Below are positions 1 through 42,350 of a stretch of 42,350 nt of DNA, piece after piece; position 1 is the first letter of the stretch; every line of letters begins with the position of its first letter. The position numbers and the translations under genes are program-made. The stretch is from assembly GCA_017554305.1 (NCBI GenBank), contig JAFZIN010000004.1, positions 1 to 42,350 of the forward strand, written 5' to 3'. This DNA comes from Bacteroidales bacterium. GTDB taxonomy: Bacteria > Bacteroidota > Bacteroidia > Bacteroidales > UBA932. The notes beneath the pieces are model-generated. The model did not search any database and was not told the origin of the DNA. It saw only the letters and a list, made by a program, of their open reading frames with translations.

Positions 1-84
1 ACCTTTGTAAACGGCTGTATGACAGTTAAAAATGGAAAACTGACGGGAGCACGCAGAGCTCTTCCTCTATCATTTGACAGATAA
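1..84 (+). CDS. C-terminal end of a probable dihydroorotase (partial)
   Basis: Frame 1 is open from the window edge to the TAA at 82-84 and encodes a 27-residue tail that begins TFVNG and ends LPLSFDR. From memory, this resembles the end of Bacteroidota dihydroorotases, which often finish with an amidohydrolase-type TFVNG segment, a variable stretch and a final FDR. The stop lies one base before the ATG of the next gene (86), so the two are probably cotranscribed. Only the tail is visible, so the assignment rests on a short motif; another cyclic amidohydrolase is possible. Confidence 0.5.
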   Translation, partial: TFVNGCMTVKNGKLTGARRALPLSFDR

Positions 85-85
85 T

Positions 86-994
86 ATGAAATCCAATTTA
101 AAACTATTACCATACATTTTTGCCCTTGTCTCCATTACCTTTTGGGGGTTCTCTTTTATTTGGGAAGATTATCTGATTAAGAACAACATAGAGATTTTTG
201 CCTTCATTTTTGAGAGGATGCTTCTCTCTGCAGTTATCCTTTGGGCGGTAGGGCTTTTGATTGGTTCCATTCAGAAGATAGAGAAGGGGGATATGAAGTG
301 GATGTTCCTTCTTGCTTTGGGTGAGCCGTTTATCTATTTCCTGGGAGAAAACTTTGGAATAAAATATACATCGGGAGTTCTGGCTGCCGTTATAATTGCC
401 ACAATACCACTCTTTTGTACAGTTATTGACAGAATACTTTACAAGTTCAGACTCTCTTTTCAAAAGATATTCGGCTGTCTTCTTTCATTGGCCGGAATAA
501 TCTTCTTCTTTATGAATAAGGGCGGAATGGGTACATCCCCTCTGAAAGGGATTCTTTTGCTCTTTCTTTTTGCGGTTGGAGGTGCGTTGATATACGGTTA
601 CACCACCAAGAAGATGTGCCAAAAATACAGCCCGTTTACCATTGTAACCTATCAGTTTACATTCGGAGCCCTGTTGTTCCTGCCTCTGTTCTTGATTTTT
701 GGACTCAAAGGCCTTACTCCTGAGTACTTTACAATGGGAGTTCAATCCAAGATATTTGCTCTGGCTCTGCTTTGCTCCTGCATCTGCTTTGGACTATGGG
801 CATACTGCACGGGAAAACTGGGAGTTACAAGGGTCAATATCTTTTCCGCTTTAATTCCTCTGGTTTCTGCGGCAGTTGCCTATTTCCTCTTCCCTGGTCA
901 GGAGAGCTTTACCACCCTAAAGTTCATAGGTATAGCCCTTACCGTTACCGGCGTAGTGGTAGTACAGCTGGTCAAAGACGTCAAAGCCGCCTAA
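86..994 (+). CDS. EamA/DMT-family membrane transporter
   Basis: The 302-residue protein is almost wholly hydrophobic, with about ten predicted membrane segments in two similar halves. This is the layout of the drug/metabolite transporter (EamA) family, inner-membrane exporters of metabolites or amino acids. The first segment carries the family-like pattern ITFWGFSFIW; the C-terminal half ends in a valine-rich helix (TGVVVVQLV). A TTG codon at 74 would add four residues but overlaps the upstream stop, so I prefer the ATG at 86, one base after that stop. The substrate cannot be read from sequence. Likely transcribed with the upstream gene. Confidence 0.85.
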   Translation: MKSNLKLLPYIFALVSITFWGFSFIWEDYLIKNNIEIFAFIFERMLLSAVILWAVGLLIGSIQKIEKGDMKWMFLLALGEPFIYFLGENFGIKYTSGVLAAVIIATIPLFCTVIDRILYKFRLSFQKIFGCLLSLAGIIFFFMNKGGMGTSPLKGILLLFLFAVGGALIYGYTTKKMCQKYSPFTIVTYQFTFGALLFLPLFLIFGLKGLTPEYFTMGVQSKIFALALLCSCICFGLWAYCTGKLGVTRVNIFSALIPLVSAAVAYFLFPGQESFTTLKFIGIALTVTGVVVVQLVKDVKAA

Positions 995-1004
995 TATGAG
1001 AAAC

Positions 1005-1138
1005 TGAGCCCATTGTGAGCCCTTTGCGAGTTAAAGAATAATGCTTATAAGTTTCTGATTAATTGATATTTATCATGCGATTATCTCTACATCTATTAAT
1101 AATTGATACAAATAAATGAGCCCTTTATGAGCCCATTG
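1005..1138. repeat. Four copies of TGAGCCC[A/T]TT around the gene end
   Basis: Short direct repeats occur as two pairs with an 11-base period: TGAGCCCATT at 1005 and TGAGCCCTTT at 1016, then TGAGCCCTTT at 1117 and TGAGCCCATT at 1128. The second pair overlaps the last codons of the minus-strand AlbA_2 gene. The order of the two variants is reversed between the pairs. The rest of the 995-1124 gap is AT-rich; I see no coding or RNA gene in it. The origin is unknown. It may be a scar of local duplication or of insertion of the neighbouring gene. Confidence 0.5.
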
Positions 1139-2471
1139 AAAGTCCTTTGACTGAATAATATGTTCCTTTCCCCGTTGTTCCTTTAAGTTCTAAATATTGA
1201 GACAAAGATGCTAAAAGGCGAGTGGCTGTAGGTTTGCTTACTTTAAGCATTTCTCTAACATCAGAATTGGATACTTTACCAGTTTTGAGTGCGTGATTAA
1301 CTATCATCACACCTCGTTCGTTAATTCCTGACTCTTTTAGTTGTGCTGTTGGATTATTATAGAACATGACCATTAGGCCACCGAAAGATATATTGAAGAT
1401 AGGTGGTAATAGCTTTCCTTCAATAGCACCATTTACAATTTTCCCGATGCCACGACCCCAGGCCTCAATTTCTCCACAACGAAAGAATGCATTAGCTATT
1501 GAAGGATTGAAAGCACAGGAAGGATGTTTCTTAAACAAATTATCCAAATTCCAAGACTCAGGTAGTGAACCTGGATTCCAAAAAACAATTTTGTCCGGAT
1601 AAACGCTTATTTGTATAGGTATTTGTTCTGAATAGTCCTTATGTGCAATGCTATTTAAAAGACATTCTCGTATTGACTCTTCCGGATATGGCAGTGTCTC
1701 AATACGTTGTAGACGCTCGTATGAAATTAGATAGTTCAAATATTTAGTGGTGAGGAGGTCAAAGGTTCGCTCAACTTGTTGAACAAGACTTCCGTGAACT
1801 TCATCTTGAAAGACTAATTCAGTATCAGAGCGAAAGAATCCAATTTTAATGAAAGAACCTGGGAATAATCGTTCAGGTCTAGGGTGGAAAAGAAGAACTC
1901 CTGCACGTGTAACCTGGCCGTCATTCATTAAGTGTAGTGAAGATAGAAAATCTGCTAAAGAGTCACTTAAAACTTCAGAGTCTAAACGTTTCTTTTTGAC
2001 ACCTTTTTCCTTATAAATGCGGATATCTTCGGCAGAAAGATCTTCTGGTGTGATAGAAGGAACCTGTACGTTACACCAACGGACTCCTACCTTATGAAGG
2101 AGGAACTTGCTTAAAGCTGCTCCTTTTAATTCTTGCTTTGTACTACCGGATCGATAATGGTATTGTCCCTTATAAGTAACGGGATATGGGTAAGACTCCA
2201 CAACTATTTCAATGTACTTTTTCTTACCTGCGTGAAGAAGGTTAACATCTACCATTATCCCCAAAATGTCTCGAACTTTGTTGGGAATATCCTCCATTAA
2301 CTTATCGACATTAGGTATATCAATAACATCATGAGGATAATCGTCTTTAACACCGATATAAATCTTTCCCCCGTTAGCATTTGCGAATCCGCAGATCCAT
2401 TTGAGGTATTCATCATGCCAACTACTTTTGTACTCTATGTTCTGACTCTCATCCATAATCTTTGGTATCAT
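1125..2471 (-). CDS. AlbA_2/Schlafen-domain putative transcriptional regulator with GHKL-like ATP-binding domain
   Basis: The 448-residue protein has the order seen in the 'ATP-dependent DNA helicase RecG-related / AlbA_2' family. An N-terminal AlbA_2 domain occupies roughly residues 8-130 (E-x-K-x-S start, then FANANGGKIYIGVKDD). A HATPase_c_4-like domain lies around 250-360, with ECLLNSIAHKDYS as the N-box, NPGSLPE, and WGRGIGKI. A winged helix ends the protein (NSDVREMLKVSKPTATRLLASL). The helicase name is historical; no helicase motifs are present. Such proteins are thought to be regulators and are often accessory genes. It has its own reading direction and atypical 3' flanking repeats, and it lies downstream of the terminator of the pruA-dipeptidase operon. 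Its ligand and targets are unknown. Confidence 0.8.
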   Translation of the reverse strand: MIPKIMDESQNIEYKSSWHDEYLKWICGFANANGGKIYIGVKDDYPHDVIDIPNVDKLMEDIPNKVRDILGIMVDVNLLHAGKKKYIEIVVESYPYPVTYKGQYHYRSGSTKQELKGAALSKFLLHKVGVRWCNVQVPSITPEDLSAEDIRIYKEKGVKKKRLDSEVLSDSLADFLSSLHLMNDGQVTRAGVLLFHPRPERLFPGSFIKIGFFRSDTELVFQDEVHGSLVQQVERTFDLLTTKYLNYLISYERLQRIETLPYPEESIRECLLNSIAHKDYSEQIPIQISVYPDKIVFWNPGSLPESWNLDNLFKKHPSCAFNPSIANAFFRCGEIEAWGRGIGKIVNGAIEGKLLPPIFNISFGGLMVMFYNNPTAQLKESGINERGVMIVNHALKTGKVSNSDVREMLKVSKPTATRLLASLSQYLELKGTTGKGTYYSVKGLSMGS

Positions 2472-2556
2472 TTATTGCAAAGAAAATCGGAAAGACGTTA
2501 GGGCGGTTACCATAGAGTACATTTTACCCTCCCAACCCAGGGTGAAATAGTTCAAA

Positions 2557-2593
2557 AAAGAAAGAGATGACCAATTTGATCATCTCTTTCTTT
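2557..2593 (-). terminator. Rho-independent terminator of the pruA-dipeptidase operon
   Basis: A perfect 14-bp stem (2557-2570 pairs with 2580-2593; arm AAAGAAAGAGATGA) encloses a 9-base loop. Read on the minus strand it follows the dipeptidase stop by about 27 bases and is followed by a run of six T. The stem is A/T-rich but long. Confidence 0.8.
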
Positions 2594-2620
2594 TATAATA
2601 AGTCTATTGTAATTGACTTA

Positions 2621-3751
2621 TTATATGGTCATTGCCATATCTTCAACCTGGCTGAAGGCGCGGAGGAAGTTTTCACCAAGGACTTTCTTAATCTCATCAT
2701 CTGAGTAACCGCGGTGGCGGAGCTCTTTGGTGATAATCTCAAACTTGCTTACGTCTTCCATACCTATAGGTGGCATTTCAATTCCGTCATAGTCTGAACC
2801 CAGACCAACGTAATCTATTCCTACCAAGTTAATTACGTGCTCTATGTGATCTACCAGAAGCTTGTAGGAAGGAGAAGGGAAGTTCTTCTTGATGTATGCC
2901 GTCATTCTCTTGAACTCTGCTATCTCCTTCTTTCCCTTCTTACCGCTTCTCCAGTAAGCCTTCATTGCTGCATCATACTGATCTGCAGCATCAAAGTACT
3001 CGTCTGTACCGTAAGCGTCACTTAGGAATGCAGGGTAGAAATTTATCTGAATTACACCGCCGGCCTTTGCAAGATCCTTTATCATCTTGTCTGTCATATT
3101 TCTTGGATGCTTGCACATTGCACGGCAGCAGGAGTGTGTTGCAACTATAGGAGCCTTAGAGTATTTGAGGCAGTCATAGAATGATTCGTCTGAGAGGTGT
3201 GATACATCTACTATCATACCCAGGCGGTTCATCTGCTCAACAACCTTCTTTCCAAAAGGAGAGAGTCCGTGCCACTTTGCCTCTTTTGGAGCGCAGGAGT
3301 CACAGAGCTGGTTATGTGCTGAATGGCAGAGCGTTACATATCTTACTCCCATTCTGTAAAATTCGTTCAGAAGGGCAATGTCATTCTGGATTGGAGCACC
3401 GTTCTCCATACCCAGCATAATGGCTCCTCTGCCGCTCTTTTTAATTTCACGGGCGTGACGTACTGAGTATGCCAGTTCAACTTTGTCTCTGTTGGCTGCA
3501 ATCATATCCTTTGTCTCACCTATGAGTCTGACTGCCTGAACGGTAGCCTGATCAGGAGTGAGGCGTGTGCGGGTAAAGATTGCATAGAAGGAGAGGTCCA
3601 AACCGCCCTCTTTCATTCTTATGAAATCATTGTGTCCCTCGTCACTTCTTTTTCCGAGGTCTGCATGTTCTTCATCAATTCTTAGAGGTGTGTCACAGTG
3701 TGTGTCCACAACCATTGCTTCCATGTGAAGCTGATGTACAGATTTTGCCAT
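2621..3751 (-). CDS. M19-family (membrane/renal-type) dipeptidase
   Basis: The 376-residue protein matches peptidase family M19, binuclear zinc dipeptidases that hydrolyse dipeptides. The metal-binding residues are visible in order: His18 and Asp20 in DTHCDTP, bridging Glu116 in GMENGAP, His185 in DVSHLSD, His206 in ATHSCCR, and the late Asp in GLGSDYDG. There is no obvious signal peptide, so a cytoplasmic role in completing peptide breakdown is likely. The gene starts 8 bases after the pruA stop on the same strand, so the two form an operon, consistent with use of proline- or ornithine-containing peptides. Length is normal for bacterial M19 enzymes. Confidence 0.93.
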   Translation of the reverse strand: MAKSVHQLHMEAMVVDTHCDTPLRIDEEHADLGKRSDEGHNDFIRMKEGGLDLSFYAIFTRTRLTPDQATVQAVRLIGETKDMIAANRDKVELAYSVRHAREIKKSGRGAIMLGMENGAPIQNDIALLNEFYRMGVRYVTLCHSAHNQLCDSCAPKEAKWHGLSPFGKKVVEQMNRLGMIVDVSHLSDESFYDCLKYSKAPIVATHSCCRAMCKHPRNMTDKMIKDLAKAGGVIQINFYPAFLSDAYGTDEYFDAADQYDAAMKAYWRSGKKGKKEIAEFKRMTAYIKKNFPSPSYKLLVDHIEHVINLVGIDYVGLGSDYDGIEMPPIGMEDVSKFEIITKELRHRGYSDDEIKKVLGENFLRAFSQVEDMAMTI

Positions 3752-3759
3752 AGTTGTAA

Positions 3760-5385
3760 TTATTTCATATAGCTGTATTTCCAGGATGTAGGAGAAACCA
3801 GGGTCTCCTTAATTGCGCGGGAAGTAACCCATCTCATTAGGTTGAATGAGCTGCCGGCCTTGTCATTTGTTCCGGATGCTCTTGAACCTCCGAACGGCTG
3901 CAAACCTACTACCGCTCCGGTTGGCTTGTCATTGATGTAGAAGTTTCCTGCGCTGTATCTGAGCTTGTTACAGATATCGTCACAAGCTATTCTGTCCTGT
4001 CCGAATACTGAGCCGGTAAGGCCGTATGGAGAGGTTGTATTGCAGAGTTCAATTGCCTTCTCAAGGTTCTTGTCTTCATATACGTAAACGGTAAGAACAG
4101 GACCAAAGAGCTCCTCTGCCATTGTCTTGAAATCCGGCTTTTTAGCAAGGATTACGGTTGGCTGAATAAAGTAACCTACGCTCTTGTCACAAGTTCCGCC
4201 AATAACTATCTCTGCATCCTTGGATCTCTTTGCGTATGCAATTGCCTTTGCAATGTTGTCAAATGAAGGCTCGTCAATAACGGCGTTTACAAAGTTCTCC
4301 GGATCCATTACGTCTCCCATCTTAACTGCTGTGCATCTCTCCTTCATTCCCTTCAGCACCTTAGCCCACAGTGATTTAGGGCAGTACATACGGCTGGCGG
4401 CAGAACATTTCTGACCTGCAAATTCAAAGGCTCCGCAGAATGCTGCGTTTGCAACTGCCTCAGGATCAGCACTTGGATGAACAAATATAAAGTCTTTTCC
4501 GCCGGTCTCTCCAACCAGACGAGGGAAGGTCTTGTACTTGTCTATATTCATTCCTACGCTCTTCCAAAGTCCGTAGAATGTGGCACTTGAACCGGTAAAG
4601 TGAATACCTCCCAAATCTGGAGATGCCAGTGCAACCTTTCCGATAACTGCGCCGGGACCCGGCAGGAAGTTAACAACTCCCGCAGGAAGACCAGCCTCCA
4701 TAAATACCTTCATTACATAGTAGTTGGAGAGCAGAGCGGTAGTTGAAGGCTTCCAAACCGTTGTGTTACCCATAAGTACAGGGGTCATGTTGAGGTTGGA
4801 TGCAATTGAGGTGAAGTTGAACGGAGTAACCGCCAGGATGAAGCCCTCCAAAGGTCTGTATTCCATTGAGTTAATCTGACCCGGAGCACACTTTGGCTGC
4901 ATGGCGTAAATCTCTGAAGCGTATGCTGCGTTGTAACGGAGGAAGTCTATAAGCTCGCAGGCTGAGTCAATCTCTGCCTGGAACATATTCTTACTCTGGC
5001 CCAGCATACATGCTGCATTAATCAATGCTCTGTATTTTCCTGCAATCAGATCTGCTGCTTTTAATAGGATGGCGGCTCTTGTTCTCCAAGGAGTCTCACC
5101 CCAGGCCTTATGTGCCTTCATAGCGGCCTCTACTGCCATCTTAACCTCTTTCTCTCCGGCCTTATGATAGGTAGCCAGAACATGTTTATGATTGTGAGGC
5201 TCAACAACTTTGCCTATGTTGCCGGTACGAACCTCCTTACCGCCAATGATAAGAGGAATCTCTACAACGGTTTTGCTCTGTCTTTTAAGTTCCGCATCTA
5301 TTGCAATGCGCTCCGGACTGCCTGCAAGATAGCCTTTTACGGGTTCGTTAGCCGGCAGAGGAAAGCTGAAAATTGAATTGTTCAT
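3760..5385 (-). CDS. pruA: L-glutamate gamma-semialdehyde dehydrogenase (1-pyrroline-5-carboxylate dehydrogenase)
   Basis: This aldehyde dehydrogenase oxidises glutamate semialdehyde/P5C to glutamate with NAD+, the last step of proline, and often ornithine or arginine, degradation. With the ATG at 5385 the protein is 541 residues, the usual size of the Bacteroidota/eukaryote-type single-domain enzyme. The frame is open back to 5478, but that would add 31 Asn/Lys-rich residues and run through the promoter. Catalytic residues are Glu293 (VGETGGKD) and nucleophile Cys327 (FAGQKCSAASR). The NAD-binding region shows TPFNFTSIASN and FTGSSATF. No proline dehydrogenase is in the window. A promoter lies at 5425-5455, and the M19 dipeptidase follows after 8 bases. 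Confidence 0.94.
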   Translation of the reverse strand: MNNSIFSFPLPANEPVKGYLAGSPERIAIDAELKRQSKTVVEIPLIIGGKEVRTGNIGKVVEPHNHKHVLATYHKAGEKEVKMAVEAAMKAHKAWGETPWRTRAAILLKAADLIAGKYRALINAACMLGQSKNMFQAEIDSACELIDFLRYNAAYASEIYAMQPKCAPGQINSMEYRPLEGFILAVTPFNFTSIASNLNMTPVLMGNTTVWKPSTTALLSNYYVMKVFMEAGLPAGVVNFLPGPGAVIGKVALASPDLGGIHFTGSSATFYGLWKSVGMNIDKYKTFPRLVGETGGKDFIFVHPSADPEAVANAAFCGAFEFAGQKCSAASRMYCPKSLWAKVLKGMKERCTAVKMGDVMDPENFVNAVIDEPSFDNIAKAIAYAKRSKDAEIVIGGTCDKSVGYFIQPTVILAKKPDFKTMAEELFGPVLTVYVYEDKNLEKAIELCNTTSPYGLTGSVFGQDRIACDDICNKLRYSAGNFYINDKPTGAVVGLQPFGGSRASGTNDKAGSSFNLMRWVTSRAIKETLVSPTSWKYSYMK

Positions 5386-5424
5386 AATATCTGATTTTTG
5401 ATTGTTCTTGTTGTCTATCTCATA

Positions 5425-5455
5425 CAAATTTACTTTTTTTGAAAAAAAGTTGCAA
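5425..5455 (-). promoter_or_regulatory. Bacteroidota-type promoter of pruA
   Basis: On the minus strand TAAATTTG (5425-5432) fits the -7 consensus TAnnTTTG. A TTG (5453-5455) lies 20 bases upstream, as expected for the -33 element. Transcription would begin near 5418, leaving a leader of about 33 nt before the ATG at 5385; this supports that start over the longer frame. Confidence 0.7.
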
Positions 5456-5487
5456 CATTCTTTTAAGGAGTGCGTCATATTGGTGGA

Positions 5488-6012
5488 ATGAAGAGAAAAT
5501 CCATAGACATAGAGGAGATTTACGACAGCTTTTCCAGAGGGCTCTATTTTACGGCCCTCCGTCTGTTGGGTAACCCTGCGGAGGCGGAAGATGCCATGCA
5601 GGAGAGCATACTCAAGTATTATGATAAAGCGGAGAGAGAGGAGATTGAGAACATAGGAGGTTGGCTCAGAAGGGTTTGCGTAAGAAAATGTTTGGATATT
5701 CTAAGGAGGAGGGAGAGAAAAAGCGCCTACGACCAGGAGATTTCATTCCTGGCAGAAAATTCTGAGCCTGAACTTTATACGGGAGCGGAGAGCGCGGAAG
5801 AGACGCCAATAATCCAATTGGTAATGAAACTTATAGCATATCTTCCTAACAGTTGCCGTACAACGGTCTCTCTCAAACTGATAGAGGGATATGACTATGA
5901 AGAGATAGCTCAGATTACCGGAGACAAAGAGAGTTCAATAAGAAGTCAATATATGAGAGGAAGACAACACCTTGTCCAACTCTTAAAAAAGGAGGGAATA
6001 AATTATGAGTAG
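5488..6012 (+). CDS. ECF-type RNA polymerase sigma factor
   Basis: This 174-residue sigma-70 family protein has only regions 2 and 4. Region 2 is at about residues 8-75 (YFTALRLLGNPAEAEDAMQE, then GWLRRVCVRKCLDILRR). Region 4 is at about 110-168 (LPNSCRTTVSLKLIEGYDYEEIA, then the helix-turn-helix KESSIRSQYMRGRQHL). The ATG at 5488 is preferred; a GTG at 5470 would add six residues. It overlaps the next gene by 8 bases, so the two are translationally linked, and that neighbour is a single-pass membrane protein like many anti-sigma factors. The target regulon is unknown; the GIN-domain gene just downstream is a good candidate. Confidence 0.93.
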   Translation: MKRKSIDIEEIYDSFSRGLYFTALRLLGNPAEAEDAMQESILKYYDKAEREEIENIGGWLRRVCVRKCLDILRRRERKSAYDQEISFLAENSEPELYTGAESAEETPIIQLVMKLIAYLPNSCRTTVSLKLIEGYDYEEIAQITGDKESSIRSQYMRGRQHLVQLLKKEGINYE

Positions 6013-6541
6013 ACATACCCTAGAGGAGATAATCCAAAGAAACAGAGAGCTTTTTGACCAGGGAAGCATGCCGGAAGGGCACAAAGAGAGATTTCTTGCC
6101 CGCCTTCAGCAGAAGGAGGCCAAAAAGAACCTGTGGAGAAGGATAATAGACTGGTCATCAAGCCTGTATACCGGAAGAGGACTTTCCATCTCCATTGCCG
6201 GAGGGCTCTGTGCAGTGGCTGTTGCCTTCCTCCTTATTAAAGATCCTTCCGTTACGGATTCCACCAAGAGGATGGAAAACAGATATATGCTTGAGATGGA
6301 GAAGTATGCGGATGAACTGGCAGACAGAATCTCTGAGATTGGAGAGTTTGACAGAGAGGATGTAAAATACTCCATTGAGAGCATAGTTGCCTCAGACACA
6401 ATCCCTTTGAATCTTCAACTTCCTAAGGAGATGAGCAAAAAGGAGAAGCAGAAGATTATCAAAGAGTACTATGAGAGGAAGATGGAGGGACTTAAAAAAG
6501 TAAAGACATTTATCGCGATAAATACAGAACAGGAAAATTAA
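6005..6541 (+). CDS. Single-pass membrane protein, probable anti-sigma factor
   Basis: The 178-residue protein has an N-terminal charged cytoplasmic part (about residues 1-58), one membrane segment at about 60-78 (SISIAGGLCAVAVAFLLI), and a charged helical C-terminal part of about 100 residues. That topology, and its start inside the end of the ECF sigma gene (8-bp overlap), fit an anti-sigma factor. I see no ZAS zinc motif (HxxxCxxC), so it is not a classical zinc anti-sigma factor. The remainder has no family I recognise. The function is inferred from position and topology only. Confidence 0.6.
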   Translation: MSRHTLEEIIQRNRELFDQGSMPEGHKERFLARLQQKEAKKNLWRRIIDWSSSLYTGRGLSISIAGGLCAVAVAFLLIKDPSVTDSTKRMENRYMLEMEKYADELADRISEIGEFDREDVKYSIESIVASDTIPLNLQLPKEMSKKEKQKIIKEYYERKMEGLKKVKTFIAINTEQEN

Positions 6542-6553
6542 AAAAGGAACAAT

Positions 6554-7474
6554 ATGAAACAGATTATCAGATCATTATGTAAGGCGGCACTGGCAGCGAT
6601 TCTGGTAGCGGCAGTTGCAGTACCATCCTTCTCACAGACTGCTAAAGTAACTGTGATAAAGGCAGATAACTCATCAAAAGATAAGGTCGTTACAGATGGA
6701 ACAACTTGCAAGGCATCATTCTTATTCTCTGAAATTACAGCAATTAGTGCATCTTCAGTGTTTGAGGTTGAGGTAAGCAAGTCTAACGTGGGAAGGGTAA
6801 CGGTTACGGCCCCAAAAAGGACTCTGGAGCACTTAATTGTAAAGTATGACAACGGAACCCTCAAACTCAGAGTGGAGAACGGATACTCCTTCTCATCCAA
6901 CAAACCTGCCAGAGGCAAGAATCTGAGAGGACCGGTAAAGGTTACAGTAGAAGCTATAAAACTCTCAAAGATAGATCTTTCCGGAGCATCTTCACTCACT
7001 CTGAAAGACTCCTTCAACGAGGATGAGTGCTTTATTGACCTCAGCGGTGCCAGCAAGGCAAAGCTCAACAACCTCTCCGCAAGGAAGATTAAGTATGACG
7101 TAAGCGGCGCTTCCAACCTCATTCAGAGCGGTTCTTTCACTGAGGTAGATATTGATGCCAGCGGAGCCTCAAAAGTCAAAATTACGGGCAATATTGTGAA
7201 TTTGACAGCAGATATAAGCGGTGCCTCATCAGTAGATGTTGACGGAAAGGGAGAGAGCGTTAACGTAGATGCCAGCGGAGCGTCACATTTCAACGGAGAT
7301 GATTTTACCGTAAACAGTGCAAAAGTAGACCTCAGCGGGGCTTCAAAGGGTAGAGTAAGAGTTCTCAAGAGCATAAAGGGAGAACTCTCAGGTGCCTCAA
7401 AATTAATATATTCCGGCAATCCGGACAAGGTTATGATTGAGAGAACGCGCGGTACATCGCTGAGTCATCAATAG
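6554..7474 (+). CDS. Secreted GIN-domain (DUF2807-type) beta-repeat protein
   Basis: The 306-residue protein starts with a signal peptide (hydrophobic stretch to about residue 25, VAVPSFSQ). Residues 60-140 form a leading domain with SSVFEVEV and LRVENG, typical of 'head GIN domain' putative autotransporter-adhesin-like proteins. Residues 141-285 carry eight SGAS motifs, beginning at 143, 164, 184, 203, 222, 241, 261 and 279, spaced 18-21 residues, as in a right-handed beta-helix. It would act in the periplasm or outer envelope; the molecular function of the family is unknown. It lies 12 bases after the anti-sigma-like gene, so it may be both in the operon of the ECF factor and its target. 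Confidence 0.85.
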   Translation: MKQIIRSLCKAALAAILVAAVAVPSFSQTAKVTVIKADNSSKDKVVTDGTTCKASFLFSEITAISASSVFEVEVSKSNVGRVTVTAPKRTLEHLIVKYDNGTLKLRVENGYSFSSNKPARGKNLRGPVKVTVEAIKLSKIDLSGASSLTLKDSFNEDECFIDLSGASKAKLNNLSARKIKYDVSGASNLIQSGSFTEVDIDASGASKVKITGNIVNLTADISGASSVDVDGKGESVNVDASGASHFNGDDFTVNSAKVDLSGASKGRVRVLKSIKGELSGASKLIYSGNPDKVMIERTRGTSLSHQ

Positions 7475-7511
7475 TAGTGTAGTTGGTTGTTAGTGACATT
7501 TTGTCATAAGT

Positions 7512-7554
7512 CTCCCGATGGTATAAAGATTGAAACACCATCGGGAGTATTTTT
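7512..7554 (+). terminator. Rho-independent terminator after the GIN-domain gene
   Basis: A perfect 11-bp stem (CTCCCGATGGT at 7512-7522 with its complement at 7537-7547) has a 14-base loop and is followed by TATTTTT. It ends the sigma/anti-sigma/GIN transcript before htpG. Confidence 0.85.
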
Positions 7555-7587
7555 ATATAAACAGAAAGAGTTTAAAAAGTAAATATT

Positions 7588-9636
7588 ATGACAAAAGGTA
7601 AAATTGGAGTAACCACGGATAACATATTTCCGGTTATTAAAAAGTTCCTCTATTCAGATCATGAGATATTTCTCAGAGAGCTGGTAGCCAATGCGGTAGA
7701 TGCTTCTCAAAAACTTAAGGCCATTGCCGGCAAGGGGGAGTTCAAAGGAGAGTTGGGAGACCTTACAATTAAGGTTGAGGCCGATGAAAAGAAGCACAGA
7801 CTCACCATTACAGACCGCGGTATAGGTATGACCGCAGAGGAGATAGACAAGTATATCAACCAGATTGCATTCTCTTCTGCAGGAGAGTTCCTGGAAAAGT
7901 ATAAAGACCAGTTGGACAGCATTATAGGCCATTTTGGACTGGGATTTTACTCTGCATTTATGGTTTCAGAGAAGGTGGAGATTGAGTCACTCTCATACAA
8001 GGAGGGCAGCAAGGGGGTTAAATGGAGCTGTGACGGTTCCCCTGAGTTCACTATGGAGGAGTCTGACTGGAATGAGAGAGGTACACGCATAACTCTCTAT
8101 CTTGATGACGATTCCAAAGAGTTTGCAGAGAAGAGAAAGGTTGAGGAACTGCTCAGAAAGTACTGCAAGTTCATGCCTGTAAAGATTGCTTTCGGCAAGG
8201 AGACAGAATGGAAGGACGGTAAGAACGTTGAAACGGATAAAGACAAGATAATCAATGACGTTGAGCCGCTTTGGGCAAAGACTCCAAGTGAGATAAAGGA
8301 TGAGGAGTACCTCAACTTTTACCGTAAACTTTACCCTATGAAGGAGGATCCGCTCTTCTGGATTCACCTTAACGTAGATTATCCGTTCAACCTTACAGGT
8401 ATCCTCTATTTCCCTAAGATCAAAGACAGGATGGAGGTTACAAAGGACAGAATACAACTCTATTGCAATCAGATGTTTGTGACAGATTCAGTGGAGAATA
8501 TAGTTCCGGATTTCCTTACGCTTCTTTACGGAGTTATAGACTCTCCGGATATTCCTCTGAACGTCTCAAGAAGCTATCTGCAAGCAGATTCCAACGTTAA
8601 GAAAATTTCTACATACATCACAAAGAAGGTTGCAGACCGCCTGGAGGAGATTTCCAAAGAGAAGAAGGAGGAGTTTGAGAGCAAGTGGGATAACCTTAAG
8701 ATTTTCATTGAGTACGGAATGCTTACAGATGAGAAGTTCTGTGAGAGAGCCATGAAGTTTGCCCTCTTTAAGACTACAGACGGCAAGTATCTGAAGTATG
8801 AAGATTTTGGAAAACTGATAGAGAAAGAGCAGAAAGATAAAGACAAGAACGTTATATATCTCTATGCCACAGACACTACAGAGCAGTACCAGCAGATTGA
8901 GGCTGCCAAGAATAAAGGTTACCAGGTGCTTCTCTTTGACTGCCAGTTGGATTCACACTTTGTAAGCCTTCTGGAGAGCAAGATAAAGAACAGCCGTTTT
9001 GCAAGAGTTGATTCAGATTCCATAGATTCTCTCATTAAGAAAGAGGAGAAGGAGAAGCCTCAGCTTAAGGAGGGAGAGGAGTTGGATCTAGAGAGCGCAT
9101 TTGCTGCTGTTCTTCCAAACAATGCAAGCTATAACCTTGTGGCAGAGAACCTTGGAGAGAATGCAGCTCCTCTGTTGATTACTCAGAACGAGTTTATGAG
9201 AAGAAACAGAGAGATGAGCGCAATTGGAGGCGGACTCAACTACTACAGTGAGATGCCGGAGTTCTACACCCTCAAGCTCAACTGCCAGAACCCATTGGTA
9301 GTAAGCATTATAAAGGATCTTGAAGAGAAGACCTCTAAGGAAGCAGAGAAGTTCAATAAGGAGAAAGAGACGGTAGATCAGGCACTTAAAGAGCTTGACG
9401 AGGCTACAAAAGACAAGAAGTATGATGAGATTACAACCGAGCAGAGAGAGAGCCGTACATCACTCAACAAACAGTTGGATGAGATAAGAGAAAAGAGAAA
9501 GGGAGTGATGACGGAATTCGGTAAGAGCAACACTCTGCTTAAGCAGGTTGCAGACCTCGCCCTTCTTTCCAACGGAATGCTTAAAGGCAAGGCACTCAGC
9601 GAGTTTATCTCCCGCAGCCTCTCTTTACTGAAGTAA
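7588..9636 (+). CDS. htpG: Molecular chaperone HtpG (bacterial Hsp90)
   Basis: This cytoplasmic ATP-dependent Hsp90 chaperone has 682 residues, slightly longer than the E. coli protein and normal for Bacteroidota. The GHKL ATPase domain is complete: FLRELVANAVDAS (N-box with catalytic Glu), TITDRGIGMTAEEI (DxGxG), GHFGLGFYSAFMV (lid glycine motif), and RGTRITLYL. The middle domain follows, including the catalytic-loop arginine region LNVSRSYLQAD, and the C-terminal dimerisation domain is rich in charged helices. The long N-terminal match leaves little doubt. It is monocistronic, bounded by terminators at 7512-7554 and 9658-9691. I found no CIRCE element upstream. Confidence 0.97.
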   Translation: MTKGKIGVTTDNIFPVIKKFLYSDHEIFLRELVANAVDASQKLKAIAGKGEFKGELGDLTIKVEADEKKHRLTITDRGIGMTAEEIDKYINQIAFSSAGEFLEKYKDQLDSIIGHFGLGFYSAFMVSEKVEIESLSYKEGSKGVKWSCDGSPEFTMEESDWNERGTRITLYLDDDSKEFAEKRKVEELLRKYCKFMPVKIAFGKETEWKDGKNVETDKDKIINDVEPLWAKTPSEIKDEEYLNFYRKLYPMKEDPLFWIHLNVDYPFNLTGILYFPKIKDRMEVTKDRIQLYCNQMFVTDSVENIVPDFLTLLYGVIDSPDIPLNVSRSYLQADSNVKKISTYITKKVADRLEEISKEKKEEFESKWDNLKIFIEYGMLTDEKFCERAMKFALFKTTDGKYLKYEDFGKLIEKEQKDKDKNVIYLYATDTTEQYQQIEAAKNKGYQVLLFDCQLDSHFVSLLESKIKNSRFARVDSDSIDSLIKKEEKEKPQLKEGEELDLESAFAAVLPNNASYNLVAENLGENAAPLLITQNEFMRRNREMSAIGGGLNYYSEMPEFYTLKLNCQNPLVVSIIKDLEEKTSKEAEKFNKEKETVDQALKELDEATKDKKYDEITTEQRESRTSLNKQLDEIREKRKGVMTEFGKSNTLLKQVADLALLSNGMLKGKALSEFISRSLSLLK

Positions 9637-9657
9637 TAAACAATAATTTTTGCGGAC

Positions 9658-9691
9658 AAAAAAACACCCGTCATTTGGCGGGTGTTTTTTT
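9658..9691. terminator. Bidirectional terminator between htpG and the serine hydrolase gene
   Basis: A perfect 13-bp stem (AAAAAAACACCCG at 9658-9670 with 9679-9691) has an 8-base loop. The A-run and T-run make it usable from both strands, matching the convergent genes on either side. Confidence 0.9.
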
Positions 9692-9726
9692 CTTGAAGCT
9701 CCTTGCTATTCTGAAACATTTGCCGG

Positions 9727-10995
9727 CTAGTCAAGCAAACCTGCTTTCCGGAGGATGGCGTCAATCTTCTGAACGGCATCCCAACGGTCTTTGTCATTGC
9801 GGTTTTCAAAGATGAGAACCGTTACGTCTTTATCCGGGTAGTAACCCTCATAGATTTGGAATCCGCCGTTGTCTCCGGTGTGGTAAACTTTCTTAGGGAA
9901 GCCAGGCTGCTGCTCTATGAACCAGCCGTATCCGTAGAAGGTGTTCTCTCTGTTCTGATAACCGCTGAACTTGCTGCCTGTTACTGTGTTAACAAATGAC
10001 CACGCCTTATCTTTGTCTCTCTGTGGAATAACTTTGTTGTCTCTCATTGCCTTAATCCATTCTGCAAATTCGTGGGTGGAAGTGTAGATTCCTCCGTCTG
10101 CCTTTGTAGCAAAGAAAGTCTCCTCTCCGTAGTCACACTCAATGAACGGACTCTTAATATCTGTAGGATCCTTGGCCTTTGCATTCTCCTGAGCAGTAGG
10201 GGCTCCCGCCGGTTTATCCGAATCTGTTGCAGCGGTTTCACCGCCCTCTGCCAGAACGTAGCCGTGTGCCATGTTAGGAATTTTAGACTCGTTTTCCTCT
10301 GAGAAATAGAGAGTTGAACCCATACGTGCAGGAGCAAAGATGTTCTCTTTCATATACTCCTCAAATCCTTTTCCGCTCAGTTTCTCAATAAAGAGATAGA
10401 GAAGCTGGAAGGTTGGGTTAATGTACTGATACTCTGTACCAGGCTCAAAATTAAGCTCTTTAAGCCCCTTCATATACTCAATGGACTGCATATCCGTGCA
10501 GTGGAGCATAAAGTCTCTGTCTGTACGAGGTCTGGTATCAGGAATACCGGAAGCGTGAGACATAAGATGTGCAGGAGTAATCTTGGTAAAAGGTTCCTTC
10601 TTCTTTGGAAGATAAGGAGTTACAAGAGGTGATACATCGTAGATGCTCTTCTCAATATCAAGTTTTCCTTCATTGGCAAGTTTTAAGATTGCAACGGCGG
10701 TAAACTGCTTTGAACAGGAGGCAATATTAAAGAAGGTGTTGCCGTCAATCTTGTAACGGCGGGCAATGTCTGAGTGGCCGTAGCCCTTGTCAAAGAGAAT
10801 GCTGTCTCCCTTCATAATCAACACAGCACCACCTGGTTCTGCAAATACGGTATCAATTGGTGCATATCTCTCCGTAAAGAGACTGTCTATCTTCTGCATT
10901 GCATCTGCAATTGGATCCGCTTCTTTTTTCTTACATGAAATCATAACTGATGAGATAATAACCAGGAGAAAACTCCAGAGTAATACTTTTTTCAT
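9727..10995 (-). CDS. Class C beta-lactamase-family serine hydrolase, lipoprotein
   Basis: The 422-residue protein starts with a lipoprotein signal (hydrophobic core, then ISC with Cys21 followed by KKK). The penicillin-binding/beta-lactamase class C fold is shown by the SxxK nucleophile Ser93-Lys96 (IASCSKQF), the YxN motif Tyr191-Asn193 (QYINPTFQ), and HTG in the third position (YHTGDNGGF). This family covers D-aminopeptidases, esterases and PBP4*-like enzymes as well as AmpC, so antibiotic hydrolysis should not be assumed. It would be lipid-anchored and extracytoplasmic. It is the last gene of the pyrD-cinA operon, 6 bases after cinA, with a terminator beyond it. Confidence 0.9.
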   Translation of the reverse strand: MKKVLLWSFLLVIISSVMISCKKKEADPIADAMQKIDSLFTERYAPIDTVFAEPGGAVLIMKGDSILFDKGYGHSDIARRYKIDGNTFFNIASCSKQFTAVAILKLANEGKLDIEKSIYDVSPLVTPYLPKKKEPFTKITPAHLMSHASGIPDTRPRTDRDFMLHCTDMQSIEYMKGLKELNFEPGTEYQYINPTFQLLYLFIEKLSGKGFEEYMKENIFAPARMGSTLYFSEENESKIPNMAHGYVLAEGGETAATDSDKPAGAPTAQENAKAKDPTDIKSPFIECDYGEETFFATKADGGIYTSTHEFAEWIKAMRDNKVIPQRDKDKAWSFVNTVTGSKFSGYQNRENTFYGYGWFIEQQPGFPKKVYHTGDNGGFQIYEGYYPDKDVTVLIFENRNDKDRWDAVQKIDAILRKAGLLD

Positions 10996-11001
10996 AGGAT
11001 G

Positions 11002-12297
11002 TTATTTGTTTTTGTTCTGTTTCTTCTTTTCATCTTCTTCTAAGATAGTCTCTCTCAGAAGGTTAACGGCAGAGGCGGAGAACCTCTCTATGTTAATCTG
11101 ACGTGTACTTTTTGATGAGATATTCTTTGAAACTGTGCCTGAAGGAGTGGCAACAGCCATCCAAAAAGTTCCGGCAGGCTTATTATCTCTTCCTCCGTCC
11201 GGCCCTGCAATTCCCGATGCAGCAATGGAATAGGTGGTCTTGAACTTTTTTCTTGCCTCCTCTGCCATCTGCTCTACACACTCTTTACTTACAGCTCCAA
11301 CCTTTTTAATAACGCTCTCTTTAACGCCCAACAATTCCGTTTTAACCTTGTTGTCATAACTTACAATTCCGCCCACATAGAACCTGGATGCACCAGGATT
11401 CTGAGTCAACAGGTGAGCAATGTAACCGCCCGTGCAAGACTCTGCTGTTGAGAGTGTTGCACCTCTCTTCTCCAGCATCTGCCCAAGCACTTTCTGCGGT
11501 GTGGTCTCTCCTTCTCCGTAGATGGCATTGCCCAGAATTTTCTTCAGAGAACGAATCTGTTTAGCTATCTCTTTCTTGCCCTCTTTCTCCTGAACTCCGT
11601 AAATGGAAAGGCGGAGTCTAACTCCCAAAATAGGATTTGGAAGGTATGCAAGATGTATATTTTCCGGCAGGGAATCCTCCCATTTTTCTATTCTCTTTGC
11701 AAGCTGAGACTCCGGAATACCAAAGGTGCAAACGGTATGATGCACAATATTGTCTAGCTTGTAATGTGCTTTTATGGAGGAGATTACATCTGCAAGCGCC
11801 TGTTCCGTTTCAAACGGAACGCCCGGCATTGAGAAGAGAAGATTCTTACGGTTGAACCTGCTCTTTGCAAAGGAAAACTGCATAATAGGGGCGGTGCCGC
11901 AACGGTTGGGAATTACCGTACATCTGTTTGGAACGTATGCCTGCTGCAGGTTGAGATCCATCATCTCTATTCCCCTGGCAGAGAGGATTCTACGGTTAAT
12001 CTCCATTTGCGTTTTGTTGCAGAGGTATCTGCTGCTTTTTGAAAGCGTGTAGAGAACTTTCTTTGTAATGTCATCCTTAGTTGGGCCCAGACCGCCCGTA
12101 GAGATCACAATTTCAGATGTTTTGAGGCATCTCTCCAAAGTAGTGAGTATGTCATCATTGTCATCCGAACAGGTGACCATAGATACTACCTTAATGCCAA
12201 TCTTGTTGAGTTGTTTGGAGATCATTGCGGAGTTGGTATCCGTAATTTGCCCAATCAAAATCTCGTCTCCTATAGTGCAGATAGATGCTGTAATCAT
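11002..12297 (-). CDS. cinA: CinA-family protein (MoaB-like domain plus nicotinamide-nucleotide amidase domain)
   Basis: The 431-residue protein is the full two-domain CinA. The N-terminal molybdopterin-binding-like domain (residues 1-170: GDEILIGQITDTNS, STGGLGPTKDD, MPGVPFE) has ADP-ribose pyrophosphatase activity in characterised homologues. The C-terminal PncC domain (about 265-415: STAESCTGGYIAHLL, GIAGPDGG, PAGTFWMAVA) deamidates NMN. The job is salvage or repair of pyridine nucleotides. The C-terminus has an extra Lys-rich tail (EDEKKKQNKNK). It sits between pyrD (7 bases upstream) and the serine hydrolase. A separate PncC-domain gene occurs at 21882, so the C-terminal activity may be duplicated. 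Confidence 0.94.
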   Translation of the reverse strand: MITASICTIGDEILIGQITDTNSAMISKQLNKIGIKVVSMVTCSDDNDDILTTLERCLKTSEIVISTGGLGPTKDDITKKVLYTLSKSSRYLCNKTQMEINRRILSARGIEMMDLNLQQAYVPNRCTVIPNRCGTAPIMQFSFAKSRFNRKNLLFSMPGVPFETEQALADVISSIKAHYKLDNIVHHTVCTFGIPESQLAKRIEKWEDSLPENIHLAYLPNPILGVRLRLSIYGVQEKEGKKEIAKQIRSLKKILGNAIYGEGETTPQKVLGQMLEKRGATLSTAESCTGGYIAHLLTQNPGASRFYVGGIVSYDNKVKTELLGVKESVIKKVGAVSKECVEQMAEEARKKFKTTYSIAASGIAGPDGGRDNKPAGTFWMAVATPSGTVSKNISSKSTRQINIERFSASAVNLLRETILEEDEKKKQNKNK

Positions 12298-12304
12298 TTA
12301 AAAA

Positions 12305-13366
12305 TTAGATTGAAGAGTTCTCTTTCTCTCTGGCTGCAAAGGTTTTAGCCAGGAACTTGTTTATCTTCTTAATGTACTTTGGACCGTTGTAAATGAAGCC
12401 GGAATAGACCTCAATGAGTGAAGCTCCGTTATCCAACATCTCCAATGCCTGGGCAGGAGTCATAATACCGCCGCTGGCAATAATAGGGAGGTGACCCTCC
12501 GTCTTTTGGTAGATGTACTTAACCATCTCTAAACTACGCTCATACAAAGGCGCACCGCTCATTCCTCCTTTTCCTATCTCTTTAACCGTCTTCTCATCTG
12601 TCTTAAGGTTAAGACGGGAAGTGGTTGTGTTTGTGGCAATTATACCGTCAAGCCCAGAAATGAGAACCATATCTATAATCTCATCCAGATGAGCCTTGTC
12701 AATATCGGGAGAAATTTTAATGAGAATAGGGCGGTAATCGTCATACATCAGCCTGAGTTCCAGAAGCTTATCTATGATAGGGGAGAGGTTCTCCATAGTC
12801 TGGAGTTTTCCCGCATCCTTAACGTTTGGGCAGGAGAGATTCAGCACAAAATAATCTATGTAATCATAGATATATTCAAAGGAGAACTCGTAATCTTTAT
12901 ATGCCTCGCTTGTGGGGGTATCCTTTCCGTTAATTATGCTGCATCCCAGTGGAACTCTTGGCTTATGTTTCTGAATGAAAGAAACTGCATGACGGATACC
13001 TTTGTTGTTGATACCCATCCTGTTTATAATGGCCTGATCCTTAGGAAGTCTGAAGCATCTTGGTTTTGGATTTCCATCCTGAGGCATTGGGGTGAGAGTA
13101 CCAATTTCTACAAAGCCGAATCCAAAATTTGATATGGCATTGTAACCGTCTCCGTCCTTGTCAAATCCGGCTGCAAGACCCACCGGATTGAGGAACTTTA
13201 TACCAAAGACTTCTCTCTCCAAAGAGGGGTGCTTGTAATTGTATAACAGCCTGAGAATCCGGCCGGTTAGAGGAATTCTCTCCATCCATTTCATGAGGGA
13301 GAGAACCTGATGGTGAATCCTTTCCGGTTGCCAGAGGAAGAATATAGGCCTAAACAATTTGTACAT
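12305..13366 (-). CDS. pyrD: Dihydroorotate dehydrogenase, class 2-like (quinone)
   Basis: This FMN enzyme oxidises dihydroorotate to orotate in pyrimidine synthesis. It has the class 2 layout: a short N-terminal membrane-association helix region (residues 1-45), then NPVGLAAGFDKDG, EIGTLTPMPQDGNPKPR and INRMGINNKG, ending with the FMN-phosphate region IASGGIMTPAQALEML. Length (353) fits class 2. The catalytic-base position reads NLSCPN with Cys179, where class 2 enzymes normally have Ser; Cys is the class 1 residue. It is the first gene of the pyrD-cinA-serine hydrolase operon and has a promoter box just upstream (13386-13393). Confidence 0.92.
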   Translation of the reverse strand: MYKLFRPIFFLWQPERIHHQVLSLMKWMERIPLTGRILRLLYNYKHPSLEREVFGIKFLNPVGLAAGFDKDGDGYNAISNFGFGFVEIGTLTPMPQDGNPKPRCFRLPKDQAIINRMGINNKGIRHAVSFIQKHKPRVPLGCSIINGKDTPTSEAYKDYEFSFEYIYDYIDYFVLNLSCPNVKDAGKLQTMENLSPIIDKLLELRLMYDDYRPILIKISPDIDKAHLDEIIDMVLISGLDGIIATNTTTSRLNLKTDEKTVKEIGKGGMSGAPLYERSLEMVKYIYQKTEGHLPIIASGGIMTPAQALEMLDNGASLIEVYSGFIYNGPKYIKKINKFLAKTFAAREKENSSI

Positions 13367-13385
13367 ACAGATTATATATTATGCA

Positions 13386-13393
13386 CAAATTTA
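13386..13393 (-). promoter_or_regulatory. -7 promoter box for pyrD operon
   Basis: TAAATTTG on the minus strand fits TAnnTTTG and lies 20 bases before the pyrD start codon (13366). A TTTG at 13409-13412 is only 15 bases upstream, shorter than the usual spacing, so the -33 element is uncertain. The box lies in the 34-base gap after the XRE gene. Confidence 0.5.
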
Positions 13394-13400
13394 AGAAATT

Positions 13401-14078
13401 CTACTTCTCAAAGGATTGGAAGCTTCCGTCTGAGTAAAAGAGAATCACTCTCTCCAAACTTTTTTGCTTTTCCTCCTTCTTCTCTTTAATCTCCTCTTTT
13501 ACCTCCTCTTTTACCTCTTCTGCTTCTATTTTCTTCCCGATAGATGGGCGTTTTACCTCGTTTACGCCACTCTCAAGAGGTTCAGAAGGGGCCTTTTCTT
13601 CTGCAATATCCTTATTTACAGTCTCTTCCAACTGTTTGAGCCGTTGCGCCAGTTCTCCATCTTCCAGAGGCGGGAAAGGGCTGTATTGGAGTTTTTCCTC
13701 TTCAAACGGGAAATCCTGCTCATCTTCCTCCGGAAATCCGAACAGATTGCTGCTGTTTGCGTCTGAATTACGCAAAACGTTGGTTTCTTCAGATTTTTGA
13801 TTATTTGCGTTAAATTCACGCAAAGTCATAGAGTCACTCAGAGACTCTCCGCGGAAATTTTTCTCACTGTTCCGGTAGGGTTGGCCAACTCCGGTGAGCA
13901 ACCACTCAATATTCAAATTCGGCAATTTTGTCAGTACGGAAAGAATGAAGTCATAACTTGGATTGTTACGTCCGCTCATAAGGTTGGAAAGGGTAGATCT
14001 CTGGATGCCCAAAAGAGTGGCCAGTTGGGCGGCGGTTATTCTTTCCAGGTTGAGGATGGTCTGTAAACGCTCTTTCAT
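13401..14078 (-). CDS. XRE-family helix-turn-helix regulator with charged low-complexity linker
   Basis: The 225-residue protein has an N-terminal Cro/C1-type HTH (residues 1-65: ERITAAQLATLLGIQRSTLSNLMSGRNNPSYDF, then NIEWLLTG). A long polar and acidic middle follows, and a Lys/Glu-rich stretch (about 180-212, repeats of EVKEE/EIKEKKEE), likely coiled or disordered. A short hydrophobic tail VILFYSDGSFQSFEK ends it. The layout is common in Bacteroidales; no function is established to my knowledge. It has its own promoter (14100-14131) and faces an unusually large intergenic region containing repeated TGCGCA sites, so autoregulation is plausible. pyrD follows after 34 bases. Confidence 0.85.
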   Translation of the reverse strand: MKERLQTILNLERITAAQLATLLGIQRSTLSNLMSGRNNPSYDFILSVLTKLPNLNIEWLLTGVGQPYRNSEKNFRGESLSDSMTLREFNANNQKSEETNVLRNSDANSSNLFGFPEEDEQDFPFEEEKLQYSPFPPLEDGELAQRLKQLEETVNKDIAEEKAPSEPLESGVNEVKRPSIGKKIEAEEVKEEVKEEIKEKKEEKQKSLERVILFYSDGSFQSFEK

Positions 14079-14099
14079 AGTTGTTAACTTAGCTCGTTA

Positions 14100-14131
14100 C
14101 AAATATAGACATTTTCTCTCAATTATTCAAA
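14100..14131 (-). promoter_or_regulatory. Bacteroidota-type promoter of the XRE gene
   Basis: The minus strand reads TATATTTG (14100-14107, -7 box TAnnTTTG) with TTTG at 14128-14131, 20 bases upstream. Transcription would begin close to 14093, about 15 nt before the ATG at 14078. Confidence 0.7.
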
Positions 14132-14588
14132 ATTTCTTATTGCGTTCCTCCTTTTTCACAAATTTTAACAAATTGCGCAGTTTGAAGAAAACCTGCATAT
14201 ATGCATCTACAATAGGGGTGCGCAAAAAACAATCTATTTAAATGTGTAATTTAGATGGCACTTATAACTATCTTGTAAATCAATAAGATAGCAAAATTTG
14301 AAATATTGAATTTTGCGGCCAATGCGCATTTATAGGCCATTTTCTGCGCAATATACCTAAAGTTCTATTTTATTTAGCAGTCTTATAACTATTAAAAATC
14401 AGTGAGTTACAAATTTTCAAAAATTACTATAAAGAAATCTTATACTCTGCAAACAAATCACATATCAGAAGTACGCAATTTGAAAATTATGCGTTCAACT
14501 TTGTGAATTTTGGCTGTTCCAAACTGTGAAATTCAAAAAAGTAAAAAACCTCTATTTTAAGAGATTTCTTCTTTTGTGGGTAATTATA

Positions 14589-14596
14589 TATCTTTG
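14589..14596 (+). promoter_or_regulatory. -7 promoter box before the QueA-like gene
   Basis: TATCTTTG fits TAnnTTTG. The expected start of transcription (about 14603) is almost at the first possible start codon (TTG 14607), so the message would be nearly leaderless. No good -33 TTTG is seen at the usual distance. Confidence 0.4.
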
Positions 14597-14606
14597 CAGA
14601 AAATAA

Positions 14607-15836
14607 TTGAATTTGGAGCCTGTTATTAAAATATCTGATTTCACCTACCCTCTCCCAGATGAGAGGATAGCAAAATACCCCCTGGCGGAGAGAGACTCTT
14701 CCAAGCTTCTGGTCTATAAAGATGGCAGAGTTTTGGATGATACCTTTTATAATATAGCCTCCCATATTCCCCAGGATTCCTTTATGGTTTTCAACAATAC
14801 CAAGGTGGTTCCGGCAAGGCTGTTTTTCCGGAAAAAAACGGGTGCTTTGATTGAGATTTTGTGCCTGAATCCGGTCTCTCCTGCCGAATATATTGGCTCT
14901 TTTTCCTCAAAAAAGAGCTGCAGCTGGTCTGTTGTGGTGGGAAATGCCAAGAAATGGAAGGGCGGAGAACTCTATTTTTACTCTGATTCTATAGGAAAAG
15001 AGCTCAATTTTAGGGTGGAACTGCTTCAAAAGGGAGAAAAAACCTCCGTAGTTCTCTTTAAATGGGATACAGATGAGACCTTTTCAGAGGTTTTGGACAG
15101 ATGCGGAAAGGTACCAATTCCTCCATATCTGAACAGAGATACTGAAGAGATAGACAAGAAGAGATATCAGACAATTTACGCCCGTTTTGAGGGGTCTGTG
15201 GCCGCTCCTACGGCCGGTCTGCATTTTACGGACAGGGTGCTTAACTCTCTGGATAATAAGAATATAAAGAGAGAAAACGTCTGCCTTCACGTGGGTGCGG
15301 GAACATTTGCTCCGGTTAAGAGTGAATTTATATCTGATCATCAGATGCACTCAGAGCCATTCTCCGTATCAAAGGAGTTTCTGAAAGACCTTGTAAAGGC
15401 GGTTAAAAAGGGCTCTGTAGTGGCGGTGGGAACCACCTCCACAAGGACTCTGGAATCTTTATATTATATTGGCGTTCAGTGTATTGAGCATCCTAATGAG
15501 ACCATAAGGCCGGTTTCCCAGTGGGAGCCCTACAACAGGGAGTATAAGTATGATATTTCAGAGGCTCTGGAGGCCATAGTGAGCTATTTGGACTCCCGCT
15601 CCCTTTCTCAGCTGATAGCCGCAACATCTATAATAATTGTTCCGGGGTTCAAATACAGGGTTGTGGATATGCTGGTAACCAACTTCCACCAGCCGCAAAG
15701 CACTCTGTTACTGCTCATTTCCGCCTTTATTGGAGATGACTGGAGGGCTCTATACACCCACGCTCTGGAGAGCGGATACCGTTTTTTAAGTTACGGAGAC
15801 AGCTCTCTTCTTTTCAAAAACCGGAAAATTTTGTAA
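14607..15836 (+). CDS. QueA-like S-adenosylmethionine:tRNA ribosyltransferase-isomerase
   Basis: The 409-residue protein shows QueA family motifs in order: DFTYPLPDERIAKYP at the start, FMVFNNTKVVPARL, GLHFTDRVL, VCLHVGAGTFAPVKSE with HQMHSEPF, VGTTSTRTLE, and NFHQPQSTLLLLISAF. QueA transfers a ribosyl group from AdoMet to preQ1 in tRNA to give epoxyqueuosine. The protein is longer and more divergent than classic QueA (about 350 residues), so a paralogue with altered function is possible. No ATG precedes the conserved start and an in-frame TAA sits at 14604, so initiation must use TTG at 14607 or 14613. The acyltransferase gene follows after 25 bases. Confidence 0.85.
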   Translation: MNLEPVIKISDFTYPLPDERIAKYPLAERDSSKLLVYKDGRVLDDTFYNIASHIPQDSFMVFNNTKVVPARLFFRKKTGALIEILCLNPVSPAEYIGSFSSKKSCSWSVVVGNAKKWKGGELYFYSDSIGKELNFRVELLQKGEKTSVVLFKWDTDETFSEVLDRCGKVPIPPYLNRDTEEIDKKRYQTIYARFEGSVAAPTAGLHFTDRVLNSLDNKNIKRENVCLHVGAGTFAPVKSEFISDHQMHSEPFSVSKEFLKDLVKAVKKGSVVAVGTTSTRTLESLYYIGVQCIEHPNETIRPVSQWEPYNREYKYDISEALEAIVSYLDSRSLSQLIAATSIIIVPGFKYRVVDMLVTNFHQPQSTLLLLISAFIGDDWRALYTHALESGYRFLSYGDSSLLFKNRKIL

Positions 15837-15861
15837 ATTCGCTCGGCTAACTGCGTTAAGC

Positions 15862-17037
15862 ATGGCAGAAGTTGATAAAATATTTGACGGCATCAGGCCC
15901 TATTATGACAGCGAGATTCCTTCTTCAATAGAGAGGATGAAGAAACATCCTTATTTGGAGGAGATTGCTAACTTCCTTAAAATCAAGGGAGGAGTAGAGC
16001 ACCTTGTTAATATGTTATCTGCCTGCAAGACGGTAGACGATTTCCAGGAGAAGATTATGGTTCTGGTGGTTACCACCATTCTGGAGCATACCTCCAACGG
16101 CGTTACCCATTCCGGTTTGCACTACTTCTCCGGAGACCGCAAGCATCTGATTATCACCAATCACAGAGACATTGTACTGGATTCCGCCATTATTCAGTTA
16201 ATCCTCCATACCCACAAGGTTACAACTACTGAGATTGCCGTGGGAGACAACCTAATTACATCTCAGTTCATTGAGGATGTGGCGCGTTCCAACAAAATGA
16301 TAAAGGTTACCAGAAGTTCTTCACCAAGAGAGGTTTACAACTCCTCAATGCTGCTTTCAAAGTATATCCGTCACAATGTGGCCTCCCAAACGAGTTCAAT
16401 CTGGATTGCGCAGCGTAACGGACGTACAAAGGACGGCTTTGACCAGACGGAGCAGGGACTGCTTAAGATGCTGGAGATGAGCGGCAAAGGTGACTTCATT
16501 ACAGATATGGACGAGCTGAGCATTATGCCGGTTGCCATATCTTACGAGTTTGAGCCTTGTGATGCCTTAAAGACCAGAGAGTTATACGTTTCCCGCAGGT
16601 GCAGGTACGTTAAGGAGGAGGGAGAGGATCTTCACAGCATCATTACCGGAATTGCTCTGTGGAAGGGCGGAATTCACATAGACTTTACGGAACCTATTAA
16701 AACTGAACAGATTGCATCCTGTGCAGCCTTCTCAAAGAACGAGAGGTTTGTTGAACTGGGCAAGATTATAGATAAGAGAATTCACTCTTACTTTAAACTC
16801 TGGCCTAACAACTTCATAGCCTACGATCTTCTTATGGCTGAGGAAAACATTGAGCCTGAGTTCTTTGCAGAGTATTCATCACAGCAGAAGAACGCCTTTG
16901 AGGCCCACATGGAAAAGCAGCTCTCATACATTGAGTCTCACGCCTGTCCTATTGACGGAGAGGAGTGGAACCGTTCAGAACTCAGGGAGATATTCCTGAA
17001 CATCTACGCAAACCCTGTAAGGGCTTCCTTAAAGTAA
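15862..17037 (+). CDS. Glycerolipid acyltransferase-like (PlsB/PlsC-type) protein
   Basis: The 391-residue protein carries an acyltransferase-like block: TNHRDIVLDS at residues 99-108 (motif I, His101 and Asp107), SIWIAQRNGRTKDG (motif III-like), and IMPVAISYEFEPCD. This fits the lysophospholipid/glycerol-phosphate acyltransferase superfamily. Relatives in Bacteroidota are usually annotated 1-acyl-sn-glycerol-3-phosphate acyltransferase. Motif I has five residues between His and Asp rather than the usual four. No clear membrane segment is seen, so it is probably peripheral. It is likely cotranscribed with the QueA-like gene. The substrate is uncertain. Confidence 0.78.
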   Translation: MAEVDKIFDGIRPYYDSEIPSSIERMKKHPYLEEIANFLKIKGGVEHLVNMLSACKTVDDFQEKIMVLVVTTILEHTSNGVTHSGLHYFSGDRKHLIITNHRDIVLDSAIIQLILHTHKVTTTEIAVGDNLITSQFIEDVARSNKMIKVTRSSSPREVYNSSMLLSKYIRHNVASQTSSIWIAQRNGRTKDGFDQTEQGLLKMLEMSGKGDFITDMDELSIMPVAISYEFEPCDALKTRELYVSRRCRYVKEEGEDLHSIITGIALWKGGIHIDFTEPIKTEQIASCAAFSKNERFVELGKIIDKRIHSYFKLWPNNFIAYDLLMAEENIEPEFFAEYSSQQKNAFEAHMEKQLSYIESHACPIDGEEWNRSELREIFLNIYANPVRASLK

Positions 17038-17086
17038 CCGTAAGCGGTTGCCGCACCATTGATAAATAATTGAAAAACAAAAAGAT

Positions 17087-19162
17087 ATGAAAAAGATTCT
17101 TATTGCCGTACTGTTTCTGTTCACATTAGTTCCTTTTGCAAAGGCAGATGAGGGAATGTGGCTTCCGCTTCTCATTGGGCAGAGGATAGGTGATATGCAG
17201 GCAAAGGGTTGCCGTCTTACGGCAGAAGATATTTACAGTGTAAATCAGGCCTCTCTGAAGGATGCGGTTGTTCTCTTTGGCGGGGGATGTACGGGAGAGC
17301 TGGTATCCAATGAGGGACTGCTCTTTACAAACCACCACTGCGGTTACAGTTACATTCAGAAGCACAGCAGCGTTGAACATGATTACCTTAAGGATGGTTT
17401 CTGGGCAATGAACCGTTCTCAGGAACTTCCTAATAAAGGGCTCACTGTAAGTTTCTTAGACAGGATGGAGGATGTTACGGAGCAGGTTCTTAAAGGCTAC
17501 AACGCTTCCATGACGGAGAAACAGAGAGATTCCGTTATAAGAGTAAACTCAAAAGAGCTGATCAAGAAGGCTGTTGAGGGCGGTAAAGGGCTGAAAGCCA
17601 ACGTGGAGGCGCTCTATTACGGTAACCAGTTCTTCCTCTTTGTTTTCCGCGTGTTTACAGATGTACGTCTGGTGGGTGCTCCACCTTCCTCTATAGGTAA
17701 GTTTGGCGGAGATACAGATAACTGGATGTGGCCGCGCCATACGGGAGACTTTTCAATCTTCAGAATCTACGCAGATAAGGATAACAATCCTGCCTCATAC
17801 TCAGAGGATAACGTGCCTTACACCCCTAAGAAATTCTTTAAAATTTCCAGAGCGGGAGTTAAGGAGGGAGACTTTACATTCGTGTACGGCTGCCCTGGAA
17901 GCACAAAGGAGTATGTGGTAAGTGACGATGTTGAGTATGTGGCTCTGGTTTCAGACCCGGAAAAGATTGCACTGCGTACTGCAAGGCTGGATATAATGAA
18001 AAAGTATATGGCTCAGAGCCAGAAGGTTAGAATACAGTATTCTTCAAAGGCGGCAAATGTCTCCAACGCCTGGAAGAAGTGGCAGGGGGAGTCAAAGGGC
18101 ATCCTTAAGATGAAAACTATCGAGAAGAAAAAGGAGTATGAGAAACGCTTTAAAGAGTGGGCAAAAGGGACTGAATATGACAAAGTTGTGGAGCAGCTGG
18201 AGGCTCTTTATGCGGCTAAGAAGCCGTATAACTATGCATACGAGTACTATTCTGAGACAATCAGAACCATTGAGTTACTGCAACTTGCGTATAGGGTAAA
18301 GTCTCTCTTCCAACTCAAGGATCCTAAGGGGGCAAAAGCTTTGGCTGAGACTTTCTACAAGGATTACTACCAACCTATTGATATGGAGTGCTTTGTGGCC
18401 AGTGTAAAGGCTTTTGACAGCAAGATGACAGATGAGTTCAAGCCAGAATTCTTTAAGGAGAAAATGAAGGAGTTCGGCAGTGCGGAGGAGTATTGCAAGT
18501 ATCTGTACAGCAACTCTTTGTTTACAGATTTGGATAAGATAACGGCCCTTACGGAAGATGATATTCAGAAGATGGCGGATGACCCTGCAAACCAGCTTTA
18601 TGACGCCTTTAACAACTGGTATCAGAAGAGTTTGAGGCCTGTGTTGCTGGGTATAAATTCAGAGATAAACCTCTGCTACAGAAAATATATGAGGGGCCAG
18701 ATGGAGTTTGAGAAGAACAGGCAGTTCTACCCTGATGCAAACCTCACGCTCAGAGTGGCTTACGGCAATGTGAAGGGTTATTCTCCGGCAGATGCAATCT
18801 ACTATGATCCGGTATCTACCCTCAAGGGTATTATGGAGAAGGATAATCCGGATATCTTTGATTACAATATTCCTCAGAAACTCAGGGATATATACGCAGA
18901 GGGCGGGCATGAAAAACAGCCTGTATGCTTTATTGCAACCAACCATACAACCGGCGGAAATTCAGGCTCTCCGGTACTCAATGCAGACGGCAATCTCATT
19001 GGAATCAACTTTGACCGCGTGTGGGAGGGAACTATGAGCGATATTGTTTACGACCCGGAGGTTTGCAGAAATATCTCTTTGGATATCAGATATTTGCTTT
19101 TTAATATAGAGCAGATAGGGGGTGCGGGATACCTCTTTAATGAGATGGTATTTGTAGATTAG
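17087..19162 (+). CDS. S46-family dipeptidyl-peptidase, DPP11-like (Asp/Glu-specific)
   Basis: The 691-residue protein has a signal peptide (residues 1-20, cleavage near AKA-DEG) and the S46 layout. The catalytic His lies in LFTNHHCGY (His83/84), a long helical insertion spans about 290-520, and the nucleophile Ser626 is in GGNSGSPV. S46 enzymes release dipeptides from peptide N-termini in the periplasm. In characterised S46 enzymes the residue 18 positions after the Ser sets P1 preference: Arg in DPP11 (Asp/Glu), Gly in DPP7 (hydrophobic). Here it is Arg644 (NFDRVWEG), so acidic specificity is inferred. This fits an organism living on peptides. It ends tail-to-tail with the next gene, overlapping by 4 bases. 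Confidence 0.93.
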   Translation: MKKILIAVLFLFTLVPFAKADEGMWLPLLIGQRIGDMQAKGCRLTAEDIYSVNQASLKDAVVLFGGGCTGELVSNEGLLFTNHHCGYSYIQKHSSVEHDYLKDGFWAMNRSQELPNKGLTVSFLDRMEDVTEQVLKGYNASMTEKQRDSVIRVNSKELIKKAVEGGKGLKANVEALYYGNQFFLFVFRVFTDVRLVGAPPSSIGKFGGDTDNWMWPRHTGDFSIFRIYADKDNNPASYSEDNVPYTPKKFFKISRAGVKEGDFTFVYGCPGSTKEYVVSDDVEYVALVSDPEKIALRTARLDIMKKYMAQSQKVRIQYSSKAANVSNAWKKWQGESKGILKMKTIEKKKEYEKRFKEWAKGTEYDKVVEQLEALYAAKKPYNYAYEYYSETIRTIELLQLAYRVKSLFQLKDPKGAKALAETFYKDYYQPIDMECFVASVKAFDSKMTDEFKPEFFKEKMKEFGSAEEYCKYLYSNSLFTDLDKITALTEDDIQKMADDPANQLYDAFNNWYQKSLRPVLLGINSEINLCYRKYMRGQMEFEKNRQFYPDANLTLRVAYGNVKGYSPADAIYYDPVSTLKGIMEKDNPDIFDYNIPQKLRDIYAEGGHEKQPVCFIATNHTTGGNSGSPVLNADGNLIGINFDRVWEGTMSDIVYDPEVCRNISLDIRYLLFNIEQIGGAGYLFNEMVFVD

Positions 19163-20982
19163 AAGGAGTAGGTATATCCCAGAATAAAGTACCTTCTGTT
19201 AAGGTTGCCCTTTTCCAACCAGATGTGCTTGCCGTCTTCTGAATCAAAGCGGGTGGCGGTCATCTTGTCCAGTAACCCCTTGCCTTCCAGAAAGAAAGAG
19301 TGCTTCTTGTACTTTTTCTCCACCTTTACGTTCAGGCCGTGGTAGTTGTTGGTTCTGTAGTAGGCAATCTTTCTGTCAGATTTGAAGGTGTATTGAACAG
19401 AGGCTTTCCAGTCTTTGTTGAACTTGTAGGCTGCATCAAAACTGAAGTTCCAGTAGATATCCTCTTTCTTCTTCTCTGAAGAGTAGTTTTTCTGACGGTA
19501 ACTAAAGAAGAGAACTTCCCCGTTTACAGAGAGTTTCCTGTTGTTATATCCCGTTTTCATACCCACTCTGTGAGTAATGCTGTGACGATTGTTAACCCAG
19601 GTAAATATGGTGATTTTGCGTCCAGTTGTGGTATCTACGTAGAAGGTCTCCTCTATCTCCCTCTCATTGTGTGTGTACCTATAGTTGAAGGTAAGGTAGG
19701 AGTATTTGTGACTGTGTGTGTATGAGAGAGTTGTGGTGTTGGTTACGGAGTGCTTGAGGTTAGGGTCTCCCTTAATAATCTGATTGTCATAATCTCCCTC
19801 TCTGGGGTACCAGCAGATCTGCTTGTATGAAGGTCTCTTTATGGAGTGGGTGGAAGAGAGCGTGACCTTGTTGCGTTCGTTAAACTTAAATGAAAAGTTC
19901 TGTTCGTAAAGCACTACCGGATGGTCATCAAACTTAATTTTCTGCTTGTTGTCCTTGTCTGTAAGCCTGTCTGCAAAGTGCTCCAGGGTGTATTTTACGT
20001 TGAACTGGAACTTTTTGACAGTATAGTCCAAACCGGCGTAGTTGCGGATTGTGAGGGTCAGATACCTGAAGTCTTCCGCCAATGAGGTGCTGTCTACCCA
20101 AACTTCATTCACGTATCTCTCTCCGCAGTATTTGTCTCTTATGTGATAGAGGTTTACGGAGGTTCCAAAATCCCACTTCATCCTCTTAACTCCCAGCGGT
20201 TCTGATAGTTTGAGAGAAAGGGACGGAGTAAAATTCTCTGTACGGCTTCCGGGGCGCAGGCGGTAGAGCGTGTAGGTATAAGGGTCCTTCTGGTCATAAA
20301 GGAACCACTTTGATATCCTGTAGTTTCTTATATGTGAGGCATCTGTTCTGAAAATGAGAGCGTTACCATTCCCAAATTTATGGGTCAGCAGAAAGTAGGA
20401 GAGGGTTTTATTGTTGACTATTCTCTCATCGTTGATCTTAGCATTTGCGCTGTAATCATATTCATCCAGGTCCAGAATATCCAGAACGGAGACGTTAGTA
20501 AAAACATCTGAGTGTAAGAAATTGTTGGAAATAAAGGCTTTATATGAGGTCTGGCTCTTTTCTTTCCAGTTCATCTCGGTGGAGAAATCTCCCTTTGTAT
20601 CTCTGTTTCTGGAGAATTTGAATCTTAGTTTGGTGGCCATATTTTTATCGTCATCCAAATCTACGATTGTTCTTCTGGAGTCTTTGGTCATCATCTCCTG
20701 GCCTCCGGAGGCCTTTATTACTGCGGAAAATTCGCCCTTTCTGTACTTTAGCGTTCCACCTCCAAATAGCTCATGATGAGGAAGATCTGAGTTGTCATTC
20801 TTCTCTGTATGCTTTCTGAAATTCCACCCGCCTCTGATGAATACCTCTCCGTTCCACTTCCCCTTAAGGGTGGCGGGAGTGGTTGCCTTTAAGGTGTCTT
20901 TTCCCTGGGACAGAGCGCAGAGAGGCAGCACAATAAGTGCAACAGAAAGAAGAAAGGCTCTATGTGTCAACTTCTTATTCAT
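19159..20982 (-). CDS. Outer-membrane beta-barrel protein
   Basis: The 607-residue protein starts with a signal peptide (LLSVALIVLPLCALSQG). Its many alternating aromatic/polar segments are typical of beta-strands of a large barrel, and it ends YFILGYTYSF with a terminal Phe, the usual outer-membrane assembly signal. It resembles the barrel part of TonB-dependent-receptor-like proteins, but I see no plug domain or TonB box. No substrate can be proposed. A -7 promoter box (21020-21027) precedes it, back-to-back with that of the glycerophosphodiesterase gene. Its 3' end overlaps the S46 peptidase gene by 4 bases. Confidence 0.8.
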   Translation of the reverse strand: MNKKLTHRAFLLSVALIVLPLCALSQGKDTLKATTPATLKGKWNGEVFIRGGWNFRKHTEKNDNSDLPHHELFGGGTLKYRKGEFSAVIKASGGQEMMTKDSRRTIVDLDDDKNMATKLRFKFSRNRDTKGDFSTEMNWKEKSQTSYKAFISNNFLHSDVFTNVSVLDILDLDEYDYSANAKINDERIVNNKTLSYFLLTHKFGNGNALIFRTDASHIRNYRISKWFLYDQKDPYTYTLYRLRPGSRTENFTPSLSLKLSEPLGVKRMKWDFGTSVNLYHIRDKYCGERYVNEVWVDSTSLAEDFRYLTLTIRNYAGLDYTVKKFQFNVKYTLEHFADRLTDKDNKQKIKFDDHPVVLYEQNFSFKFNERNKVTLSSTHSIKRPSYKQICWYPREGDYDNQIIKGDPNLKHSVTNTTTLSYTHSHKYSYLTFNYRYTHNEREIEETFYVDTTTGRKITIFTWVNNRHSITHRVGMKTGYNNRKLSVNGEVLFFSYRQKNYSSEKKKEDIYWNFSFDAAYKFNKDWKASVQYTFKSDRKIAYYRTNNYHGLNVKVEKKYKKHSFFLEGKGLLDKMTATRFDSEDGKHIWLEKGNLNRRYFILGYTYSF

Positions 20983-21019
20983 CCTGGAGGGAAATGGGAT
21001 CCAATGCGTTTTACTTTGG

Positions 21020-21038
21020 CAAAAATAGATTAAATTTG
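21020..21038. promoter_or_regulatory. Back-to-back -7 boxes for divergent genes
   Basis: The minus strand reads TATTTTTG (21020-21027) toward the barrel gene (start 20982). The plus strand reads TAAATTTG (21031-21038) toward the glycerophosphodiesterase (start 21055). Both fit TAnnTTTG and lie only three bases apart, so the two promoters must compete for polymerase. No -33 TTTG is at the ideal distance. Confidence 0.5.
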
Positions 21039-21054
21039 CTTATAATTTAATTTT

Positions 21055-21885
21055 ATGGCAACAAAAAAGTTTCTCTCCAAGTCAGTTTTAATGCTGGCTG
21101 TAACGCTTTCTCTGATATTTGCAGGTTCAACTGATACTCTTGCACAAAAGCGTGATATTCAGATTATAGCCCATAGGGGATACTGGAATGTGAACGGTAA
21201 CTGGAACGGCAATACCGCCACTCCTCAGAACTCTCTGGCCTCACTTAAGGCGGCAGACAGCATAGGGGTCTTTGGAAGCGAGTTTGACGTAAACATGACC
21301 TCAGACGGCGGTCTGGTAATCTGCCACGGCCCAAAGATCGTTTCACTGGCAGACGTACAGAAGGAGACCTTTGAAACCGTTAGAAACGAGAGACTTTCAA
21401 ACGGAGAGAGGGTGCCTTCACTGGACGAGTACCTCTCCCTCTTTAAGAAACTCAACATAAAGCCTGTTCTGGAGGTTAAGGAACACTACCTGGATAAGGC
21501 GGGTAATCTGCCTGATTTTGACAAGATTGCAAAGGCCATAAAGAAGCACGGAATAGATAGGAAAACCCTCACCATAATCTCCTTCAGCCTGGAGGTTTGC
21601 AAGGCGGCCGTAAAGAAGTTCCCAAAGACTATGGTTCAGTACCTTGGAGGAGAGAAGAGCCCGGAAGAACTCTATGAACTGGGAATCATGGGCTTGGACT
21701 ATCACTACTCCATATTTGACAAAAATCCGGATTGGGTGGAGCGTGCGCACAACCTGGGTATGGTTGTAAATGTCTGGACCGTAGATAAAACGGCCGATAT
21801 TGAGCGCATGGTTAAGCTGGGCGTGGATCAGATAACCACCAACTACCCGGTTAGGGCAACAAAGATTGTTGAGGAGAACAAATGA
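21055..21885 (+). CDS. Secreted glycerophosphodiester phosphodiesterase
   Basis: The 276-residue protein has a signal peptide (hydrophobic residues 11-23, cleavage near LAQ-KRD) and a GDPD TIM-barrel domain. His40-Arg41 in AHRGYW, Glu76 and Asp78 in SEFDVNMTSDG, His91 in CHGP, and Glu in VLEVKE are the expected catalytic and metal-binding residues. It hydrolyses glycerophosphodiesters to glycerol 3-phosphate and an alcohol in the periplasm. The usual PENT motif reads PQNS (residues 57-60). A 9-residue Asn/Trp/Gly insertion follows HRGYW. It overlaps the PncC gene by ATGA, so the two are translationally coupled. Confidence 0.93.
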   Translation: MATKKFLSKSVLMLAVTLSLIFAGSTDTLAQKRDIQIIAHRGYWNVNGNWNGNTATPQNSLASLKAADSIGVFGSEFDVNMTSDGGLVICHGPKIVSLADVQKETFETVRNERLSNGERVPSLDEYLSLFKKLNIKPVLEVKEHYLDKAGNLPDFDKIAKAIKKHGIDRKTLTIISFSLEVCKAAVKKFPKTMVQYLGGEKSPEELYELGIMGLDYHYSIFDKNPDWVERAHNLGMVVNVWTVDKTADIERMVKLGVDQITTNYPVRATKIVEENK

Positions 21886-22382
21886 TGACTACAGAGGAAC
21901 TCAATTTAAAGCTATCCAAAATACTTGTAAGAAAGAGACTTACAATAGGTACCTGTGAATCCTGCACCGCGGGTAGAATTGCCTCCGCACTTACAAGTCT
22001 TGACGGAGCCTCCAGATACTTCAGAGGCTCAATTCTGACATACGCTACAGAGCTTAAAACCAAGCTGTTGGGAATAGCAGCAGAGCAGATAGAAAAGCAT
22101 GATGTAGTAAGCTCTTACGTGGCAAAAAAGATGGCCCTTGCGGCCCTTTCTATTCTTGAAACTGATATTGCGATAGGTATAACGGGCTATGCAGGAGCCA
22201 CCGGCGGCACTTTGGTCTCACCGGCCGGAACTGTCTGGATTGCAGCGGCATTCAAAGGGAAAGACCCTTGTGCAAAACCAAAGGTTTACACAAAGGTCCT
22301 TCATCTTTCCGGCAACCGATTGGAGAACTTAACCGGTGCGGTTAATGCATCACTGCAATTGGTTCTCCGTTACTTACTATAA
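21882..22382 (+). CDS. Stand-alone CinA C-terminal (PncC) domain protein
   Basis: The 166-residue protein matches only the nicotinamide-nucleotide amidase domain: [62 protein letters not shown]. Compared with the domain in the full CinA at 11002, AESCTGG is CESCTAG and GIAGPDGG is [11 protein letters not shown]. Substrate use may therefore differ. The start overlaps the glycerophosphodiesterase stop (ATGA at 21882), and the 3' end overlaps the convergent hbd gene by 13 bases. It is a probable NMN deamidase; catalytic competence is not certain. Confidence 0.82.
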
Positions 22383-23215
22383 TCGTAGAAGCCCTTGCCG
22401 GTTTTGCGGCCGAGCAAGCCTGCACGTACCATCTTTCTGAGAAGCGGATGAGGACGGTACTTGCTGTCTCCGAACTCGTTGTAGAGAACCTCCATAATAG
22501 CAAGGCATACATCCAAACCAATAAGGTCTCCCAGAGCCAGAGGGCCCATAGGGTGGTTAGCACCCATCTGCATTGCGGCGTCAATCTCCTCCTTGGTTGC
22601 AATGCCGTCTGCAAGAATTCCAACTCCCTCGTTTACAAGAGGAATGAGGATTCTGTTAACAACAAAACCAGGAGCCTCGTTTACAGATACAGGGCACTTG
22701 CCAATAGCCTTTGCAATCTCAACAACCTTATCATGAACCTCCGGGGAGGTAAGCTGTCCCTTAATAACCTCTACAAGTTTCATAAGAGGTACAGGGTTGA
22801 AGAAGTGCATACCAATCACATTCTGAGGTCTTTGTGTAAAGGCTGCAATGGCGGTGATTGAGAGTGAAGAGGTGTTGGATGCCAGAATAGCCTCTGGTTT
22901 GCAGACCTTATCAAGGGTCTCCCAAATCTCTTTCTTTACAGCCATATCCTCGGCTACAACTTCAATTACAAGATCTGCATCTTTGAGGTCATTGTAATCC
23001 ATTGTGTCTTTGATTCTTGCAAGAATCTGATCTTTAACCTCAGCCTCCATCTTTCCCTTCTCAACGCTCTTTGTGAGGAATTTTTCAATAGCCTTGTGAG
23101 CTCTTCCCAGAGAAGCCTCGCTGCGGCCTTTAAGAAGTACATCGTGGCCGGCGGTTGCAAAAGCCTGTGCAATGCCGTGACCCATTGTTCCGTTACCTAC
23201 AACTGCAACTTTCAT
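22370..23215 (-). CDS. hbd: 3-hydroxybutyryl-CoA dehydrogenase
   Basis: The 281-residue enzyme reduces acetoacetyl-CoA to 3-hydroxybutyryl-CoA with NAD(P)H. It has the Rossmann motif [12 protein letters not shown] at residues 5-16, then SNTSSLSI, the catalytic-His motif [15 protein letters not shown], and [11 protein letters not shown]; the C-terminal domain ends [14 protein letters not shown]. Length is the normal 280-290. It is the second gene of a crt-hbd unit that diverges from the lysine operon. It is not needed for the core lysine pathway, but it lets acetoacetyl-CoA made by AtoDA be reduced back toward butyryl-CoA. Confidence 0.95.
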
Positions 23216-23251
23216 AATGATAGATTTTTATAAGTGTTTTTTGTTTAGTCT

Positions 23252-24031
23252 CTATTTGTTTTTCCACTCCGCCTCTCTCTTCTCAAAGAAGGCCTTCATT
23301 CCCTCTTTCTGATCTTCTGTTGAGAAACACTCTGCAAAGAGGTTGTTCTCAATGGAAATGGCGGTGTCTATATCTGTCTGCATTCCTCTGTTAATGGCCT
23401 CTTTGCTCAGTTTGAGGGCAATAGGGGCGTTCTTGGCAATGGTTTTGGCAAGAGATTTTGCCTCATCCATAAGTTTCTCCGGCTCTACCACTCTGTTAAC
23501 CAGACCTATGCGCAGAGCCTCATCTGCAACTATAGCCTTGGCGGTGAAGATAATCTCCTTGGCTACGCCCTCTCCCACAATTCTTGGGAGGCGCTGAGTG
23601 CCTGAGAAACCGGGAGTTATACCCAATCCAACCTCCGGCTGACCAATTTTTGCCTTGGCTGAGGCAACGCGGATATCACAACTTAAAGCGAGTTCGCATC
23701 CTCCGCCCAGAGCAAAGCCGTTAATGGCCGCAATGGTTGGTTTTGAGAGGTTTTCAATCTTGCGGAAGACCTTTGAGCCCTGCACTCCGAACTCTTTGCC
23801 CTCAAGGGCGTTCATAGTGCTCATTTGAGAGATGTCTGCACCGGCAACAAAGGCGCGTCCCTCACCGGTGAGAATAACCACTCTAACCTGCTCATCTTTT
23901 TCTATTTGGGTGAATGCATCATCCAACTCTGAGAGAGTCTCGGAGTTGAGGGCGTTCATAGACTGCGGGTTGTTGATCTTAACCGTGCAGATATTGCCCT
24001 CTTTCTCAATAATCAGTGTTTTGTATTCCAT
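23252..24031 (-). CDS. crt: Crotonase / short-chain enoyl-CoA hydratase
   Basis: The 259-residue crotonase-fold enzyme has the oxyanion-hole segments FVAGADI (about 62-68) and INGFALGGGCELALSCD, and both catalytic glutamates: the first in GGGCELAL and the second in GQPEVGLGITPGF. It interconverts 3-hydroxybutyryl-CoA and crotonyl-CoA. Context (hbd downstream after 36 bases, bcd-etf nearby) fixes the C4 role better than sequence alone. It is first in the minus-strand unit, with its -7 box at 24060-24067 and the shared palindrome upstream. Confidence 0.94.
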   Translation of the reverse strand: MEYKTLIIEKEGNICTVKINNPQSMNALNSETLSELDDAFTQIEKDEQVRVVILTGEGRAFVAGADISQMSTMNALEGKEFGVQGSKVFRKIENLSKPTIAAINGFALGGGCELALSCDIRVASAKAKIGQPEVGLGITPGFSGTQRLPRIVGEGVAKEIIFTAKAIVADEALRIGLVNRVVEPEKLMDEAKSLAKTIAKNAPIALKLSKEAINRGMQTDIDTAISIENNLFAECFSTEDQKEGMKAFFEKREAEWKNK

Positions 24032-24059
24032 AGTAGGATATGTCTGTTCTGCTATTTTG

Positions 24060-24067
24060 CAAATTTA
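24060..24067 (-). promoter_or_regulatory. -7 promoter box for crt-hbd
   Basis: TAAATTTG on the minus strand fits TAnnTTTG. The box ends 29 bases before the crt start codon. The 26-bp palindrome begins 20 bases further upstream, where the -33 region should lie. Confidence 0.6.
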
Positions 24068-24086
24068 CCAAAAAATATCCTGAAAT

Positions 24087-24112
24087 AAAATATAACAACG
24101 TTGTTATATTTT
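24087..24112. promoter_or_regulatory. Perfect 26-bp palindrome, candidate operator of the divergent crt-hbd and lysine operons
   Basis: The half-site AAAATATAACAAC (24087-24099) is followed directly by its exact reverse complement (24100-24112). It lies between two divergent -7 boxes (minus at 24060-24067, plus at 24126-24133) and covers the -33 region of the plus promoter. A perfect gapless palindrome of this length is the form expected for a dimeric (TetR- or MarR-like) regulator. A hairpin role is unlikely because there is no loop and no gene ends here. No regulator gene is adjacent. Confidence 0.75.
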
Positions 24113-24125
24113 TCATTTTTTTTAT

Positions 24126-24133
24126 TATATTTG
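24126..24133 (+). promoter_or_regulatory. -7 promoter box for the lysine fermentation operon
   Basis: TATATTTG fits TAnnTTTG. A TTG at 24101-24103, inside the palindrome, lies 22 bases upstream and may serve as the -33 element. Transcription would begin near 24140, about 39 nt before the atoD start. Confidence 0.65.
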
Positions 24134-24178
24134 TATGGTTTACGAAAATGATAGCAATAGATATTTAAACAGTTTATT

Positions 24179-24853
24179 ATGGACAAAAGAATTTCTTTAC
24201 AGGAAGCCGTTTCCAAAATTAAGGACGGAATGACAATCATGGTAGGCGGATTTCTTTCTGCCGGTTCTCCTCTTGACATCCTGGACGCTCTTGCAAAAAG
24301 CGATGTAAAAGATCTGACTCTTATCTCCAATGATACTGCATACCAGGGAGTTGGAGTAGGTAATCTAATTGGAGCCCATAAGATTAAGAAGCTCTATGTT
24401 TCTCACATTGGAACAAATCCGGACACTGCAGCTCAGATGAATGCAGGTGAACTTGAGATTGAATTCTGCCCTCAGGGAACTTTGGCAGAGAGAATCCGCT
24501 GCGGCGGAGCAGGCCTTGGCGGAGTGCTCACAACTACCGGTATGGGTACGGTAATAGCTGACGGTAAGCCAACTGTAGAGGTTGACGGCAAGACTTATCT
24601 CTTGGAGAAACCTCTTCATGCAGACATTGCTCTTATTGGCGCTACCGTAGCAGACGAGAGAGGTAACTGCGTATATGTAGGTACATCTCAGAACTTTAAC
24701 CCTCTTATGGCAACTGCTGCAGATGTAGTTATTGTTGAGGCAGAGAAGATTGTTCCTGCAGGTGAGATTGCACCTGAGGCTGTTATTACCCCTCACGTGT
24801 TTGTAACTCACATCTACCAGTCTACTAATAATTTACAGAAAGTAAGAGAGTAA
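24179..24853 (+). CDS. atoD: Acyl-CoA:acetoacetate CoA-transferase alpha subunit
   Basis: The 224-residue protein is a family I CoA-transferase subunit [19 protein letters not shown] near residues 22-40, [33 protein letters not shown], and [10 protein letters not shown]. With the beta subunit (33362) it moves CoA from butyryl-CoA to acetoacetate, releasing butyrate and giving acetoacetyl-CoA. It is the first gene of the operon, one base before kal, while its partner lies 8.5 kb downstream. The name follows the role known in lysine fermenters; sequence alone allows other short-chain acyl-CoA donors. Confidence 0.92.
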
Positions 24854-24854
24854 T

Positions 24855-25244
24855 ATGGGAGCAAAATCACTTATCAGAGTAAGAATGGGCGGAGAGGACG
24901 CTCATTACGGCGGAGGTCTTGTAGACGGAGCACACATGCTCAAACTCTTTGGAGACGTTGCAACAGAACTTCTGATTATCAATGACGGAGACGAGGGTCT
25001 CTTTAAGGCATACGATAATGTAGAGTTCATAGCTCCCGTATATGCAGGAGATTACATTGAGGCTACAGGTGAGATAACCAACGTTGGCAATACATCACGC
25101 AAGATGACATTTGAGGCAAGAAAGGTGATTGCACCTCGCCCTGATGTATCTGATTCTGCGGCAGATGTACTCTCTGAGCCTATAGTAGTGTGCCGCGCAA
25201 GCGGAACCTGCGTTGTTCCTAAAAAATGTCAGAGAAAGGGTTAA
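24855..25244 (+). CDS. kal: 3-aminobutyryl-CoA ammonia-lyase
   Basis: The 129-residue hotdog-fold protein fits Kal in size and sequence ([22 protein letters not shown] at the start, then [17 protein letters not shown]). Kal removes ammonia from L-3-aminobutyryl-CoA to give crotonyl-CoA, the sixth step of lysine fermentation. Its place between atoD (1 base) and kce (6 bases) is as in other kam clusters and is strong supporting evidence. No signal or membrane segment is present; it acts in the cytoplasm. Confidence 0.93.
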
Positions 25245-25250
25245 CGGGTT

Positions 25251-26084
25251 ATGGATAAGCTGATTATTACTGCCGCAATATGCGGTGCAGAGGTAACCAA
25301 AGAGCAGAATCCTGCCGTTCCTTACACTGTAGATGAGATAGTTAGAGAGGCTAAGAGCGCAGTTGACGCCGGTGCCGCAATTGTTCATCTGCACGTAAGA
25401 AGAGATGACGGAACTCCTACTCAGGACCGCGCCCGTTTTCAGGAGTGCGAAGAGGCAATCCTCAAGGTCTGCCCGGATGTTATTCTGATTCCGTCTACCG
25501 GCGGAGCAGTAGGCATGACCCCTGATGAGAGACTGCAATCTACTGATACTGACCCTAGACCAGAGATGGCAACTCTTGACTGCGGAACCTGCAACTTTGG
25601 TGACGAGATATTTGACAACACTCTTCCAACCATGCGCGCATTTGGAAAGCGTATGATGGAGCGTAACATAAAGCCTGAGTATGAGTGCTTTGAGATGGGT
25701 CATCTGGATTCCATCCTCAACCTTGTACGCAAAGGTCAGGCTCCGGGAGCACCTATGCAGTTCAACTTTGTGCTGGGAGTACCGGGCTGTACACCTGCAA
25801 CGGTGGGCAACCTCTGGTGGCTCGTAAACGCCATTCCTTCAGGCAGTACCTGGACCGTAACCGGTGTGGGACGCCACGCATTCCCAATGGCTGCAGCAGC
25901 AATTGCAATGGGCGGAAACGTAAGAGTTGGATTTGAAGACAACCTCTATCTCTCAAAGGGTGTTCTGGCTCCGTCCAACGGCGCTCTGGTTGAGAAGGTT
26001 GTACGTCTTGCCAACGAGTTGGGACGTCCTGTTGCAAACAGCCACGAGGCCAGAGAGATCTTAGGCCTGGCTCCTAAGAAATAG
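25251..26084 (+). CDS. kce: 3-keto-5-aminohexanoate cleavage enzyme
   Basis: The 277-residue TIM-barrel enzyme of the BKACE (DUF849) family condenses 3-keto-5-aminohexanoate with acetyl-CoA and cleaves it to 3-aminobutyryl-CoA and acetoacetate. The zinc ligands His46 and His48 (IVHLHVR) and the acidic ligand Glu229 (VGFEDNLY) are in place. Other conserved stretches are STGGAVGMTPDERL and GVGRHAFPMAAAAI. Length is typical. Of the many BKACE substrates, this one is fixed by the neighbours kal and kdd. Confidence 0.95.
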   Translation: MDKLIITAAICGAEVTKEQNPAVPYTVDEIVREAKSAVDAGAAIVHLHVRRDDGTPTQDRARFQECEEAILKVCPDVILIPSTGGAVGMTPDERLQSTDTDPRPEMATLDCGTCNFGDEIFDNTLPTMRAFGKRMMERNIKPEYECFEMGHLDSILNLVRKGQAPGAPMQFNFVLGVPGCTPATVGNLWWLVNAIPSGSTWTVTGVGRHAFPMAAAAIAMGGNVRVGFEDNLYLSKGVLAPSNGALVEKVVRLANELGRPVANSHEAREILGLAPKK

Positions 26085-26127
26085 TTTAATTAACTGAATA
26101 TTAATTTAAAACAAATAGAATATCGAT

Positions 26128-27201
26128 ATGCAAAAACATGGAAATCGCTACGGTACCCACCGTGTAATTGAGCCTGTTGGCGTTCTGCCACAGCCTGCAA
26201 ACAAGTTGGACAACAATATGGATGAGATTTATGATAACGAGATCCTTATTGACGTTCAGACACTTAACATAGATTCTGCTTCCTTTACAGATATTCACAA
26301 CTACGCCAAATCACAGGCTAAGAACCCTAACGATGAGGCTGAGGTAAAGGAGGAGATTAAGAAAGAGATGCTCCTTAACGTTGAGCTTCAGGGCAAACAC
26401 CGTAACCGTAGAACCGGTTCCGGAGGTATGCTTCTGGGAACAGTTGAGAAGATTGGTGACGCTCTTAAGGGAAAGATAGACCTTAAAGAGGGTGACCGCA
26501 TTGCAACACTTGTATCACTCTCTCTGACTCCGCTCCGCATTGATGAGATTCTGAACATCAAAGCAGATGTAGATCAGGTAGATATAAAGGGTAAGGCAAT
26601 TCTCTTTGAGAGCGGTATTTACGCAAAGATTCCTAACGATATGCCGGAGAAACTTGCACTCTCCGCTTTGGATGTTGCAGGTGCTCCTGCACAGACTGCA
26701 AAGCTTTGCCAGTGCGGCCAGAATGTAGTTATTCTGGGTGCAGGCGGAAAGAGCGGAATGCTCTGCTGCTATGAGGCTAAGAAGAGAGTAGGCGTTACAG
26801 GTAAGGTTATTGGTCTGGCTAACAGCCCAAGATCTACCAACCGTATTAAGGAGCTGGGATTCTGCGATGTAGTAGAGAGCGTAGCAGGTATGACTCCTAT
26901 TCAGGTTAACGAACTGGTTGCACGCCTTACAGACGGCAAGATGGCAGACGTTACCATCAACTGTGTAAATGTGCCTGACTGTGAGATGACTGCAGTGCTC
27001 TGCACAAGAGACGGCGGTACAGTTTACTTCTTCTCAATGGCTACAAGCTTTACAAAGGCAGCTCTTGGAGCAGAGGGTATTGGTGCAGACGTTAACATGA
27101 TAATCGGTAACGGTTACACTAAGGGTCACGCAGAAATTACTCTGCAGGAACTCCGTGAGTGTGAGAAACTTAGAAAAATATTTGAAGAACTTTACGCATA
27201 A
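26128..27201 (+). CDS. kdd: L-erythro-3,5-diaminohexanoate dehydrogenase
   Basis: The 357-residue NAD(P)-dependent oxidative deaminase converts 3,5-diaminohexanoate to 3-keto-5-aminohexanoate plus ammonia and NADH. The N-terminus HGNRYGTHRVIEPVGVLPQPA is characteristic. A Rossmann segment VVILGAGGKSGMLCCYEAK lies near residues 198-218, and the protein has an alcohol-dehydrogenase-like overall order. It starts 43 bases after kce, the largest gap in the first half of the operon, and ends 4 bases before kamA. Confidence 0.94.
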   Translation: MQKHGNRYGTHRVIEPVGVLPQPANKLDNNMDEIYDNEILIDVQTLNIDSASFTDIHNYAKSQAKNPNDEAEVKEEIKKEMLLNVELQGKHRNRRTGSGGMLLGTVEKIGDALKGKIDLKEGDRIATLVSLSLTPLRIDEILNIKADVDQVDIKGKAILFESGIYAKIPNDMPEKLALSALDVAGAPAQTAKLCQCGQNVVILGAGGKSGMLCCYEAKKRVGVTGKVIGLANSPRSTNRIKELGFCDVVESVAGMTPIQVNELVARLTDGKMADVTINCVNVPDCEMTAVLCTRDGGTVYFFSMATSFTKAALGAEGIGADVNMIIGNGYTKGHAEITLQELRECEKLRKIFEELYA

Positions 27202-27205
27202 TATT

Positions 27206-28513
27206 ATGGCAGTTTCCAGAAGAAAACAGCTGTTTCCGGAAGTTACAGACCAGCAGTGGAATGACTGGAAGTGGCAGGTACGCAACAGGATAGAGACTCT
27301 TGAGAAGCTTAAGAAATACATAAAGCTTTCCAAAGAGGAGGAGGAAGGTATTCGTAAGTCTCTGAAGACCATAAGGATGGCCATTACTCCATACTATCTG
27401 AGCCTTATAGATCCTAATAATCCGGAAGATCCGGTACGCAAGCAGTGTATTCCTACAATTCAGGAGACTCACCGTGCCGAGGCAGATTTGCTGGATCCTC
27501 TTCATGAGGATACAGACTCTCCTGTTCCGGGGCTTACTCACCGTTATCCGGACAGAGTACTCCTTCTTATAACTGACATGTGTTCAATGTATTGCCGTCA
27601 CTGCACCAGAAGAAGATTTGCAGGCCAGAAGGATGCTGCAACCTCTATGGATAATGTGGAGAAGGCAATTGAGTACATAAAGAACACTCCTCAGGTAAGA
27701 GACGTTCTCCTCTCCGGAGGTGACGCTCTTATGGTTCCGGATGAGAGACTGGAGTACATCATTCAGAAACTCCGCAAGATTAAGCATGTGGAGATCATTA
27801 GAATTGGTTCCAGAACTCCGGTTGTATGTCCTCAGAGAATTACTCCTGAGCTTTGCAATATGCTCAAGAAGTACCACCCAATTTGGCTGAATACGCACTT
27901 CAATCATCCTCAGGAGGTTACGCCTGAGTCTGCAGCAGCCTGCGCACGTTTGGCAGATGCCGGCGTTCCGCTGGGTAACCAGTCTGTGCTGCTCAGAGGC
28001 ATAAACGATTGCGTGAACATTCAGAAGAAGTTGGTTCACGAGCTTGTAAAGATGAGAGTAAGACCATATTACATCTATCAGTGTGACTTATCTATGGGTC
28101 TGGAGCACTTCCGTACTCCTGTATCCAAGGGTATTGAAATCATTGAGGGTCTGAGAGGTCACACCAGCGGATATGCAGTTCCTACGTTTGTAGTGGATGC
28201 ACCTGGCGGAGGCGGAAAGACTCCTGTAATGCCTAACTACGTTATCTCACAGGCCCCTGGCAAGGTGGTTCTCAGAAACTATGAGGGCGTTATTACAACT
28301 TACACTGAGCCTGAGGATTACAAGTTTGACAAGTGCAACTGCAAGTTCTGCAAGGAGAACAAGGAGTGCGAGGGTGTGGTATCACTTCTGGCAGGTAAGG
28401 CTATGACTATTCAGCCTGCTCACCTGGCAAGAGAGGACCGCGCAAAGAAGTACAAAGCTTCACTTGCAAAGAAGGCAGCAGCAAAGAAACCTGCCAAGAA
28501 GGCAAAGAAGTAA
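27206..28513 (+). CDS. kamA: Lysine 2,3-aminomutase (radical SAM, PLP)
   Basis: The 435-residue enzyme converts L-lysine to L-beta-lysine. The [4Fe-4S] cysteines are Cys126, Cys130 and Cys133 (MCSMYCRHC). The PLP lysine is Lys338 (DAPGGGGKTP). The substrate-binding aspartates are Asp294 and Asp331, and the probable zinc cysteines are Cys269, Cys377, Cys379 and Cys382. All correspond to the Clostridium subterminale enzyme with shifts of one or two. The frame is open from 27155 inside kdd, but the ATG at 27206 matches the family start. After the conserved end there is a Lys/Ala-rich tail of about 20 residues (ending AKKPAKKAKK), not usual in the family. Confidence 0.97.
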   Translation: MAVSRRKQLFPEVTDQQWNDWKWQVRNRIETLEKLKKYIKLSKEEEEGIRKSLKTIRMAITPYYLSLIDPNNPEDPVRKQCIPTIQETHRAEADLLDPLHEDTDSPVPGLTHRYPDRVLLLITDMCSMYCRHCTRRRFAGQKDAATSMDNVEKAIEYIKNTPQVRDVLLSGGDALMVPDERLEYIIQKLRKIKHVEIIRIGSRTPVVCPQRITPELCNMLKKYHPIWLNTHFNHPQEVTPESAAACARLADAGVPLGNQSVLLRGINDCVNIQKKLVHELVKMRVRPYYIYQCDLSMGLEHFRTPVSKGIEIIEGLRGHTSGYAVPTFVVDAPGGGGKTPVMPNYVISQAPGKVVLRNYEGVITTYTEPEDYKFDKCNCKFCKENKECEGVVSLLAGKAMTIQPAHLAREDRAKKYKASLAKKAAAKKPAKKAKK

Positions 28514-28527
28514 GTAGTTGAGCGGCA

Positions 28528-29547
28528 ATGTCTTTCATTAGTGAGATACAAAAATTCAAGTCTCTCTCAATTGTAGGACTTGAGAAGAACACGGGAAAGA
28601 CAGTGTGCCTGAATTATATCCTGGAAAGGTTACCGTCAACCGGTTACAGTGTGGCGGTAACCTCTATAGGGATAGACGGGGAGAGTAAAGATCAGGTTAC
28701 GGGGACGCAAAAGCCTGAGATTGTGCTTAAAGAGGGTACAATCTTCTCCACATCGGAGGTCTTCTACGCAAGAAGAAGACTCCTCTCAGAACTGCTGGAG
28801 ATAACCAATGAGAGAAGTTCTCTGGGCAGGATTGTAACTGCCAGAGTATTAAGGAGAGGGAAGGTTCTGCTGAGCGGCCCTTCATCTGCCCAGGCCCTTA
28901 AAAGATGGGTGAAAGGGGTGGAGAAGTTCTCTCCCAGCCTCACGATAGTTGACGGAGCTTTGTCTCGTTTGAGCAGTGCTTCTCCCGTTGTGAGCGAGAG
29001 TTTGATTCTGACTACAGGTGCGGCCTATTCCGTTGATATGGCCACACTTGTAAGAAGAACAAAGTTTATTGTAGAACTGGTGGGGTTAGATAAGGCGGAG
29101 GAGGAGATTTGCTCCGCATTTGATGATAAGGAGATTGGCGTGTGGGGATTGGACATTGAGGGGCAACTTATTGATTTCCACTTGGAATCATCTCTTACCA
29201 TAGACAGTTCCAAGGAGGATATTACAGGCAGGAGCAAGGCTGTTTATGTTGCGGGAGCGCTCACAGACAGGTTTTTAAAGATGATTGCAGACTGCCCTAG
29301 AGTGAAGGAGATAACGCTTGTGGTGAGAGATTTTACAAAGATCTTCGTTACGGAGGAGGCGTACCGGAGTTTTCTTAAGAGGGGTGGTTGTATTAAGGTC
29401 CTCCAAAAGAGCCGTTTGATTGCGGTTTGTGTTAATCCGGTCTCCCCAAGGGGAATTGTTTTAGACTCGGATGTATTGTGCAGGAAAATGTATGAGGCAG
29501 TTAAAGTGCCTGTATATGATATAGTTAAAAACAGAGAGACTATTTAA
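28528..29547 (+). CDS. kamB: Lysine 5,6-aminomutase reactivase subunit KamB
   Basis: The 339-residue protein is identified by position between kamA and kamC, as in other lysine fermenters, and by size. It has a P-loop-like segment near the start, VGLEKNTGKTV (residues 16-26), one residue longer than the standard G-x4-GKT and similar to MobB-like loops. A DGALSR segment follows around residues 140-145. KamB and KamC are thought to restore the B12-dependent aminomutase after inactivation; direct evidence is limited, so this is family knowledge rather than something visible here. No membrane segment is seen. Confidence 0.85.
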   Translation: MSFISEIQKFKSLSIVGLEKNTGKTVCLNYILERLPSTGYSVAVTSIGIDGESKDQVTGTQKPEIVLKEGTIFSTSEVFYARRRLLSELLEITNERSSLGRIVTARVLRRGKVLLSGPSSAQALKRWVKGVEKFSPSLTIVDGALSRLSSASPVVSESLILTTGAAYSVDMATLVRRTKFIVELVGLDKAEEEICSAFDDKEIGVWGLDIEGQLIDFHLESSLTIDSSKEDITGRSKAVYVAGALTDRFLKMIADCPRVKEITLVVRDFTKIFVTEEAYRSFLKRGGCIKVLQKSRLIAVCVNPVSPRGIVLDSDVLCRKMYEAVKVPVYDIVKNRETI

Positions 29548-29548
29548 G

Positions 29549-30949
29549 ATGTTGTTTAGGGATTATTTGGAAATACCGTGCGGACTGAGGTTCATGTTTG
29601 ACACTTTGCAGCTGCTTTCTTCCTGCGGCCGCAACCGTCTGCTTGATTCTCAGCTTATGGTATCCAAAGATGAGGTGGAGAGGGCAATCTCCTTGCTTAA
29701 AGGAAGTTATGAGAAGTTATACAATGACGTTACTCCTCAGGTTTCATCCGAACTTGCTGCCCTTAAACACCGTCTTATGTGTTTGAGAGAGATTGAGGGA
29801 ACCCTTCAGAGACTGAAGAAGGATGTGGTTCTGGATGATATAGATCTCTTTGAAATAAAATACGCATCTCTGCTTGCAGGATATGTGAGGGCAGGCGTGG
29901 AAAACCTTGGCCTAGAGGGTGTTAATATACCGGATCTTACAGATGCGGTAAAGATACTGGACCCGGACGGAATGAAGATAGAGAGCTTCTACGTTTATGA
30001 CTCTTACTCAAAGGAGCTGGGAAGAATAAGGGCGGAGATTAGGCCTCTTCAGGCTCCCGATATGGCGGGCAAACAGTCTGACAGGCTTTTGGAACTGCTT
30101 GAGAAAGAGCGCCTTTTGGAAAGAGATATAAGAGAGGAACTCTCAAAGAAACTTAAAAAGCGTTCCTCTGAGATCCGTGCGGCCATAAACGCCATGGGAG
30201 ATTTGGATATTCTCCTTGCCAAGTGTTTGCAGGTTAAGACAATGGGGCTCTGCTTCCCAACTGTTTCCACAGACGGGAATACAGAGTACAAGGGGATGTT
30301 CCATCCTCATATTGTTGAAATATACCGCTCGCTTGCGGAGAGATACTCTTCTAAGGCAAAGGAGTTTACCCCAATAGATATCTCCTTTGGCAGAGAGAGC
30401 GTTACCATAATAGGGGCCAATATGGGCGGAAAGAGCGTGGTTTTGAAGATGTGCGCTCTTAACCAGCTGCTATTCCAGTTTGGGTTTGGAGTGGCTGCAA
30501 AAGAGTGTAAAATAGACATTAAGGAGGATGTAAAGGTTTGCATAGGTGATGAGCAGAATGAGACTGAAGGGCTCTCCTCTTTTGCGGGTGAAGTCAGGGC
30601 CATCGAGAGAGTATTGGAAAGCGTAAGAAGCGGAAAGTGCATACTGGCCTTGATTGACGAGCCGGCAAGAACAACCAATCCTATTGAGGGTACGGCACTT
30701 GTGGCGGCACTGCTTAACATCCTTAGGGGTAAGAACTTATCCTCTGTAATGACAACCCATTACAATGTGCCTGGAGAGTTCTTCCGCCGCCTGAGGGTGA
30801 GGGGTCTTAAAGAGGGGAAGATGGATTACACTCTGGTGCCTACTTCAGAGGGGGAGATTCCTCATGAGGCCATTAATGTTGCCCGCAGCCTGGGTGTTGA
30901 TCCTCAATGGCTTAGCGAGGCGGAGAAGATATTGGGAGAAGATAATTAA
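29549..30949 (+). CDS. kamC: MutS-like ATPase KamC, probable lysine 5,6-aminomutase reactivase
   Basis: The 466-residue protein combines a helical core like the MutS lever/clamp region (residues about 40-270) with a MutS/ABC-type ATPase domain. Walker A is GANMGGKS at residues 289-296. A signature-like segment GLSSFAGEV follows, then Walker B ILALIDEPARTTNP. The mismatch-recognition domain of MutS is absent, so it is not a repair protein. It starts one base after the kamB stop. Together they probably use ATP to exchange damaged cobalamin on KamDE, by analogy with other B12-mutase reactivases. Confidence 0.88.
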   Translation: MLFRDYLEIPCGLRFMFDTLQLLSSCGRNRLLDSQLMVSKDEVERAISLLKGSYEKLYNDVTPQVSSELAALKHRLMCLREIEGTLQRLKKDVVLDDIDLFEIKYASLLAGYVRAGVENLGLEGVNIPDLTDAVKILDPDGMKIESFYVYDSYSKELGRIRAEIRPLQAPDMAGKQSDRLLELLEKERLLERDIREELSKKLKKRSSEIRAAINAMGDLDILLAKCLQVKTMGLCFPTVSTDGNTEYKGMFHPHIVEIYRSLAERYSSKAKEFTPIDISFGRESVTIIGANMGGKSVVLKMCALNQLLFQFGFGVAAKECKIDIKEDVKVCIGDEQNETEGLSSFAGEVRAIERVLESVRSGKCILALIDEPARTTNPIEGTALVAALLNILRGKNLSSVMTTHYNVPGEFFRRLRVRGLKEGKMDYTLVPTSEGEIPHEAINVARSLGVDPQWLSEAEKILGEDN

Positions 30950-30985
30950 AAGAAATAATAAGTACTTCACAAAAAAGTATAAACG

Positions 30986-32545
30986 ATGCAGAGTAAATTA
31001 GGTTTAGATTTTAAAAAGGTTGAACAGGCAAAGTCCCTTGCAGAGAAGGTGGCTGTTGAGGTTCAGCAGTTTGTGGAGCGCTATACCACTGTGGCAACGG
31101 AGAGGACCGTTGCGCGTGCGCTGGGTATTGACGGAGTTGACGAGAGCAACGTTCCGCTGCCTAGCGTGCTGGTAGATTCGCTCAAAGAGAAGGGGGTGCT
31201 TGGGCAAGGTGTTATGTTCTACATAGCCAACGCTATGATTAACACCGGATTGCAGCCTCAGCAGATAGCTGAAAAGATTGCTTTTGAAGGCTATGACATT
31301 ACAAAGGATGCAAAAGTTACAGACCCCGTTAAGTTGCAGCAGGTTCTGCAGCCGGTTATTGACGCTACAATTAACCGTATAAGGGAGAGAAGATTACGCA
31401 GAGAGCAGTACATTAAGGAGTACGGAGAGGATACGGCACGCCCTTACATCTACGTTATTGTGGCAACCGGTAACATCTACGAGGATGTGGTTCAGGCCCA
31501 GGCTGCGGCCCGCCAAGGTGCTGATATCATTGCAGTTATACGTACTACCGGTCAGTCTCTGCTGGACTATGTTCCTTACGGCGCTACTACTGAGGGATTT
31601 GGAGGAACCTTTGCAACCCAGGAGAACTTCCGCATAATGCGAAAGGCTTTGGATGAGGTAGGTGAGGAATTGCATCACTACATCCGTCTATGTAACTACT
31701 GTTCAGGTCTTTGTATGCCGGAGATTGCCATTATGGGTGCTCTTGAGGGATTGGACGTTATGCTTAACGACGCCCTCTACGGTATTCTCTTCAGAGATAT
31801 CAACATGCAGAGAACCCTCATTGACCAGTACTTCTCCAGAATCATAAACGGCTTTGCAGGCGTTATCATCAATACCGGTGAGGATAACTACCTTACAACG
31901 GCAGATGCTATTGAAGCGGCTCATACGGTATTGGCGTCAGACCTTATAAACGAGCAGCTTGCACTCTTTGCAGGACTGCCTGAGGAGCAGATGGGACTGG
32001 GCCACGCATTTGAGATGGATCCTATGCACAAGAACGGATTCCTTATGGAACTTGCTCAGGCTCAGATGACAAGAGAGATCTTCCCTAAGGCTCCGCTCAA
32101 GTACATGCCGCCTACAAAGTTTATGACGGGTAACATCTTCAGAGGTCATATTCAGGATGCGCTCTTCAATATTGTGGGAATTTGGACACACCAGGGAATT
32201 CAGCTTCTGGGTATGCCTACGGAGGCTATCCACACTCCGTTTATGAGTGACCGTTTCCTCTCAATTGAGAACGCAAGATATATCTTCAACAATATGCACG
32301 ATATTGGAGAGGAGGTTGAATTCAAAGAGGACGGTATTATCCGCAACCGTGCTAAAGAGGTGTTGGACAATGCAATAGCATTGCTTACAGAGATGACCAC
32401 AGAGGGTCTTTTCAACACTCTGGAGCAGGGTAAGTTTGGAGACGTTAAGCGTCCAAAGAACGGAGGTAAAGGATTGGACGGCGTTACCGAGAAGGGTGCC
32501 AACTACTTCAATCCATTTGTTGAACTAATGAAAGGGAGGAAGTAA
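30986..32545 (+). CDS. kamD: Lysine 5,6-aminomutase alpha subunit
   Basis: The 519-residue large subunit of the adenosylcobalamin- and PLP-dependent aminomutase moves the 6-amino group of beta-lysine (or D-lysine) to C5. It opens with KLGLDFKKVEQAKSLAEKVA and contains the TIM-barrel segments YIYVIVATGNIYEDVVQAQAA, RTTGQSLLDYVPYGATTEG and LCNYCSGLCMPEIAIMGALEG, as in the clostridial enzyme. Its size is normal. The beta subunit follows after 2 bases. The mutase is cobalamin-dependent, but no cobalamin riboswitch or B12 transport gene is seen in this window. Confidence 0.96.
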   Translation: MQSKLGLDFKKVEQAKSLAEKVAVEVQQFVERYTTVATERTVARALGIDGVDESNVPLPSVLVDSLKEKGVLGQGVMFYIANAMINTGLQPQQIAEKIAFEGYDITKDAKVTDPVKLQQVLQPVIDATINRIRERRLRREQYIKEYGEDTARPYIYVIVATGNIYEDVVQAQAAARQGADIIAVIRTTGQSLLDYVPYGATTEGFGGTFATQENFRIMRKALDEVGEELHHYIRLCNYCSGLCMPEIAIMGALEGLDVMLNDALYGILFRDINMQRTLIDQYFSRIINGFAGVIINTGEDNYLTTADAIEAAHTVLASDLINEQLALFAGLPEEQMGLGHAFEMDPMHKNGFLMELAQAQMTREIFPKAPLKYMPPTKFMTGNIFRGHIQDALFNIVGIWTHQGIQLLGMPTEAIHTPFMSDRFLSIENARYIFNNMHDIGEEVEFKEDGIIRNRAKEVLDNAIALLTEMTTEGLFNTLEQGKFGDVKRPKNGGKGLDGVTEKGANYFNPFVELMKGRK

Positions 32546-32547
32546 AG

Positions 32548-33336
32548 ATGAGTGAAGGTCTGTATTCAATGGAGGCCAAGAATTATGACAAGACGCTTGA
32601 CCTCAAGAAAGTAAAGCCTTACGGAGATACCATGAATGACGGAAAGGTGCAACTGAGTTTCACCCTTCCTGTTCCGGCAGGTCCGGAGGCAATAGAGGCT
32701 GCAAAGCAGCTCATTAAGAAGATGGGATTTGAGAATCCTCTGGTGGTCTTCTCTCAGGAGCTGACACCGGGCTTCACATTCTTTAACTGTTACGGAAGTC
32801 TCACTCACACTGTTAATTACGCAGATATCTACGTTCCAAAGGTAGATTCTAAAGTGATGAGTATGGAGGCTACGGACGAGTTCATCTCCCAAAAGATAGG
32901 ACGTCCGCTGGTAGTTGTTGGTGCAAGTACCGGAACGGATGCGCATACTGTTGGTATTGACGCAATTATGAATATGAAGGGTTATGCGGGTCACTACGGA
33001 TTGGAGAGATACAAGATGATTGAGGCGCACAACCTGGGTAGCCAGGTGCCTAACGAGGAGTTCCTTGCAAGGGCTATAGAACTCAAGGCCGATGCGCTTC
33101 TGGTATCTCAGACGGTAACTCAGAAAGACGTTCATATTCAGAACCTTACAAACCTTATAGAATTGATGGATGCAGAGGGGTTGAGAGACAAGATGATAGT
33201 GGTTTGCGGAGGCGCCAGAATATCCCACGAACTTGCAAAAGAGCTGGGTTATGATGCCGGATTCGGCACGAATACGTACGCCGATGATGTGGCGTCATTT
33301 ATCGCGGAGGAATATGTAAAAAGACACAATAAATAA
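32548..33336 (+). CDS. kamE: Lysine 5,6-aminomutase beta subunit (B12- and PLP-binding)
   Basis: The 262-residue small subunit carries the cobalamin-binding Rossmann domain. The DxHxxG motif is Asp131-Ala-His133-Thr-Val-Gly136, where His133 should be the lower cobalt ligand. Lys144 (NMKGYAG) matches the lysine that forms the internal aldimine with PLP in the clostridial enzyme. Later parts GSQVPNEEF, ALLVSQTVTQKDVH and VVCGGARIS are usual for the B12 domain. The preserved numbering of His133 and Lys144 argues for a working enzyme. It follows kamD by 2 bases. Confidence 0.96.
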   Translation: MSEGLYSMEAKNYDKTLDLKKVKPYGDTMNDGKVQLSFTLPVPAGPEAIEAAKQLIKKMGFENPLVVFSQELTPGFTFFNCYGSLTHTVNYADIYVPKVDSKVMSMEATDEFISQKIGRPLVVVGASTGTDAHTVGIDAIMNMKGYAGHYGLERYKMIEAHNLGSQVPNEEFLARAIELKADALLVSQTVTQKDVHIQNLTNLIELMDAEGLRDKMIVVCGGARISHELAKELGYDAGFGTNTYADDVASFIAEEYVKRHNK

Positions 33337-33361
33337 CTAAAACATTTTAAAATATAGGATT

Positions 33362-34027
33362 ATGGATAAACAACAAATCAGAGAGTTTATTGCAAAACGT
33401 GCCGCTCTGGAGATTAAAGACGGTGACGTTGTAAATCTTGGAATTGGACTTCCTACTCTTATTCCTAACTATCTACCTGAGGGTGTTACTGTTACAATCC
33501 AGTCTGAGAACGGTTGCCTTGGTATGGAGGCAGATCCTGCACTCAGCGGCGGCAAGAGAGATACCCATTGGATTGATGCCGGCGGCGGATACATCTCTTA
33601 CGAGAAGGGTGCTGCTTCATTTGACTCTGCAACAAGCTTTGGTATGGTCAGAGGCGGTCATATCAACGTTACTTTCCTTGGTGCTTTGGAGGTAGACGAG
33701 AAGGGTGACCTGGCTAACTGGATTATCCCTGGCAAGAAGGCTCCGGGAATGGGTGGCGCAATGGACCTTTTGGTTGGCGCTAACAAGGTGATTCTCACCA
33801 TGGAGCACACTGCTAAGGGCAACCCTAAGATTCTTAAGAAATGCCATCTTCCGTTAACCGCTGCAGGTCAGGTAAATATGATTATCACGGAGATGGGTGT
33901 TATGAACATCACTCCGGAGGGAATAGTTCTGAGCGAGATCAACCCTGAGTTTACGGTTGAGCAGGTTCAGGCTGCAACGGAGGCTACTCTTATCATTGCC
34001 AAAGACTTAAAGAAGATTGAACTTTAG
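33362..34027 (+). CDS. atoA: Acyl-CoA:acetoacetate CoA-transferase beta subunit
   Basis: The 221-residue protein is a family I CoA-transferase subunit B. Residues 26-33 (LGIGLPTL) bind CoA, and the catalytic glutamate is Glu49 in QSENGCLGME. Downstream are SFGMVRGGHINVTFLGALEVD and ANWIIPGKKAPGMGGAMDL. It pairs with the alpha subunit at 24179, separated by eight genes, which is unusual because atoD and atoA are often adjacent. Releasing butyrate while activating acetoacetate links the lower and upper parts of the pathway. Confidence 0.94.
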   Translation: MDKQQIREFIAKRAALEIKDGDVVNLGIGLPTLIPNYLPEGVTVTIQSENGCLGMEADPALSGGKRDTHWIDAGGGYISYEKGAASFDSATSFGMVRGGHINVTFLGALEVDEKGDLANWIIPGKKAPGMGGAMDLLVGANKVILTMEHTAKGNPKILKKCHLPLTAAGQVNMIITEMGVMNITPEGIVLSEINPEFTVEQVQAATEATLIIAKDLKKIEL

Positions 34028-34038
34028 AATTTATAAAT

Positions 34039-35181
34039 ATGGATTTTGAACTTACTAAATCTCAGAAACTGTTTCAGCAGATGATTAGAGAGTTTGCCGA
34101 GAAAGAGGTAAAACCTATTGCTGCTGAGGTGGATGAGGAGGAAAAATTTCCTACCGAGAATGTCAAGAAACTTGGCGCTCTTGGAGTTTTGGGTATTCCA
34201 ACTCCAAAGAAATACGGCGGAGCAGGTGGAGACCATGTAATGTATACCGTTGCAGTTGAGGAACTTTCAAGAGTTTGTGCAACTACCGGTGTTATTGTTT
34301 CCGCTCACACTTCCCTCTGTGAGGATGCTATTCTGGATAACGGAACTGAGGAGCAGAAGATGAAGTACCTTCCTAAACTTGCCAGCGGCGAGTGGATTGG
34401 TGCATTCGGTCTTACAGAGCCTAACGCAGGAACTGACGCTTCCGCTCAGCAGACTATGGCTGTTGAGGACGGTGATGATTACATCCTTAACGGAACTAAG
34501 ATCTTCATCACCAACGCAGGTGAGGCTGATGTTTATGTAATTGCCACAATGACAGATAAATCCAAGGGCAACAAGGGTATCACAACCTTCATAGTAGAGG
34601 CTACTACTCCTGGTTTCTCAATTGGTAAGAAGGAGCACAAGATGGGTATCCGCGGAAGTGCTACCTGCGAGCTTATCTTTGAAAACTGCAGAGTTCCAAA
34701 GGCTAACATGCTTGGCGCACTTGGCGGAGGTTTTGCAGTTGCTATGAAGACTTTGGACGGCGGCCGTATAGGTATTGCCGCTCAGGCTCTTGGTATTGCT
34801 CAGGGTGCTATGGATGAGACAGTTAAGTACTGCAAAGAGAGAAAGCAGTTTGGCAAGTCTCTCTCTCAGTTCCAGAACACTCAGTTCCAGCTTGCAGACC
34901 TTCAGACAAAGATTGAGGCAGCTCGTCTTCTGGTAAGAAGCGCTGCCTGGAAGAAAGACCACGGAATGCCGTTCTCAGCAGATGCCGCAATGGCAAAACT
35001 CTTTGCTGCAGAGACAGCTATGGAGATGACTACCAAGGCTGTACAGTTCCACGGCGGTTATGGTTACACAAGGGAATATCCAGTTGAAAGAATGATGAGA
35101 GACGCTAAGATTACAGAGATCTACGAGGGTACCTCAGAGGTTCAGAGAATGGTTATTGCCGGCAAATTGTTCAAGAAGTAA
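34039..35181 (+). CDS. bcd: Butyryl-CoA dehydrogenase (acyl-CoA dehydrogenase)
   Basis: The 380-residue flavoenzyme reduces crotonyl-CoA to butyryl-CoA. It shows the acyl-CoA dehydrogenase signatures GAFGLTEPNAGTDAS, FITNAGEADVYVI, and near the end GYGYTREYPVERMMRDAKI. The catalytic base Glu363 is in EIYEGTSEVQR, the position expected for short-chain enzymes. It is followed after 12 bases by etfB and then etfA, as in electron-bifurcating Bcd-Etf complexes, where NADH oxidation is split between crotonyl-CoA and ferredoxin. Bifurcation is inferred from context and from homologues. Confidence 0.95.
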   Translation: MDFELTKSQKLFQQMIREFAEKEVKPIAAEVDEEEKFPTENVKKLGALGVLGIPTPKKYGGAGGDHVMYTVAVEELSRVCATTGVIVSAHTSLCEDAILDNGTEEQKMKYLPKLASGEWIGAFGLTEPNAGTDASAQQTMAVEDGDDYILNGTKIFITNAGEADVYVIATMTDKSKGNKGITTFIVEATTPGFSIGKKEHKMGIRGSATCELIFENCRVPKANMLGALGGGFAVAMKTLDGGRIGIAAQALGIAQGAMDETVKYCKERKQFGKSLSQFQNTQFQLADLQTKIEAARLLVRSAAWKKDHGMPFSADAAMAKLFAAETAMEMTTKAVQFHGGYGYTREYPVERMMRDAKITEIYEGTSEVQRMVIAGKLFKK

Positions 35182-35193
35182 AAAGTATTGATT

Positions 35194-35976
35194 ATGAATA
35201 TAGTAGTTTGTGTAAAACAGGTACCGGACACTACGGTTGTTAAGATAGATCCGGTAAAGCACACTCTTATAAGAGATGGCGTTCCTTCCATTATGAATCC
35301 CGATGATAAGGGCGGACTGGAGCTTGCCCTTCAGCTGAAGGAGAAGTGTGGTGCTAATGTAACTGTAATCACTATGGGTCCTCCTCAGGCAGACCTCGTT
35401 TTAAGAGAGGCTTTTGCAATGGGAGCAGACAGGGCTATCCTTCTTACCAGCAGGGCATTTGCAGGTGCAGACACTCTTGCAACTTCAAACGCTCTTGCAG
35501 GCGCATTGAGGGCTATCCCTTACGACCTTATTATCACAGGCCGCCAGGCAATTGACGGTGATACCGCACAGGTAGGTCCGGAAATGGCTGAGCACCTTGC
35601 ACTTCCACAGGTATCTTACGTTGTGGACTGCGAGTACAAGGGTGGCAACAACTTCAGAGTTAAGAAGGAGACCGAGGATGGTTATGAGATTCTGGATGTT
35701 GAGGGTCCTGCAGTATTTACCGTTCTTGCTTCCGGTTACAAGGCCAGATATATGAGCGTTGGCGGTATAGTTGACGCTTTTGACCGTGAGGTTGAAATCT
35801 GGACAGAGGCTAACCTTGATCTTGATCCTGGTAAACTTGGTCTTAAGGGCTCACCTACAAAGGTTATGAAGGCATTCACAAAGGCTACCAAGGCTGCAGG
35901 TCAGGTTTATGAAGTTGATGCTGAGCAGGCTGTGGATGTTATCATTTCCAAGATGAAAGAGAAATTTATTATTTAA
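35194..35976 (+). CDS. etfB: Electron transfer flavoprotein beta subunit
   Basis: The 260-residue protein starts NIVVCVKQVPDTTVVKIDP, which is typical of the EtfB of anaerobic Bcd-Etf systems. DLIITGRQAIDGDTAQVGPE contains the family signature for flavin/AMP binding, and the end has the recognition loop region. The ATG at 35194 is preferred over the in-frame TTG at 35188, because the family begins with M-x-I-V-V-C-V-K. It forms the heterodimer with EtfA, encoded 19 bases downstream. Confidence 0.95.
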   Translation: MNIVVCVKQVPDTTVVKIDPVKHTLIRDGVPSIMNPDDKGGLELALQLKEKCGANVTVITMGPPQADLVLREAFAMGADRAILLTSRAFAGADTLATSNALAGALRAIPYDLIITGRQAIDGDTAQVGPEMAEHLALPQVSYVVDCEYKGGNNFRVKKETEDGYEILDVEGPAVFTVLASGYKARYMSVGGIVDAFDREVEIWTEANLDLDPGKLGLKGSPTKVMKAFTKATKAAGQVYEVDAEQAVDVIISKMKEKFII

Positions 35977-35995
35977 TTGCCTAATACTGAAAGAG

Positions 35996-37003
35996 ATGAA
36001 TAAAGCAGATTATAAAGACGTTTACGTATTCGTAGAGCAGAGGGATGGTAAAATCCAGTCTGTTGCTCTTGAGCTTTTGGGAAAGGCAAGAGTTCTTGCA
36101 GACGCTCTGAATGAGAAAGTTGTGGCTTTCTATCCGGGATACAAGAATACAGAAAATGCTAAAGAGCTTATAGCTTGGGGAGCAGATAAGGTTGTAGTTA
36201 TGGATGCCCCTGAATTGGAGCACTATCTCACCGAGCAGTACTCACAGGCTATGAGTCAGGCTATTGACAAATACAAACCAAGTATTGTGCTTTTGGGTGC
36301 TACTACAATTGGCCGTGATTTGGGACCAAGACTGGCTTCAAGACTGGCTACAGGTCTTACAGCAGACTGCACGGGTTTGGATATCTCTGAGGAGAGAGAA
36401 CTCCTTATGACCCGTCCTGCATTCGGCGGTAACCTTATGGCAACCATTATGTGTACAGAGCACCGTCCTCAGATGTCTACCGTTCGCCCGGGCGTTATGC
36501 AGAAGGGTACTAAGGACGAGAGCAGAGTAGGTGAAATTGAGAACTTTGCACCTGTATTTGACGCTTCCAAGTTTAAGGTAAAGCTCGTAGAGAGCGTTAA
36601 GGAGAACAAGGGTAAGGTTGATATTACAGAGGCTAAGATTCTGGTTTCCGGAGGCCGTGGAGTTGGTAATCCTGAGGGATTTGCAAAACTTCAGGCACTT
36701 GCAGATGTGATTGGTGCTCAGGTATCTTCATCACGTGCTATGGTTGATGCGGGAGTTATGCCTCACGAGGTTCAGGTAGGTCAGACAGGTAAGACCGTAC
36801 GTCCTGCTCTCTACATGGCTTGCGGTATTTCCGGTGCTATTCAGCACCTTGCAGGTATGGAGGAGAGTGATTTCATCATTGCAATCAACAAAGATAAGTT
36901 TGCTCCTATCTTTGGTGTTGCAGATGTTGGAATAGTAGGGGATGTGCACAAGATTGTGCCTATGCTTACAGAAAAGCTCTCTAAGATGATCGTTAAGAAG
37001 TAA
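35996..37003 (+). CDS. etfA: Electron transfer flavoprotein alpha subunit
   Basis: The 335-residue protein contains an N-terminal EtfA domain (DVYVFVEQRDGKIQSVALELLGKA), an arginine-containing region LMTRPAFGGNLMATI, and the C-terminal FAD domain with VSGGRGVGNPEGF, SSSRAMVDAGVMPHEVQVGQTGKTV, ACGISGAIQHLAGM and INKDKFAPIFGVADVGIVGD. This is the complete FAD-binding set. It is the last gene of the lysine operon, followed directly by hairpins. With EtfB and Bcd it probably feeds low-potential electrons to ferredoxin. Confidence 0.95.
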   Translation: MNKADYKDVYVFVEQRDGKIQSVALELLGKARVLADALNEKVVAFYPGYKNTENAKELIAWGADKVVVMDAPELEHYLTEQYSQAMSQAIDKYKPSIVLLGATTIGRDLGPRLASRLATGLTADCTGLDISEERELLMTRPAFGGNLMATIMCTEHRPQMSTVRPGVMQKGTKDESRVGEIENFAPVFDASKFKVKLVESVKENKGKVDITEAKILVSGGRGVGNPEGFAKLQALADVIGAQVSSSRAMVDAGVMPHEVQVGQTGKTVRPALYMACGISGAIQHLAGMEESDFIIAINKDKFAPIFGVADVGIVGDVHKIVPMLTEKLSKMIVKK

Positions 37004-37020
37004 TTGGAAATCAATTACTT
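36998..37020 (+). other. Small hairpin at the etfA stop
   Basis: The arms AAGTAATTG (36998-37006) and CAATTACTT (37012-37020) pair perfectly over 9 bp with a 5-base loop. The first arm includes the etfA stop codon. It may protect the 3' end of the message. Confidence 0.4.
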
Positions 37021-37030
37021 CTTAACAGAA

Positions 37031-37064
37031 AAAGAGGATGACCAAAAAATTGGCCATCCTCTTT
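37031..37064 (+). terminator. Terminator-like hairpin after etfA
   Basis: A 13-bp stem with one mismatch (37031-37043 with 37052-37064) has an 8-base loop; the right arm ends CCTCTTT and is followed by CTTAC. It is the likely end of the lysine operon transcript, though the T-tract is poor. Confidence 0.65.
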
Positions 37065-37103
37065 CTTACTATTTCATCCTTTGCTTTGAAGCCTCTTCTG
37101 GGT

Positions 37104-37136
37104 AAAGTTTGGATGCCTAGTGGGCATCCAAACTTT
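37104..37136 (-). terminator. Terminator-like hairpin after hydC
   Basis: A perfect 14-bp stem (AAAGTTTGGATGCC at 37104-37117 with 37123-37136) has a 5-base loop and lies 15 bases after the hydC stop on the minus strand. It is the likely terminator of the hydrogenase operon. Confidence 0.7.
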
Positions 37137-37151
37137 ATCTTACAAAGGCGT

Positions 37152-37628
37152 TTAATCTTGTGAGAACTCCTTTATAATCTTCTTGATATCAGCAGGATTG
37201 AGGTGGCCGTAAACCTTTTCCCCAACCATTGCTACAGGAGCAAGACCGCAGGCTCCAACGCACCTGAGGCAATCCAGAGAGAAGCGACCGTCTTCCGTGG
37301 TCTCTCCCACATCTATACCTAAAGTTCTCTTGAACTCTTCCAGAATCTTTTCAGAACCCCTTACGTAGCAGGCAGTTCCAAGGCAGACAGAAACAGGGTG
37401 CTTGCCTTTTGGAACCATAGTGAAGAAGGCGTAGAAGGTAACTACACCGTAAACACGGCTTACAGGAATATGGAGTTTCTCTGCAATTATGGCCTGCACC
37501 TCCATAGGAAGGTATCCTACAGTGTGTTGAGATTCGTGGAGTATATTGATAAGCTCACCCGGCTTGTTTCCGAATTTGTCACAGATAGCCCTTATCTTTT
37601 CAACTACTGAATTACATAATTTTTCCAT
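37152..37628 (-). CDS. hydC: NuoE-like subunit of NAD-linked [FeFe] hydrogenase
   Basis: The 158-residue thioredoxin-like [2Fe-2S] protein of the NuoE/HydC family has ligands Cys82, Cys87, Cys123 and Cys127 (CLGTAC and CVGAC). The usual INILHESQHTVGYLP and VYGVVTFYAFF precede them. The ATG at 37628 fits the family start; the frame stays open to 37703, but that would overlap hydA. It passes electrons between HydB and the rest of the complex. It is the last gene of the hydB-hydA-hydC operon. Confidence 0.92.
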   Translation of the reverse strand: MEKLCNSVVEKIRAICDKFGNKPGELINILHESQHTVGYLPMEVQAIIAEKLHIPVSRVYGVVTFYAFFTMVPKGKHPVSVCLGTACYVRGSEKILEEFKRTLGIDVGETTEDGRFSLDCLRCVGACGLAPVAMVGEKVYGHLNPADIKKIIKEFSQD

Positions 37629-37644
37629 CTCTTTGTGTATTAGG

Positions 37645-39408
37645 CTAGTACTTAATTGTTTTGTCTGAATAATGAGTGTGCAGAAGGGCGTGTGCCTTTT
37701 CACTCAGAGGCTTGCCAAAGTACTTCTCGTACAACTCTATTATGCTCTTGTTCTCATGGCTCTTTCTCAGAGGCATATTTCTATCTTCCTCATAGATAGC
37801 CTTCTGGCGTGCCTTAATGACTTCAAAGTCTCCATGATGGAGTGGCTGTCCGCCGCCTCCGATACAGCCGCCAGGGCAGGCCATAATCTCAATTACGTGG
37901 TACTTGGACTTACCGGCTCTTATCTCTTCCATAAGTTTGCGGGCGTTTCCAAGTCCGTAAGCAATGGCAACATTGAGAGCAAATCCGTTAAAGTCTATAG
38001 TGGCCGTTCTGAGGCTGTCCATACCTCTAACCTCCTCAAAGTCAATCTTTGGCAGAGTCTTGCCCGTATAGAGTTCGTATGCCGTTCTGAGTGCGGCTTC
38101 CAGTACGCCTCCGGTAGAACCAAAGATGGCAGCAGCACCGGTACTCTCTCCAAGAGGATTGTCAAACTCCATGTGAGGCAGAGTTTCAAAGTTGATGTTG
38201 GCTCTGCGTATTAAAGTTGCAAGTTCTCTGGTAGTGATTGAGTAGTCAACATCCGGATTTCCGTTAGTTGAGAATTCTGGTCTCTGGCACTCGAATTTCT
38301 TTGCAAGACAAGGCATTACAGAAACAACAACCAGTTTCTCTCTTGGAATATTCATCTTCTCTGCCCAGTAGTTCTTTGCAATTGCACCAAACATCTGCTG
38401 AGGTGAACGGGCGGTAGACGGATAGTTCAAAAGATCAGGGAAGTTGTGCTCGTAGAAATTAACCCATGCAGGGCAGCAGGAGGTCATAAGAGGAATAGGA
38501 ACGCTCTTGTCTCCCTTGAGGAATTTGGTGAGTCTCTCCAGAAGTTCGCTGCCCTCCTCCATAATGGTGGCATCTGCAGAGAAGTCTGTATCAAAGACAT
38601 AGTCAAATCCCAAATCCTTAAGTGCGGCAACCAGTTTGCCTGTAACAATACAGCCCGGAGCATTGCCGAACTCCTCACCCAAAGCAACTCTGACTGCAGG
38701 AGCGGTCTGAACAATAACAGTCTTCTCCGGATTCTCCAGATCATCTATAAGCTGGTCTGTATAAGTCCTTTCCGTAAGAGCGCCAACCGGACATACCGCA
38801 ACGCACTGGCCGCAGTAAGTACAGTCTGTATCTTTCAGATTCTTATTGAATGAAGGAGCAATTGTGGTGTTGAATCCTCTTCCCACTGCACCGAGTGCTC
38901 CAACTGTCTGATATACATTGCACATGGTCTCACATCTGCGGCAGTAGATGCACTTGTCCATATTTCTTACAATAGATGCTGTCATCTCTTTTTTCCTCAG
39001 CGACAGTTCTCCTGCGTAAGGAGTTTCATTAATGGAAAGGTGCTGAGTAACAGCCTGAAGCTCGCATTTGCCGCTCTTAGGACAGGTTAGACACTCGTTA
39101 GGGTGATCGCTGAGCATAAGTTCTATTACAGTCTTGCGAGCCCTAATAACTCTTATTGAGCTGGTTTTCACCTCCATACCCTCTGTGCAGGCAGTGCTGC
39201 AGGCAGGGGCCAGGTTTCTTCTGCCCTTTACTTCAACAACGCATACGCGGCAGGATGCCGGATGGTTGTCTGCGCAGGTTCCCTTAAGGTTCATGTGACA
39301 CAGAGTAGGAATTACTATTCCTATGCTCTTGGCTGCATCCAGTATTGTAGTACCCTCAGGAACAACAACTTTATGATTATCAATTATAAGTGATATATTC
39401 TGTTTCAT
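37645..39408 (-). CDS. hydA: [FeFe] hydrogenase catalytic subunit
   Basis: The 587-residue protein has an N-terminal [2Fe-2S] domain (Cys37, Cys53, Cys56, Cys70), a His-Cys3 [4Fe-4S] site (His102, Cys106, Cys109, Cys115), and two ferredoxin clusters (Cys153/156/159/163 and Cys196/199/202/206). All three H-cluster motifs are present: TSCCPAW (Cys311, Cys312), MPCLAKKFE (Cys367) and MACPGGC (Cys511, Cys515). The small-subunit tail is fused (KARQKAIYEEDRNMPLRKSHEN). This is a prototypical, complete group A enzyme that makes or uses H2. Maturases HydEFG are not in the window. With HydB and HydC it probably forms the NADH/ferredoxin-coupled bifurcating type. Confidence 0.97.
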   Translation of the reverse strand: MKQNISLIIDNHKVVVPEGTTILDAAKSIGIVIPTLCHMNLKGTCADNHPASCRVCVVEVKGRRNLAPACSTACTEGMEVKTSSIRVIRARKTVIELMLSDHPNECLTCPKSGKCELQAVTQHLSINETPYAGELSLRKKEMTASIVRNMDKCIYCRRCETMCNVYQTVGALGAVGRGFNTTIAPSFNKNLKDTDCTYCGQCVAVCPVGALTERTYTDQLIDDLENPEKTVIVQTAPAVRVALGEEFGNAPGCIVTGKLVAALKDLGFDYVFDTDFSADATIMEEGSELLERLTKFLKGDKSVPIPLMTSCCPAWVNFYEHNFPDLLNYPSTARSPQQMFGAIAKNYWAEKMNIPREKLVVVSVMPCLAKKFECQRPEFSTNGNPDVDYSITTRELATLIRRANINFETLPHMEFDNPLGESTGAAAIFGSTGGVLEAALRTAYELYTGKTLPKIDFEEVRGMDSLRTATIDFNGFALNVAIAYGLGNARKLMEEIRAGKSKYHVIEIMACPGGCIGGGGQPLHHGDFEVIKARQKAIYEEDRNMPLRKSHENKSIIELYEKYFGKPLSEKAHALLHTHYSDKTIKY

Positions 39409-39420
39409 AATTAGGCGGTT

Positions 39421-41328
39421 TTAGATTACTGAAACTGCTTTGAACTTACATCTGGACATGCACATACCGCACTTGATGCACTTGGAGAAGATGATTGCGT
39501 GAGGTTTTCTTGCAACACCCTCTATAGCTCCTGCAGGACAGCCAATTGCGCAGGCGTGGCAGCCAATGCACTTCTCCGGATTTATCATATAGGTGAGCAA
39601 TGCCTTGCACTGTTTTGCGCGGCACTTCTTGTCTTTTACGTGCTCAACATATTCATCCCAGAAGTTGCTCAAGGTTGAGAGAACCGGGTTAGGTGAGGTC
39701 TGTCCCAAGCCGCAAAGTGCTGTGTCTTTGATTACTCCGGCAAGAGTCTTGAGTTTCTCAAGATCCTGCATAGTGCCGTCTCCGGCAATAATCTTATCCA
39801 GAATTTCCAACATTCTCTTGTTGCCAATTCTGCAAGGAGTACATTTTCCGCAAGACTCACCAACTATAAAGTCCAGATAGAAACGGGCTACAGAAACCAT
39901 ACAGTTGTCTTCATCCATAACAATCATACCTCCTGAACCCATCATACTGCCTGCGGCTGTAAGTGTGTCAAAATCAATAGGGGTATCAAGATGTTTTTCT
40001 GTAAGGCAGCCTCCGGAAGGACCTCCGGTCTGAACGGCCTTAAACTGTTTGCCGCCCTTAATGCCTCCTCCAATATCAAAGATAACCTCTCTAAGTGTGG
40101 TTCCCATAGGCACTTCTATAAGTCCTACGTTATTGATTTTTCCGGCAAGGGCAAACACTTTAGTACCCTTAGATCTGTCACTTCCTATTGAGGCAAACCA
40201 GTCTGCTCCCTTGTTGATTATGATAGGGATATTGGCAAATGTTTCAACGTTGTTTACGTTGGTAGGCTTGCCGTTATATCCGCTCTCTGCAGGGAACGGC
40301 GGCTTGAGGGTAGGTTCTCCTCTTCTTCCTTCCATTGAGTGAATTAGGGCGGTTTCCTCTCCGCAAACGAATGCTCCCGCACCGTATCTTATGTTAATGT
40401 CAAATGAGAAGGATGTTCCAAGTATTTTCTTTCCCAAAAGTCCTAACTCTCTTGCCTGCTTAATGGCAATCTTAAGTCTCTCAACAGCAAGAGGATACTC
40501 AGCTCTGATGTAAACCAGACCGTGAGAAGCTCCAATTGCATATCCGCAAATTGCCATAGCCTCAACAATGGAGTTAGGGTCACCCTCCATAATGGAGCGG
40601 TCCATAAATGCACCCGGGTCTCCCTCATCTGCATTGCAGACAACATATTTTTCCTTTGACTGATTCTTTGAAGCAATCTCCCATTTCAATCCGGTAGGGA
40701 ATCCTCCGCCGCCTCTTCCTCTCAGGCCTGATTTTTTGATTTCATCAACTACGGCTTTAGGAGAGCGGTTTAGAATACAATCTGCAAGAGCAAAGTATCC
40801 GTCTCTTCCAATATACTCCAGAATATCCTCAGGATCAATGAGTCCGCAGTTTCTCAAAGCAATTCTCACCTGCTTGCGGTAGAAGTCCATGTGCTTTGAG
40901 TCTGAAACGGTCATCTTGCGTTTTGGATCTACGTACAGAAGCCTGTTAACTCTCTTTCCTCCAATGATATGCTCGGTAAAAATCTCTTCAGCATCTTCCG
41001 GCTTTACCTTGGTGTAGAAAGTGTTGTCCGGTATTATCTTCACGATAGGTCCCTTTTCACAGAAACCAAAACAACCTGTGGTGATTACTTCCACCTTTCC
41101 CTCTAAGTTGTTGTCTGCTATCAGTTTCTTAAAATTCTCAGAGATAAGGTGGCTCTGTGACGCCTTGCACCCTGTACCTCCGCAGGTAAGAATCTGTATT
41201 TTAGGTGTTCCCTTCTTTAAACCGCAGCAAACGGAAGAATCCTGATGGTCTCCCTGTTCCCTTGGTTTAAGATGAACACTCGCTTTTTCACGGATTTTTT
41301 TCAAATCCTCAATAGACGATATTTTCAT
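39421..41328 (-). CDS. hydB: NuoF-like NADH/FMN subunit of [FeFe] hydrogenase
   Basis: The 635-residue flavoprotein has an N-terminal thioredoxin-like [2Fe-2S] domain (Cys49, Cys54, Cys86, Cys90). The NuoF core carries the NADH and FMN motifs GLRGRGGGGFPTG, CNADEGDPGAFMDRS and GAGAFVCGEETALIHSMEG, and a [4Fe-4S] site (ESCGKCTPCRIG). A C-terminal 2x[4Fe-4S] ferredoxin domain follows (Cys587/590/593/597 and Cys617/620/623/627). This long form is typical of HydB of NAD-dependent bifurcating hydrogenases and related NADP-reducing hydrogenases, rather than complex I NuoF. It is the first gene of the operon. Confidence 0.95.
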   Translation of the reverse strand: MKISSIEDLKKIREKASVHLKPREQGDHQDSSVCCGLKKGTPKIQILTCGGTGCKASQSHLISENFKKLIADNNLEGKVEVITTGCFGFCEKGPIVKIIPDNTFYTKVKPEDAEEIFTEHIIGGKRVNRLLYVDPKRKMTVSDSKHMDFYRKQVRIALRNCGLIDPEDILEYIGRDGYFALADCILNRSPKAVVDEIKKSGLRGRGGGGFPTGLKWEIASKNQSKEKYVVCNADEGDPGAFMDRSIMEGDPNSIVEAMAICGYAIGASHGLVYIRAEYPLAVERLKIAIKQARELGLLGKKILGTSFSFDINIRYGAGAFVCGEETALIHSMEGRRGEPTLKPPFPAESGYNGKPTNVNNVETFANIPIIINKGADWFASIGSDRSKGTKVFALAGKINNVGLIEVPMGTTLREVIFDIGGGIKGGKQFKAVQTGGPSGGCLTEKHLDTPIDFDTLTAAGSMMGSGGMIVMDEDNCMVSVARFYLDFIVGESCGKCTPCRIGNKRMLEILDKIIAGDGTMQDLEKLKTLAGVIKDTALCGLGQTSPNPVLSTLSNFWDEYVEHVKDKKCRAKQCKALLTYMINPEKCIGCHACAIGCPAGAIEGVARKPHAIIFSKCIKCGMCMSRCKFKAVSVI

Positions 41329-41555
41329 AAAAAACTATGCTGTTTTCATTCATTTTTCAGTGCGTAAAGGTAATACATTTTTCTTTTATTTCTTAATTAA
41401 ATTTGCTAAAAAACTGAGAAATCTCAAGGATACGAATTCAAAAACCTTTTAATCTGAAATGGTATGCAGGGAGGGTAAATAGGGGCTTATGCTAAATTTT
41501 TGTTACAAAGCGTTAATATTGAGAGGCGGAGGGCCTAATAGCCGTTCAAACTTGA
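41329..41555. other. Intergenic region between divergent hydB and lipoprotein genes
   Basis: About 280 bp separate the two start codons and hold no coding region I can support. On the minus strand TACCTTTA (41365-41372) differs from the -7 consensus TAnnTTTG in one base and is a weak candidate for the hydB promoter. The part nearest the lipoprotein gene holds a clear plus-strand -7 box, listed separately. I see no palindrome like the one upstream of the lysine operon. Confidence 0.35.
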
Positions 41556-41563
41556 TACTTTTG
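41556..41563 (+). promoter_or_regulatory. -7 promoter box for the small lipoprotein gene
   Basis: TACTTTTG fits TAnnTTTG and lies 47 bases before the ATG at 41611. No TTTG is seen at the usual -33 distance. Confidence 0.55.
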
Positions 41564-41610
41564 CACTGCTAAAAAAGCAAATTATTAACAAACAAATAAA
41601 GATTAAGATT

Positions 41611-41814
41611 ATGAAAAAAGTATTATTTATTGCCGTTGCAGCTCTCGCATTCGTAGCTTGCAAGAACAATACTCCTGCTCAGGAGGTTGAGGCTGAGGTT
41701 GTTGACTCTACAGTTGTAGAGGTTGCTCCAGTTGACGTAGTTGACTCTGCTGCTGTTGCAGTTGAGGAGGTTGCAGCTGAGGCTGTTGAGGAAGTTAAAG
41801 AGGCTGTAAAGTAA
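41611..41814 (+). CDS. Small acidic Val/Glu/Ala-rich lipoprotein
   Basis: The 67-residue protein begins with a lipoprotein-type signal (KKVLFIAVAALAFVAC), Cys17 being the likely lipidated residue. The mature part of about 50 residues is made almost only of Val, Glu, Ala, Asp and Ser, with repeats such as VDSTVVEVAPVDVVDS and VEEVAAEAVEEVKEAV. The last third could form an amphipathic helix. It has its own promoter box and a strong terminator, so it is a monocistronic, probably well expressed gene. No known function; a small envelope lipoprotein is the best description. Confidence 0.75.
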   Translation: MKKVLFIAVAALAFVACKNNTPAQEVEAEVVDSTVVEVAPVDVVDSAAVAVEEVAAEAVEEVKEAVK

Positions 41815-41837
41815 TTAGCTGATTTACTGAAAATTAA

Positions 41838-41866
41838 GGGGACGGTTTTAACCGCCCCCTTTTTTA
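41838..41866 (+). terminator. Rho-independent terminator of the small lipoprotein gene
   Basis: A GC-rich stem pairs GGGG(A)CGGTT with AACCGCCCC, with a single bulged A and a 2-base loop, and is followed by a run of T. The stem lies about 24 bases after the stop codon. Confidence 0.85.
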
Positions 41867-41885
41867 TTCTGTTGAACCGTCAATA

Positions 41886-42350
41886 TTACTGGAAGTCTGT
41901 GTAGTAGCCCAATCCCGTTTCAGATCCTATACCGTCTACAAAGTCTTTGACCTTAGGTCTGTTCTTTTCAAAGAGTTCCTCATAATCCCAGTGGTTGTTT
42001 CCGTCAGGAACTATATTTACGTCAAACTTCATAATTGCCAATCCGTCCGGCGCCATATTGCCCCAAAAACGGACTGTATGGTTCACGCTTCCCTTGTTCT
42101 TGTTGCTGTCATATACAACTATCACATACATGTGTTTGCCGGGAGGAACGATTGTTTTTCCGGTAAAATCTGTAGTGATACAACCGCAGGAGGGCTGAAC
42201 CTCGTTTACAATTAGAGGAACATCCCCGGTATTCTCCACACGCAGAGCTATTCTCAGTTTCTGACCCTGCAGAATAGGGTAGTAGTGGCGTATTGAGTCT
42301 CTGATTTGCACCGTTGTGTAACCCACCTCGCTTTTACAGGATGTTGTAAA
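41886..42350 (-). CDS. DUF1573-domain lipoprotein (5' end outside window)
   Basis: A GTG at 42326 could start a 146-residue protein, but the frame remains open to the window edge and the extra codons read FTTSCKSE. Cys encoded at 42336-42338 looks like a lipidation site, so the true start lies beyond 42350. The visible part is a DUF1573 immunoglobulin-like domain (ALRVENTGDVPLIVNEVQPSCGC, then IVPPGKHMYVIVVYD), common in Bacteroidota secreted proteins. The tail (about the last 40 residues) is Asp/Lys/Phe-rich. Function is unknown. Confidence 0.8.
   Translation of the reverse strand, partial: FTTSCKSEVGYTTVQIRDSIRHYYPILQGQKLRIALRVENTGDVPLIVNEVQPSCGCITTDFTGKTIVPPGKHMYVIVVYDSNKNKGSVNHTVRFWGNMAPDGLAIMKFDVNIVPDGNNHWDYEELFEKNRPKVKDFVDGIGSETGLGYYTDFQ

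Follow-up and report, generated by a model that had tools for sequence, protein, structure and literature searches.

A 26-bp palindrome between the divergent promoters of a lysine-butyrate locus, found in a stretch of 42,350 nucleotides from a Bacteroidales bacterium (the window, analysed at its full length), may be a solitary copy of an element whose copies cluster near dif, in the part of the chromosome where replication ends, and which would be bound there by a protein in a layout like that of matS; we give this reading almost even credence. It is built on features that can be read in the genomes themselves: the box within the palindrome, its conservation, the 21-bp phasing of paired boxes, their low copy number, their closeness to a putative dif and their occurrence in places where a promoter is not to be expected. 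To these it adds two steps of interpretation, namely that a dedicated protein would bind the box, and that this protein would organise, anchor or help finish replication of the terminus near dif, like MatP on matS.

The palindrome in the divergent promoter region

The palindrome (AAAATATAACAACGTTGTTATATTTT) spans positions 24087-24112 of the window and, when read directly, proves to be perfect and gapless, just as a preliminary description of this DNA had claimed; it is the sole match in the window at up to three mismatches, and none of 100 dinucleotide shuffles of the window yielded a palindrome match. Positions 24091-24108 within it hold the 18-bp box TATAACA-N4-TGTTATA, which is the unit found family-wide and which is solitary here, without a partner box at 21 bp. 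The same description had placed a -7 box on either side, and matches to TAnnTTTG, the Bacteroidetes -7 consensus, do stand at 24126-24133 on the forward strand (TATATTTG, the lysine operon promoter) and at 24060-24067 on the reverse strand (TAAATTTG, toward crt), the distances from the palindrome centre to the G of the two boxes being 34 and 40 bp.

The gene content is also as described. On the reverse strand lie crt (short-chain enoyl-CoA hydratase, 23252-24031) and, beside it, hbd (3-hydroxybutyryl-CoA dehydrogenase, 22370-23215), and they diverge from a 13-gene lysine operon on the forward strand that begins with the gene for an atoD-type CoA-transferase subunit (24179-24853; named after the preliminary description and for its place beside an AtoA-type gene) and continues at 24855-37003 with the remaining lysine/butyrate genes, namely those for Kal-like, Kce (BKACE), Kdd, KamA, KamB, KamC, KamD, KamE, AtoA-type, acyl-CoA dehydrogenase, EtfB and EtfA proteins. 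Past the operon, 37645-41328 holds a pair of oppositely directed genes, one for an iron-only hydrogenase and the other upstream of it; elsewhere in the window, QueA (14607-15836), of 409 residues, is matched by a 346-position model in two stretches, as with an insertion. The remark that no regulator is encoded nearby holds only in part, since the window contains a CI-like XRE regulator gene (13401-14078, reverse strand, 10 kb from the palindrome and not favoured as the source of its binder) as well as a gene for an ECF sigma factor (5470-6012), neither of which is tied to the palindrome. The XRE regulator gene also adjoins pyrD in the loci read from two other genera of the family, g10 and g21.

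A genome-wide search for the half-site, as had been proposed, was carried out in the source genome (G000; 1.82 Mb in 32 contigs, 89% complete). The sequence AACAACGTTGTT is present twice, the other copy (L002:1501-1512) lying within an apparent ORF, and the core ATAACAN4TGTTAT occurs exactly once; at one mismatch this core has 14 forward matches, as against 9 with the reversed control.

Conservation of the palindrome upstream of orthologous atoD genes was checked within the window's own genus, which we take to be Candidatus Egerieousia, using 20 atoD loci, the twentieth of which (L027) stops at a contig edge. The sequence TAACAN4TGTTA, with a varying centre, is kept in 17 of the 19 loci with upstream sequence and is absent from L035 and L036; across 80 named loci it stands within 200 bp of atoD in 18, all of them among the 20 loci nearest the window. 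The longer core ATAACAN4TGTTAT is found in 34 of 39 genus genomes, as one copy in 22 of them and as two copies in 12, compared with 11 matches in 9 genomes for its reversed control. For 26 of these 34 genomes, the site was read in the gap that precedes atoD, a count that leaves out likely sites of G206, G207 and G214; in G190, G201, G204, G208 and G211 the sole match is not before atoD, and the G190 contig ends at that gene. The central four bases of the box vary among the 26 atoD loci, and in a variation profile of the 25 loci with full flanks only the flanks and the centre are informative, because these loci were selected by the core. The comparison supports the palindrome as a conserved and, to judge from its form, protein-site-like element of the divergent gap.

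Boxes in Egerieousia are mostly solitary, a partner at 21 bp being present for 1 of 33 distinct boxes. The second boxes of the genus are single and lie partly within ORFs, and three recur in genome pairs: in the gap between cinA and a serine hydrolase gene (G086, G205), at the start of an ORF of 918-920 residues (G061, G130) and in a gap that borders a lipoprotein-like gene (G003, G190). The second exact box of G003 is intergenic (C1:1100227, L091), and a box of G190 (C21:2883, L099) lies beside a related gene.

The position of the palindrome brings to mind an operator, on which one dimeric repressor bound over the -33 region would switch the lysine operon and, where the promoter is close, crt-hbd. 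Among the alternatives to the terminus reading, this role at the lysine promoters ranks first, and we regard it as doubtful. It agrees with the presence of the box in the atoD gap of 17 of the 19 Egerieousia loci, with the single occurrence of the exact core in the source genome, with boxes upstream of atoD in several g10 genomes, and with the identity of the gene opposite atoD, which is crt, or mscS and then crt-hbd, in the Egerieousia (g1) loci with readable upstream genes. The distance from the box centre to the end of TAnnTTTG, 33-38 bp in 26 distinct loci, can be read both ways: it is confined to a narrow range, but it drifts by half a helical turn. Against an operator stand the regulator searches and the XRE promoters described below and the distribution of the box in other genera, where it is not limited to lysine-pathway promoters and is found also in convergent gaps, inside ORFs and near dif. 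Of the proposal of a single repressor for the lysine operon and crt, the conserved element in the divergent gap is supported, and a dedicated operator for these genes is not established. As the terminus reading has it, the Egerieousia form would be a single perfect box between crt or mscS and atoD; since the -33 region of the lysine promoter is covered by this solitary box, its binding protein could in addition act on that promoter locally. The case cautions against taking every perfect palindrome between divergent promoters for an operator and nothing more.

Single boxes and 21-bp dyads in the GTDB family

In the GTDB family of the window, WTATAACAN4TGTTATW has matches in 75 of 398 genomes. 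Thirty loci were found with a single-box pattern and were not selected for pairs; in them, a partner exactly 21 bp away accompanies 28 of 36 boxes, and each of the other distances between 14 and 60 bp is represented at most twice. The resulting dyad, TAACAN4TGTTA-N7-TAACAN4TGTTA at up to two mismatches, is present in 199 of the 398 family genomes, as against 13 of 398 for the reversed dyad control, and a genome that bears it has between one and five copies. These genomes belong to 14 of the 25 genera of the family, no dyad being found at this threshold in the other 11. Across the order, at up to one mismatch, the dyad appears in 5 of 393 genomes, that is, in 3 of 6 family members and in 2 of 387 others, and one of these last two matches is a simple repeat. 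The 18-bp box TATAACA-N4-TGTTATA would most simply be the site of one protein dimer, and since boxes 21 bp apart are separated by two turns of the helix, a pair of dimers on the dyad would occupy the same face of the DNA.

The gene neighbourhoods of the element differ from genus to genus. Besides its position upstream of atoD, the g10 box occurs between cinA and a serine hydrolase gene; in g21 it is placed where queA and an antiporter gene meet at their 3' ends, and in g22 boxes follow cinA, adjoin rarA/pyk or precede mscS. Recurrent tyrS-like matches in g21 (L271, L272) turned out to be coding sequence and were discarded as elements. A set of 59 distinct dyads, from which dyads less than 400 bp from a stretch end and six loci outside the family had been dropped, was sorted by position: 24 have co-directional genes on either side, 14 have convergent genes, 12 lie within ORFs and 9 separate divergent genes. 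Most of the 14 convergent cases derive from two orthologous gaps, queA/antiporter and cinA/dipeptidase. Convergent or in-ORF positions, where a transcription operator is not expected, thus account for 26 of the 59, and there the palindromic element is independent of promoters. Three of the in-ORF cases (L289, L299 and L301) belong to a hydrolase-like gene of g10 in which the codons of an N-x-x-V-T peptide, in a seven-residue repeat, spell the dyad; these may be coding artefacts. Among the matches listed, the dyad shares a contig with atoD in five g5 genomes, at a distance of 22-31 kb, and in three g11 genomes, at 16-20 kb, and both genera also carry dyads on contigs without atoD. Such distances of 16-31 kb speak against an operator of the lysine genes, and it seems that a region, rather than one gene, is kept.

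The positions of several dyads, after stop codons or between convergent genes, would also suit AT-rich bidirectional terminators or cruciform hairpins that need no sequence-specific protein, and the four stretches that were folded gave strong hairpins (z from -3.75 to -5.70). This explanation is nonetheless very improbable: the sequence of the arms, and not pairing alone, is kept in 17 of 19 loci that were picked through atoD, independently of the box; the 21-bp phasing, for which there was no selection, has no use in a terminator; and the Egerieousia box is upstream of both of its neighbouring genes. The complementarity between the N4 centres of the two boxes (1.84 as against 1.57 of 4, reached in 84 of 5000 permutations) is slightly above that of the permutations, and a long single hairpin across the whole dyad, which draws little from this excess, was set aside.

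Position of the element relative to a putative dif

A dif-like core of 21 bp that includes the XerD arm, ACAATTTATATTATGTTAAAT, is identical in G010 (position 1,228,461), G111 (about 71,952), G143 (contig C19), the source genome (C11, about 50,301; position 1920 of L014) and G003 (1,838,655), occurs once in the DNA examined of each, and is met within two mismatches in six g22 genomes. It is situated near rlmD and rarA and, from its sequence, location and synteny, is probably dif, the site of chromosome dimer resolution. GC skew and coding-strand bias place the terminus at about 1.8-1.96 Mb in G003, a complete genome, and at about 1.26-1.35 Mb in G010, the skew switch near the terminus being noisy and the skew of G003 flipping more than once. 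A prediction of dif exists for 19 of 19 Bacteroidetes (PMC3025954), and dimer resolution is described as not having been studied in any member of the group (PMC3091885).

Dyads lie 2-38 kb from the putative dif in seven genomes and 30-92 kb from it in an eighth, distances that are limited by the extent of the stretches compared. The individual values are 2.2 and 27.6 kb in G010, 8.1 kb in G058, 5.0 and 22.3 kb in G041, 12.3 and 38.2 kb in G189, 2.7 kb in G306, 4.6 kb in G308 and 6.0 kb in G022, and, in the eighth genome, G111, 29.7, 81.1 and 92.2 kb; in G143 a single in-ORF box is about 0.7 kb from dif. The core was present in 6 of 12 element-centred regions (344 kb), where 0.14 would be expected, and absent from the other 6; four of the 12 had been chosen as known neighbours of rarA, and with the rarA-side regions excluded it was present in 3 of 8, where 0.09 would be expected (P 1e-4).

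The gathering was also assessed by gene context, the 68 dyad loci collapsing by orthology into 17 distinct contexts. Seven of these fall, when mapped on G010, within the 180-kb region around its dif, which makes up 6.8% of the chromosome (P 7e-5), and six map into a wider, 520-kb region of G003, for which 23% would be expected, so that the excess there is not significant (P 0.19). Nine contexts map to neither region, and two of them are near in other ways: that of g5, with atoD 22-31 kb away in five genomes, and that of the hydrolase gene, which corresponds to the G111 dyad 29.7 kb from dif. An earlier control by slices (1 of 75 slices) was unfair for G010, because 51 of the 75 slices came from that genome and the remainder had been chosen outside the terminus, and it was replaced by the share of the chromosome together with the collapsed orthologous loci.

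Three observations in Egerieousia count against the terminus reading: the box is mostly solitary, 130 kb separate the atoD box of G003 from dif, and the second exact box of that genome, at 1,100,227, is about 0.74 Mb away. The box of the source genome is on contig C25 and the dif core on C11, so their distance is not readable there. On C11 a box with three mismatches (49882-49897, in L014) lies within an ORF about 420 bp from dif, and it could be due to chance.

A fork trap of the polar kind would orient its sites, and this was not seen consistently: the stronger box of the dyad is on the side toward dif in 4 of 10 dyads, or in 5 of 13 when those of G111 are included, although it does face dif in all the rarA-side dyads of G058, G306 and G308.

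The half-site ATATAACA differs in one of eight bases from the outer part of the XerD arm of dif, ATTTAACA, and for this resemblance XerD was counted as a rival: the boxes would then be accessory XerC/XerD-type sites near dif, serving for example to unload SMC, as XerD does in Bacillus subtilis. Unloading of SMC by XerD at the terminus has been described (PMC12322038). The half-sites of the box, however, are separated by 4 bp and the matching bases of dif by 12 bp, so that two Xer monomers could not sit on the box as they do on dif, and a likeness of this degree would arise by chance about once in 50 by our own estimate. Accessory Xer sites are therefore an improbable explanation.

The terminus reading can be extended to a Bacteroidota terminus system not described so far, in which a dimeric protein would read TATAACA-N4-TGTTATA boxes, often paired as dyads two helical turns apart; set around dif, these would serve to organise the terminus or to halt forks or SMC there. 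Egerieousia would have been reduced to one main box within the lysine-butyrate divergent promoter, where the state of the terminus and catabolism may be coupled. This fuller proposal is put forward tentatively.

Candidate proteins and known systems

The searches for a protein that binds the box with the TetR_N, HTH_Crp_2 and Arg_repressor profiles, together with the examination of PadR and XRE genes, did not find one. The preliminary description had guessed at a TetR-like factor; TetR_N has no match in the source genome and 2-4 in each of the other four of the five genomes searched, which goes against the guess, though the source genome is 89% complete and the absence of a TetR protein from it is therefore not certain. 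The profile of CRP/FNR proteins, HTH_Crp_2, has no match in the source genome either, with matches in one of the five genomes searched. Inspection by eye of the upstream side of the lysine operon in 24 further loci, including one from Photobacterium, showed no consistent regulator. Rex, considered as the regulator of crt operons in clostridia, has half-sites that point the opposite way to those of the box.

Two further candidates were examined and rejected. PadR looked promising from a perfect box upstream of a padR operon (G166) and a one-mismatch site beside padR in the source genome, but the latter site coincides with the ribosome-binding and start region of padR, and G178 and G209 lack it. 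As for the XRE gene, its promoter in g10 and g21 carries palindromes of the TTTACA type, different from the box, the best box there having at least two mismatches. Up to three TTTACAwwTGTAAA-like palindromes precede the CI-like xre gene (L264-L269, L273-L275), in what looks like a multi-site operator of its own.

Sites specific to the terminus are known from few groups, as Tus/Ter, RTP/Ter and MatP/matS, and the last of these belongs to the Ter macrodomain of enterobacteria and Vibrio. Searches of open-licence PubMed Central papers on terminus sites, on Egerieousia and on the regulation of lysine fermentation in Bacteroidales turned up no account of the site considered here. The dyad makes the handling of the terminus in Bacteroidota testable, and its copies near dif in one Bacteroidales family provide a defined bait for finding a binding protein; membership of the MatP/matS or the RTP/Ter system is not claimed.

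Two further systems resemble the element. The ARG boxes of ArgR are 18-bp palindromes repeated at 21 bp, and the same dimensions here suggested ArgR as the binder; that candidate was dropped, Arg_repressor having no match in the eight genomes searched and the half-site of the ARG box being another one. The parS sites of ParB are likewise few, palindromic and gathered in one chromosomal zone, but the present element is on the side of the terminus and not of the origin, and its sequence is unlike the canonical parS.

The likeness to MatP/matS lies in palindromic sites, putatively of the terminus region, that are both genic and intergenic and are not tied to promoters; the differences are another sequence, fewer sites and the arrangement as tandem dyads. 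One paper (PMC7188993) describes MatP as confined to enteric bacteria, and a Vibrio cholerae paper names it 71 times. Tus/Ter of Escherichia coli would share the placing of sites around dif at the terminus, but Ter is asymmetric and bound by a monomer, Tus being called a polar monomer in PMC10331603, whereas the sites here are palindromes. Compared with RTP/Ter of Bacillus subtilis, the element differs in that each of its boxes is a true palindrome, in its 21-bp spacing and in showing no consistent polarity with respect to dif; the two adjacent dimer-binding boxes of Ter, one weaker than the other (PMC10331603), are nevertheless what the two-box layout of the dyad would also recall.
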